Source: a virus. From it: 41,769 nt of DNA. Made by a program: the position numbers and the translations under genes. This document shows, piece by piece, positions 1-41,769 of the stretch. Location of the stretch: positions 1 through 41,769 of the IMG/VR virus record IMGVR_UViG_3300010211_000043. One strand, 5' to 3'. The first letter of the stretch is position 1; each line of letters begins with the position of its first letter. The notes under the pieces were generated by a model that saw only the letters and a list, made by a program, of their open reading frames with translations, was not told the origin of the DNA and made no database searches.

Positions 1-1278
1 ATGCGCGTTCAGAGAATCACCAAGAAGTCAACCCTCGACCCGCTGCGGAAGGAGCCGCCGGACAAGCGGTTGCTGATCTGGGAATCGGAAACCCGGGGGT
101 TCGGGGTCCGGGTGACCGAAACCGGCAAGGTAGCCTTTGTCTTCCAGTACCGTGATGCCACGGGCGCGAGTAAGCGGGTGACCATCGGTGAGTTCGGGCA
201 ACCCTGGACGGTGGATATGGCCCGTGACCGTGCGGTGGACATGCAACGCGCCGTGGCGGAGGGCCGGGACCCGAGGGAAGAGAAGAGAGAGGCACGGAAC
301 GCCCTCACCATCGGGCAGTTGGTAGACCTGTATCTGACCGAGGGACCGGCCGACCGCCCGAACAAAAAGCCTTCTTCCTGGAAACAGGACGTATCGAATC
401 TCCGCCGGCATGTGGTGCCCCTGCTGGGCACCCAGTCCGCCCGGACCCTGACCCGGGATCAGGTGGCGCACTGGCGCAACGACGTGGCCGCAGGCAAGAC
501 CGCGGCTGACGCCGTGGTCGGCCCCCGGTCCCGATCCATCGTCCGGGGTGGACAGGGCACGGCAGCGCGCGCGTTGGCCGCGTTCGGAGCCATGATGACA
601 TGGGCCGTCGAACGCAAGCTTGTGACCGAGAACCCCGTTCGGGGGGTGGAGACCTACAAGGGAAAGAAGAAGGACCGCTTCCTGTCCGAGTCGGAAGTCG
701 CTCGCTTGAACCGGGCCATGGTGTCCCTTGTTGACGACCTGGACATGCTCCGCCCTGCATCCGCAGATTGCTTTCGTCTTCTTATGCTAACCGGATGCCG
801 CAAGGAAGAGATTGCCTCCCTGCGGTGGGAGTACATTGACCTTGAGCGCGGACTCCTGAATCTGCCTGATAGCAAGACAGGCGCGAAGGTAGTGGTTTTG
901 GCGCTGCCTGCCGTGGAGATGCTGGCCGCGCTGCGGGCGCGGCGCACCGAAGCACCTTGGGTCTTTCCGGCCCGCCGGGGCGATGGGCCGATAGGTGGAC
1001 TCCAAAAGGATTGGGAGGTGGTCCGGGAATGGGCCGGGGTTGAGGGTGTGCGAATCCATGACCTCCGACACTCCTTAGCATCCTTCGCTGCCGCCGACGG
1101 CGCGTCCCTGCTGCTGATCGGCAAGACGCTGGGGCACCGCCGGGCGGAGACGACGCAACGCTACGCTCACCTTGCGGATGATCCCGTGCGCCAGGTCGCC
1201 AACGCCGCCGCCGGCCGAATTTCGCGCGCCCTCACTTCAAAATCGGGGGAACACGGGGAACACGGGGAACGGGATTGA
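1..1278 (+). CDS. int: Tyrosine recombinase (P4-type integrase)
   Basis: Site-specific recombinase that would insert and excise the element at an att site. The N-terminus (about 1-95) resembles the DUF4102 arm-binding domain, with a core-binding domain at about 100-215. The catalytic domain shows the full set of active-site residues: R267 in TGCRKEE, K292, H353-x-x-R356 in RIHDLRHS, H379 in LGH and nucleophile Y388. At 425 aa it has the usual length for the family. The last codons (SGEHGEHGERD) are written by a GGGGAACAC repeat, so the repeat array begins inside the gene. The open frame begins at base 1, so an earlier start cannot be excluded. As the first gene of a one-way array it marks the left side of the island, with attL expected upstream of the window. 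Confidence 0.93.
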   Translation: MRVQRITKKSTLDPLRKEPPDKRLLIWESETRGFGVRVTETGKVAFVFQYRDATGASKRVTIGEFGQPWTVDMARDRAVDMQRAVAEGRDPREEKREARNALTIGQLVDLYLTEGPADRPNKKPSSWKQDVSNLRRHVVPLLGTQSARTLTRDQVAHWRNDVAAGKTAADAVVGPRSRSIVRGGQGTAARALAAFGAMMTWAVERKLVTENPVRGVETYKGKKKDRFLSESEVARLNRAMVSLVDDLDMLRPASADCFRLLMLTGCRKEEIASLRWEYIDLERGLLNLPDSKTGAKVVVLALPAVEMLAALRARRTEAPWVFPARRGDGPIGGLQKDWEVVREWAGVEGVRIHDLRHSLASFAAADGASLLLIGKTLGHRRAETTQRYAHLADDPVRQVANAAAGRISRALTSKSGEHGEHGERD

Positions 1279-1339
1279 TTTGAAAGGGCTTTTCCTGTTC
1301 CCCCACCGAGGGAACGCGGGGGAACACGGGGAACAGGGG
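1245..1339. repeat. GGGGAACAC short repeats at the end of int
   Basis: The 9-bp unit GGGGAACAC is repeated in tandem at 1245-1270 and reappears as GGGGGAACACGGGGAACAGG at 1318-1337. The inverted copy CCTGTTCCCC (1294-1303) can pair with GGGGAACAGG (1328-1337). The cluster spans the integrase stop codon and the start of the following intergenic DNA. It could be arm sites for integrase or a regulator, an origin-like iteron set, or a weak terminator. No T-tract follows, so a terminator is the least likely. Confidence 0.6.
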
Positions 1340-1390
1340 CGGGACCGCCTCTCAGGCGGAAAAAACAACGCGGTTCCACACCGCGTAGTC

Positions 1391-1419
1391 TTGACACGGT
1401 ACGAGACCGCGCTTAGTGT
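1391..1419 (+). promoter_or_regulatory. Candidate sigma-70 promoter upstream of the second gene
   Basis: TTGACA (1391-1396), a 17-bp spacer, then TAGTGT (1414-1419). The -35 is perfect and the -10 is weak. The motif GCTTAGT occurs twice across the -10 (1411-1417 and 1420-1426), which could be an operator. A ribosome binding site (GGAGGA) at 1435-1440 precedes the ATG at 1448. This would be the main leftmost promoter of the island operon. Confidence 0.5.
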
Positions 1420-1447
1420 GCTTAGTACAAGCACGGAGGACGACCCT

Positions 1448-2161
1448 ATGAGCAATCCCCATATGACCGACGTGCAGGCCGCGAGCTACGATAACGCAGA
1501 CGTTGCGTTTGCGCTGGACCTGCACAATTTTCCCGAGTTCCGCAAGAATCTGGAGCGCATCGGCGCGACCAACATCCCTCGCATTGACGAAAACCCGGCC
1601 CGCCCCAAGTTCCGCCTTGGACATATCTATGACTACGCGCTGGTGTCCGAGTTTAGCAGGAGCATGAGCAAGGAACAGGCCGGGACTGTGGTTCGGGTCT
1701 TCTTATCCTTGATGCAGGGTCGAGCAGTCCGTCGCTTCAATGATCTTCCGGCCGAAGATCGCGAGGCAATTCACTACGACGGAAAGCGCCACGAGTACAT
1801 CGAAAACAACAGTGTAAAGGCGCCCATCGACAACGGTTGGTTCGCCGACTATCCGTGGCTCGCTTTTGACGCGGAGATCTTGGATCGCTCTGACGAACGC
1901 GCCGCAAAGCCCATTCTGTGGGTTGTTCCGGGTGACACTAATTTGGCTCGCAGCGCGAACGTGTCGCTGATCGGCCCCGACATCAACGTGCCCGCCGTGT
2001 GCGACGGACTGACCGAGATGGCCCGCAAGTTCTACACCGATGCCGACGTTGTTCCGCCCGTCAATTCGCTGGTCGTTATCAACGTGACGTCGCTTCTCAG
2101 CGAGGTTGACCGGCGCCTTGGGATGCGCCTTCGCGCGAAGCGTTTGCGCGGCGCCGAGTAG
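1448..2161 (+). CDS. Unrecognised island protein, 237 aa
   Basis: I do not recognise the family. The open frame runs back into int, but ATG 1448 is preferred because GGAGGA lies 7 bases upstream and a promoter lies before it. The N-terminal part (LDLHNFPEFRKNLERIGATN) is charged and helical and might be a small DNA-binding or recognition module. The middle is rich in acidic and aromatic residues, and the end (RRLGMRLRAKRLRGAE) is basic. No signal peptide or membrane segment is seen. It sits between the integrase and the AlpA-like regulator, where satellites usually carry regulatory or accessory genes, so an early regulatory role is possible but unproven. Confidence 0.7.
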   Translation: MSNPHMTDVQAASYDNADVAFALDLHNFPEFRKNLERIGATNIPRIDENPARPKFRLGHIYDYALVSEFSRSMSKEQAGTVVRVFLSLMQGRAVRRFNDLPAEDREAIHYDGKRHEYIENNSVKAPIDNGWFADYPWLAFDAEILDRSDERAAKPILWVVPGDTNLARSANVSLIGPDINVPAVCDGLTEMARKFYTDADVVPPVNSLVVINVTSLLSEVDRRLGMRLRAKRLRGAE

Positions 2162-2211
2162 GACCAGGCGCCCCCTTAGCGGGGCGCCGCCCCCTCTCCG
2201 GAGACTAATCC

Positions 2212-2493
2212 ATGACCACTCAGGCCAACGTGCCCCCTGGGGCGCGAACCCCCGAGCTTTGCCTTCCGGCTCCGCTCCGTAAGCCGCGCCTGCGCTCGGA
2301 CGAACTGTGCCAGTACCTGGAATTGGCGCATGGGATCGAACTCAAGCCGTCCACCTTGGCGACGTGGCGCTGCCGGGGCGGAGGCCCGCCGTTCGTGAAG
2401 TTCAACCGGACGCCGCTCTACCCGCGCGACTTGGCGGACACCTGGGCGAACGAAAAGCTCGGCGAGCCGATCACTAGCACTTCGGAGGGCTAG
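2212..2493 (+). CDS. AlpA-like helix-turn-helix regulator
   Basis: A 93-aa protein whose residues about 27-85 read as a MerR/excisionase-type winged HTH: a first helix LRSDELCQYLELA, a recognition helix around PSTLATWRCRGGGPPFVKF, and a wing ending in PLYPRDLADTWANE. The phrase GGPPFVKFNR followed by an R/Y position and L..W is typical of AlpA and phage excisionase HTH proteins. In Gram-negative PICIs, AlpA is the activator of the island genes. Start ATG 2212 has CGGAG about 8 bases upstream. The order after int and before primase matches the PICI plan. An excisionase role is also possible. Confidence 0.75.
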   Translation: MTTQANVPPGARTPELCLPAPLRKPRLRSDELCQYLELAHGIELKPSTLATWRCRGGGPPFVKFNRTPLYPRDLADTWANEKLGEPITSTSEG

Positions 2494-2496
2494 GCC

Positions 2497-2730
2497 ATGA
2501 TGAGTATCGAAGGTGGCACGTTTGTCTTCGCGCCCGAAGCTGATCCCGAACCGTTCGACCTGACCGACTACGAGACGCGCGCCTGGTTCTTCGCTGCCGG
2601 CCTTGACGCCTTCGAGCGGTGCCAGACCAATGGGATCGAGGGCCACGAGGTTCCTGCGATCCTGCGCAACCTGCACGACGCTGCCGGCTACATCGGCCGG
2701 ACTGTCGTCACAACACCGGGGCACGCATAG
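2497..2730 (+). CDS. Small acidic hypothetical protein, 77 aa
   Basis: Begins three bases after the HTH gene and ends two bases before the primase N-terminal gene, so it is translationally linked to both. The start has two ATG codons in a row (2497 and 2500). The protein is acidic at the front (PEADPEPFDLTDYETRAW) and helical at the back (HEVPAILRNLHDAAGYIGRTV). No cysteines that could bind metal and no membrane segment are present. Family not recognised; its place suggests a regulatory or replication-accessory role. Confidence 0.7.
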   Translation: MMSIEGGTFVFAPEADPEPFDLTDYETRAWFFAAGLDAFERCQTNGIEGHEVPAILRNLHDAAGYIGRTVVTTPGHA

Positions 2731-2732
2731 CC

Positions 2733-3038
2733 ATGCCCCGCGCCCCCCTGGACTTCGCCGCCATCAACCGCGCCGCCCTGTCCGCGCTGCCGGCCTTGCT
2801 GGCGCGCTGGTTGCCCGATGGCGCCCGCAACGGTGTCGAGTACGTCGCGCGGAATCCGCGTCGCTCCGACCGTCGGCCCGGATCGTTCAGCGTCAACATG
2901 CGCACCGGCCGTTGGGGCGATTTCGCCACCGGGGACAAGGGCGGGGACCCGATCAGTCTGGCCGCATACCTGCACGGAATGCGCCAAATCGAGGCCGCCC
3001 GGGCGCTGGCCGACATGTTGGGGGTTCGCCATGAGTAA
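2733..3038 (+). CDS. Primase N-terminal-like small protein
   Basis: 101 aa. The stretch PGSFSVNMRTGRWGDFATGDKGGDPISLAAYLHG (residues about 48-81) resembles the region that follows the zinc finger in phage and plasmid DnaG-type primases (a G.W.DF.....GD.i.L pattern), but the CHC2 cysteines are absent. The stop overlaps the next gene's start by 8 bases, so the two are probably coupled and act together as a split primase. ATG 2733 is chosen because it lies two bases after the previous stop; longer in-frame starts would overlap the upstream gene. Confidence 0.75.
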   Translation: MPRAPLDFAAINRAALSALPALLARWLPDGARNGVEYVARNPRRSDRRPGSFSVNMRTGRWGDFATGDKGGDPISLAAYLHGMRQIEAARALADMLGVRHE

Positions 3039-5556
3039 CAGCACCGCACGGGCGTTTGCCCCCCTGACCGACGAAGAGCACGCGACCGCGAACGATGCGC
3101 GACCGCCGAAGGGCGAAAAGACCCCGATCACTCCGGTTCCAGACGATGCGCCGAAGATGCGCTTCCGTCATCCGGCCTGGGGCGATCCCGTCGCCACATG
3201 GCCCTATCACGACGCCGACGGTCGCTTGATGGGGTTCGCCGCCCGGTTCGCGTTCGAGACCGACGGCCGGCCGGACAAGGACGTTCTGCCCCTCACCTTC
3301 TGCGACATCGGCAAGGGCAAGCGCGCATGGCGGGCCAAGAGCATCCCGGCACCGCGCCCGCTGTACCGCCTCCCTGATTTGGTGGCGCGTTCCGAGGCTC
3401 CGGTGTTGATCGTCGAGGGCGAAAAGACCGCCGAGGCCGCCGCGACCCTGTTCCCGGATATGGCGGTCACGACGCCGATGGGCGGGGGCAAGGCGCCGCA
3501 CCTCACCGACTGGTCCCCGCTGGAAGGCCGGCCGGTGATCATTTGGCCGGACCATGACGACCCGGGCGCCGACTCCGCCGCGCGCGTGGCTGAACTGGCG
3601 ATGGATGCCGGCGCCGCGTCGGTGCGCATCGTTCCTGTGCCCGCCGCCTTCCCGCCGAAGTGGGACTTGGCCGACCCGGGCGCCGACTCCGCCGCGCGCG
3701 TGGCTGAACTGGCGATGGATGCCGGCGCCGCGTCGGTGCGCATCGTTCCTGTGCCCGCCGCCTTCCCGCCGAAGTGGGACTTGGCCGATCCGGCACCGGA
3801 GGGTGCGGACCTGTTCGCGCTGCTGGCCGACGCCGCGCCCTGGGACCCGCCAACCGACGAAGGCGAAGATGCCCCGCCGGAAGTCGAACCAACCCGCCCG
3901 GGCTTCATGACCTATGACACCCGCACGCCCTACGGCCGGCCCGGGCTGTACTTTCACGGGTTCGGCAAAGGCGATCCGCCACCACCGACGGACACATGGG
4001 TGTGCTCGCCCATATGGGCCGACGCCATGACCGAGGGCGCCGACGGCCGCGACCATGGCCTGTTGCTGCGCTTCACCGACCCCAAGGGCCGGACGAAGGA
4101 ATGGGCCGCGCCCATGTCGCTGTTGGCCGGTGACGGGTCCGACCTGCGCCGGGAGCTTCTGGACCAGGGGGTTCGGATCGACATCCAGGCGGGCCGGACG
4201 TTGTTGCCGCGCTGGATCATGAGCCGGTTCCCCGAGCGGGAGGTGATGGCCGCGACCCGGACGGGCTGGTTGTCCGACCGTTCCGCCTACATTTTGCCTC
4301 ACCGTACCATCGGCGACGCGGAAGCGGTGTGGCAGGGCACCGACGCCCCCGGCACCGGCACCGCCGGCACCCTCGACGGCTGGAAGACCGAGGTGGCCGC
4401 GCGCGCCGTCGGTAATCCGCTGGCCGTGCTGGCTCTGTCCGCCGCGTTTGCGGGGCCGCTGCTGGCCCGCGTCCATCGACAAGGGGCCGGCCTGCATTTG
4501 GTCGGTGATTCCAGCACTGGCAAGTCAACGCTGCTGGATATGGCCGCGTCCGCCTGGGGCCACCCGCGCGACTTCGGCCGGTCATGGCGCACCACGTCCA
4601 ACGGCTTGGAGGCCGTGGCCGCCGCCCGGAACGACGGGCTCTTGATCCTGGACGAGATCAGCGAATGCGATCCGCGAGAGGTGGGCGCCGTGGTCTATGC
4701 GCTGGGCAATGGTGCGGGCAAGACCCGCGCGACCCGCTCCGGGGGTGCCCGCCCCGTGCATCGGTGGCGCGTCGTGGCGCTGTCATCGGGGGAACGCTCC
4801 ATCGCTGCCAGCATGGCGGAGGGTGGCCGGCACCAGAAGGCGGGGCAGTCCGCGCGCCTGTTGGACATCCGGTGCGATGGCCGGACGCATGGCGTCTTCG
4901 ACGTGCTGAACGGCGCCCCGGACGGTCGCACACTGTCCGACGCCCTGAAGACCGTGACCGAGGATCACCACGGGCACGCCGCGCCGGCCTTCATCGAAGC
5001 CCTGTTGGCCGACGGGCAGGACCATGGTGCGCTGTTGGCCGACCTTCGGGCCGAACCGGGCTTCGCGGCCGGAGCCGAATTGGAAGGCCGGGCCGCGTCC
5101 ATGCTCGCCCTGATCGCCATGGCTGGCGAGTTGGCGCGGGATTACGGAATCGTACCCTGGCCGGAGGGCGCCGCCTTGGACGCTGCGACGTTGGCCTTCG
5201 GCCTGTGGTGGGAAGGCCGGACGGAAGGGCGCCCGGAAGACGAACAGATTCTCGATGCGGTGCGGGAGTTCATCAACCGCCACGGTGACACCCGGTTCTC
5301 GGTGGTGAGCGAGACCGACACCATCCAGACCCGCGAACGCGCCGGCTGGTGGCGGGATGACCATCAGGGCCGCCGGACGTACCTGTTCACGTCCGATGCC
5401 CTGAAGGAAGCGGTGGCCGGACACGACCTGACCCGCGCCCTCGACGCACTGGATCGGGCCGAGTGGATCGCGGATCGGGACCAGGGCAAGCGGTCGAAGA
5501 AAATCCGCGTCCCGGGGCGTCCGGTCAATGTCTACGCGATCCGGCCGGAGGGATGA
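3031..5556 (+). CDS. Toprim-DUF927 primase/helicase fusion
   Basis: 841 aa replication protein. Residues about 120-215 form a Toprim-like fold: VLIVEGEKTAEAA supplies the catalytic glutamate (E129) and VIIWPDHDDPG supplies the D-x-D pair (D174, D176). The DUF927 region (about 305-700) is a superfamily-III-like helicase with Walker A GDSSTGKST (492-500) and Walker B GLLILDEI (about 536-543). The C-terminus may be a small winged helix. It would start and drive replication of the excised element. A perfect 38-residue repeat (about 177-214 and 215-252) follows the D-x-D motif directly; the repeated segment is normally single copy, so this allele may be altered or inactive. ATG 3031 overlaps the upstream gene by 8 bases. 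Confidence 0.88.
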   Translation: MSNSTARAFAPLTDEEHATANDARPPKGEKTPITPVPDDAPKMRFRHPAWGDPVATWPYHDADGRLMGFAARFAFETDGRPDKDVLPLTFCDIGKGKRAWRAKSIPAPRPLYRLPDLVARSEAPVLIVEGEKTAEAAATLFPDMAVTTPMGGGKAPHLTDWSPLEGRPVIIWPDHDDPGADSAARVAELAMDAGAASVRIVPVPAAFPPKWDLADPGADSAARVAELAMDAGAASVRIVPVPAAFPPKWDLADPAPEGADLFALLADAAPWDPPTDEGEDAPPEVEPTRPGFMTYDTRTPYGRPGLYFHGFGKGDPPPPTDTWVCSPIWADAMTEGADGRDHGLLLRFTDPKGRTKEWAAPMSLLAGDGSDLRRELLDQGVRIDIQAGRTLLPRWIMSRFPEREVMAATRTGWLSDRSAYILPHRTIGDAEAVWQGTDAPGTGTAGTLDGWKTEVAARAVGNPLAVLALSAAFAGPLLARVHRQGAGLHLVGDSSTGKSTLLDMAASAWGHPRDFGRSWRTTSNGLEAVAAARNDGLLILDEISECDPREVGAVVYALGNGAGKTRATRSGGARPVHRWRVVALSSGERSIAASMAEGGRHQKAGQSARLLDIRCDGRTHGVFDVLNGAPDGRTLSDALKTVTEDHHGHAAPAFIEALLADGQDHGALLADLRAEPGFAAGAELEGRAASMLALIAMAGELARDYGIVPWPEGAALDAATLAFGLWWEGRTEGRPEDEQILDAVREFINRHGDTRFSVVSETDTIQTRERAGWWRDDHQGRRTYLFTSDALKEAVAGHDLTRALDALDRAEWIADRDQGKRSKKIRVPGRPVNVYAIRPEG
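3558..3785 (+). repeat. Perfect 114-bp in-frame tandem duplication
   Basis: Bases 3558-3671 and 3672-3785 are identical, and three more matching bases follow (3786-3788). The period of 114 bp is 38 codons, so the reading frame is kept. The copies begin right after the Toprim D-x-D codons. The complete identity points to a very recent event or strong homogenisation. Confidence 0.97.
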
Positions 5557-5559
5557 CCG

Positions 5560-5739
5560 ATGGCCCTGGCCCAACTGCTGGCCCGGCGCCGGGCGGAACG
5601 CGAAGAGGCCGTGGTTGACGCCCTCGCCGCCGACCTGCTGGCCCGCGCGGATCGGGCGTTCGCGGTGCTGAATCACATTGCCCAGCACGGACACGACGAT
5701 GGTTCGGAGCCGTGCGTCTCGCCGGACCCGCCCCCATGA
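5560..5739 (+). CDS. Small helical hypothetical protein, 59 aa
   Basis: Starts four bases after the primase stop and ends in an ATGA overlap with the next gene. The sequence MALAQLLARRRAEREEAVVD is strongly helical and charged, followed by LAADLLARADRAFAVLNHIAQHG. No known family. The tight coupling on both sides and consistent codon use support a real gene. It may help replication or regulation. Confidence 0.65.
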   Translation: MALAQLLARRRAEREEAVVDALAADLLARADRAFAVLNHIAQHGHDDGSEPCVSPDPPP

Positions 5740-5963
5740 CCGCCCGCCTGATCGTGACCCAGGACCGCCCCGGGGCACCGCTGGTTCTGTCCGTCTATCG
5801 CCCCGACACACCCGAGCCCGCCGCCGTAGTGCCACTGACCGCGACCCGGGCCGTCGCGCTTGCCGCCGACCTGTTGGCGCTGGCGCGGCATGAGCTTCCC
5901 TTGGGGCTGAAAAGTAAAGGCCGTCAACAGTCGTCACCGCAAATCAAAGAACAGCAAACTTAA
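5736..5963 (+). CDS. Small hypothetical protein, 75 aa
   Basis: ATG 5736 overlaps the previous stop (ATGA). The front (MTARLIVTQDRPGAPLVLSVYRPD) looks like beta strands and the middle (TATRAVALAADLLALARHEL) like a helix. The last 20 residues are polar and encoded by AT-richer DNA (GRQQSSPQIKEQQT). Family not recognised. It is the last gene before the only clear gap in the operon, so it closes the early (replication) module. Confidence 0.65.
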   Translation: MTARLIVTQDRPGAPLVLSVYRPDTPEPAAVVPLTATRAVALAADLLALARHELPLGLKSKGRQQSSPQIKEQQT

Positions 5964-6041
5964 CTTCACGCGCGCGCGAACCAGTACTTGTTCTATGGTT
6001 CTTTTCTGTCCACCATGCCTATGGCTGGACAGGACAAGGCG
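5964..6041 (+). promoter_or_regulatory. Gap before the head module, with inverted repeat
   Basis: The only sizeable non-coding gap between replication and head genes. GAACCA (5978-5983) and TGGTTC (5996-6001) form a 6-bp inverted repeat with a 12-base spacer. AT-rich stretches (TACTTGTTCTATGG, TTCTTTTCTG) could hold a promoter, but no clean -35/-10 pair is visible. A late-module promoter or operator is a reasonable inference. Confidence 0.35.
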
Positions 6042-7241
6042 ATGTCTTTCATTCGACGCATCTTCGGTTTGGAAACTCGGTCGGGTTCGTTCGGCGAACT
6101 CGAGGCGCTGTTGCGCGAGGCCCACGAGACCGCCGCCGGCATTGCCGTTTCATCCGACGCCGCGCTGGAATACGCCCCTGTCCTGGGCGCCGTCCGGGCG
6201 ATTTCCGAAAGCGTCGGGATGCTCCCGTGCCATGTGTACCGCCGGAGCGGGGACGACCGGCGCCGCGCCGATGACCATCCCCTTGAAAAGCTGCTGTCCC
6301 GTCTGCCCTGCCCCTGGACGACCGCGTACCAGTTCAAGACCGACATGACCGCCGCCCTGATCCTGGACGGTCAGGCGTTCGCGCATGTGGCCCGCGCATC
6401 GGATGGTCGGGTTCTCGAGGTGGTGCCGCTGCCCCGCAAATCGGTGACGGTCGAGACCGATCCCCAGACCCTCGAGCCGCGCTACCGCCTGAGCCTGTCG
6501 GACGGCACTCACCGCGACCTTGACCGGACGGAGGTGTTCCACCTGCGGGGCCTGGGCATCCAGCCGAACACCGGCCTGTCCCTGATCCACGCCGGCCGGC
6601 ATGCCATCGGGCTTGGCATCGCCCTTGAGCGCCACGCGAGCCGTATCATGGCGCGCGGCGCCCGGCCGTCCGGTGTCGTCACCGCGCCGGAGGGGGTGAA
6701 GGGCGATGTTCTGGAACGCCTGAAGCTGTCCTTGCAACGGTTCCATGCGGGCGAGAATGCCGGCGGAACCCTGCTGTTGGAGGGCAAGGGCGCGTCGTTC
6801 ACACCCCTGACGTTCAACGCGGTGGACAGTCAGTTTCAGGAAATGCGGACGTTCCAGGTGGCGGAGGTGTCGCGCATCCTTCGCGTGCCGCTGTCGCTGC
6901 TGTCGGAAATGTCGCGGGTGACGCACGCCAACGCCGAAAGCCTGGGCCGGCAATTCCTCAGCCTGACCTTGCTTCCCTACCTGCGGCTTTGGGTCGAGAC
7001 CATCTACCGCGACCTTCTGACCGAAGACGAGCGCGAGGACCTGTACGCCGAACACACGACCGGCGCCCTGGAAATGGCCGACCTGGGGAGCCGCATTGAC
7101 GCCTACGTCAAGGCCATCGCGGGCGGGCTGATGGAGCCTGACGAAGCCCGCGCCCGCGAGAACCTGCCCGCGCGCGGTGGCGAGGCCGCGAAGCTGCGTT
7201 TCCCCATGAACACCGAGACGGGAGGCGCGACCGATGCCTGA
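6042..7241 (+). CDS. HK97-family portal protein
   Basis: 399 aa, the normal size for HK97-like portals. The family is recognised from its overall pattern: MSFIRRIFG start, SSDAALEYAPVLGAVRAISESVGMLPCHVYRR, then HPLEKLLSRLPCPWTTAYQFK and FQEMRTFQVAEVSRILRVPLSLLSEMSRVTHANAE near the C-terminal third. It would form the 12-subunit ring through which DNA enters the head. ATG 6042 fits the family start; a longer frame (from 5988) adds residues that do not look native. It overlaps the protease-capsid gene by 8 bases. Confidence 0.93.
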   Translation: MSFIRRIFGLETRSGSFGELEALLREAHETAAGIAVSSDAALEYAPVLGAVRAISESVGMLPCHVYRRSGDDRRRADDHPLEKLLSRLPCPWTTAYQFKTDMTAALILDGQAFAHVARASDGRVLEVVPLPRKSVTVETDPQTLEPRYRLSLSDGTHRDLDRTEVFHLRGLGIQPNTGLSLIHAGRHAIGLGIALERHASRIMARGARPSGVVTAPEGVKGDVLERLKLSLQRFHAGENAGGTLLLEGKGASFTPLTFNAVDSQFQEMRTFQVAEVSRILRVPLSLLSEMSRVTHANAESLGRQFLSLTLLPYLRLWVETIYRDLLTEDEREDLYAEHTTGALEMADLGSRIDAYVKAIAGGLMEPDEARARENLPARGGEAAKLRFPMNTETGGATDA

Positions 7242-8871
7242 TATCGAACTGCGCTTCGCCCCCACCCTGGGCGCCGAGGGGACCTTTCGGGGCCTCGCTT
7301 CGGCCTATGGCGTGTTGGATCAGCACGGCACCGCGTTCGGCCCCGGCGCCTTCTCCGCCTCCCTGGCCGAAACTCGCGCCGACGCCCGGAAAATCCCGCT
7401 GCTGCTGCACCACGACGCAACCCGGGTCTGTGGCGTGGTGGAGACCCTGACCGACACGCCCGCCGGGCTGGAGATCGAGGGCCGTTTTGTTCTCGATACC
7501 CGCGACGGCGCCGAGGCGCACGCCCTGGCAAAGGCCGGTGCCCTGGCCCTGTCCGTGGGCTTCAAGCGGGTGCGGGATCAGCCGCGCGCCGGGGGAGGCC
7601 GCACCATCACCACCGCCCGTCTGGCCGAGGTGTCCTGCGTGGCCGTGGCCAGCAACCCCAAAACCCGGATCACCGAAGTCCGGTCCACCGCCGCCCGCGC
7701 GGCGCAACAGAAGGAGTCCACCATGGACGCCAACACCGAGACCGCGCCGGAGACCCGGGCGGAGGATATCGAAACCACCGAGACCCGGGGCGACGATGCC
7801 CTGGAAACCCGTATGTCCGAGGTGACCAGCACCCTGACCGAGATCCGCACTGCCGTTGATGGCATGGGCCGCCGCCTGGATCGCGTCGAGGCCCGCGCCG
7901 GCCGCGCCGGGGTCACTGCTGCCCCCGCCTCCGAGGGCCAGGCCATCGAAACCCGCGCCTTCGATACCTTCATCCGCCGGGGCCGCGAGGCTCTGGGCGC
8001 CGAGGAAATCCGGTCCCTGCGAGTGGCCGACGACACCAGCGGCGGGTACCTGACCACGCCGGACTTCCGCGCCGACCTGCTGAAGGGGCTTCAGGAGATC
8101 AGCCCGATCCGCCGTCTGGCCGCCGTGACCAGCACCAGCGCGGGCGAGATCGTGCTTCCCAAGCTGACCGGCCGTCCGACCGCCGCGTGGGTCACCGAGA
8201 CCGGCGCCCGTACCGGCACCGAACCCGCGTTCGGTCAGGTGCGCATCCCGGTTCACGAGGCCAGCGTCTACGTGGACGTGTCCACCCAGCTTCTGGAAGA
8301 CGCAGCGATCAACGTGTCCGCCGAACTGTCCACCATGCTCGCGACGGAATACGCCCGCCTGGAAGGGGTGGCGTTCCTGTCGGGCGACGGTACCGGCAAG
8401 CCCTCGGGCATCCTGACCAGTGCCGATCTGGTGACGATGGCCAACGGGTCCACCACCGTCCTGTCGGCGGACGCCCTGATCGGCCTTCTGTACAGCCTGA
8501 AGCCGACCTACCGGGCGCGCGCAACCTGGATCATGAACCCGAGCACCATCGCCACCGTGCGCAAACTGAAGGCCAGTGACGGCCACTACCTCTGGCAGGA
8601 CAGCCTTGCCGCCGGGCAGCCGGCGACGATCTTGGGCTTCCCGGTGGCCGAAGCCGCCGACATGCCGGAGATCGCCAGCGGCGCCGTTCCGGTCCTGTTC
8701 GGGGACTGGAAGACGGCCTATCGCGTCGTCACCCGCACGGGCGTTTCGATCCTGCGCGACCCCTACACCCAGGCCACCAACGGCTTGACCCGCTTTCATT
8801 CGCGGATGCGCGTGGGGGGCGCCCTGACCATGCCCGAGGCCATCACCGGCCTGAAGATGGTAACGAGCTAA
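7234..8871 (+). CDS. Prohead protease fused to HK97-type major capsid
   Basis: 545 aa that combine two proteins usually encoded apart. Residues 1-163 match the S78/HK97 prohead protease, with histidines in LLLHHD (H59/H60), serine in ALSVGFK (S107) and glutamate in LAEVSCV (E132). Residues from about 164 are an HK97 capsid: a delta-domain-like helical stretch (TRMSEVTSTLTEIRTAVDG), then DDTSGGYLTTPDFRADLLKGLQE and a standard coat core to the end. An internal ATG at 7723 with AAGGAG seven bases upstream would give a free 382-aa capsid protein, so both forms may be made. The protease would cut the scaffold during maturation. Confidence 0.92.
   Translation: MPDIELRFAPTLGAEGTFRGLASAYGVLDQHGTAFGPGAFSASLAETRADARKIPLLLHHDATRVCGVVETLTDTPAGLEIEGRFVLDTRDGAEAHALAKAGALALSVGFKRVRDQPRAGGGRTITTARLAEVSCVAVASNPKTRITEVRSTAARAAQQKESTMDANTETAPETRAEDIETTETRGDDALETRMSEVTSTLTEIRTAVDGMGRRLDRVEARAGRAGVTAAPASEGQAIETRAFDTFIRRGREALGAEEIRSLRVADDTSGGYLTTPDFRADLLKGLQEISPIRRLAAVTSTSAGEIVLPKLTGRPTAAWVTETGARTGTEPAFGQVRIPVHEASVYVDVSTQLLEDAAINVSAELSTMLATEYARLEGVAFLSGDGTGKPSGILTSADLVTMANGSTTVLSADALIGLLYSLKPTYRARATWIMNPSTIATVRKLKASDGHYLWQDSLAAGQPATILGFPVAEAADMPEIASGAVPVLFGDWKTAYRVVTRTGVSILRDPYTQATNGLTRFHSRMRVGGALTMPEAITGLKMVTS
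7711..7725 (+). promoter_or_regulatory. Internal ribosome binding site and start inside the capsid fusion
   Basis: AAGGAG at 7711-7716 followed by ATG at 7723, in frame with the fusion. It lies exactly at the protease/capsid boundary, where a separate capsid gene would start. This is better than most starts in the window and suggests nested production of unfused capsid protein. Confidence 0.6.
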
Positions 8872-8919
8872 GGGAGGAGCGGCGGAGACCGCCCGCCGGT
8901 TGCCGCATAGCGAGACACT

Positions 8920-9051
8920 CGCTCCGGGACGGAGCGGGAACAGGGGCCGACCAACGGGACGTTGCGGCCCTGACCGACGCCATCCATCGGGATGATGGGG
9001 TGTCGGTGCCCTGGCCAGGGTGCGGCGGAGGGATCCAGCCCCCTCCGCCGC
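8920..9051 (+). other. Intergenic hairpins after the capsid gene
   Basis: The 207-bp gap between capsid and HNH holds two strong stems. CGCTCCG (8920-8926) pairs with CGGAGCG (8930-8936) around a 3-base loop. GCGGCGGAGGG (9022-9032) pairs with CCCTCCGCCGC (9041-9051) around 8 bases. Neither is followed by a T-tract, so they are not textbook terminators. They may limit read-through after the most-needed protein or protect the mRNA end. Confidence 0.5.
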
Positions 9052-9078
9052 CTTGGCATAGATGGAGACGAACACGCC

Positions 9079-9402
9079 ATGCCGACCCGTCCGCCCCGCG
9101 TTTGCCCACGGTGCCGCCGGCCTGTGCCTGCGGGGCAGCGGTGCGATTGCACGCCACGCCCCACGGACCCGCGTCCGTCAGCGCATCGGCGGGGCTATGG
9201 GGTGAACTGGCGCCGACTGCGGGCGAACCTGATGCCCGAGGGTACGCGCTGTGTGCGCTGTGGTGCCCCGGCTGAACACCTGGATCACATCCGCCCGAAG
9301 CGGCTGGGCGGGACCGATGATCCGAGCAACCTGCAACCCCTGTGCGGGCGCTGTCACCGCAGTTGGAAACAGGCCATGGAGGCCCGCCATGCTGACCGTT
9401 GA
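9079..9402 (+). CDS. HNH endonuclease, terminase-associated
   Basis: 107 aa. Cysteine pairs CPRC (N-terminus) and CVRC / CGRC (around the core) bind structural zinc, and the HNH core is EHLDHIRPKRLGGTDDPSNLQPLCGRCHRSWK, with the first catalytic His in LDH, the Asn in SNLQPL and the last His in CHRSW. HNH proteins of this type sit next to terminase genes in cos-packaging HK97-like phages and are needed for terminal cutting. Start ATG 9079 follows GGAGACG. It overlaps the connector gene by 14 bases. Confidence 0.9.
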   Translation: MPTRPPRVCPRCRRPVPAGQRCDCTPRPTDPRPSAHRRGYGVNWRRLRANLMPEGTRCVRCGAPAEHLDHIRPKRLGGTDDPSNLQPLCGRCHRSWKQAMEARHADR

Positions 9403-9967
9403 GACCGCCCCGGACACCGATCTTGTGACCCTGGCCGACGCCAAGGCCGCGCTGGGCATCACCGGCACGGCGGATGATGAGTGGCTTGGCGCCCTGATCG
9501 CCCGGGCGAGCGCGGCTGTCGTGGCGTTCGTCGGCTGGCCGATCCTCGAAGGCCGCTACGCCGAGACCATCGAAACGGATGGCCGAACCCACACCATCCT
9601 GTTGAGCCGCTTCCCGATCATCACCGTGACCGGCCTTGCCCTGGACGGTGAGGACATCACGGCGGACATCGAATGGAAAGTGCAAGCTGGTGGCGGGCTG
9701 ACCCTCTGGCAAAACCACCGCGCCACCCCCTGGCCCTGCGGTGCCCTGGTGGTGACCTACGCCGCCGGGCACACCACCGCGCCGGCCGACATCCAGGCCG
9801 CAACCCTCGAGCTTGTCCGCCAGTGGTCCGACCGGACCCGCGACCCGAACGTCAAGTCCACCAGCTACGCCGACAGCACCAGCGTTTCCTACGTGGTCAA
9901 CCCCGCCGGCCTGCCCGCCGCCGTGCGCGACCTGCTGACCCCGCACCGCCTGCCCGGGATCGGATGA
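9389..9967 (+). CDS. gp6-like head-tail connector
   Basis: 192 aa. The start LVTLADAKAALGITGTADDEWLGALIARASAAVVAFVGWPI and the later TAPADIQAATLELVRQWSDRTRDPNVKSTSYADSTSVSYV follow the pattern of the HK97 gp6 (QLRG/YqbG-type) connector family. The protein would form the ring below the portal that closes the filled head. It overlaps HNH by 14 bases and is followed by a small membrane protein gene. Confidence 0.88.
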   Translation: MLTVETAPDTDLVTLADAKAALGITGTADDEWLGALIARASAAVVAFVGWPILEGRYAETIETDGRTHTILLSRFPIITVTGLALDGEDITADIEWKVQAGGGLTLWQNHRATPWPCGALVVTYAAGHTTAPADIQAATLELVRQWSDRTRDPNVKSTSYADSTSVSYVVNPAGLPAAVRDLLTPHRLPGIG

Positions 9968-9968
9968 C

Positions 9969-10169
9969 ATGGACCGCCTGCGACACGCCGACGCCGTGAC
10001 GGTACCAGCCCTGGTGTCGTCGCCTGCCTGGGTGCCGCTGCTGGAACACCTGAACTTGGTTCTGACCGCCCTTAGTCTGGGCATCGGGTTGGTGATCGGC
10101 CTGTTGCGTGTCTATGCGCTGATCCGCGCCTTGCGGGGGCGCCACACGTCCGGGAACGGCGAGCCATGA
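9969..10169 (+). CDS. Small single-pass membrane protein
   Basis: 66 aa with one hydrophobic helix (about 27-53, LNLVLTALSLGIGLVIGLLRVYALI) and a basic C-terminus (RALRGRH). Starts two bases after the connector stop. No close family recognised. A holin-like role is possible, but the element lacks a partner endolysin. A membrane-acting interference or accessory role is equally open. Confidence 0.6.
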   Translation: MDRLRHADAVTVPALVSSPAWVPLLEHLNLVLTALSLGIGLVIGLLRVYALIRALRGRHTSGNGEP

Positions 10170-10272
10170 GGACCCCACCCCCGGGGGCGGGTCGAGAATT
10201 TCGGTCGAAGGGGTCCGGGACCGGCTGGGGGGTCACGTGCGAGATGGGCCGGAAATTGGAGGTTTTGCAGCC
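10170..10272 (+). promoter_or_regulatory. GC-rich gap before terS, possible cos region
   Basis: This 103-bp gap has a near-perfect hairpin (10171-10193, GACCC..GGGTC outside a CCCCC/GGGGG core) and a second G-rich stretch (GGGGTCCGGGACCGGCTGGGG). A ribosome binding site GGAGG (10258-10262) precedes terS. In cos-type phages with an HNH gene, the cos site commonly lies just before terS, so this is the best place to look for it. No cohesive-end sequence can be proven here. Confidence 0.35.
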
Positions 10273-10683
10273 ATGAAGGGCCGGAAGCCGAACCTGTCGG
10301 TGGTCGAGGGCGGGAAATCCGCCGGCCGGGCACCGCCGCCGCCGTCCTGGATGGCCGATCACGCGAAGGCCGAATGGAAGCGGGTCGCGCCGGAGCTTCA
10401 CCGCCGGGGCCTGCTGACCGCCGAGGCCCGGGCCACCCTGGAAAGCTACTGCATCGCCGTCGGCACCGTTCGCGAGACCGAGGAAACCTTGATCCGGGAA
10501 GGTCGCACGGTCGAGGGCGAACGCGGCCCGGCCGTTCATCCGGCCTTCAAGGTGCAACAGGGGGCCATGCGCGAGGCCCGGCTTTTGGGCTCCGAACTGG
10601 CGTTGACGCCGCACCGCCAAGCCCTGCGAGGAAAGACCGATGACGACGCCAGCGACGGATGGGGCGACCTGGTGGACGGCTGA
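10273..10683 (+). CDS. terS: Terminase small subunit, P27 family
   Basis: 136 aa. The start MKGRKPNLSVVEGG followed by PPPPSWMADHAKAEWKRVAPELHRRGLLTAEARATLESYCIAVGTVRETEE is the P27/TerS_4 pattern. It recognises the packaging site and hands DNA to TerL. ATG 10273 is chosen because GGAGG lies 10 bases upstream; an upstream in-frame start at 10237 adds unlike residues. It overlaps terL by 44 bases, a common arrangement. Confidence 0.9.
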   Translation: MKGRKPNLSVVEGGKSAGRAPPPPSWMADHAKAEWKRVAPELHRRGLLTAEARATLESYCIAVGTVRETEETLIREGRTVEGERGPAVHPAFKVQQGAMREARLLGSELALTPHRQALRGKTDDDASDGWGDLVDG

Positions 10684-12310
10684 CCAATGCCGCCCCGCCT
10701 GGCTGTTCGATGACAGCCCGATCCCGGACCCTCATGGGAAGGGCGCCCGGGCCGTGGCGTTCGTGGAACGCCTGACCATCACCGAGGGACCGCGCGCCGG
10801 GCAACGCCTGGGGAAGGTCTTGGCACCCTGGCAACGGCGCCTGATCCAGCGCGTCTATGGGGACACCCTGCCGGACGGTCGGCGCCGCTTCTCCGACGTG
10901 GCCGTGTGGCTCCCCAGGGGCAACGGCAAAACCACGCTGATTGCCGCGCTGGGGCTGTTGCACCTGCTGGGGCCGGAACGCGACGCCGCCGGGCAAGTGG
11001 TGGTCGCGGCCGCCGACCGGGGGCAAGCGTCCATCGGCTTCGGGCACGCGAAGCGGTACGTCGAGGCCGACCGCACCCTGTCCCGGATCGTTCGCGCAGT
11101 GGAATCCCAGAAGGAGTTGCACCACGGCAAATCCGGGTCCGTGCTGAAGGCCATTTCCCATGAGAGCTACACCAAGCACGGGCTCAACATCTCCCTGCTG
11201 ATCGGGGACGAAATCCACGCATGGCCGGCGCATTCGGGCCGCGAACTCTGGCGCGTGCTGCGGACCAGCATGGGCAAGCGGGCCGATCCCCTGACCATCA
11301 CCATTTCGACCGCTGGCGTGGGCCGGAACACGCTCGCCTGGGATCGCTGGCAGCATTCCCACGCGGTGGCGAAGGGCGAGCGCGACGACGAGTCCTTTTT
11401 ACCGGTGATCTTTGCCGCCCCGGACCCGCCCGAGGGCGAAGACCTTCCCTGGCAGGACGAAGCCCTGTGGCACGCGCTCAATCCAGCCTTGGGCGCGTTC
11501 CTGTACCTGGACGAACTGCGCAAACTGGCGCGTCAGGCCGCGCCGCTGCCCCACGAGGTGGAAGGCTGGCAACAACTGCACCTGAACCGCTGGATTGACG
11601 GCAGCGTGGCCGGGTGGGTGGCGATGACGTCATGGGATCGCGGGTCCGACCCTGTGGACCTGGACGCGCTCGAGGGCCGCTCGGCCTGGATCGGCGTTGA
11701 CCTGTCCAGCACCACCGACTTGACGGCCGTGGTGCTGGCCCTGCCCGACGATGACGGCGGGGTGGACGTGGTGCCGTTCTGCGTCGTCCCGGCCGACACC
11801 ATGCGCCGCCGGGCGGAGGTGGACGGGGTGCCGTATCCCACATGGGCGGACACCGGCCTTCTGACCGCGACCCCGGGCAATGTGGTGGATTACGGCGCCG
11901 TCGAAGCCTGCATCATCGACCTGTGCGAACGGTTCGACGTCCGAGAAGTCGCCATGGACCAGTGGAACGCCACGGGCTCCATCACCCGCCTGCAAGAGGC
12001 CGGGGTTCCGGTGACCACCCACCGTCAGGGCTTCGTGTCCATGAGCCCGCCCATGAAGGACACGGAACGGCTGATCCTGTCCGGCAAGCTGCGCCACGGC
12101 GGACACCCGGTGTTGCGCTGGTGCGTGGGCAATGTGGTCCCGGACAAGGACCCGGCCGGCAACATCAAGCCGTCCAAGGCCCGGGCGAAGGAGCGAATCG
12201 ACGCCGCAACCGCGCTCATCATGGCCGTGGGCCGCGCCGTGGCCGGCGAAGGCGCGCGTTCGATCTACAACGACGAATCCGCCCGCCCGGACGGCTTCCT
12301 GATCCTGTAG
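10640..12310 (+). CDS. terL: Terminase large subunit, HK97 type
   Basis: 556 aa packaging motor. ATPase domain: Walker A LPRGNGKTT (91-99), Walker B SLLIGDE (about 185-191, catalytic E191). Nuclease domain: IGVDLSSTTDLT with D354 and D360, and a later acidic residue in ERIDAATALI. Length and motif spacing fit the Terminase_1 family. It would pump the element's DNA into its own heads. Presence of both TerS and TerL means the element does not need the helper's packaging enzyme. The 44-base overlap with terS supports coupled translation. Confidence 0.95.
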   Translation: MTTPATDGATWWTADQCRPAWLFDDSPIPDPHGKGARAVAFVERLTITEGPRAGQRLGKVLAPWQRRLIQRVYGDTLPDGRRRFSDVAVWLPRGNGKTTLIAALGLLHLLGPERDAAGQVVVAAADRGQASIGFGHAKRYVEADRTLSRIVRAVESQKELHHGKSGSVLKAISHESYTKHGLNISLLIGDEIHAWPAHSGRELWRVLRTSMGKRADPLTITISTAGVGRNTLAWDRWQHSHAVAKGERDDESFLPVIFAAPDPPEGEDLPWQDEALWHALNPALGAFLYLDELRKLARQAAPLPHEVEGWQQLHLNRWIDGSVAGWVAMTSWDRGSDPVDLDALEGRSAWIGVDLSSTTDLTAVVLALPDDDGGVDVVPFCVVPADTMRRRAEVDGVPYPTWADTGLLTATPGNVVDYGAVEACIIDLCERFDVREVAMDQWNATGSITRLQEAGVPVTTHRQGFVSMSPPMKDTERLILSGKLRHGGHPVLRWCVGNVVPDKDPAGNIKPSKARAKERIDAATALIMAVGRAVAGEGARSIYNDESARPDGFLIL

Positions 12311-12319
12311 GGGGTGACG

Positions 12320-13162
12320 ATGACACCGGACCTGAAGACGCCCTTCCGCCTGCTGGGACAGGCCGCCGTGTACAGCCCGACCGCCGGCGCCCCGGTGGCG
12401 TGCCAAGCCATGCCCGTTGGCGGAGGGCAGGTGTTCACCGTGGGCCGCGTCCAGTTCACGGCCGAGCGGCCGTTGTTCCACGTTCGCAGGGCGGAGGTGT
12501 CACCTGCTGCCGGTGGCGTGCTGACGGTGGATGGCACCGCGCACCCTGTCCAGGCCGTCGAGCCCGTCGAGGGCGATCCCCGTGGGCTTCTGTGGCAGGT
12601 GGTGCCCGCTTGGGGCGCGCTGTTCGATTGGACCACCCCGGGCAGCGGCGGGGGCAGTCCTTACGATCCCGTCGGGGACACCGTGACGCTGACGGCGCGG
12701 GCCGCGAGCGCGGGGGCAACCACTGTGACGCTGGTTGCGTCCACCTGGACATCCGGGCGCGTCCGCGACGGTGACACGCTCACGATCGAGGGCACGGATT
12801 ACACTGTCACGGGCGACGTGCCCTTGAGCCTGGATGGTCAGTCGTATGTGTTCGCCAACGTGCCGATCACACCGGGCCTGAGCGCGGCCCTGAGCGGTGG
12901 CGAATCCGTGACCTACCTTCCGGCCGGGGGCAGCAACGCGCGCCTCGTGCGGGCCGCCGTGGCGGACTACGAGGCCAGCGAGATCATGGCCGGAATCCTG
13001 ACCGGCGACCGCCGGCTTGTCGTGCGGGCCGGCGATATCAACCCAGCGCCCACCACCAGCGACACGGTGGAGATCGACGGCACCGACTGGTCCGTCGTTT
13101 CGGTCGAGGCCATTCATGTCGGCGCCGACGTGGTGGCGTGGGTGTGCCAATTAAGGCGATGA
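12320..13162 (+). CDS. Head-tail adaptor, probable fusion of two joining domains
   Basis: 280 aa. The front (about 5-95, FRLLGQAAVYSP...VGRVQFTAERPLFHVRRAEV...LTVDGTAHPVQ) resembles lambda FII-type head-tail joining proteins. The back (about 205-280, YEASEIMAGILTGDRRLVVRAGDI...DTVEIDGTDWSVVSVEAI) resembles the HK97 gp10-type joining proteins. A middle beta-rich section (VTLTARAASAGATTVTLVAS) links them. These proteins form the end of the head onto which a tail docks. It is the last gene of the element; no tail gene follows, so the tail must come from elsewhere. A GTG at 12314 is an alternative start. Confidence 0.75.
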   Translation: MTPDLKTPFRLLGQAAVYSPTAGAPVACQAMPVGGGQVFTVGRVQFTAERPLFHVRRAEVSPAAGGVLTVDGTAHPVQAVEPVEGDPRGLLWQVVPAWGALFDWTTPGSGGGSPYDPVGDTVTLTARAASAGATTVTLVASTWTSGRVRDGDTLTIEGTDYTVTGDVPLSLDGQSYVFANVPITPGLSAALSGGESVTYLPAGGSNARLVRAAVADYEASEIMAGILTGDRRLVVRAGDINPAPTTSDTVEIDGTDWSVVSVEAIHVGADVVAWVCQLRR

Positions 13163-13186
13163 CCGTTGAAATAATACCGCCTTGCG

Positions 13187-13215
13187 TTGACAATAGATGC
13201 ACCGAGAATTATTAA
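13187..13215 (+). promoter_or_regulatory. Candidate promoter pointing toward the defence locus (antisense)
   Basis: TTGACA (13187-13192), 17-bp spacer, TATTAA (13210-13215). A transcript would start near 13221, run first through the 13224-13251 hairpin and then antisense to the small ORF and the deaminase gene. It may be a short hairpin RNA or an antisense regulator. Only sequence similarity supports it. Confidence 0.4.
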
Positions 13216-13223
13216 TAAAAAAT

Positions 13224-13251
13224 TTCGCCCCTAGAGTGAACTAGGGGCGAA
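13224..13251 (-). terminator. Strong intrinsic terminator of the defence operon
   Basis: TTCGCCCCTAG (13224-13234) pairs perfectly with CTAGGGGCGAA (13241-13251) around the loop AGTGAA. On the minus strand it is followed by ATTTTTTATT, a clean T-tract, so it ends transcription coming from the deaminase and the small ORF. On the plus strand only TTT follows, so it would be weak in that direction. Confidence 0.85.
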
Positions 13252-13315
13252 TTTAGAATACCTTTCGGTGCCAAGAGCTAAATTTTTCACTCCTCGGCGC
13301 CACGCGGAGATGAAA

Positions 13316-13483
13316 TCAAGTAGCCATAGCGGTATTCTTGTTTCTGATCACCGAAGAAAACTCAGAGCTATATGACTCTTTTCTTCTTATATTGCGAAGT
13401 ATAATTTCCTTTTTCCAGGTTTCTAGTTTTTCGAACTTCTCCTTTTCCCTCTCGATTCTTCTGAGAATTTCGGAATCCTGCAT
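13316..13483 (-). CDS. Small lysine/glutamate-rich protein downstream of the deaminase
   Basis: 55 aa, starting five bases after the deaminase stop, with CAGGAG placed inside the last deaminase codons. The sequence MQDSEILRRIEREKEKFEKL and onward is highly charged and probably a coiled coil; the end is polar. The AT-rich codon use matches the deaminase gene and not the neighbours. A terminator follows about 65 bases downstream. Not a family I recognise. The position suggests a partner or modulator of the deaminase, but this is inference. Confidence 0.6.
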   Translation of the reverse strand: MQDSEILRRIEREKEKFEKLETWKKEIILRNIRRKESYSSEFSSVIRNKNTAMAT

Positions 13484-13488
13484 GTCCC

Positions 13489-14877
13489 TTACTCCTGATT
13501 GGGGCGTATTTTTGCTCTTAATTCTTCGAGGTTGATCCTATCCGTAAGAGAACTATAGGCGTTCTCCATCGCGAGATAGCTGTAGCCTGCAACTACCCCT
13601 TTTGGACTATGCTCTCTCGGACGCCAAATAACCGAATAACCCTGTTCGTCTTTCCGCTTTTCCGCTGCGAACAAACGAAAATACAGTTGAGGTGCTACAC
13701 CCCGGAACGGCTCGAACGAAACCGCCGCGGGATGGTCGCCCCCTTCCCCATCAACAACGGTTGAAGCCCGGTACAAGTCCTTCGTCATGCTTTTGGGATA
13801 GGGTTCGATATAGACAACTCGGCGGACGCCGGATCCTATAATGTGCCTGGCGCACATATGACATGGAAAGGTTGTGCAATACAATGTGCCACCGAAAACG
13901 GCCACACCCCTTCGGGCCGCCTCAATGATCGCATTCATTTCAGCGTGAACAATCCTTCCAAACTCAATCAAACTTCGAATCCGAGTCCCCTTAAGGGCTT
14001 CCTTGTATTCACCATACACTAAATTTATCGTAATTTCATCGTCGCTGCAACTTTCTGGGATATTTAGCAAATTCAAACGCCGCAGTCCGGACACTATTTC
14101 TTTAACGATGTCATTCCTTATAACTGCATTTGCATCGCGGCCATGACGAAAGTCACGGTCATCATATTTTTCCGCATCGCCGTCCCAAAACACACCTCCA
14201 CCAGATGCAGGCACCTCATTGCATCCAGAAGAAATGTGATCACCCTCACAACTAGTCAGAACTGCCCCAACTTGTCGTGACAAATCTGCCGAGCGGAGCG
14301 CAACCGCCCTAGCATGAAACATCCAGTATTCATCCTTTTGGGGAGTTATAAATGGGCTTCCAAATATAAGATCGACAAATCTCTGAACTTGATCATCAAT
14401 ATCGGCACTAGATGAGATAAAAAAATCTGCTTCCGGAAAAGCGTTTCTAACATCTTGCTGATAATCACCCCCTCTATGTTCATCAATTTCAATAATTTCT
14501 TTTGCCTTTTGTTCAAAATCACCGTCAGCGAGTGACAGATGTGACTTCGCTATCCTCTTTTTAAGGTTTTCAAGACGAATCTGCCTTGTTGTATACACTG
14601 AAATCGCAAAAAAAGCCGAACCGTACACGTCCCGAAGAGCCCGCACTTCTTCGGGGTGCTTTAACGAATCGAAAATATATGCAGTTGCATCTGCCGGCTG
14701 CCCCTCAGGCGTTCCAGCTTCTTCTCTGTAACTCGCGAGCAGCGGGAGAACGTAGAACAGGATCGCTTCACCTGTCTTAGCAGCGTCCCGTATTCGATCG
14801 CCCCCGTCGATTAGGGTGCGAATTCGCACCTCTTCATGGTTCATGCTCGGGTAACTGGCCTCGGCAACCCCGCACAC
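13489..14877 (-). pseudogene. avcD: AvcD/DcdV-like anti-phage dCTP/dCMP deaminase, 5'-truncated
   Basis: 462 residues are readable. The C-terminal half is a zinc deaminase: HAEMNAI (H311 ligand, E313 proton shuttle) and TTFPCHMCARH (C339, C342 ligands). The N-terminal part matches the end of the P-loop-containing domain of AvcD-type proteins (AYIFDSLKHPEEVRALRDVYGSAFF, about 66-90), but the P-loop itself and roughly the first 70-90 residues of the family are missing. The frame stays open only to 14901, at the Mu-like left end. AvcD-type enzymes deplete dC nucleotides during phage attack. GTG 14877 (or ATG 14844) is only an apparent start. The DNA is AT-rich, unlike both neighbours, suggesting transfer. 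Confidence 0.85.
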
Positions 14878-14894
14878 TTCAGCGATGACGTCAC

Positions 14895-14960
14895 TGTGTG
14901 ACTAGGCATGAGGTATGAGACAACCGGGATACGGTGGGATTGACCGGAATATATTGGGAT
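14895..14960. repeat. Mu-like left end with 20-bp spaced repeats
   Basis: Two copies of ACCGGRATAYRKTGGGAT lie at 14923-14940 and 14943-14960 (14 of 18 positions identical, 20-bp period). The hexamer TGAGAC recurs at about 14916, 14996 and 15039. Transposable phages carry such repeats at their ends as transposase binding sites. The proposed terminal bases are TGTGTGACTAGG from 14895. Confidence 0.6.
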
Positions 14961-15044
14961 ACAAAGAAAAATTGGGCTCTCCGTAAAATTTGGTTTGAGA
15001 CGGGGGCCCTGATCTGAATCCTGGTTTTGGTAGAGATTTGAGAC

Positions 15045-15077
15045 ACGGCGGGCGATGCGATCCCCCGCCGTTTTTTT
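15045..15077 (+). terminator. Intrinsic terminator facing into the prophage
   Basis: ACGGCGGG (15045-15052) pairs with CCCGCCGT (15064-15071) around 11 bases and is followed by seven Ts. Flanking GAGACAC / GTGTCTC can extend the pairing. It stops rightward transcription from the host into the prophage. It does not look like a terminator for the leftward repressor transcript, because no T-tract lies on that side. Confidence 0.8.
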
Positions 15078-15157
15078 GTGTCTCGGTGTGCGTATCTGAG
15101 GTTGATATACACGTCTTGATGTATACATTTTATGGGCATTAAAAGGGCGAACAACCC

Positions 15158-15721
15158 TCAGGCCGAGTGTTTACCGGCCTTGGAGGCCGTCGGCACCGCC
15201 ACGAGTTCCCGACGGAGTTGCTGAAGCCCCATGCGGATGGCGGCGCGGCGGGCGGGTTCGGGGTCCGGATCGCCTTCGGTGGCCGCCATCACATCAGCGT
15301 AGAGGCGGCCGGCCATTTCCCCGGCCGACCGGTCGTCGATGCGGGCATTGACGTCCCGATACACGGCCCTAACCCCTTCAAAGCATAGCCCTAATAGGTG
15401 TCCATCCAGCGGTGGGCCGCTTTGCGGAACAGGCGCGGGCTCCGGTGTTACCGGGGCAGGAGCGCCCGCCTCTTCCTGGTCGCGGCGCATTGGGCCTTGG
15501 CCCGTAGCGAGCCAATCCAAGCTGATGCCATGGGGAGATGCTAGGCGCGCCAGGGTCTCAAAGGGCGGGCGGCTGGTTCCCTTAGCATAAGCGATCAGCT
15601 GGTCCGTGGATTTGCCAGCGGCTTCAGCGGCAGATGTCCGGTCTGGATACAGATCGAGCACCTTGGATATGCGGCTTCCCAGATTCGAGATCAAAGTGGG
15701 AACGCTGATCTGATCCGTCAT
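15158..15721 (-). CDS. Phage repressor, XRE-type HTH
   Basis: 187 aa from the preferred ATG at 15721 (MTDQISVPTLISNLGSRISKVLDLYPDRTSAAEAAGKSTDQL); an in-frame ATG at 15781 would add 20 residues. The N-terminal 70 residues form a helix-turn-helix, with SAAEAAGKSTDQLIAYAKG as the recognition part and FETLARLASPHGISLDWLATGQGP as the following helices, a common CI-type ending. The middle is a proline-rich linker and the C-terminus is helical (possible oligomerisation). No LexA-like peptidase residues are visible. Divergent from the Ner-like gene, it should hold the lysogenic state. Its leftward transcript runs toward the truncated deaminase. Confidence 0.8.
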   Translation of the reverse strand: MTDQISVPTLISNLGSRISKVLDLYPDRTSAAEAAGKSTDQLIAYAKGTSRPPFETLARLASPHGISLDWLATGQGPMRRDQEEAGAPAPVTPEPAPVPQSGPPLDGHLLGLCFEGVRAVYRDVNARIDDRSAGEMAGRLYADVMAATEGDPDPEPARRAAIRMGLQQLRRELVAVPTASKAGKHSA

Positions 15722-15943
15722 GAGAAATTCCCATTTTTCATAAGATATTGGTTTTTCTTGTATTTTTATCTCTCCGGACATATCCGCCCCGAAAGCGAAC
15801 CGGGAACGGAAATATGCGTCACAAGAACCCGGAAAAATCAGTTGCTATACCGTAAATCTCCGGCTACCCTTCTCCCGTTCGTCAAAACCAACCTCCATTT
15901 TTTCCGGCCCGATGGGGCCGGATTAACAAGGAAAGGGTACCCG
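15722..15943. promoter_or_regulatory. Divergent operator/promoter region of the Mu-like phage
   Basis: AT-rich 222-bp gap between the repressor and the Ner-like gene. CCGGAAAAA (15829-15837) and TTTTTCCGG (15899-15907) are an inverted pair, and further CCGG-centred motifs (TCCGGACATATCCG at 15773, ATCTCCGGC at 15856) may be operators. No single clear -35/-10 pair stands out. AAGGAAAGG precedes the GTG start of the Ner-like gene. Confidence 0.55.
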
Positions 15944-16288
15944 GTGCCGCGCCAGCGAGAAGACCTCCCCCCGGAGACCATCCGCCATCTGTTGAACCGT
16001 CGAGGACTGACCTTTGCGGACGTGGACCGGATGAACGGTCTGGCCGAGGGGTCGGCCCGCAAGGCGGCCCGCTACCCGATGTGGGCCGGTGAACTGGCGA
16101 TTGCCGAGGTCCTGGGGCGATCTCCCCGCGAACTATGGCCGTCCCGCTATCAGCCGGACGGCAGCCGCAAGCGGCCGATCCCGATGGACCTGTACCGGAA
16201 CCCGCCGCGTCTGCGACCGGCCCCTTCATCTTCGAAATCTACACGGACCGCCGAGCGCGGTCAGCGGCAAAAGGAGCGCGTGGCATGA
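15944..16288 (+). CDS. ner: Ner-like DNA-binding protein
   Basis: 114 aa. The core EDLPPETIRHLLNRRGLTFADVDRMNGLAEGSARKAARYPMWAGELAIAEVLGRSPRELWPSRY is the Ner/Nlp pattern: an HTH followed by the family ending G..P.elWPSRY. Mu Ner turns down the early and repressor promoters after infection. GTG 15944 is chosen because AAGGAAAGG lies upstream and Ner proteins start just before this motif; the frame is open further upstream but that sequence is not protein-like. The C-terminal tail is basic and longer than in Mu Ner. Confidence 0.88.
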   Translation: MPRQREDLPPETIRHLLNRRGLTFADVDRMNGLAEGSARKAARYPMWAGELAIAEVLGRSPRELWPSRYQPDGSRKRPIPMDLYRNPPRLRPAPSSSKSTRTAERGQRQKERVA

Positions 16289-16321
16289 GCATCGGCGCGC
16301 TCCCCCTTGATGGAGATTCCC

Positions 16322-16531
16322 ATGCCCAAACCTACTCAGCTTCCGTTGCTGCTGGTGACCTTTCCCGACGGCAGCGTGGCCGCGTTCCCGGTCCATACCG
16401 AGGCGGTGGGGAAATTCTCGGTCGACCTGACGGGGCCGGACGGCGTGGCGGTTGGGGACAGCGCAGCCGGTCGGTGGGGGCGCGACCTGCTGACCCCCGC
16501 CCCGGGTGTTTCGGTACACCTGGACTTCTAG
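16322..16531 (+). CDS. Small early phage protein, 69 aa
   Basis: MPKPTQLPLLLVTFPDGSVAAFPVHTEA begins a beta-rich sequence ending in LLTPAPGVSVHLDF. TGGAG lies just before ATG 16322. Family not recognised. A competing frame from 16285 overlaps the ner stop (ATGA) but reads as an R/G-rich shadow. Function unknown; it sits between ner and the transposition genes. Confidence 0.55.
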   Translation: MPKPTQLPLLLVTFPDGSVAAFPVHTEAVGKFSVDLTGPDGVAVGDSAAGRWGRDLLTPAPGVSVHLDF

Positions 16532-16609
16532 CCCTCACCCATCACGACCTGGGGCCGGGCGACTCTGCATCGCACTGGGCGCCCGTCCGCTTTTTGAGGA
16601 GTGCATGCC

Positions 16610-17092
16610 ATGCGTGATCGTGCCGACCGCCGCACGCTGGATCTACTGGCCTGGGAGCCCCCCGAAGTGGTGCGCGCCTTTCCGGTCGAGCATGTGCGCG
16701 CCGCATCGATGCGCGCGCAAATCAGCAAAGCGGTCGCGGCGGTATTGAGGGATTGCGAGACGTCCCGCGAAGACATTGCGACATCCATGTCGGACTACCT
16801 GGGCGAGGCGGTGCCGAAGACGGCGCTGGACGGCTACGCCAGCGAGGCGCGCGAAGACCATACGATCAGCGTCGTTCGATTGATGGCCTTGGTTCATGCG
16901 ACCGAAGACGTGCGTCTTCTTCAGCTTTTGGCCGAATCATTCGGCTATGTCGTGGTCGATGCCAAGCACCGTGACGCCATTGAGGAGGTCATCGACCTCG
17001 ATCGTCGCGACGAGGTAACCGAATATCTGGAGCGGCTGGAGCAGCGGATTGACGCCCGGCGACGGCGGCGGCGCGGAGGGTCGCACCGATGA
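16610..17092 (+). CDS. Early regulator-like protein before the transposase
   Basis: 160 aa, mostly helical. Residues about 25-85 (VRAASMRAQISKAVAAVLRDCETSREDIATSMSDYLGEAVPKTALDGYASEAREDHTIS) look like an HTH-type DNA-binding fold, and the C-terminus is an acidic-then-basic coil ending RRRRRRGG. Genes like this often lie directly upstream of MuA in alphaproteobacterial transposable phages. GAGGA precedes ATG 16610. It overlaps the transposase start by 4 bases, so the two are coupled. A role in transposition or its control is inferred. Confidence 0.75.
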   Translation: MRDRADRRTLDLLAWEPPEVVRAFPVEHVRAASMRAQISKAVAAVLRDCETSREDIATSMSDYLGEAVPKTALDGYASEAREDHTISVVRLMALVHATEDVRLLQLLAESFGYVVVDAKHRDAIEEVIDLDRRDEVTEYLERLEQRIDARRRRRRGGSHR

Positions 17093-19224
17093 CCACGGTG
17101 CGTCTTCCGTCCACGGCCCTTGCGTCCGATGCGACTTGGTACACGGCCGACGAGTTGGCGGCGCTGAAGTTGCCGGGCCTGCCTACGACCAAGCGGGGCG
17201 TCAATCTGGTAGCTGCCCGTGAAACCTGGTCACACCGGCCGCGCAAGGGCCGGGGCGGGGGCCGGGAATATCCGGTATCGGCGCTTCCGGACAAAGCCCG
17301 CGCGGCCCTGGCGCGGCGCGCGCTGGCGGCGGAGGCCCCCGCCCCGGCGGTGGTGGCGGCGGACCGAGGACAGCGCGACCCGGCGGACCTGAAGGATACC
17401 GCGCGGTCTTGCATGGATGCACGGGCGGCCTTGTGCGCCGAAATCGATCGGCTGTGCCTGGAATACGGGCTGAGCCAACGCCAAGCGGTGTTGGCGCTGG
17501 TCGATCAGGCCAAAGCGGGCACCCTGGCGGAGCATCTGGCGCGGATGGTGCCCCAGGCCAACGCACGGGGCGGAAAAACCGGGGCGCGGACATTGTCGCG
17601 GCCGACCCTTTCGCGCTGGCTGGCGGCGCGGGCGGTGGGCGACGTCACGGCCTTGGCCCCGGCGGAAGAGCAGCCGCGCGAGCTGGCGCCGTGGGTTTAT
17701 CCCCTGATGAAGCTGTATCACCGGCCGCAAAAGCCCTCCATCGCCGCCTGTCTGGACTGGTGGCCGGAGGATGCCCCGGTTCCGGCGCCGTCCTATGACC
17801 AAGCGCGGCGGTTCATCCGCAGCTTGGGCGCGGTGGCCAAGAACAAGGGCCGGGTCGGGCCGCGCGACCTGAAGCGGTTGCGCGCGCTGCTGATCCGCAC
17901 TTTCGATCACCTGTTGCCCGGCGACGTCTACACGGCGGACGGCCATTGCCATGACCGGGAAATCGCCCACCCGCTGACCGGCAAGCCGTTCCGCCCGGAA
18001 ATCATCGGCGTGGTGGACGTGGCCACGCGGCTGTGGGTGGGGTGGTCGGCCTGGACGGCGGAATCCGAATGGCTGGTGAGCGCCGCCTTGCGGGTGGCGG
18101 TGATCGAGCATGGCGTTCCGGCGATTTGGTACGTGGACAACGGATGCGGCTTCAAGAACCGCGCCCACAATGATCCCGTCACGGGCCTGATGGCCCGGTT
18201 GGGAATCACCCTCAAGCACTCGATCCCCTACAACTCCCAGGCCCGTGGCGTCATCGAGCGTTTCCATCAGACTGCCTTGATCCGCCCGGCGCGGCAATCC
18301 ATGGCCTATGTCGGCCACGATATGGACCGCGAGGCCCGTCACCTGGCGTTCAAGGCCGGGCGGAAGGACATTAAAACCTTCGGCCACAGCCCGGTCGTTC
18401 AGCCGTGGGACGCGTTCCTGAGCGAAGTGGAAGCGTGGCGCGCGGATTACAATACTCGTCCGCACTCCGCCTTGCCGCGCACCCGCGACCCCGAAACCGG
18501 CAAGATGCGGCGACGGTCCCCGGCGGAACAGTGGGAGGCGTTGAGCCAAGAGGCCGAAGCCCTGGGCGTTGCCCCGGTGCGGCTGTCGGCCGAGGAGGCG
18601 CGCGACCTGTTCCGGCCGCACGAACTGCGCACGGTGCGGCGCGCCTGGGTGCATCTGCACAGCCGCAAGTATTTCAGCCAGACGCTGGATGATTTGGACC
18701 TGCACGGCCAAGAGGTTCGCGTGGAATACGATCCGCGCGACATGGGCCGGGTGTGGGTGCGGGACCTTGAGGGGCGGTTGATCTGCGAGGCGGCCGAAAA
18801 CGGTAACGCTCGCCCGTACTTCAACGATGACGATGTGTTGGCCGCCCGCGAGCGCCGCGCCACGGCAGCGGAGGCCTTGCCGATTCGCGACGAAAGCGCG
18901 GTGCCGCATCTGCTGGCCGAGTCCCCGGTGCCCGCCCCCCGTCAACTCACTGCCGACGAACAGGCCGCGAAGGCCCGGTTGGCGGCGGAGATGGCGGCGG
19001 ACCGGGCGGCCCCCACCAAACCCGAAACCCCGAAAGACCGCTGGTGGACGGCGCGGCAAACGCTGGACGCGCACGCGGCCGGACGACCGGTGGACGCCGA
19101 CGCCCTGCGTTGGGCGCAGGGGTACGCCGGGACGCCCGAGTACCGGTCCCACGAAGGGCTTTATGAGGATTTCGGAGAGATCTACCTGCGCGGCCTGCCC
19201 GGAATGACGGCCGCCGCCGGATAG
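17089..19224 (+). CDS. MuA-like DDE transposase
   Basis: 711 aa, close to Mu A in length. The N-terminus (about 15-75) is a Mu-type winged HTH for end or enhancer binding (WYTADELAALKLPGLPTTKRGVNLVAARETW), and a second helical DNA-binding region lies at about 105-185. The RNase-H-like core holds D284 (TADGHCHD), D350 (YVDNGCGF) and E390 (SQARGVIERFH), the catalytic triad. The C-terminal part includes a Mu-transposase C-terminal beta-barrel (VHLHSRKYFSQTLDDLDLHGQEVRVEYDPRDMGRVWV). It cuts and joins phage ends to target DNA. It works with the ATPase encoded 60 bases downstream. Confidence 0.95.
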   Translation: MTTVRLPSTALASDATWYTADELAALKLPGLPTTKRGVNLVAARETWSHRPRKGRGGGREYPVSALPDKARAALARRALAAEAPAPAVVAADRGQRDPADLKDTARSCMDARAALCAEIDRLCLEYGLSQRQAVLALVDQAKAGTLAEHLARMVPQANARGGKTGARTLSRPTLSRWLAARAVGDVTALAPAEEQPRELAPWVYPLMKLYHRPQKPSIAACLDWWPEDAPVPAPSYDQARRFIRSLGAVAKNKGRVGPRDLKRLRALLIRTFDHLLPGDVYTADGHCHDREIAHPLTGKPFRPEIIGVVDVATRLWVGWSAWTAESEWLVSAALRVAVIEHGVPAIWYVDNGCGFKNRAHNDPVTGLMARLGITLKHSIPYNSQARGVIERFHQTALIRPARQSMAYVGHDMDREARHLAFKAGRKDIKTFGHSPVVQPWDAFLSEVEAWRADYNTRPHSALPRTRDPETGKMRRRSPAEQWEALSQEAEALGVAPVRLSAEEARDLFRPHELRTVRRAWVHLHSRKYFSQTLDDLDLHGQEVRVEYDPRDMGRVWVRDLEGRLICEAAENGNARPYFNDDDVLAARERRATAAEALPIRDESAVPHLLAESPVPAPRQLTADEQAAKARLAAEMAADRAAPTKPETPKDRWWTARQTLDAHAAGRPVDADALRWAQGYAGTPEYRSHEGLYEDFGEIYLRGLPGMTAAAG

Positions 19225-19284
19225 GAACGGTCCGCACGGGGTGGCACCCCCGACGCGAACCCACAATGGACACACGAGGAGACC

Positions 19285-20073
19285 ATGACCGCACACAGGA
19301 TCGAAGTCAATGCCACCACCGCACCGCTCACCAATGTGGCGTTGTTCGGCGGGTTGGTGGATCGATTGATCAACCGCCCGCGTCACCTGCCCGGGATCGG
19401 TTTGTTTTATGGGTTCAGCGGGTTGGGAAAGACCTGGTCGGCCACCCATGCCGCCCATCGCACCCGCGCCCGCTATATCGAGTGCGGCGAAAGCTGGACC
19501 AAGGGCAAATTTTTGAAAGCCTTGGCGATCGAGGTCGGCGTGGAGCCGCGCGGCACGGCCGCCGACTTGGTCGAACGCATCATCATGGCTTGCGAAAGCC
19601 AGGATCGGCCGATCCTGATCGATGAGGCCGATCACATCGTGCGCAAGGGCTTTATCGAAACGGTGCGCGAGATCGCCGACAAGTCCGGGGTGCCCATCAT
19701 CCTGATCGGGGAGGAACAGCTTGCGGCGGCCATCGCCGCGCGGTCCGAACGCTGCCACAACCGGGTTTTGTCGGCGGTCGCCGCCCAGTTGGTAACGGCC
19801 GATGACGTCGCCTTGGTGGCGGGCTTGTATTATCCGCGTCTCGACATCGCCATGGATCTGATCGAGCGGATCACGACGGAAAGCGCCGGACGCATCCGGC
19901 GCGTGGTGGTCAACCTGCACCGGGTCGCGGAGACCGCTGCAACCGAGGGCTGGGACGGCGCCCCGGCGCCGATCACCCTGGTCAAGTGGGGCGATCGCCC
20001 TTTGTACACCAATGCCGTCCCGGCCCTGCGGGCGGCGGAGCGTCTGCCCAGCCGGGCGGGAGGCCGCCGATGA
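19285..20073 (+). CDS. MuB-like AAA ATPase, target-DNA activator
   Basis: 262 aa. Walker A GFSGLGKT (43-50) and Walker B PILIDEAD (109-116) with an AAA+ core, and a short helical lid at the C-terminal end. MuB binds target DNA, delivers it to the transposase and gives target immunity. GAGGA precedes ATG 19285. The pair MuA/MuB in this order is diagnostic of transposable phages. It overlaps the next gene by 4 bases. Confidence 0.93.
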   Translation: MTAHRIEVNATTAPLTNVALFGGLVDRLINRPRHLPGIGLFYGFSGLGKTWSATHAAHRTRARYIECGESWTKGKFLKALAIEVGVEPRGTAADLVERIIMACESQDRPILIDEADHIVRKGFIETVREIADKSGVPIILIGEEQLAAAIAARSERCHNRVLSAVAAQLVTADDVALVAGLYYPRLDIAMDLIERITTESAGRIRRVVVNLHRVAETAATEGWDGAPAPITLVKWGDRPLYTNAVPALRAAERLPSRAGGRR

Positions 20074-20735
20074 GCCGGTTGCCTTGCCATGTCGAAGCGG
20101 CCTTGCGGGTGAGGGTGAAGCGCGGTCACCAGGGTGTTTGGGACGCCATTCGGGACCGGCGCGGGGAGGCTTGGACCCTGCGCGAGATCTGGCTTGCCAC
20201 GGCGACGTACAGCGTCGAGGCCGTTCGCGACTACGTGCACCGTCTGGCCTTGGCCGGGTATGTGGACCGCGTGGGCGCGGCCACTTTTACAGGCGCGCAA
20301 GCGATCCCCTGGCGCCTGATCCGCGACGCCGGGCCGGAGGCGCCGCGCCTGCGCCGGGACGGCTCCGAGGTTCCGCCGACGGCGCAGGAGGCCATGTGGC
20401 GCACGCTGCGCATGATCGGCCGCGACGGCGTAACCGCCGATGATCTGGTGGTGATGGCCTCGACGGAGACTACCGCCGTCGCCCGCACCTCGGCGAACCG
20501 CTATCTGCAGGCGCTGGCCCGCGCCGGATATCTGCGGGTTTTGGAAGAGGGCAAGCCCGGCCACGGGAAGCAAGGCGCCGCGTTGGCTCGCTATGCCCTG
20601 CGCGCCGGACGTAATAGCGGCCCGGCGGCGCCGATGATCGCCCGCATCACCCACGCCGTGTGGGACCCGAACCTTAATCAGTGGGCCGAGGGCGCCGAGG
20701 CCGACGTCTCCGGTGCGGGAGGCGGTCATGGGTGA
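20070..20735 (+). CDS. Winged-HTH early protein
   Basis: 221 aa with two wHTH-like parts. The first (about 18-65) is GVWDAIRDRRGEAWTLREIWLATATYSVEAVRDYVHRLALAGYVDRV, and the second (about 105-165) is AMWRTLRMIGRDGVTADDLVVMASTETTAVARTSANRYLQALARAGYLRVLEEG. Such double-wHTH proteins are frequent in the early block of Mu-like phages of Alphaproteobacteria. Its ATG overlaps the MuB-like stop. It probably binds DNA; its target is unknown. Confidence 0.8.
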   Translation: MSRLPCHVEAALRVRVKRGHQGVWDAIRDRRGEAWTLREIWLATATYSVEAVRDYVHRLALAGYVDRVGAATFTGAQAIPWRLIRDAGPEAPRLRRDGSEVPPTAQEAMWRTLRMIGRDGVTADDLVVMASTETTAVARTSANRYLQALARAGYLRVLEEGKPGHGKQGAALARYALRAGRNSGPAAPMIARITHAVWDPNLNQWAEGAEADVSGAGGGHG

Positions 20736-21162
20736 CGCCGCGACGCTCCCGCCCGCCGAGGGCCGGGCCATGACCCGCGCCCGCACCGCCTGGGGCGACG
20801 TCCTGCCCGATGCCGTGCACGCCCTGGCCATGGCCTGTGACGCGGAAAGTCAGGCCCGCGTTGCGGCGCGCATCCTGCGTCGCGACGGGCGCGGATCGTA
20901 CAGCGCCGCCGTCATCAATCAGGTGTTGGGCCGGGCCTATCCCGGCGACATGGACGCGGTGTTGGCCGCCGTGACCGCCGCCCTGATCCCCGATCAAGTG
21001 CCGTGCCCCGGCCTGGGCGAGGCCATCGGCGCCGCCGATTGCTGGGACTGGCAGACCAAGGCGCGGAGCCCGGCCGTCGCCACGTCCAGCCATCGCATGC
21101 GCATGCGGCGCGCCTGTCAGGCGTGCGCGCGCTTTCACGAGGAGGAGGACCGCCGATGCTGA
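20728..21162 (+). CDS. Early phage protein, 144 aa, cysteine-containing
   Basis: The first part (about 15-90) is helical and HTH-like (AESQARVAARILRRDGRGSYSAAVINQVLGRAYPGDMDAVLAAV). The second part has CW and two C-x2-C-type positions (CQACARFHEEEDRRC). It overlaps both neighbours by 7-8 bases. This family is common beside MuB-like genes, but no function is known to me. Confidence 0.75.
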   Translation: MGDAATLPPAEGRAMTRARTAWGDVLPDAVHALAMACDAESQARVAARILRRDGRGSYSAAVINQVLGRAYPGDMDAVLAAVTAALIPDQVPCPGLGEAIGAADCWDWQTKARSPAVATSSHRMRMRRACQACARFHEEEDRRC

Positions 21163-21521
21163 GTCATGACCTGACAAATCTGCGGATGCATTGGCTGGGC
21201 GTGTTGCGCGGCGACGTGCCGCCCCCCGGCCCGGAGAGAATCGCCGATCTGGTGAACGGTCTCGGCGACTGCATCGCCCAGGCGGAGGCTCTGGAACGCG
21301 GCATCGTGCCGCAGACCTTGCCGCTCGTCACGGATCGCGACGAGCGCTCCGCTCGGGATGTGGTGCGGCAGTGGTTGGACGATCTCCCGACCGATCGACG
21401 CCGACATGCCGAAGCGGTGATGGACGCCGTAACGACGGCCTGCCGGGCCCACCTGGATGATTCCGCAGCCCCCGCCCCTCGGGCGTCCCGGCGGCGCAAA
21501 CGCACGGAGGGCACGGCATGA
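21156..21521 (+). CDS. Early phage protein, 121 aa
   Basis: Mostly helical: LRMHWLGVLRGDVPPPGPERIADLVNGLGDCIAQAEALERG, then a basic end RASRRRKRTEG. No recognised domain. Starts within the end of the previous gene (7-base overlap) after GGAGGAGG, so the start is well supported. Function unknown. Confidence 0.7.
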   Translation: MLSHDLTNLRMHWLGVLRGDVPPPGPERIADLVNGLGDCIAQAEALERGIVPQTLPLVTDRDERSARDVVRQWLDDLPTDRRRHAEAVMDAVTTACRAHLDDSAAPAPRASRRRKRTEGTA

Positions 21522-21679
21522 AAACGTATATCCCCGATCGTCCGCCGATGGACGCGGAGGTTGCGCTGACGTTGCCGTCGGGCGCCGTCTTGCGTGGTCG
21601 TCTGAAGACGGCGCGCACCCTGGTCGGCGGGCGCGAGGTCTGGGCGCTGGCGGGGCCGCCTCCCGGAGGCACCGGATGA
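21518..21679 (+). CDS. Small early phage protein, 53 aa
   Basis: Begins MKTYIPDRPPMDAEVALTLPSG and continues as beta-like strands with VLRGRL and GGREVWALAG. The ATG overlaps the upstream stop and the stop overlaps the next ATG (ATGA), a typical run of coupled small genes. No family recognised. Confidence 0.6.
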   Translation: MKTYIPDRPPMDAEVALTLPSGAVLRGRLKTARTLVGGREVWALAGPPPGGTG

Positions 21680-21783
21680 TCGCCCGCCTGCTGGCGACCG
21701 GCGCCTTGGTGCCGGCTCCGCCCAGGCGGCGGCCGGGCCTGTTTCAAATCCTGTTTAAACGCCTTTGGAGGGCTTTTCGATGA
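21676..21783 (+). CDS. Very small basic protein, 35 aa
   Basis: MIARLLATGALVPAPPRRRPG followed by an amphipathic basic end (FQILFKRLWRAFR). It is chained by ATGA overlaps on both sides. It could be a real micro-protein or only a coupling leader for the DUF3164 gene. Confidence 0.4.
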   Translation: MIARLLATGALVPAPPRRRPGLFQILFKRLWRAFR

Positions 21784-22436
21784 CGGTTCAAATCCCTGAG
21801 ATCACCCTTCCGGCGCCGCCGGTCACACCGCCCGACGGGTTCGTGATGGATGCCAAGGGACACATGATCCCGCAGGCTGCCGTCAAGCCGCACCAACAGC
21901 TTGAAGATCAGATGGTGCGCAAGGTTTTGGGCTTCGCGGCGGACCTGGCCAATCAAATTCGTCGCTTCAAGGGACATGTGTTCGACGACGCCAACAGCTA
22001 CATGACGTTGGCAGCCGAGGAATACGGCGCCACCAAGCGCGGCGCCCGGGGGAAGGGCAACGTGACCTTCACCACCGTCGACGGCCTGATGAAATTCCAA
22101 ATCGCGGTCGCCGACCGACTGACCTTCGGGCCGGAGCTTCAAATTGCGCGCGACCTGTTCGACGCCTGCATCGCCGATTGGGCCGAAGGCGCGCGTGCGG
22201 AACTGCGCGCCCTGGTGGACAGCGCCTTCCAAGCCGACAAGGAGGGACAGGTCTCGCGAGATGCCGTTTTCCGTCTGCTGCGCCTGGAGTTCGACGACGA
22301 CCGCTGGCGCAAGGGGCAGGACGCCATTCGCGACAGCATCCGCGTTATCGGTTCGAAGGCTTACGCCCGCTTTTACATCCGCGACGATCAACAGGCCGCA
22401 TGGCGTGCGGTTCCGATCGATCTGGCGGCGGCATAG
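21780..22436 (+). CDS. DUF3164 family protein
   Basis: 218 aa. The segments GFVMDAKGHMIPQAAVKPHQQLEDQMVRKVLGFAADLANQIRRFKGHVFDD and GNVTFTTVDGLMKFQIAVADRLTFGPELQIARDLFDACI match the DUF3164 pattern, a protein common in the early region of Mu-like phages. Its function is not established; the position (after transposition genes, before GemA) suggests a replication or host-takeover role. ATG 21780 overlaps the upstream stop. Confidence 0.88.
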   Translation: MTVQIPEITLPAPPVTPPDGFVMDAKGHMIPQAAVKPHQQLEDQMVRKVLGFAADLANQIRRFKGHVFDDANSYMTLAAEEYGATKRGARGKGNVTFTTVDGLMKFQIAVADRLTFGPELQIARDLFDACIADWAEGARAELRALVDSAFQADKEGQVSRDAVFRLLRLEFDDDRWRKGQDAIRDSIRVIGSKAYARFYIRDDQQAAWRAVPIDLAAA

Positions 22437-22451
22437 GGGGAGGGACGCGTC

Positions 22452-22985
22452 ATGAAAGCCCCGGTCAAACTGACGCGGCGACAGGACGCGGCGTGGGCGG
22501 CTTTTTGGGCCGCGTACCCGCGCAAGGAAGGCAAGGCCGCCGCCCGCGACGTATTTGCCATCCTGACGGCCGAGGGCCCGGCCGGCGGTGTCGATCCGGA
22601 CTTTCTGGTTCGTGCGGCCGAGCGGTACGCCGACCAGTGCCGCGAACGTCGCCTGGAGGTGGTCTATGTGGCCCACGCCAAGACCTGGCTGCGCCAGCGG
22701 CGGTTCGAGGACGAAGCGTTCCAGGACCCGCCTGAAAGCGCGGAGCCCGACACGCTGCCCGTGGACATCGGCCCCACCGGTCAATGGTGGCCGATCCTGG
22801 CGGCGGCCGGGATGGATCGCGACGCCTGGGACCGATGGCTGGCGCCGTGCCGGATCACCGGCACACTCGACGGTGACGTCACCATCGCCGCCCCCTCCGC
22901 CTTCCACCGCGATTGGCTGCGCACCCGTTTGGACGATGTGCTGCGCACCGCATTTGGTCGCCGCGTCACGGTCGAGGTGATGTGA
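22452..22985 (+). CDS. Replication-type protein with DnaA domain-I-like C-terminus
   Basis: 177 aa. The front (AAWAAFWAAYPRKEGKAAARDVFAIL, later VVYVAHAKTWLRQRRFEDEAF) resembles phage replication-initiator C-terminal segments. The back (about 110-177) reads WWPILAAAGMDRDAWDRWLAPCRITG, then VTIAAPSAFHRDWLRTRLDDVLRTAF, which follows the DnaA_N pattern (W..W..PL ... P..F...W....Y...I). DnaA domain I recruits DnaB or partners, so the protein may bring host replication machinery to the phage ends. That role is inferred from the domain look-alike. Confidence 0.75.
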   Translation: MKAPVKLTRRQDAAWAAFWAAYPRKEGKAAARDVFAILTAEGPAGGVDPDFLVRAAERYADQCRERRLEVVYVAHAKTWLRQRRFEDEAFQDPPESAEPDTLPVDIGPTGQWWPILAAAGMDRDAWDRWLAPCRITGTLDGDVTIAAPSAFHRDWLRTRLDDVLRTAFGRRVTVEVM

Positions 22986-23242
22986 TGGCACGTCGTCGCA
23001 TGCCCCGGCGGGGACAATGCCTACCGCCGCATGACGCTCTGCCTCTGGCTCAGGTCCTGAGCCCGGGGTTGCATGCCACGCTGTTGGGCGATGGCTTCAC
23101 GCTGACGCCCACGGTGCGGCCCTACTTGCGCACCGACGGCCATGTGTCCATCCGGCTGGTCTGGCGGTGCCGGCACCGAGGCGATAGCGCCAGCGTCAGC
23201 ATTACCCATGTGGTGACCGTGGACGGGAGGTCGGGGCCATGA
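22985..23242 (+). CDS. Small basic early protein, 85 aa
   Basis: Begins MARRRMPRRGQCLPPHDALPLAQ and ends with beta strands (HVSIRLVWRCRHRGDSASVSITHVVTV). The ATG overlaps the upstream stop; its own stop overlaps the GemA start. It has no recognised family. The basic head suggests nucleic-acid contact. Confidence 0.65.
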   Translation: MARRRMPRRGQCLPPHDALPLAQVLSPGLHATLLGDGFTLTPTVRPYLRTDGHVSIRLVWRCRHRGDSASVSITHVVTVDGRSGP

Positions 23243-23697
23243 CCGACCGCGCCGCCCGCCTGCGCGCCGTCCATGCCGGAGCGCGCGAGGTGGGTTTGTC
23301 CGACGACGCCCGCCGCGACCTGATGGCGCGCATCACCGGCTGCCGGTCCGCCAAGGACATGACGGAGGCCCAGCTTGGCGCGGTGCTGGCGGAATACGAC
23401 CGCCTGCGCGGCCGGCCCGGCAAAAGCGGAGCCCGTAAGTTCCGCCCCGCCGCCAATCCCCTGGCTCGCAAAGTCCATGCGCAATGGGGCGAATTGTGCC
23501 GGCGCGGCGCCGTGTGTGCCAAATCGGCCGCCGATCGCCGCCAAGCCCTGCGCACGTGGTGCGGGCGCCAGCTGCAGCCGGGCGCGACCGTGCTGCTCGA
23601 CCCCGACCTGCTGGCCGATGAGGACCTGACGATCTTGGTCGAGAGCCTGAAAAAGTGGCTCGCACGGTTGGAGGCCGCCGAGGCCCGGGAAGAGTAA
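23239..23697 (+). CDS. gemA: GemA-like regulatory protein
   Basis: 152 aa. The pattern LRAVHAGAREVGLSDDARRDLMARITGCRSAKDMTEAQLGAVLAEYDRLRG followed by NPLARKVHAQWGELCRRGAV and LRTWCGRQL is the GemA (Mu gp16) family. In Mu it affects host gene expression and gyrase-related processes. Placed directly before the Mor gene, as in Mu. Confidence 0.9.
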   Translation: MTDRAARLRAVHAGAREVGLSDDARRDLMARITGCRSAKDMTEAQLGAVLAEYDRLRGRPGKSGARKFRPAANPLARKVHAQWGELCRRGAVCAKSAADRRQALRTWCGRQLQPGATVLLDPDLLADEDLTILVESLKKWLARLEAAEAREE

Positions 23698-23698
23698 C

Positions 23699-24148
23699 AT
23701 GGACCGCCCCACCTTCACCAAGCTGCGCGAGCGCTACGGTCCCATCCCGGCGGTGTTGCTGCCCGTGGTAGACGTGGCGGGCGAAGAGGCCATGCTGCGT
23801 CTGGTGCATGAACGGGGCGGCTTGGACGTGACCGTACCGGCACCGGAGCGCATCGCCGGGTCGGAACTCCACCAGGCTCTGGGTGTCCCCGTCGAGGTGG
23901 CGGCGGTCGTGGCGCGGCGGCTGCGCGATCGCCACGGTCTGGGAATCACGGTGCCGCGCATGACCGGCTGGCTGAACCGGTTGCGCACGGCCCGTATTGT
24001 CGCGTTGCGGGCGGATGGTCTGCGCATCCAGGATATCGCGCAAAAGCTCGGCGTAACCGAGCGCACGGTGTATCTCGCCTTGGCTCGCCATCGAGAGCAG
24101 GCCCCGGATGACCGCCAACTGGATCTGTTCGGCCCACCGGCAGCCTGA
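23699..24148 (+). CDS. mor: Mor-like transcription activator of middle genes
   Basis: 149 aa. The front is a dimerisation-type region, and the C-terminal part TARIVALRADGLRIQDIAQKLGVTERTVYLALARHR (about 98-133) is the helix-turn-helix of the Mor/C family. Mor binds a dyad as a dimer and recruits RNA polymerase to the middle promoter. The gene's own stop codon lies inside a 16-bp perfect-arm dyad (24144-24159), 66 bases before the muramidase start, where a Mor-controlled promoter is expected. Confidence 0.88.
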   Translation: MDRPTFTKLRERYGPIPAVLLPVVDVAGEEAMLRLVHERGGLDVTVPAPERIAGSELHQALGVPVEVAAVVARRLRDRHGLGITVPRMTGWLNRLRTARIVALRADGLRIQDIAQKLGVTERTVYLALARHREQAPDDRQLDLFGPPAA

Positions 24149-24159
24149 ACCCCTTCAGG
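24144..24159 (+). promoter_or_regulatory. Dyad CCTGAANNCCTTCAGG, candidate Mor site 1
   Basis: CCTGAACCCCTTCAGG has 6-bp inverted arms. Its centre is about 43 bases from a plausible start near 24195, which leaves room for the ribosome binding site GAGGGAGG (24213-24220) before ATG 24226. Mor sites in Mu sit about 43 bases upstream of the start. A CTCACG / CGTGAG stem (24193-24198, 24210-24215) lies between them. Confidence 0.6.
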
Positions 24160-24225
24160 GGGACCCCTGGCCGGCGGTAGACGCATGGTGATCTCACGCT
24201 CCACCGAGACGTGAGGGAGGCCATC

Positions 24226-24819
24226 ATGTCCGTGCCCGACACCATCCAACCCCACGATCATTTTCCCGAAGCGCTCGCGCATATTCTGCGTCACGAGGGC
24301 GGCTATGTAGATCACCCGTCCGACCCGGGCGGCGCCAGCAAATACGGGATGAGCCTACGGACCCTGCGCGCCCAGGGAGACGCCGACCTGGACGGCGTCC
24401 TGGATTGGGATTTGGACAAGGACGGCGATATCGACGCCGCCGATATCCGCGCTCTCACGCCGGAGCACGCCGCCGCCTATTACCGTAAACGGTGGTGGGA
24501 CCGCTACGGCCTCGGCCTGATCCGCTCCGCTCCGGTCGCCGTCAAGATCATGGACATGGCCGTCAATATTGGGGCGCGCCGGGCCGTGCTGATCGCCCAG
24601 CAAGCCGCATGCGGGTGCGGGCGCCCCGTCACCCTGGACGGGGTTCTCGGGCCCGTTACCGCCGCCGCTCTGGACGCGTGCCCGGTTGACGACGTGCGCC
24701 ACCGCGTTTGCCGTCTGCAGCGCGCGTTCTATCGCGACCTGATCGAAGACCGTCCCCGCCTCGCCGTGTTCGAGCGCGGCTGGATGACGCGCGCCGCGTT
24801 CTGGCCCGAGGAGGACTGA
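24226..24819 (+). CDS. GH108 N-acetylmuramidase (endolysin) with EF-hand-like insert
   Basis: 197 aa cell-wall enzyme. Catalytic region LRHEGGYVDHPSDPGGASKYGMS with general acid E24, typical of GH108. Residues 51-73 (DADLDGVLDWDLDKDGDIDAAD) are inserted between the active-site segment and the rest and look like calcium loops; the second (D62, D64, D66, G67, I69, D73) fits a dockerin/EF-hand loop. The C-terminal part (RRAVLIAQQAACGCGRPVTLDGVLGPVTAAAL) is a peptidoglycan-binding-3-like domain. It degrades the wall at lysis. There is no signal peptide, so a holin should release it. SD GAGGGAGG is strong. Confidence 0.9.
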   Translation: MSVPDTIQPHDHFPEALAHILRHEGGYVDHPSDPGGASKYGMSLRTLRAQGDADLDGVLDWDLDKDGDIDAADIRALTPEHAAAYYRKRWWDRYGLGLIRSAPVAVKIMDMAVNIGARRAVLIAQQAACGCGRPVTLDGVLGPVTAAALDACPVDDVRHRVCRLQRAFYRDLIEDRPRLAVFERGWMTRAAFWPEED

Positions 24820-24822
24820 GTC

Positions 24823-24963
24823 ATGCGCATGACCTGGACCAAGGGGGGCGTCATCGTCGCCGTGGTGGTGATCTCGGCCCTGACCGCCGGTGTGCTCTCC
24901 GGCGCCATGCCTTTAGACGCTGCGCTCAATGCCGGACGTTGGTTGTTGGTGCCGGGAGGGTGA
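24823..24963 (+). CDS. Small membrane protein, possible holin
   Basis: 46 aa, MRMTWTKGGVIVAVVVISAL followed by TAGVLSG: one hydrophobic helix (about 7-28) after a basic start, then a short tail. It begins three bases after the muramidase stop. Holins are usually encoded beside the endolysin, so a holin or pinholin role fits, but the single helix is minimal. Confidence 0.6.
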   Translation: MRMTWTKGGVIVAVVVISALTAGVLSGAMPLDAALNAGRWLLVPGG

Positions 24964-24967
24964 TTCG

Positions 24968-25558
24968 ATGCCGGCTCTGACGAAGAAATGCGCAATCGCC
25001 GCCTCTCTGATCGCCATGACCATGGCCCTGGCTGCCTGTGCCAACACCCTCGCCGATCAATGGCTTGGCGCGGTCGATACGACGCCGAAGCGCATCTATC
25101 GCGCCGCCGGCGCCTACGGTGTGATCGCCGGATTAGCCTGCGAATACGTGCAGACGCCAACGGCTCTTCCGGGCGCGTCGGCCCGGCTCGCTCAGGCCGG
25201 CGCCGCCGCCTATGACGCCGTGGTGAACGCGCGGGCCTACGCGGCTTTTGATGATGATGCGATCGCCGGATTGGCCTCGTTGTCCGGCCTCCTGACCGGG
25301 CTGGCCGCGCAGACCCTGGAGGTTAGCGTGGATGCACCGGATATGGATGTCGGCGGACTGACGGGATACGCGGTCGAACGCGCGCTCCAGGTGGCCGTCG
25401 GATATGCGCACTTGCGCACGACGCTGGCGGGCCTCAAGGCCGATCTGGCGGCGATGGTCGCCGAAGGTCGCGATCCGACCGAAACCCAGTGGACCGACGT
25501 GATGGAGGCCGCCCAGACAGCCCGGGACTGCCTAACGGCGGCGGGAGAGGCGTCATGA
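24968..25558 (+). CDS. Lipoprotein of the lysis cassette
   Basis: 196 aa. The N-terminus is a lipoprotein signal: basic KK, hydrophobic core AIAASLIAMTMALAAC, lipobox LAAC with the cysteine at about 24. The rest is alanine-rich and helical (GLTGYAVERALQVAVGYAHLRTTLAGL). Lipid attachment to the outer membrane would suit an outer-membrane spanin-like role, but the mature part is longer than usual o-spanins. Alternative: a surface-exclusion lipoprotein. It overlaps the lipase gene by 4 bases. Confidence 0.75.
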   Translation: MPALTKKCAIAASLIAMTMALAACANTLADQWLGAVDTTPKRIYRAAGAYGVIAGLACEYVQTPTALPGASARLAQAGAAAYDAVVNARAYAAFDDDAIAGLASLSGLLTGLAAQTLEVSVDAPDMDVGGLTGYAVERALQVAVGYAHLRTTLAGLKADLAAMVAEGRDPTETQWTDVMEAAQTARDCLTAAGEAS

Positions 25559-26274
25559 CGGCGTTGCATACCGCCGGTGATGCGGTGCTGGCCGGGCTCT
25601 GTTCGGCGGTTTACGAGCGTGAGCGCCGAGTGCGTGAAGCGGCGATCGGGCGCTTGGGGTGTTTTGTCCTGGGCTGGATCGAATGGGCAGGGTCCGAGGT
25701 GGCGCTGGTCGCCGTTCCGGCTCACGACGCGTTCGCCCTGGTGTTTCGGGGGACTGAGGTGTCCGCATGGCAATGGCGCGATATCGCCGCCAATCTGGGC
25801 ATTCCCTCTCCCTGGGTCGGTCCGGGGAAAGCTCATACCGGCTATGGCCGCCAACTCAATCGCGTGCTGGTGCGGGTCATGGGGTGCCTCATGACAGGGT
25901 GTATGCGCCCCCGGCGCGGCTACATTCTGACGGGGCACAGCATGGGCGGTGCGCTGGCCACGCTGGCCGCAAGCTTGGGCTGCTGGGCGCAGGTCGTCGG
26001 CGCCCAACGCCCCCAGGCCCTGGTGACTTTCGGCGCACCCAAATCGCTCGATCAGACCGGGGGCGACGCCATCACCTGTCCCGTGCGCCGTTATGCGGTG
26101 GACGGCGATCCGGCGCCGCTGTGGCCGCCGGTCCCCGGCTTGACGCACCCCGGCCCGGCGATCCGGTTGCCCGCACCGCCTTGGGATTGGCGCCGCGTCC
26201 CTCGGGGTCTTTGGCCGCTGAGGCACCATGACGTAGACACCTACGCCGAGGCTCTGGCGGTGCCCCATGGATAA
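25555..26274 (+). CDS. Class 3 lipase-like alpha/beta hydrolase
   Basis: 239 aa. Nucleophile motif GHSMGGALATLAA with S129, acid in AVDGDPAPLWPPVPG (D185) and histidine in PLRHHDVDTY (H225), the lipase_3 triad order. VFRGTEVSAWQWRDIAANL gives the oxyanion region (FRGT). No signal peptide is visible, so release would depend on the lysis system. It lies between the lipoprotein and a zinc-finger gene, so it probably acts on membrane lipids at lysis, or on the host at entry. The substrate cannot be told from sequence. Confidence 0.85.
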   Translation: MTALHTAGDAVLAGLCSAVYERERRVREAAIGRLGCFVLGWIEWAGSEVALVAVPAHDAFALVFRGTEVSAWQWRDIAANLGIPSPWVGPGKAHTGYGRQLNRVLVRVMGCLMTGCMRPRRGYILTGHSMGGALATLAASLGCWAQVVGAQRPQALVTFGAPKSLDQTGGDAITCPVRRYAVDGDPAPLWPPVPGLTHPGPAIRLPAPPWDWRRVPRGLWPLRHHDVDTYAEALAVPHG

Positions 26275-26509
26275 CGCCGATATCGCCGCCGACCTGATCG
26301 AGCGCCGCCGGGCCGAAGCCCTGGCCCGCCACGCCGACCGCGCCGCCCGTCCGCGCCAGATGTCGCGGACCCCGGCCGATCGGTGCGCCGGATGCGGGTG
26401 CGTCATTCCGGCCGCGCGCCGGGCGGCCCATCCCGGCGCCACGCGCTGCGCCGCCTGTCAGGCCGCCGCCGAGGTGCGGGCGGCACGCAAACGGCGGACA
26501 GGAGGATGA
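26267..26509 (+). CDS. TraR/DksA-type zinc finger protein
   Basis: 80 aa. IERRRAEALARHADRAARPRQ is a coil and the C-terminal finger is C-x2-C (CAGCGC) ... C-x2-C (CAAC), followed by a basic tail. Small TraR/DksA-like proteins occur in many Mu-like and P2-like phages and bind RNA polymerase. It overlaps the lipase stop by 8 bases. Confidence 0.85.
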   Translation: MDNADIAADLIERRRAEALARHADRAARPRQMSRTPADRCAGCGCVIPAARRAAHPGATRCAACQAAAEVRAARKRRTGG

Positions 26510-26510
26510 T

Positions 26511-26909
26511 GTGGACTGGATGCGATTTGCAGACTGGGCCGTCGGCCTGGGGGCCTGGGCCGGTCTTGCGGCGACCGCCATCGTCGGCATCGTCCTGTGG
26601 CGGATGTGGCCGGTGTTCACGCCCCGCCGAGACGTCGACGCCCTGCGCGCCGACGTCCTCGATCACGGACGACGTCTGGACCGGGGCGATGCACGGTTCC
26701 AGCGTCTGGAAAGTCACATGGAAGGACTGCCCAGACACACCGATCTGACGGCTCTTACCACCATGGTCGGCGAAGTCTCGGCACAGACGCGGGAAGTCGC
26801 CGCCCGTCTGGACGGTCTGGCGCATCTGACGACACGTCTCGACCGGAGCCTTGATCTGCTGACGGAAAACGAGTTGGCGCGCGGGCGTAAGGAGGGCGGA
26901 CCGTCATGA
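26511..26909 (+). CDS. DUF2730-like membrane coiled-coil protein
   Basis: 132 aa. One transmembrane helix (about 8-30, DWAVGLGAWAGLAATAIVGIVLW) is followed by coil repeats (RLDRGDARFQRLESHMEGL, LDGLAHLTTRLDRSLDLLTENELARG). This is the DUF2730 layout found in the Mu gp25 position. GTG 26511 is chosen for the GGAGG five bases upstream; ATG 26520 is an alternative. Confidence 0.8.
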   Translation: MDWMRFADWAVGLGAWAGLAATAIVGIVLWRMWPVFTPRRDVDALRADVLDHGRRLDRGDARFQRLESHMEGLPRHTDLTALTTMVGEVSAQTREVAARLDGLAHLTTRLDRSLDLLTENELARGRKEGGPS

Positions 26910-27211
26910 GCACTCTGGACGATCTGATGCGCGAAGATCGGCGCTTGGTGATCCTGCGGACCCTGGCGGAGGATGTGGATTACCGCCTGAACACCAGCAT
27001 CCTGCACGGCGTGGTCGATCGGTTTGGTCACGGGGTCTCGCGCGACGTGATCGAAGGCGACGTAGCTTGGCTGACCGAAAACGGCCTGGTGACGGCGGAG
27101 ACCCTGGGCGACGGCCGGGTGACCGTGGTCACCCTGACCGGGCGCGGACTGGATGTGGCCCAGGGACACGCCCGCCATCCGGGCGTCAAACGCCCCCGGC
27201 CGGGGGGCTGA
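26906..27211 (+). CDS. Mu gp26-like winged-helix protein
   Basis: 101 aa. LMREDRRLVILRTLAEDVDYRLNTSILHGVVDRFGHGVSRDVIEGDVAWLTENGLVTAETLGDGRVTVVTLTGRGLDVAQG is the conserved phage protein that precedes the small terminase in Mu-like phages (winged HTH shape). Its role is unknown. ATG overlaps the upstream stop. Confidence 0.85.
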   Translation: MSTLDDLMREDRRLVILRTLAEDVDYRLNTSILHGVVDRFGHGVSRDVIEGDVAWLTENGLVTAETLGDGRVTVVTLTGRGLDVAQGHARHPGVKRPRPGG

Positions 27212-27212
27212 G

Positions 27213-27764
27213 ATGGGGCGGAAGAGTTCTATCCGCCGCCTGCCGGCCGAGGTACGCCAGGAGATCGACCGCCTGTTGGGTGCCGAACATACCCTGGACG
27301 AAATCCTCACCCACCTGCGGAGCATGGGTTCGACCACCGTTTCCCGCTCCGCCCTTGGGCGATATGCGACGGATTTCCGGGAGGTCGCTACGCACCTGCG
27401 GGAGACCAGAGAGGTAGCCGCCGGGTTCGCGGCCGAACTCGGCGTCGTTCAAGAAGGCGAGGCCCATCTGGTCCTGGTGCAGATGGTCCAGTCCATGATG
27501 ATGCGCCTAGGCATGGCGCGTCTGAAAAACTCCGAGACGGAAGACGATGCCAAGGAGCTGATGTTCCTGGCCAAGACCATCCGCGACCTGATGGCCAGTA
27601 CCAAGGATCGGGAAGCCCTGAAAGCCCAGCTTGCCAAGGAAATCGCGGCGGAGAACAAGGCAAAACTGGACGGCCTGGATGAAGACGCCGACGCGGAACC
27701 CGCCAAAACCGTCACCATGCGCGAGGCCCTGGATATGGTGCGCCGGCACCTCGGGTTGACGTGA
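27213..27764 (+). CDS. Small terminase subunit, DUF3486 (Mu gp27-like)
   Basis: 183 aa. Start MGRKSSIRRLPAEVRQEIDRLLGAEHTLDEILTHLRSMGSTTVSRSALGRY gives an HTH, followed by helical coils (TREVAAGFAAELG, MMRLGMARLKNSETEDDAKELMFLAKTIRDLMASTKDREAL) of DUF3486. It would bind phage DNA for headful packaging. It overlaps the large subunit start by one base (TGATG). Confidence 0.92.
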   Translation: MGRKSSIRRLPAEVRQEIDRLLGAEHTLDEILTHLRSMGSTTVSRSALGRYATDFREVATHLRETREVAAGFAAELGVVQEGEAHLVLVQMVQSMMMRLGMARLKNSETEDDAKELMFLAKTIRDLMASTKDREALKAQLAKEIAAENKAKLDGLDEDADAEPAKTVTMREALDMVRRHLGLT

Positions 27765-29137
27765 TGACAGCGCCGGCTCCGGCCCTGACCCTTTACCCCT
27801 ATCAGCGACGCTGGTTCGAGGATCGGTCGCGCTTCAAGATCGGCATGTTCGCCCGTCAAACAGGCAAGACCTTCACCACCTGTCTGGAGATCGTGGACGA
27901 CGTCTTCGAAGCCGAGGCGGAAGGGCGGCGCACCCGATGGGTGATCCTGTCGCGCGGTGAGCGTCAGGCCAAGGAAGCGATGGATGAAGCCATCAAGCCC
28001 TTCTGCCGGGCCTATCAAGAGCTGTTCGCTGCGGTCCTGAAGATCGAACCCGTGTTTCGGGAGTATGAGTGGCAGGGCCAAGAAGTGCGGTGCAACGCGC
28101 TTGAGGTGACCTTCCCCGGCGGATCGCGCATCACGGCGCTTCCCGCCAACCCGGACACCGCGCGAGGCTTCAGCGCCAACGTGTTCCTGGATGAGTTCGG
28201 CTTTCATGCCGATAGCCGGCGCATCTGGGCGGCGCTGTTCCCGGTCATCTCCAACGGCTACCGGCTGCGCGTGGTCAGCACCCCCAACGGCAAGGGCAAC
28301 AAGTTCCACGACCTGGTCACCGGTCAGGATGACCGCTGGTCACGCCATGTGGTGGATATTCACCGGGCTGTCGCCGAGGGCCTTCCCCGTGATATCGACG
28401 CTCTGCGTGAAGCCCTGGGCGATGCCGATGCTTGGGCGCAAGAGTACGAGTTGCAGTGGCTGGATGAGGCCAGCGCATGGCTGCCCTATGACCTGATCGG
28501 TGCCGTCGAACATCCGGCCGCCGGCGACCCGATACACTATCAGGGTGGCGCGTGTTTCCTTGGCAATGACATCGCCGCGCGCAACGACCTGTGGGTGACC
28601 TGGGTTCTGGAAGCGGTGGGCGACGTGTTGTGGACGCGCGAGGTCGTGACCCTGAGGCGCGCCTCGTTCGCTGAACAGGACGCCACCATGGATGATCTGT
28701 TCCAGCGCTACCGCGTGGTTCGGCTCGGCATGGATCAAACCGGCATGGGCGAAAAGCCGGTGGAGGATGCCAAGCGCCGCTATGGCGAGAGCCGGGTCGA
28801 GGGCGTGCTGTTCACTGCCGCTAACAAGCTGATGCTGGCGACGGTGGGCAAGGAAGCCTTCGAGGATCGCCGCGTGCGCATCCCGGCCGGCGACCCGGCC
28901 TTGCGCGCGGATCTGCACAAACTGAAAAAGGTTACCGGCCCGACCGGGACGCCCCGCTTTGTGGCGGAGAGCGACGGCACGGGCCATGCCGACCGTGCCT
29001 GGGCCGGGTTCCTCGCGGTCCATGCGGCAACCGATGCAACCTATCAACCCTATGCCTACATCCCCGTCCGTGCGGACCACGCCTCCCGGCAGGTGCGGCT
29101 GACCAGCGGTCTGCGGGCACGGCGGGGCTCATTTTAG
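27764..29137 (+). CDS. Large terminase subunit (Mu gp28-like)
   Basis: 457 aa. ATPase: Walker A ARQTGKT (30-36) and Walker B NVFLDEF (about 139-145). Nuclease: FLGNDIAARNDLWV with D269 and D275, and RLGMDQTGMGE with a further Asp. Length and spacing fit the Mu gp28 family. It cuts and packages integrated phage DNA. ATG 27764 overlaps the upstream stop; GTG 27761 is an alternative. Confidence 0.94.
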   Translation: MTAPAPALTLYPYQRRWFEDRSRFKIGMFARQTGKTFTTCLEIVDDVFEAEAEGRRTRWVILSRGERQAKEAMDEAIKPFCRAYQELFAAVLKIEPVFREYEWQGQEVRCNALEVTFPGGSRITALPANPDTARGFSANVFLDEFGFHADSRRIWAALFPVISNGYRLRVVSTPNGKGNKFHDLVTGQDDRWSRHVVDIHRAVAEGLPRDIDALREALGDADAWAQEYELQWLDEASAWLPYDLIGAVEHPAAGDPIHYQGGACFLGNDIAARNDLWVTWVLEAVGDVLWTREVVTLRRASFAEQDATMDDLFQRYRVVRLGMDQTGMGEKPVEDAKRRYGESRVEGVLFTAANKLMLATVGKEAFEDRRVRIPAGDPALRADLHKLKKVTGPTGTPRFVAESDGTGHADRAWAGFLAVHAATDATYQPYAYIPVRADHASRQVRLTSGLRARRGSF

Positions 29138-29146
29138 GGGAGCGCC

Positions 29147-30727
29147 ATGGCGCGCACGTCCACGATCCTCGGGCCGGATGGCCGGCCGATCCAACGAACC
29201 GCCTTGACGCAAACGGTGGCGGCCCCGGCCTTGACCGGTGTGCGGCAGCCGTTTTCGGGCACCGTCGTCACCGGTCTGACGCCGGAGCGGCTGGGCATGA
29301 TCCTTCGGCGCGCCACCCAGGGCAGCGTCACCGACTATTTGACCCTGGCCGAAGAAATGGAAGAGCGCGACCCTCACTATGCGGCGGTGCTGGGGACGCG
29401 CAAGCGGGCGGTGGCGGGCGTCGAGCCCGTCGTCACGCCGGGCGACGACAGCCCGCGCGCGGGGGAGATCGCCGACTTCGTGCGCCGGACCATCGTCGAT
29501 CAACCCTGGTTCAACGGCATGGTCATGGATCTGCTGGATGCCCTGGGCAAGGGGTACGCCGTCTGCGAAATCCTCTGGCAGACCGGCACCCGGTGGGTGC
29601 CCGCCGCCTGCCCGTGGCGAGACCCGCGCTATTTCGTGTGGGACGAAACGCGCACCGTGTTGCGTCTGGCCGAAGACGGCATGCTCTACGGCGTGGATTT
29701 GCCGCCGGGCAAGGTCATCGTCCACATGCCACATATCAAAAGCGGCTTGGCCGTGCGGGGCGGTTTGGCGCGTTTGGTGGCGTGGTCGTATTTGTTCAAG
29801 ACCTTCGCCCTCAAAGACTGGGCGGCCTTCGCGGAGGTATACGGTCTCCCGCTGCGGTTGGGTCGGTACGGTCCGGCGGCGACACAGGCGGACATCGACA
29901 CGCTGGTGGCCGCCGTGGCCGGTATCGGCACGGACGCCGGGGCCGTGCTGCCCGAAAGCATGCGGATCGAGTTCCAGGGCACCGGCGAGGGCCGGGGCGG
30001 CGGCGACCTGTTCCAGCGGCTGGCCGAGTACTTGGACGGCCAAGTCAGCAAGGCCGTCCTGGGGCAAACCATGACGACGGACGACGGCGCATCGCTGTCC
30101 CAGGCGCAAGTCCATAATGGCGTACGGATCGATGTGGCCCAGGCGGACGCGGCGGCTCTGGCCAACACGACCAATCGAGACCTGGTGCGGGTGGCCGTCG
30201 ATTTGAACTTCGGGCCGCAGGACGCCTATCCCTGGCTGTCTTGGCCGGTGACCGCCCCGGAGGACACCGAGGCCGTGACCAAACAGCTCACCGGCCTTGT
30301 GCCGCTGGGCTTGCGGGTGCGGGCCGAGGACGTGCGCGAGCGCCTGGGCTGGGCCGCGCCCGAAGACGGAGACGCGGTGTTGGGCGGTTCGGGAGGCGAT
30401 ATGGTGCCGTCGCCCGATCCGGCATCGGCCCCGCAGCGTGCCGTCGGCGCTGCACCGGCGGCCGTCTCCGACCCCATTGAGGACGGCTATGCGGCCATCG
30501 CCGAAGCCCTGGACCATGACGACTGGGAGGTGATGGCGCCGTCGGTGTCCGCCGTCCTGGACGCGGCGGACGAGGCCGATGATCCCGACGATCTGGTTGA
30601 GCGTCTGGCGCGCATGATCGAGGGCGGGCGGCTGGACAGCCAGGCGCTGGCGGAGCGGCTGGCGCGGTCCACCCTGCTGGCCCGCGCCCTGGGTGACGCG
30701 CCCGATCCTCCCGCCGAGGCAGACTGA
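29147..30727 (+). CDS. Portal protein, DUF935 (Mu gp29-like)
   Basis: 526 aa. Recognised by TQGSVTDYLTLAEEMEERDPHYAAVLGTRKRAVAGVEPVV, the WFNGMVMDLLDALGKGYAVCEILW segment and DGQVSKAVLGQTMTTD. Typical DUF935 length. The C-terminal 110 residues are acidic and alanine-rich. It overlaps the MuF gene by one base. Confidence 0.93.
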   Translation: MARTSTILGPDGRPIQRTALTQTVAAPALTGVRQPFSGTVVTGLTPERLGMILRRATQGSVTDYLTLAEEMEERDPHYAAVLGTRKRAVAGVEPVVTPGDDSPRAGEIADFVRRTIVDQPWFNGMVMDLLDALGKGYAVCEILWQTGTRWVPAACPWRDPRYFVWDETRTVLRLAEDGMLYGVDLPPGKVIVHMPHIKSGLAVRGGLARLVAWSYLFKTFALKDWAAFAEVYGLPLRLGRYGPAATQADIDTLVAAVAGIGTDAGAVLPESMRIEFQGTGEGRGGGDLFQRLAEYLDGQVSKAVLGQTMTTDDGASLSQAQVHNGVRIDVAQADAAALANTTNRDLVRVAVDLNFGPQDAYPWLSWPVTAPEDTEAVTKQLTGLVPLGLRVRAEDVRERLGWAAPEDGDAVLGGSGGDMVPSPDPASAPQRAVGAAPAAVSDPIEDGYAAIAEALDHDDWEVMAPSVSAVLDAADEADDPDDLVERLARMIEGGRLDSQALAERLARSTLLARALGDAPDPPAEAD

Positions 30728-31962
30728 TGGCCAAGCGTCCTCGACGGCAGCCCTTGCCCGACCACTCGGGCTATCGCTTCGGACACCTGATCGACCCGAC
30801 CACGGCCGAGTTCCTGCGCGCGAAACACCTAATGCCGCGTTGGGACTACGACGAAGTCCTGTCGGAGGAACAGGCGTTTGGCTTCATGGTCGCCAAGATC
30901 ATGGATCTCGACATCTTGCGGGACCTGCATGAAAGCCTCGTGAACGCCCTTGAAGCCGGCATCCCGTTCAAAAAATGGCGCCGGGACCTGGAGCCAACGC
31001 TCCGGGCCAAGGGGTGGTGGGCGCGCCGCAACGTGATCGACCCGCGCACCGGCCAGGTGGGGACGGTGGACCTGCGCCGACCCTGGCGCCTGCGGGTGAT
31101 CTACGACAGCACCATGCGCTCGGCACGCGCCGCCGGGCAATATCAGCGCGCGCAACGCACCAAAGCCGCCTTGCCGTATTTCGTCTACGAGTTGGGACCG
31201 TCAAAACGACACCGTCCCGCCCACGTCCGGTTACGCGGTCTGACCATGGCGGTGGACAACCCCGCCTGGGACACGCTGATGCCCCCCAACGGCTGGAATT
31301 GCAAATGCCGGGTGCGGCAAATTACGGCCGCCGAGGCCGCACGGCGCGGATTGACCGTGCAAACATCGGTTTCCCTGCCGTCCCGCACCGTGCGCCACAA
31401 GATCACCGGACGGCGCATGACGATCCCCGAAGCCGTAGACCCGGCCTGGGCACGATCGGGCGGGCCGTTGCGCGCTCGCGCCTTGGACGACGCCCTTTCC
31501 GACCGGCTGGCGGCCTTGCCGGCACGCATCGGACAAGCGGCCCTGCATGATTTGGCGCGCGGGCCGTCGTTGCAGCATTTGGTGGAGCGCCCGACCGCCG
31601 GGCGTGCCCATCCCATCGCGCGGTTGGCCGACGACGTGGCCGAGGCATTGGGCGCGACAAGTCCGGTGGTGACCTTGTCCGGGGAGACGTTGCAAAAGCA
31701 GCACAGCCATCATCCCGAACTGGGGCAGGTCGATTACCGGACCTTGCCCGAGCGCATCCATGGTGCGGTGGTGATCATTCGCAACCGACCGAACAGCTTC
31801 TTGGCCTTGCGGCCGTCGGAGGCCGGGGGCAAGGTCGTGATCGCTCTCAAGGTCACACGCCAGGGCATCCCGATGCTGGTCAGCACGTATCGTGCCGACG
31901 CGGCGTTTCTGGATCGGATGCGTCAATATCCGGTGGTCTGGGGATCCTGGCCGGAGGATTGA
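30727..31962 (+). CDS. MuF minor head protein with C-terminal nuclease-like toxin domain
   Basis: 411 aa. Residues about 30-200 are the Mu F/gp30 head morphogenesis domain, ending in the signature PPNGWNCKCRVRQI (186-199). Residues about 295-405 are extra and match the phage Barnase/EndoU/ColicinE5/RelE-like (PBECR) pattern: VVTLSGETLQKQHSHHPEL, LPERIHGAVVI, FLALRPSEAGGKVVIALKV, LVSTYR. MuF proteins with such tails are known polymorphic toxins that can be carried into a host inside the virion. No separate immunity gene is obvious downstream, only an RNA-like region. Activity is inferred. Confidence 0.82.
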   Translation: MAKRPRRQPLPDHSGYRFGHLIDPTTAEFLRAKHLMPRWDYDEVLSEEQAFGFMVAKIMDLDILRDLHESLVNALEAGIPFKKWRRDLEPTLRAKGWWARRNVIDPRTGQVGTVDLRRPWRLRVIYDSTMRSARAAGQYQRAQRTKAALPYFVYELGPSKRHRPAHVRLRGLTMAVDNPAWDTLMPPNGWNCKCRVRQITAAEAARRGLTVQTSVSLPSRTVRHKITGRRMTIPEAVDPAWARSGGPLRARALDDALSDRLAALPARIGQAALHDLARGPSLQHLVERPTAGRAHPIARLADDVAEALGATSPVVTLSGETLQKQHSHHPELGQVDYRTLPERIHGAVVIIRNRPNSFLALRPSEAGGKVVIALKVTRQGIPMLVSTYRADAAFLDRMRQYPVVWGSWPED

Positions 31963-32067
31963 GGGCGCGCGGTGGGGACTGCCCGATCACCCACATTGCG
32001 CTCCGGCGCCGACGGCACCGTGCTACGGCAGGCAGAATCACCGTGTCGCACGCGCCCTCACCCTTTT
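31960..32067 (+). ncRNA. Structured RNA-like element or large terminator
   Basis: TGAGGGCGCG (31960-31969, starting with the MuF stop codon) pairs with CGCGCCCTCA (32051-32060). CGGTG/CACCG (31970-31974, 32039-32043) and CTGCC/GGCAG (31979-31983, 32027-32031) extend inward. Two small hairpins (GCGC TCCG GCGC and ACGG CA CCGT) sit inside. CCCTTTTTATATC follows. This is a branched fold of about 100 nt with a T-tract, more elaborate than a usual terminator. Confidence 0.55.
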
Positions 32068-32304
32068 TATATCACACCCGCACCGATCGTGCAGCTTGAG
32101 AAACGCTCCGACCGCGCCCCAGGATGCGTACCACGCGTTTTGGGCTTAACGGGGGCGCACTGTCCCGAGACCCCGTTTAAAACCCCGTTTAAACGACCGG
32201 CAATCGGGCAGTCTCGACACCGACCCGATGTGCCGCGCGGCGGCCGGGCGCCCTGAACGCCTTCAGGGAGATTGTCGACGCCCCGAGGCGGCAGACTGCC
32301 CCTC
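32061..32304 (+). other. Non-coding stretch before the protease, with tandem repeat
   Basis: Together with the structured element this makes 342 bases without a gene (31963-32304). It holds a perfect 12-bp tandem repeat ACCCCGTTTAAA (32170-32181 and 32182-32193), the palindrome GTTTAAAC (32187-32194), and the dyad site at 32252-32267. No convincing ORF is seen in it. It divides the packaging/portal block from the protease/coat block, so a promoter is likely here. Confidence 0.6.
32252..32267 (+). promoter_or_regulatory. Dyad CCTGAANNCCTTCAGG, candidate activator site 2
   Basis: CCTGAACGCCTTCAGG has the same arms and the same CC in the spacer as the site after mor. It lies 38 bases before ATG 32305. 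With Mor-type spacing the start of transcription would be almost at the ATG, so if real this promoter may use a shorter spacing or make a nearly leaderless mRNA. Confidence 0.5.
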
Positions 32305-33369
32305 ATGGACACCTCGACGCATACCCCGGCCCCGTTGGCCGCGATCGCCGTCGCCCCGCAGGCAGGGGACGGCGCTGCATCGCCCGTACCTGACTGGATC
32401 GAGATCGTGCCCGCCGGTCGCATGATCGGCAAGGACGGACGGGGCCCCTATCACCTGGGCGACCCGCATCGTGTGGTCGCCGACTTCGAGCGCCGTCGCG
32501 CCGCCAACAAGGCGGACATGATGATCGATTGGGAGCACGGCTCGGAGTGCGCCGGGGCCGACGGCGGCGCCCCGGCCGCCGGTTGGATCGACCGCCTGGA
32601 CGTCCGCGACGGTGCCGTCTGGGGGCATGTCTCCCGATGGACGCCGCGCGCCGCCGCCCAGGTCGCGGCCGGTGAATACCGCTACCTCTCCCCCGTCATC
32701 CTGCATCTGCGGGACGGGGAGATCGTGGGCGTCCGCTCGGTCGGTCTCGTCTCCGATCCCAATCTGGCCGTGCGCGCCCTCAACCGCGCCGATGCCGGCG
32801 CATCCCCCACCATGGAGCCCGAGCCCGTCATGCCCGATTCCGCCCCCGTTCCCGATCTGTCGCCCCTGACCAGTGCTCTTGGCCTGGTCACCGGTGCCTC
32901 CGTCTCCGCGATGTGCGCGGCCGTCGATCGTCTGAAGGGCGATGTAACCACCGCTCAGCAGAAAGCCGAAGCCCCGGACCCCGAGCGGTTCATTCCCAAG
33001 GCCGACCACCAGAAGGTCAAGGATGAGCTGGCCAGTGCCCAACGGGCCCTGAAGGATCGTGACGATGCGGTCATCGAGGCCGAAGTGCAGGCCGCGATCC
33101 AGGCCGGAAAGGTTCCCCCCGCCGACAAGGACTATCACGTGGCCGCCTGCAAGACCGAAGGCGGCCTGGATCGGTTCCGCAAGGTAGTCGCCACGGCCCA
33201 GAGGGCTGCCGTCACAAAGCCGGTCACCCTGCCCGCGCGGCCCGCCGGCCAGGGCGGCATGACGCCCCAGGCGGCCGCACAGTGCGCCCAGGCGTACCGC
33301 GCCGAGATGGCCGCCAAGGGCATCACGGTCTCCACCTCCGAGGCCGTTGCGCATGTGATGGGGAGCTGA
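32305..33369 (+). CDS. Mu I-like protease/scaffold protein
   Basis: 354 aa. WIEIVPAGRMIGKDGRGPYHLGDPHRVVADFERRRA, MMIDWEHGSE and EYRYLSPVILHLRDGEIVGVRSVGLVSDPNLAVRALN follow the Mu gp32 (PF10123) protease. The second half (about 170-354) is helical, with a coil (KADHQKVKDELASAQRALKDRDDAVIEAEVQAAIQ), the scaffold part that in Mu is also made alone as protein Z. An internal ATG at 32812 could serve this but has no clear ribosome site. A TTG at 32272 is a less likely start. Confidence 0.88.
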   Translation: MDTSTHTPAPLAAIAVAPQAGDGAASPVPDWIEIVPAGRMIGKDGRGPYHLGDPHRVVADFERRRAANKADMMIDWEHGSECAGADGGAPAAGWIDRLDVRDGAVWGHVSRWTPRAAAQVAAGEYRYLSPVILHLRDGEIVGVRSVGLVSDPNLAVRALNRADAGASPTMEPEPVMPDSAPVPDLSPLTSALGLVTGASVSAMCAAVDRLKGDVTTAQQKAEAPDPERFIPKADHQKVKDELASAQRALKDRDDAVIEAEVQAAIQAGKVPPADKDYHVAACKTEGGLDRFRKVVATAQRAAVTKPVTLPARPAGQGGMTPQAAAQCAQAYRAEMAAKGITVSTSEAVAHVMGS

Positions 33370-33372
33370 GTC

Positions 33373-33741
33373 ATGCCACCGCTTTCATTCACGGCCGCCG
33401 CCGCGATCTACGCCCATCGGATCGTCGCGGCCACGGATACCGAGGGGGTGGTCGCGCAAGGCGCCGCCGATACCGATGCCCTGATCGGGGTTACCGGGCC
33501 GCGCGGGACCGAGGCCGCCGACCGGCGGGTCGATGTGTTCCTCGGCGGCCCCCAACAGGTCACCGCCGGCGGCGTCTTCGCCTTCGGCGATCCGGTCACC
33601 AGCGACGCCGAGGGCAAGGCCGTGGCGGCGGCGCCGGAGACCGGTGTCAACGCCCGCATCATCGGCATCGCGCTTGAAACCGGCGCGGCCGACGCCCTGA
33701 CCCGCATCCTGATTCTGCCCGGCGTGATGCAGGGCGCCTGA
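33373..33741 (+). CDS. Capsid decoration (cement) protein, DUF2190-like
   Basis: 122 aa, beta-rich. VVAQGAADTDALIGVTG, RVDVFLGGPQQVTAGGVFAFGDPVTSDAEGKAVAAAPETGVNARIIGIALETGAADALTRILILPG is a DUF2190-type pattern seen in capsid cement proteins. It is placed between protease and major coat, as expected. It begins three bases after the protease stop. Confidence 0.82.
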   Translation: MPPLSFTAAAAIYAHRIVAATDTEGVVAQGAADTDALIGVTGPRGTEAADRRVDVFLGGPQQVTAGGVFAFGDPVTSDAEGKAVAAAPETGVNARIIGIALETGAADALTRILILPGVMQGA

Positions 33742-33763
33742 TCCTAAACCGACGGAGCCCACC

Positions 33764-34714
33764 ATGGCCGACGATGCCTATCAGTACACCGAAGACCCGG
33801 TTCTCACCGCCATCGCTATCGCCTACGCCAACCCGGCGCGCACGCTGATCGCCGACAGGGTATTGCCGCGCCGCACGGTCGGCGGCCTGAAGTTCTCGTG
33901 GACGCGCTATCCTCTGGGGCAGTCCTACACGCCGCAAGACACCCGCGTCGGACGGCGCTCCCAGGTCCGCACCATGGAAATCGGCGGCAGCCGCGATACC
34001 AGCGAATGCGAAGACTATGGCATCGCCATTCCCCTGGATCAGGACACCATCGACGAAGCCGCGCGCGTCGGTCACGACCCCCGCCGACAGGCCGCCGAAG
34101 TGGCCAGCAACATCATCCTGCTGGACCGGGAAAAGCGCGCCGCCGAAACGGAGTTCGCGGCGGACAACTACGACGCCTCCCTGACCGAGGTCCTGTCCGG
34201 CACCGATCAGTTTTCGGATTACGACAACAGCGATCCCTACGGCCGACTGACGGACGCGTTGAACGCCTGCTTGGTCCGTCCCACGCACCTGGTGTTCGGC
34301 CAGACCGCCTGGGCCACAACCCGCCGTCACCCGAAACTGGTGCAGGCGGTCAAGGGGCAGGCGGTCACCGAGGGTGTCATCAGCCGCCGGGACCTGGCCG
34401 AACTGCTGGAAGTCCAGGAGGTGGTGGTGGGCGAAGGCCGGGTGAACATCAACCGGCCGGGCCAGGACGTGGAGCTGACCTACCTGTGGGGACCGCACGT
34501 CGCCGGTCTGTACCTGGACCCGACCGCCAGCCCCGAGGCCGGCGGCATGACCTGGGGCATGACCGCGCAGTACGGCACCCGCGTCTCCGGAACCAAGACG
34601 GTCGATATGGGCCTGCGCGGCGGCGAGTTCGTGCGCGTCGGCGAGACGGTCAAGGAACTCGTCATCGCCAAGCACGCTGGGTTCTTCCTCGAAGACGTCG
34701 TGGCCACGGATTGA
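33764..34714 (+). CDS. Major capsid protein
   Basis: 316 aa. Position and size identify the coat protein. DPVLTAIAIAYANPARTLIADRVLPRRTVGGLKFSWTRYPLGQSYT and LTDALNACLVRPTHLVFGQTAWATTRRHPKLVQAV are typical of the coat family found in Mu-like phages of Alphaproteobacteria, which is not very close to Mu T. The start ATG 33764 follows CGGAG. The highly acidic DYDNSD region probably forms an exposed loop. Confidence 0.88.
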   Translation: MADDAYQYTEDPVLTAIAIAYANPARTLIADRVLPRRTVGGLKFSWTRYPLGQSYTPQDTRVGRRSQVRTMEIGGSRDTSECEDYGIAIPLDQDTIDEAARVGHDPRRQAAEVASNIILLDREKRAAETEFAADNYDASLTEVLSGTDQFSDYDNSDPYGRLTDALNACLVRPTHLVFGQTAWATTRRHPKLVQAVKGQAVTEGVISRRDLAELLEVQEVVVGEGRVNINRPGQDVELTYLWGPHVAGLYLDPTASPEAGGMTWGMTAQYGTRVSGTKTVDMGLRGGEFVRVGETVKELVIAKHAGFFLEDVVATD

Positions 34715-34729
34715 GCGGAGACCTGATCC

Positions 34730-34933
34730 ATGACCGATCCCCAGACCGTGACCCGCGTGGTCAAGACCCGCATGCGCCATGACGGCCGCCGCTACCGGCC
34801 CGGCGACGAGATCGCCCTGACCCCGGCCCAGGCCGCCCGCCACGAGGCGCGGGGGCATGTGGCGACACCGGAAACGGCAAGCGCTGTCCGCAAAAAGCAG
34901 GGCACGCAAAAACAAGGCAATCAAACGTCATGA
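34730..34933 (+). CDS. Small phage protein, paralogue of the 37196 gene
   Basis: 67 aa. VVKTRMRHDGRRYRPGDEIALTPAQAARHEARGHV has the same scheme as the protein at 37196 (LRAPGSTVTLHPKQAAAHLRTGALV): short SH3-like strands and then L.P.QAA.H...G. The basic tail is polar (KKQGTQKQGNQTS). Such DUF7210-like proteins occur next to coat or connector genes in Mu-like phages. It overlaps the gp36 gene by four bases. Confidence 0.75.
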   Translation: MTDPQTVTRVVKTRMRHDGRRYRPGDEIALTPAQAARHEARGHVATPETASAVRKKQGTQKQGNQTS

Positions 34934-35361
34934 CCTACGCCACCGTCGACGATCTGATCACCACCCACGGCCGGGACTGGTTGGACCGGGTGGCCGACCG
35001 CGATTTCGACGGGACGGCCGACGACGCCGTGGTGACGGCGGCGCTCGATGAGGCCGGGGGCATGATCGATGCCTATCTGGGCGCGCGGTGGGGGCTGCCG
35101 TTGGACGCGGTGCCGGAGATCCTGCGACGGGCGGCGGTAGACCTGGCGGCGCGCATCCTGTGCACCCATCCCGGCGATCTGACCGATGACGTCAAAAACC
35201 GTGCCGAGCGCGCCGACGCCCTGTTGCGCGACCTGTCGGCGGGGCGCGCGGCCTTGCCTGCGACGGCAGTGCCCGGCTCGGCGTCGGGCGAGCCGCCCCG
35301 TCCGGTGGTCATGACCGGTCCGCGACGCTTGATGACGCGCCAGACGCTACGGGGGGTCTGA
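34930..35361 (+). CDS. gp36-like head completion protein (DUF1320)
   Basis: 143 aa. MTYATVDDLITTHGRDWLDRVADR, then AALDEAGGMIDAYLGARWGLPLDAVPEILRRAAVDLAARILCTH, is the DUF1320 pattern (Mu gp36). It acts at the connector between head and tail. Confidence 0.9.
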   Translation: MTYATVDDLITTHGRDWLDRVADRDFDGTADDAVVTAALDEAGGMIDAYLGARWGLPLDAVPEILRRAAVDLAARILCTHPGDLTDDVKNRAERADALLRDLSAGRAALPATAVPGSASGEPPRPVVMTGPRRLMTRQTLRGV

Positions 35362-35364
35362 GAG

Positions 35365-35814
35365 ATGGTCGGCGTTCAAATGGACCTCTCCATGGACGGT
35401 CTGCGGCCGGTGTTGGAAGCCCTATCAGGCTTCGGCGGCGGGGATCGTCGCGCGGTGCTGGAGATCATGGGCGGGATCGCCGAAAGCGCGGCGCGGCGCC
35501 GGTTGAGCGAGGACCGAGAAAGCCCCGACGGCGACCCTTGGGCGCCGTGGTCCGATGCCTACGCCAAGACCCGCCACGGCAACCAGTCGCTGCTTCAGTC
35601 CGAAGGGCACCTGATCGACAGCCTGCAATCGGTCGTCAGCGGCGACGACACGGTGTTGGTGGGCAGCCCGCTCGTCTATGCCGCGATCCACCACTTCGGC
35701 GGCGAGCCGGTGGGGACGGCCATCCCAGGGCGGCCCTACCTGGGCCTGAGCACCGACGACCAGGCCGAGATGATGGCCGCCGTCGAGCACTTCGTGTGGG
35801 AGCGCTTGCCATGA
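35365..35814 (+). CDS. Virion morphogenesis protein (Mu gpG-like)
   Basis: 149 aa. SPDGDPWAPWSDAYAKTRHGNQSLLQSEGHLIDSLQSVVSGDDTVLVGSPLVYAAIHHFGG and RPYLGLSTDDQAEMM match the phage virion morphogenesis family (PF05069), a tail-completion or connector protein. It overlaps the next gene by four bases. Confidence 0.92.
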   Translation: MVGVQMDLSMDGLRPVLEALSGFGGGDRRAVLEIMGGIAESAARRRLSEDRESPDGDPWAPWSDAYAKTRHGNQSLLQSEGHLIDSLQSVVSGDDTVLVGSPLVYAAIHHFGGEPVGTAIPGRPYLGLSTDDQAEMMAAVEHFVWERLP

Positions 35815-36356
35815 TCGACGACCCCCTCAACGGCTTTTTGGACGCCGTTACGGCGGATTTAAAAGCCCATTTTGGGCACGGCCTGCGCCAATGCGCGCGC
35901 CACGCCGGGCGGTTCGACACCGCCGAGTTGGAGCGGTTTGGGACCTCAGCCCCGGCGATCCTGGTGGCCTTGCTGGGGGTCGGCCCGGGCGCCGAGGCAG
36001 GCGACGGCACGGTGGATCACGTCCTGCGCCTGGGCGCCTTCGTGGCCGCCGCAGACCAGGGCCGCGCACATCGCGATACGCTGGCCGTCGGTCTGGTGGG
36101 ATCGGTCCTCACCCGCTTGCCGGGGCAGGTCTGGGGCCGGGACGACACCCATCCGGTGGCCGCGCGAACCATCCGCGCCACGAATCTGTATGCCTCGACC
36201 CGAGGACGCGGCGTCGCCTTGTGGGGTGTGGAGTGGCAACAGGCGATCCGCCTCGGGGCACCGGATTTTGTAACCTGGCCCGGCACGCTGGGCTCCCTGG
36301 TGGCCGTCGGCCCCGGCGACGAGACCGTGGTGTGGGGCGGGCTTGACGATGGCTGA
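35811..36356 (+). CDS. gp37-like protein (DUF1834)
   Basis: 181 aa. The segments RFDTAELERFGTSAPAILVALLGVG and VARTIRATNLYASTRGRGVALWGVEWQQAIRLG follow the Mu gp37 family, a tail-terminator-like protein at the head-tail joint. Its end overlaps the baseplate V gene by eight bases, so head and tail modules are directly linked. Confidence 0.82.
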   Translation: MIDDPLNGFLDAVTADLKAHFGHGLRQCARHAGRFDTAELERFGTSAPAILVALLGVGPGAEAGDGTVDHVLRLGAFVAAADQGRAHRDTLAVGLVGSVLTRLPGQVWGRDDTHPVAARTIRATNLYASTRGRGVALWGVEWQQAIRLGAPDFVTWPGTLGSLVAVGPGDETVVWGGLDDG

Positions 36357-36888
36357 CGCACTGGGCGGCGGCCGGGGGTTCGGTCTCGCCGAGGCCAACC
36401 GCCGCATCGGCAACATGGTCCGCTATGGCCGGGTGGTGGCGCTCGATCCCGCCGCCGCTCGGGTCAAGGTCCAGACCGGCAACAACGTGACCGCCTGGGT
36501 CCCCTGGACCACCGGCCGGGCGGGCCAGGATCGCGACTGGGCGGCGCCCGAGCCCGGGGAACAGGTGGTGCTGTTGGCGCCTTCCGGCGCGTTGGATCAG
36601 GCCGTGGTGATCCCGGGCGTCTATCAGTCCCGCCACCCGGCACCGGGCGACAGCGCCGACGTCCGCCGCACCGTATTCAAAGACGGCACCATCCAGGAAT
36701 ACGACCGCGCCGCCCATGCGCATTTGCTGGACCTGCGCGCCTGCGACGGCTCGGCCCGCGTGCTGACCGGCGATGCCGACATGCTGATCGCCCACGATCG
36801 CATCGAACTGCGGGTGGGCTCCTCCGAAATCGTCATCGTCGACGGCAACATCACGATCCGGGCGGACCGGATCGACCTGAACCCGTGA
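36349..36888 (+). CDS. Baseplate spike protein V (P2 gpV-like)
   Basis: 179 aa. RRIGNMVRYGRVVALDPAAARVKVQTGNNVTAWVPWTTGRAGQDRDWAAPEPGEQVVLLAPSG is the gpV OB-fold head, and the rest is beta-helical with repeats (TVFKDGTIQEYDRAAHAHLLDL, IELRVGSSEIVIVDGNITIRADRIDL). It forms the central spike and carries the PAAR tip encoded next. Confidence 0.92.
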   Translation: MADALGGGRGFGLAEANRRIGNMVRYGRVVALDPAAARVKVQTGNNVTAWVPWTTGRAGQDRDWAAPEPGEQVVLLAPSGALDQAVVIPGVYQSRHPAPGDSADVRRTVFKDGTIQEYDRAAHAHLLDLRACDGSARVLTGDADMLIAHDRIELRVGSSEIVIVDGNITIRADRIDLNP

Positions 36889-36897
36889 GGCCATGCC

Positions 36898-37191
36898 ATG
36901 CCCGGCGCCGTCCGCCTAACCGACATTTGCACCGGCCATGGTTGTTGGCCGCCAAGACCAAACGCCGGGGCCAGCGACGATGTGTTTGCGAACGCGCTCG
37001 GCGCCCATCGGGTGGGGGACGCTTGGCAACCGCACACCTGCCCGAAGATCCCGGAAACCCACGCCAGTGTGCAGGCCTCCGGAAGCCCCGACGTGTTCGT
37101 CAACGGTCGAGCCTGGGCGCGGGTCGGCGACGGCATCGCCTGTGGCAGCCGTAATGCCACGGGCTCCCCCAACGTCTTTCTGAACGGGTGA
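36898..37191 (+). CDS. PAAR-motif spike tip protein
   Basis: 97 aa. Begins MPGAVRLTDICTGHGCWPPRPN and repeats the PAAR themes ASGSPDVFVNGRAWARVGDGIACGSRNATGSPNVFLNG. Histidines and cysteines (CTGHGC, HTC) bind the tip metal. It caps the gpV spike for membrane piercing. Confidence 0.92.
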   Translation: MPGAVRLTDICTGHGCWPPRPNAGASDDVFANALGAHRVGDAWQPHTCPKIPETHASVQASGSPDVFVNGRAWARVGDGIACGSRNATGSPNVFLNG

Positions 37192-37195
37192 GATC

Positions 37196-37414
37196 ATGAG
37201 CGAAAAGCAAACCTACACCGTCGCCACCAAGCAGCCGCTGGCCATCCTGGGTCGGCTGCGCGCGCCCGGCTCCACGGTAACGCTGCACCCCAAGCAGGCG
37301 GCCGCGCATCTGCGCACCGGTGCATTGGTGGACGCGGCCGCTACCGTCACGGCCACGAAAACGAAGACCAAGGCGAAAGCCACGGCGGCCACCGCAACGG
37401 CGGCGAAGGGTTGA
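37196..37414 (+). CDS. Small phage protein, paralogue of the 34730 gene
   Basis: 72 aa. QPLAILGRLRAPGSTVTLHPKQAAAHLRTGALV has the DUF7210-like strand pattern, then a low-complexity tail of T/K/A repeats (TKTKTKAKATAATATAAKG). Lies between the PAAR and W genes. Its function is unknown. Confidence 0.7.
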   Translation: MSEKQTYTVATKQPLAILGRLRAPGSTVTLHPKQAAAHLRTGALVDAAATVTATKTKTKAKATAATATAAKG

Positions 37415-37421
37415 TTCGGCC

Positions 37422-37781
37422 ATGATCGGATCCTCCGCCGCCACGGGCCGTGAACTGAGTGGGATGAACCATCTCACCCAGTCCATTGCGGACATCATCC
37501 TGACGCCGATCGGCAGCCGGGTGATGCGCCGCACCTATGGCTCGCGGGTACTGGATCTGATCGACGCGCCCACCGGCCAGCCCACCCTGGTGGCGGTCAC
37601 GGCGGCGGTGGCGGAGGCCCTGGAGACCTGGGAACCGCGCTATCGCCTGGATCGCCTGCGCATGGATCAGGCCGGCGCCGATGGCGTGGTCACCCTGACC
37701 TTGATCGGGCATCTGACCGAGACCGGTGAAGAAGCGGTGGTTCAGGTCTCCACGGCCACGGCACGGGAGTCCATCGCATGA
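37422..37781 (+). CDS. Baseplate wedge protein W (gp25-like)
   Basis: 119 aa. MNHLTQSIADIILTPIGSRVMRRTYGSRVLDLIDAPTGQPTLVAVTAAVAEALETWEPRYRLDRLRM is the GPW/gp25 family. It overlaps the J gene by four bases. Confidence 0.92.
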   Translation: MIGSSAATGRELSGMNHLTQSIADIILTPIGSRVMRRTYGSRVLDLIDAPTGQPTLVAVTAAVAEALETWEPRYRLDRLRMDQAGADGVVTLTLIGHLTETGEEAVVQVSTATARESIA

Positions 37782-38629
37782 GCCGGTTCGATCACGTCAA
37801 CCTCGCCAAGCTGGGCGCCCCTGAAATCCTTCAGGTGTTGGATTTCGAGACCGAACTGGCCGCGCTGCTGGCCGCGTTTGTGGAGCGGTATCCAGATTAC
37901 TCGGCGGCGTTGGAGAGCGAGCCGGTCCAGAAGCTGGCGGAAGCGGTCGCGTACCGAATCATCACCAAGGCCGGAGAGTACAACGACGGCGCAAAAGGGC
38001 TTTTGTTGGCCTATGCGACCGGATCCACCCTGGACCACATCGCGGCCGCCATGGGCACGGCACGCCAGGACGATGAGGACGACGACAGCTTGCGTGTCCG
38101 CGCGCAACTGGCGTGGGAGGCCCTGTCCACGGCGGGGCCGGAGGGCGCCTATGTCTATCACGCTCGGTCGGCCGATCCGCGCGTGCGCGACGTCTCGGTC
38201 GCCAGTCCGACGCCGGGGACGGTGGTCGTTTCGGTGCTCTCGACTGAGGGCGACGGCAGCGCCCCGGCCGATTTGGTGGAGGCCGTGAAAGCCAAGGTCT
38301 CCGCCGACGACGTCCGCCCGTTGACGGATATCGTCATCGTCCAGCCGGCGGAAATCCTGCCTTACACGGTCGAGGCCGTGCTGAGCATCGCCGACGGCCC
38401 GGACCCGGAGGTGGTGCGCGCGGCCGCAGAAAGCCGCTTGCGCAACACCGTCGAGGCCGCCCACGCCCTGGGCGGCATCGTCAGCCTATCGGCCCTTTAT
38501 GCGGCCCTGCATGTGGAGGGTGTGATCTCGGTCATGCTCGCCAGTCCGACCACAGCCATCGTCGCCGAGGACACCCAGGCGCCCTATTGCACGGCGGTCA
38601 CCGTCTCGGCGGAGGGGTCCCATGGCTGA
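37778..38629 (+). CDS. Baseplate protein J (P2 gpJ-like)
   Basis: 283 aa. The N-terminus FDHVNLAKLGAPEILQVLDFETELAALLAAFVERYPD and the core LLLAYATGSTLDHIAAAMG, then RVRAQLAWEALSTAGPEGAYVYHARSADPRVRDVSVASPTPGTVVVSVLS, match gpJ. It forms the outer wedge of the baseplate. It contains the third CCTGAANNCCTTCAGG dyad (37820-37835) inside codons PEILQ. Confidence 0.93.
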   Translation: MSRFDHVNLAKLGAPEILQVLDFETELAALLAAFVERYPDYSAALESEPVQKLAEAVAYRIITKAGEYNDGAKGLLLAYATGSTLDHIAAAMGTARQDDEDDDSLRVRAQLAWEALSTAGPEGAYVYHARSADPRVRDVSVASPTPGTVVVSVLSTEGDGSAPADLVEAVKAKVSADDVRPLTDIVIVQPAEILPYTVEAVLSIADGPDPEVVRAAAESRLRNTVEAAHALGGIVSLSALYAALHVEGVISVMLASPTTAIVAEDTQAPYCTAVTVSAEGSHG

Positions 38630-39647
38630 TGAGATCGCGACCCTGCTGCCCCCCAACGCGACCACGTTGGAAAAGGCGCAAGACATCGCCGCAGGTGCCC
38701 GGATCAGGGCTTTGGACCTGTCCGTGATCCGCACGCTCAAGACCCCGGAGACCTGCCCGGCCGAGCTGTTGCCTTGGCTGGCGTGGGAATACTCGGTCGA
38801 TACCTGGACGGCCGATTTGACCGAGGCGCAAAAGCGGGCGGTCATCCAGGCCGCGCCGCGCCTGCATCGCATCAAGGGCACCCCGGCGGCCGTCAAGCTG
38901 GCCCTGGCGGCGATCGGCCTTGCGGGGGCCGAGATCATCGAAGGGTTGCCCGCTTTGCGTCACGACGGAGAAGCCCTGCGCACCGGCCGCCACACCTACG
39001 CCGGTCATCGCCGCTGGGCCATGTTCCAAGTCTGGGCCGATCTGGGCAACGATGCAGGGCTGGACGCGGCCCAAGTGGCCCGCATTCGTGCGGTGATCGA
39101 CCGCACCAAGAACGCGCGCTCTCACCTGCACGCTCTGGGCTTTCGCGCCAACGTGCATGTGGTCAAGACGCGACCGGACGCGGATCACCTGGATCTGGCC
39201 GTGCGGTTGGACCTGCGCGGGCGCCAGGGCGTGCGCGACGGTCGGTTCCGGCGTGGCGGCACCCGTCTGCCCGACCGCAGCGGGGCCATCACTTACGACG
39301 GGCGCACGCTACGGGGCATCCCGCACATCACCGAAACGATCCGCTACCGGGAAGGCCACTTGATCGCGGACCTGCCCTTGCGGGTCGGCCTGACCGGCAC
39401 CCATGTTCGCCCGCCGGTGTTGCCGCGTGACGGGCGCCTGCGGTTCGACGGTTGGGCGGTTCGGGGACGGCCCATGGTGACCGTGACGCCGGACCCCGTG
39501 GTCATCCGTCGCCTCTTGCCGCGCGACGGCTCTTTCATGCGCCAGGGCCACGGGCCGCACCGCGACGGCACACGGTTCTACGGGGACGGCCTGACGCGGG
39601 GCAGCCGACATAGCCATGGCGTCACGACCGAGAGGATCCCCGCATGA
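38622..39647 (+). CDS. Tail protein I with repetitive C-terminal extension
   Basis: 341 aa. The first 200 residues are P2 gpI-like (TTLEKAQDIAAGARI, LPWLAWEYSVDTWTADLTEAQKRAVIQAAPRLHRIKGTPAAVKLALAAIG). The remaining 140 carry arginine/glycine-rich repeats with the phrase R-D-G (GVRDGRFRRGG, LPRDGRLRFDG, LPRDGSFMRQG, HRDGTRFYGDG). That extension is not normal for gpI and may hold the fibre. It overlaps the fibre gene by four bases. Confidence 0.88.
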   Translation: MADEIATLLPPNATTLEKAQDIAAGARIRALDLSVIRTLKTPETCPAELLPWLAWEYSVDTWTADLTEAQKRAVIQAAPRLHRIKGTPAAVKLALAAIGLAGAEIIEGLPALRHDGEALRTGRHTYAGHRRWAMFQVWADLGNDAGLDAAQVARIRAVIDRTKNARSHLHALGFRANVHVVKTRPDADHLDLAVRLDLRGRQGVRDGRFRRGGTRLPDRSGAITYDGRTLRGIPHITETIRYREGHLIADLPLRVGLTGTHVRPPVLPRDGRLRFDGWAVRGRPMVTVTPDPVVIRRLLPRDGSFMRQGHGPHRDGTRFYGDGLTRGSRHSHGVTTERIPA

Positions 39648-39994
39648 TCACCCATGGCTACTACCAAAGCCTCGCCCGCTTGCAGCAGGGCGACCAGACC
39701 GCACGCATTACGCAGATCGGCTTCGGTTCCGACGGCGCAGCGGAGCACGAGACCGACACCGCCCTGTCCGACGCGGTCCTGAAGGACATCGACACGGTGG
39801 AGGCGGACCCGGCCAACCCCCGGGTGATCCGCTTCCGCTGGTCTCTGGCCATGACCGAGGCCAACGGCCTGTCGATCCGCGAAATCGGCCTGTTCACCGC
39901 CGACGGTCTGATGGTGGCCCGCAAGGCGCGGGCCTCCGCCATTGAAAAAACGCCCGACATGACCCTGGGCGATTGGTTTGCATTGGAGCATTGA
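39644..39994 (+). CDS. Tail-collar fibre N-terminal protein
   Basis: 116 aa. YQSLARLQQGDQTARITQIGFGSDG, then VIRFRWSLAMTEANGLSIREIGLFTADGLMVARKARA, follows the tail-collar fibre (DUF3751) N-terminal domain that attaches fibres to the baseplate in P2-like phages. Here it stands alone as a short adaptor, with the long fibre encoded next. Confidence 0.85.
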   Translation: MITHGYYQSLARLQQGDQTARITQIGFGSDGAAEHETDTALSDAVLKDIDTVEADPANPRVIRFRWSLAMTEANGLSIREIGLFTADGLMVARKARASAIEKTPDMTLGDWFALEH

Positions 39995-39996
39995 CG

Positions 39997-41769
39997 ATGG
40001 CGAGTATTCCCAAGGTGACCGATCCCGGGTTCCCGGATATCCACGTTTTGGAGGAAGGCGAACCGGTGGTCGGCGGCCTGGACGGCGTGGACAATCTGCC
40101 GCACCGCCAGTTGGCCGAACGCACCGACCATTTGCGGGCGCGGGCCGAAGCCCTGGAAACCGCTCGCGCCGACCACGAAGATCGACTGGCGACCGTAGAG
40201 ACCAGCGGGTCGGTCAGCGTGGGGCGCGCCTTTCTGCTGTGGCAAGGGCTGTCCGACGAAGGCGCGGCCTATGAGCTGTTCGGCGACGCCGCCTATTCCT
40301 GGCGCGACGTGACCCCGGTGCCGGTGCTGGAAACCATCGCCGGAGACGAAAGCCTGGACGTGGACGGAACGGCCGGGCTGGCGGTCGGCGGGCATTACGT
40401 GCTGTTCGATCCCTCTTCGGGCACCGTGCATGAAACGCTGGAACTCGCCCAGGTGCTGACCGCCCGGCGCGTGCGTGCCACCGCCCCCCTGACCCATGCC
40501 ATGACCGACGGCCTGCTGGCGCGCACCAACTGGACCATCAACCCCGGTCACGCCCTGGCCGCATCCGGCACCTTTTTCAGCGAGCCTCTGCGTACCCTGC
40601 GCTATGACGACGACGGGCGGGTTCTGATCCGCCGCGATGCCGGAGACGGCACCCTGAGCGTACAGGCGCGGCGCGTATCCGATCCGCGCACCGGCTGGGT
40701 GGACTGCCCCCTGAAGACCAGTGCCGCCACCGCCGCCGGGGACGTCGACCAGGAATACACCGTGCCCCTGGGCGGCACGATCGAACTGCGCATCGACAGC
40801 ATGCCGGGCGAAGACGGCGCCGCCATTCGCATCGAGCACATGGTGTTGCTGACCAGCGTGCGCGCCGAACGCGCCGACGCCGTGCGCCGTCCGACGGCCG
40901 TCGCTCCCGCCGACGGCGCCACCGACGTCATGGAAACGCCGGTGCTGGAAACGGGGGCGTATTATTCGCTTTACGGCGTGCCCCAAGCCGGTTTTGACGT
41001 GCGGATCGCCACCGATGCCGACATGGCCAACGTGGTGTATTCCGGCACCGAAGACACCGCCGCCGTCCGCCACACCGTCGCCGCCGGGCATCTGATCCCG
41101 GACGGGGTCTATTGGTGGCAGGCCCGCCATCGGGATGCAGAGGGAACGGGGTCGCCGTGGTCGGCGGCCGTCGGCTTCACCACCGGCAGCGTCTTTCAAT
41201 ACGTGCGGCCGCCGCTGATCGGCGCCCCGGCCGCCGACGCCACCGGCGTGAGCCTGACGCCCACCATCGTCACGGTCCCGTTCGCCCCCGTGGGGGCCGA
41301 AGATACGCACGCCGCCAGCCGCTATCAGATCGCGACCGACGGCGCGTTCACGGCGATCGTCTACGATAGCGGCGAAAGCGCCGACCTGACCGCCCACCCC
41401 GTGCCGACCGACAGCGCTTTGCCGCGCAACATGTCTTTGTTCCTGCGGGCACGACACAAGGGCGCAACCATCGGCTGGTCGGATTGGTCCATGCCGCGCG
41501 CGTTCACGACCTGCAACACGGGCAACGCGCCGACCATCACCGGCCCGACGGCGGGCGCAACCATCGGCCTGACGCCCACCATCACGCTGTCGGCCTACGC
41601 CATGCCCGGCGGTAGTGACGCGCATGTTGCGTCGCAGTACCGCATCACCTCCGCAGACGGCCAGACCACCCTGTACGACAGCGGCGAGGTCCCCGACCTG
41701 ACCAGCCACACGGTGGCCGAGGCCCTGCCGACCCTCACCGATGTGCGCATCACCGCCCGCCAAAAAGGC
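39997..41769 (+). CDS. Large tail fibre with Ig/FN3-like repeats (cut at window end)
   Basis: 591 codons are open to the window edge with no stop. It begins MASIPKVTDPGFPDIHVLEEGEPVVGGLDG, followed by a helical linker (HRQLAERTDHLRARAEALETARADHEDRLATVE). At least three repeats of about 100 residues follow, near 297-400, 405-505 and 510 onward. They share phrases such as L-T-P-T-I (SLTPTIVTV, GLTPTITLS), YDSGE and D-L-T-x-H, and end in strands like fibronectin-III modules. The fibre would set host range. The C-terminal receptor-binding part lies outside the window. Confidence 0.88.
   Translation, partial: MASIPKVTDPGFPDIHVLEEGEPVVGGLDGVDNLPHRQLAERTDHLRARAEALETARADHEDRLATVETSGSVSVGRAFLLWQGLSDEGAAYELFGDAAYSWRDVTPVPVLETIAGDESLDVDGTAGLAVGGHYVLFDPSSGTVHETLELAQVLTARRVRATAPLTHAMTDGLLARTNWTINPGHALAASGTFFSEPLRTLRYDDDGRVLIRRDAGDGTLSVQARRVSDPRTGWVDCPLKTSAATAAGDVDQEYTVPLGGTIELRIDSMPGEDGAAIRIEHMVLLTSVRAERADAVRRPTAVAPADGATDVMETPVLETGAYYSLYGVPQAGFDVRIATDADMANVVYSGTEDTAAVRHTVAAGHLIPDGVYWWQARHRDAEGTGSPWSAAVGFTTGSVFQYVRPPLIGAPAADATGVSLTPTIVTVPFAPVGAEDTHAASRYQIATDGAFTAIVYDSGESADLTAHPVPTDSALPRNMSLFLRARHKGATIGWSDWSMPRAFTTCNTGNAPTITGPTAGATIGLTPTITLSAYAMPGGSDAHVASQYRITSADGQTTLYDSGEVPDLTSHTVAEALPTLTDVRITARQKG

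Follow-up and report, generated by a model that had tools for sequence, protein, structure and literature searches.

A Mu-like transposable phage has most probably transposed into an anti-phage dCTP deaminase gene that is cargo of a tRNA-integrated, head-only phage satellite, a chance hit that most likely left the gene inactive. We put the probability of this reading of the window (the whole 41,769-nucleotide stretch of viral DNA analysed here) at about 90%. If it works as AvcD does, the intact enzyme would exhaust dC nucleotides in a phage-infected cell by deaminating them. With the insertion, the first 42 codons, the DNA upstream of them and the ribosome site would have been parted from the rest of the gene by a prophage at least 26.9 kb long, and the kinase-like domain would have lost its first two strands with the loop and helix between them. 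On present evidence this would be a recent chance hit in dispensable DNA. The earlier note on this DNA, made from the sequence alone, had described a deaminase gene split by a Mu-like prophage at this place, and profile searches and an intact sister copy bear it out; it overlooked that this gene is carried by a phage satellite as cargo and does not belong to the bacterial chromosome proper.

The split deaminase gene

The remnant is identified as an anti-phage dCTP deaminase by PADLOC (dCTPase, E=3.9e-140) and matches Pfam PF00383 (dCMP deaminase, E=3.8e-20). Enzymes of the AvcD kind (NF041025, PADLOC dCTPase) have the same two domains, a kinase-like N domain and a zinc-dependent dC-nucleotide deaminase; the window copy differs from them in lacking the first 49 residues. 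Its zinc active site, which the earlier note had seen, is present with the motifs HAE and PCxxC; none of the 45 homologues compared deviates at the corresponding columns (H360-E362 and P387-C391, numbered as in the intact sister protein).

That sister protein comes from a related element found by a scan of IMG/VR, L002 (IMG/VR 3300010211_000008, 16165 bp), which was also the only record there to match the N-terminus of the deaminase. The L002 deaminase has 511 aa, starts with GTG at 502, is 96% identical to the window copy and continues without interruption across the break point. The two sequences can be aligned up to 14896 (plus strand ...GATGACGTCACTG) and diverge after it, the window running into TGTGACTAGG, which is phage, and L002 into ATCCGG, which is still within the gene. 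The displaced part corresponds to L002 bases 502-629, or 42 codons and two bases, and 49 residues are missing up to the first usable start, fewer than the 70-90 codons first estimated. From that start, GTG 14877, the frame is open for 462 aa, equivalent to residues 50-511 of the intact protein.

The phage side of the junction was established separately. In the window and in two other prophages (G002 and G995), with three unrelated flanks, the phage end begins TGTG and keeps the same register to the conserved end sequence; in three further genomes (G992, G991 and G923) the phage ends have diverged too far or are lost at contig ends, and these were left out of this comparison. As the break point set by L002 coincides with the terminus checked independently in G002 and G995, the edge of the remnant is exactly the edge of the phage: the Mu-like prophage cuts into the gene at 14896/14897 with its left end. 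Both this break and the stop codon contributed by the phage end (Table 1) lie inside the interval, about 14895-14904, where loss of the frame had originally been placed.

The remnant contains no stops or frameshifts over its 462 codons, and its dN/dS relative to L002 is 0.165, a value that covers mostly the time before the insertion and cannot date the event. Together the open frame and this ratio fit an insertion that looks recent, with no further decay. The small ORF directly after the deaminase gene may encode a partner of the enzyme.

Table 1. Features of the window discussed in the text, in order of position.
Feature	Position	Strand	Basis
Satellite tyrosine integrase	1..1278	+	annotation
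Satellite primase/helicase	2818..5556	+	annotation
Satellite portal protein	5988..7241	+	annotation
Satellite head protease fused to major capsid protein	7234..8871	+	annotation
Satellite HNH endonuclease	8992..9402	+	annotation
Satellite small terminase	10237..10683	+	annotation
Satellite large terminase	10640..12310	+	annotation
Satellite head-closure protein, last backbone gene before cargo slot	12314..13162	+	annotation
Terminator-like hairpin closing the deaminase unit	13224..13251	-	terminator search
55-aa ORF directly after the deaminase, kept in L002 (dN/dS about 0.10), no family	13319..13483	-	sequence comparison
3' remnant of anti-phage dCTP deaminase (AvcD/NF041025 kind)	13489..14896	-	profile matches and L002 comparison
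CACTG, putative 5-bp target duplication (left copy alone within record)	14892..14896		L002 empty site
Mu-like prophage, left end TGTGACTAGG..., right end beyond record	14897..41769	+	gene content and terminus comparison
In-frame TAG from phage end, blocks read-through into remnant	14902..14904	-	sequence
Phage left-end repeats GAGGTATGAGACA / GAGATTTGAGACA	14910..15045	+	repeat search
Phage repressor, transcribed toward remnant	15158..15781	-	annotation
MuA-like transposase	17089..19224	+	phrog_310, E=8e-153
MuB-like transposition protein (MuB ATPase)	19285..20073	+	phrog_296, E=2e-48

Consequences for the enzyme

The loss of the N-terminus takes the window copy below the threshold of its own family. 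Against the NCBIfam model for anti-phage dCTP deaminase (NF041025, curated cut-off 400 bits) the intact L002 protein scores 422 bits from model position 1, while the remnant scores 392 bits from position 54, as a broken member. The lost part contains the conserved loop GLIGAAGTD and a strand-helix-strand unit of the N-terminal kinase-like fold. This loop (GLxGPxGxD; GLVGPIGVD and variants) is found in 78 of 82 homologues as well as in L002, and is absent from the window copy. The claim that an N-terminal P-loop domain is missing is therefore right about the N-terminus, but the loop is degenerate and a canonical Walker A motif occurs in none of the 82 homologues, so "P-loop" is to be read as P-loop-like.

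Structure prediction agrees with this division of the protein. In the AlphaFold model of the intact enzyme (mean pLDDT 89.5) the lost part forms a strand (8-13), a helix (20-33) and a second strand (37-42); the N domain resembles an AdkA-like (adenylate-kinase-related) kinase (3h0k, E=3.5e-6) and the C domain resembles dCMP deaminases. The remnant, when modelled, also fails to form the strand that spans residues 114-119 of the intact enzyme, and its new N-terminus has a pLDDT of 35. The catalytic domain is still modelled confidently and is predicted to fold, which counts against loss of function. Conservation of the N-terminus and the loss of its fold in the remnant nevertheless make loss of function likely, and the truncated deaminase would most likely be inactive though its zinc domain is intact. 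Other broken copies occur in the deaminase family (L041, L073, L076, L077 and L081), with frameshifts, a deletion or only a C-terminal fragment.

The satellite and the prophage

Judged from its genes, window 1-14896 is a head-only satellite that resembles a capsid-forming PICI, with the deaminase as its exchangeable cargo. It matches cf-PICIs (PMC13230959) in having an integrase, primase, portal, protease, capsid, adaptor, closure protein, HNH endonuclease and both terminases; as in cf-PICIs, tail genes are lacking, with none in the satellite part of the window (1-13162), where its own head and packaging genes are present. The relatives of this satellite measure about 14.6-16.2 kb and have the same cf-PICI-like content. 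An AlpA or Stl-like regulator, as in cf-PICIs, was not recognised in the window satellite; a 93-aa ORF at 2212-2490, considered in the regulator search, has no Pfam or NCBIfam match. The primase gene carries a 114-bp in-frame tandem duplication at 3558-3793 that is absent from the sister satellites.

IMG/VR holds three close relatives (L002/G001, L107 and L108). In L107, and likewise in G999, the entire element lies between two tRNA-Ala (cgc) att cores, which points to site-specific integration in these relatives; G001 is the core-to-core unit of 16165 bp, and the att sites of the window satellite fall outside the record. Direct repeats GGGGAACAC follow the integrase (window 1246-1270), with inverted copies near the right att site (L107 22138-22230), and are also present in the relatives G001 and L125. 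A cargo slot lies between the last backbone gene and tRNA-Ala; in L107 and G999 it contains other small genes in place of the deaminase found in the window and in G001. The cargo (13301-14896) is about 97% identical between the window and G001, whereas the adjacent closure gene is about 70% identical, and dS between the window and its sister is 0.10 for the deaminase and 0.50 for the terminase. These differences suggest that cargo was probably exchanged between satellites recently, after the backbones had diverged. Phage satellites that carry defence systems are already known (PMC11389934); the cargo of the distant satellites L112-L119 does not consistently consist of defence genes. Two of these, CP099479.1 (L112, Roseomonas mucosa) and NZ_CP157016.1 (L113, Paracoccus marcusii), are deposited as "plasmids" of 16.9 and 17.5 kb with head and terminase genes and no annotated tail genes, and may be satellite plasmids.

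Window 1-14896, L089, L107, L108 and L125 form a head-only satellite lineage of Rhodospirillales in tRNA-Ala (cgc), and the host bacterium probably belongs to this order. No identical copy of the satellite terminase was found in 385 sampled alphaproteobacterial genomes (best 50% identical), nor in 397 genomes from the order of Neoroseomonas (G008) or 317 from the order of Thalassospira (G007), where the best was 95% identical; among the genomes searched, close satellite terminases occur only in Rhodospirillales. The intact deaminase had no close match in 73 genomes of one family.

The prophage has the gene order transposase, MuB, late activator, endolysin, terminases, portal, protease, capsid, baseplate and tail proteins, and the record ends within it, the last ORF (tail) being open at 41769. 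Since the deaminase is satellite cargo, the insertion both breaks a defence gene and probably oversizes the satellite: at about 16 kb plus at least 26.9 kb of phage, the combined element would be too large for the satellite's own capsids, and the satellite is probably immobilised. A related Mu-like transposase with two in-frame stops (L127, G999:C69) lies in a genome that also carries the satellite.

Chance, selection and the fate of the remnant

The gene might instead be a naturally short form starting near residue 50, where a GTG start is indeed correctly placed. This candidate is refuted by the full-length, 96% identical L002 protein. The earlier note had proposed to look for homologues that begin at the same residue, and the split-gene interpretation withstands that comparison as well, given how widely the N-terminal motif is kept; of the four homologues without it, one is frameshifted (L041), one sits at the start of a contig (L054) and one consists of a C-terminal fragment (L081), and the match of the fourth, L032, begins at L002 residue 4 with a motif that differs. 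A false join, made in assembly, of a satellite contig to one from a Mu-like phage might be suspected because the record ends within the phage, but the join falls exactly at the phage terminus set by two other prophages, and we consider such an artefact very improbable. It is somewhat less far-fetched, though still quite unlikely, that the lysogen produces the truncated deaminase from the transcript of the phage repressor and that the protein is active there or misfires. The interval between the repressor and the remnant (15157-14897) has no recognised leftward terminator, in agreement with the earlier note, and the strong hairpin within it, at 15045-15071, carries its T-run on the opposite strand; the remnant frame is also fully open and its catalytic domain foldable in prediction. 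Against this stand the in-frame TAG and the loss of the conserved N-terminal core. The intact gene has a ribosome site GGAGAGGG before its start, and no Shine-Dalgarno-like sequence precedes the remnant starts GTG 14877 or ATG 14844. Since the prophage now separates the original ribosome site from the remnant, phage-controlled expression is at most a possibility.

A broken defence gene also invites the thought that selection favoured the knockout, with the phage or its host cell better off once a dNTP-depleting defence was lost, which would make the insertion an act of counter-defence. The target does act against DNA replication, and there are precedents: transposition of the Mu-like phage DMS3 removes CRISPR from self-targeting lysogens (PMC11406979), and IS insertions have been reported in CRISPR and 12 other defence gene clusters (PMC10359306). 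However, this is a single event, and accessory cargo is a place where insertions survive by chance anyway. Only three insertions of this phage family can be read: besides the deaminase case, one directly follows an IS66-like transposase gene (an identification made from its sequence) and another lies in unannotated DNA. With one of three in the deaminase, targeting of defence genes is unsupported, and the "record of conflict" seen by the earlier note is an interpretation to which these insertions lend no pattern. We therefore regard selection as unlikely. Still less likely is the broader proposal that insertion into satellite cargo benefits this family of transposable phages, in that disarming an anti-replication defence and oversizing the satellite would remove a competitor and its weapon together. 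A chance insertion into satellite cargo remains the preferred reading.

That mobile DNA breaks defence genes is already known, from IS elements and from a Mu-like phage. The insertion described here shares with the IS cases, in which CRISPR-Cas and other defence genes are inactivated, a transposing element that breaks a defence gene (PMC10359306), but here an entire transposable prophage is inserted and the target is satellite cargo. As with DMS3 in Pseudomonas aeruginosa, Mu-like transposition removes a defence, but the DMS3 events are large deletions under self-targeting in the laboratory (PMC11406979), whereas this is one simple natural insertion with no sign of selection. It provides a natural case, exact to the base, in which a transposable phage breaks an anti-phage gene and an intact sister copy is available for comparison, and it assigns the deaminase to the slot for exchangeable cargo in a lineage of head-only satellites from Rhodospirillales. 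The pair formed by the window and L002 can serve two questions: whether transposable phages are found in defence cargo more often than chance would have it, and whether a prophage within a satellite stops the transfer of that satellite.
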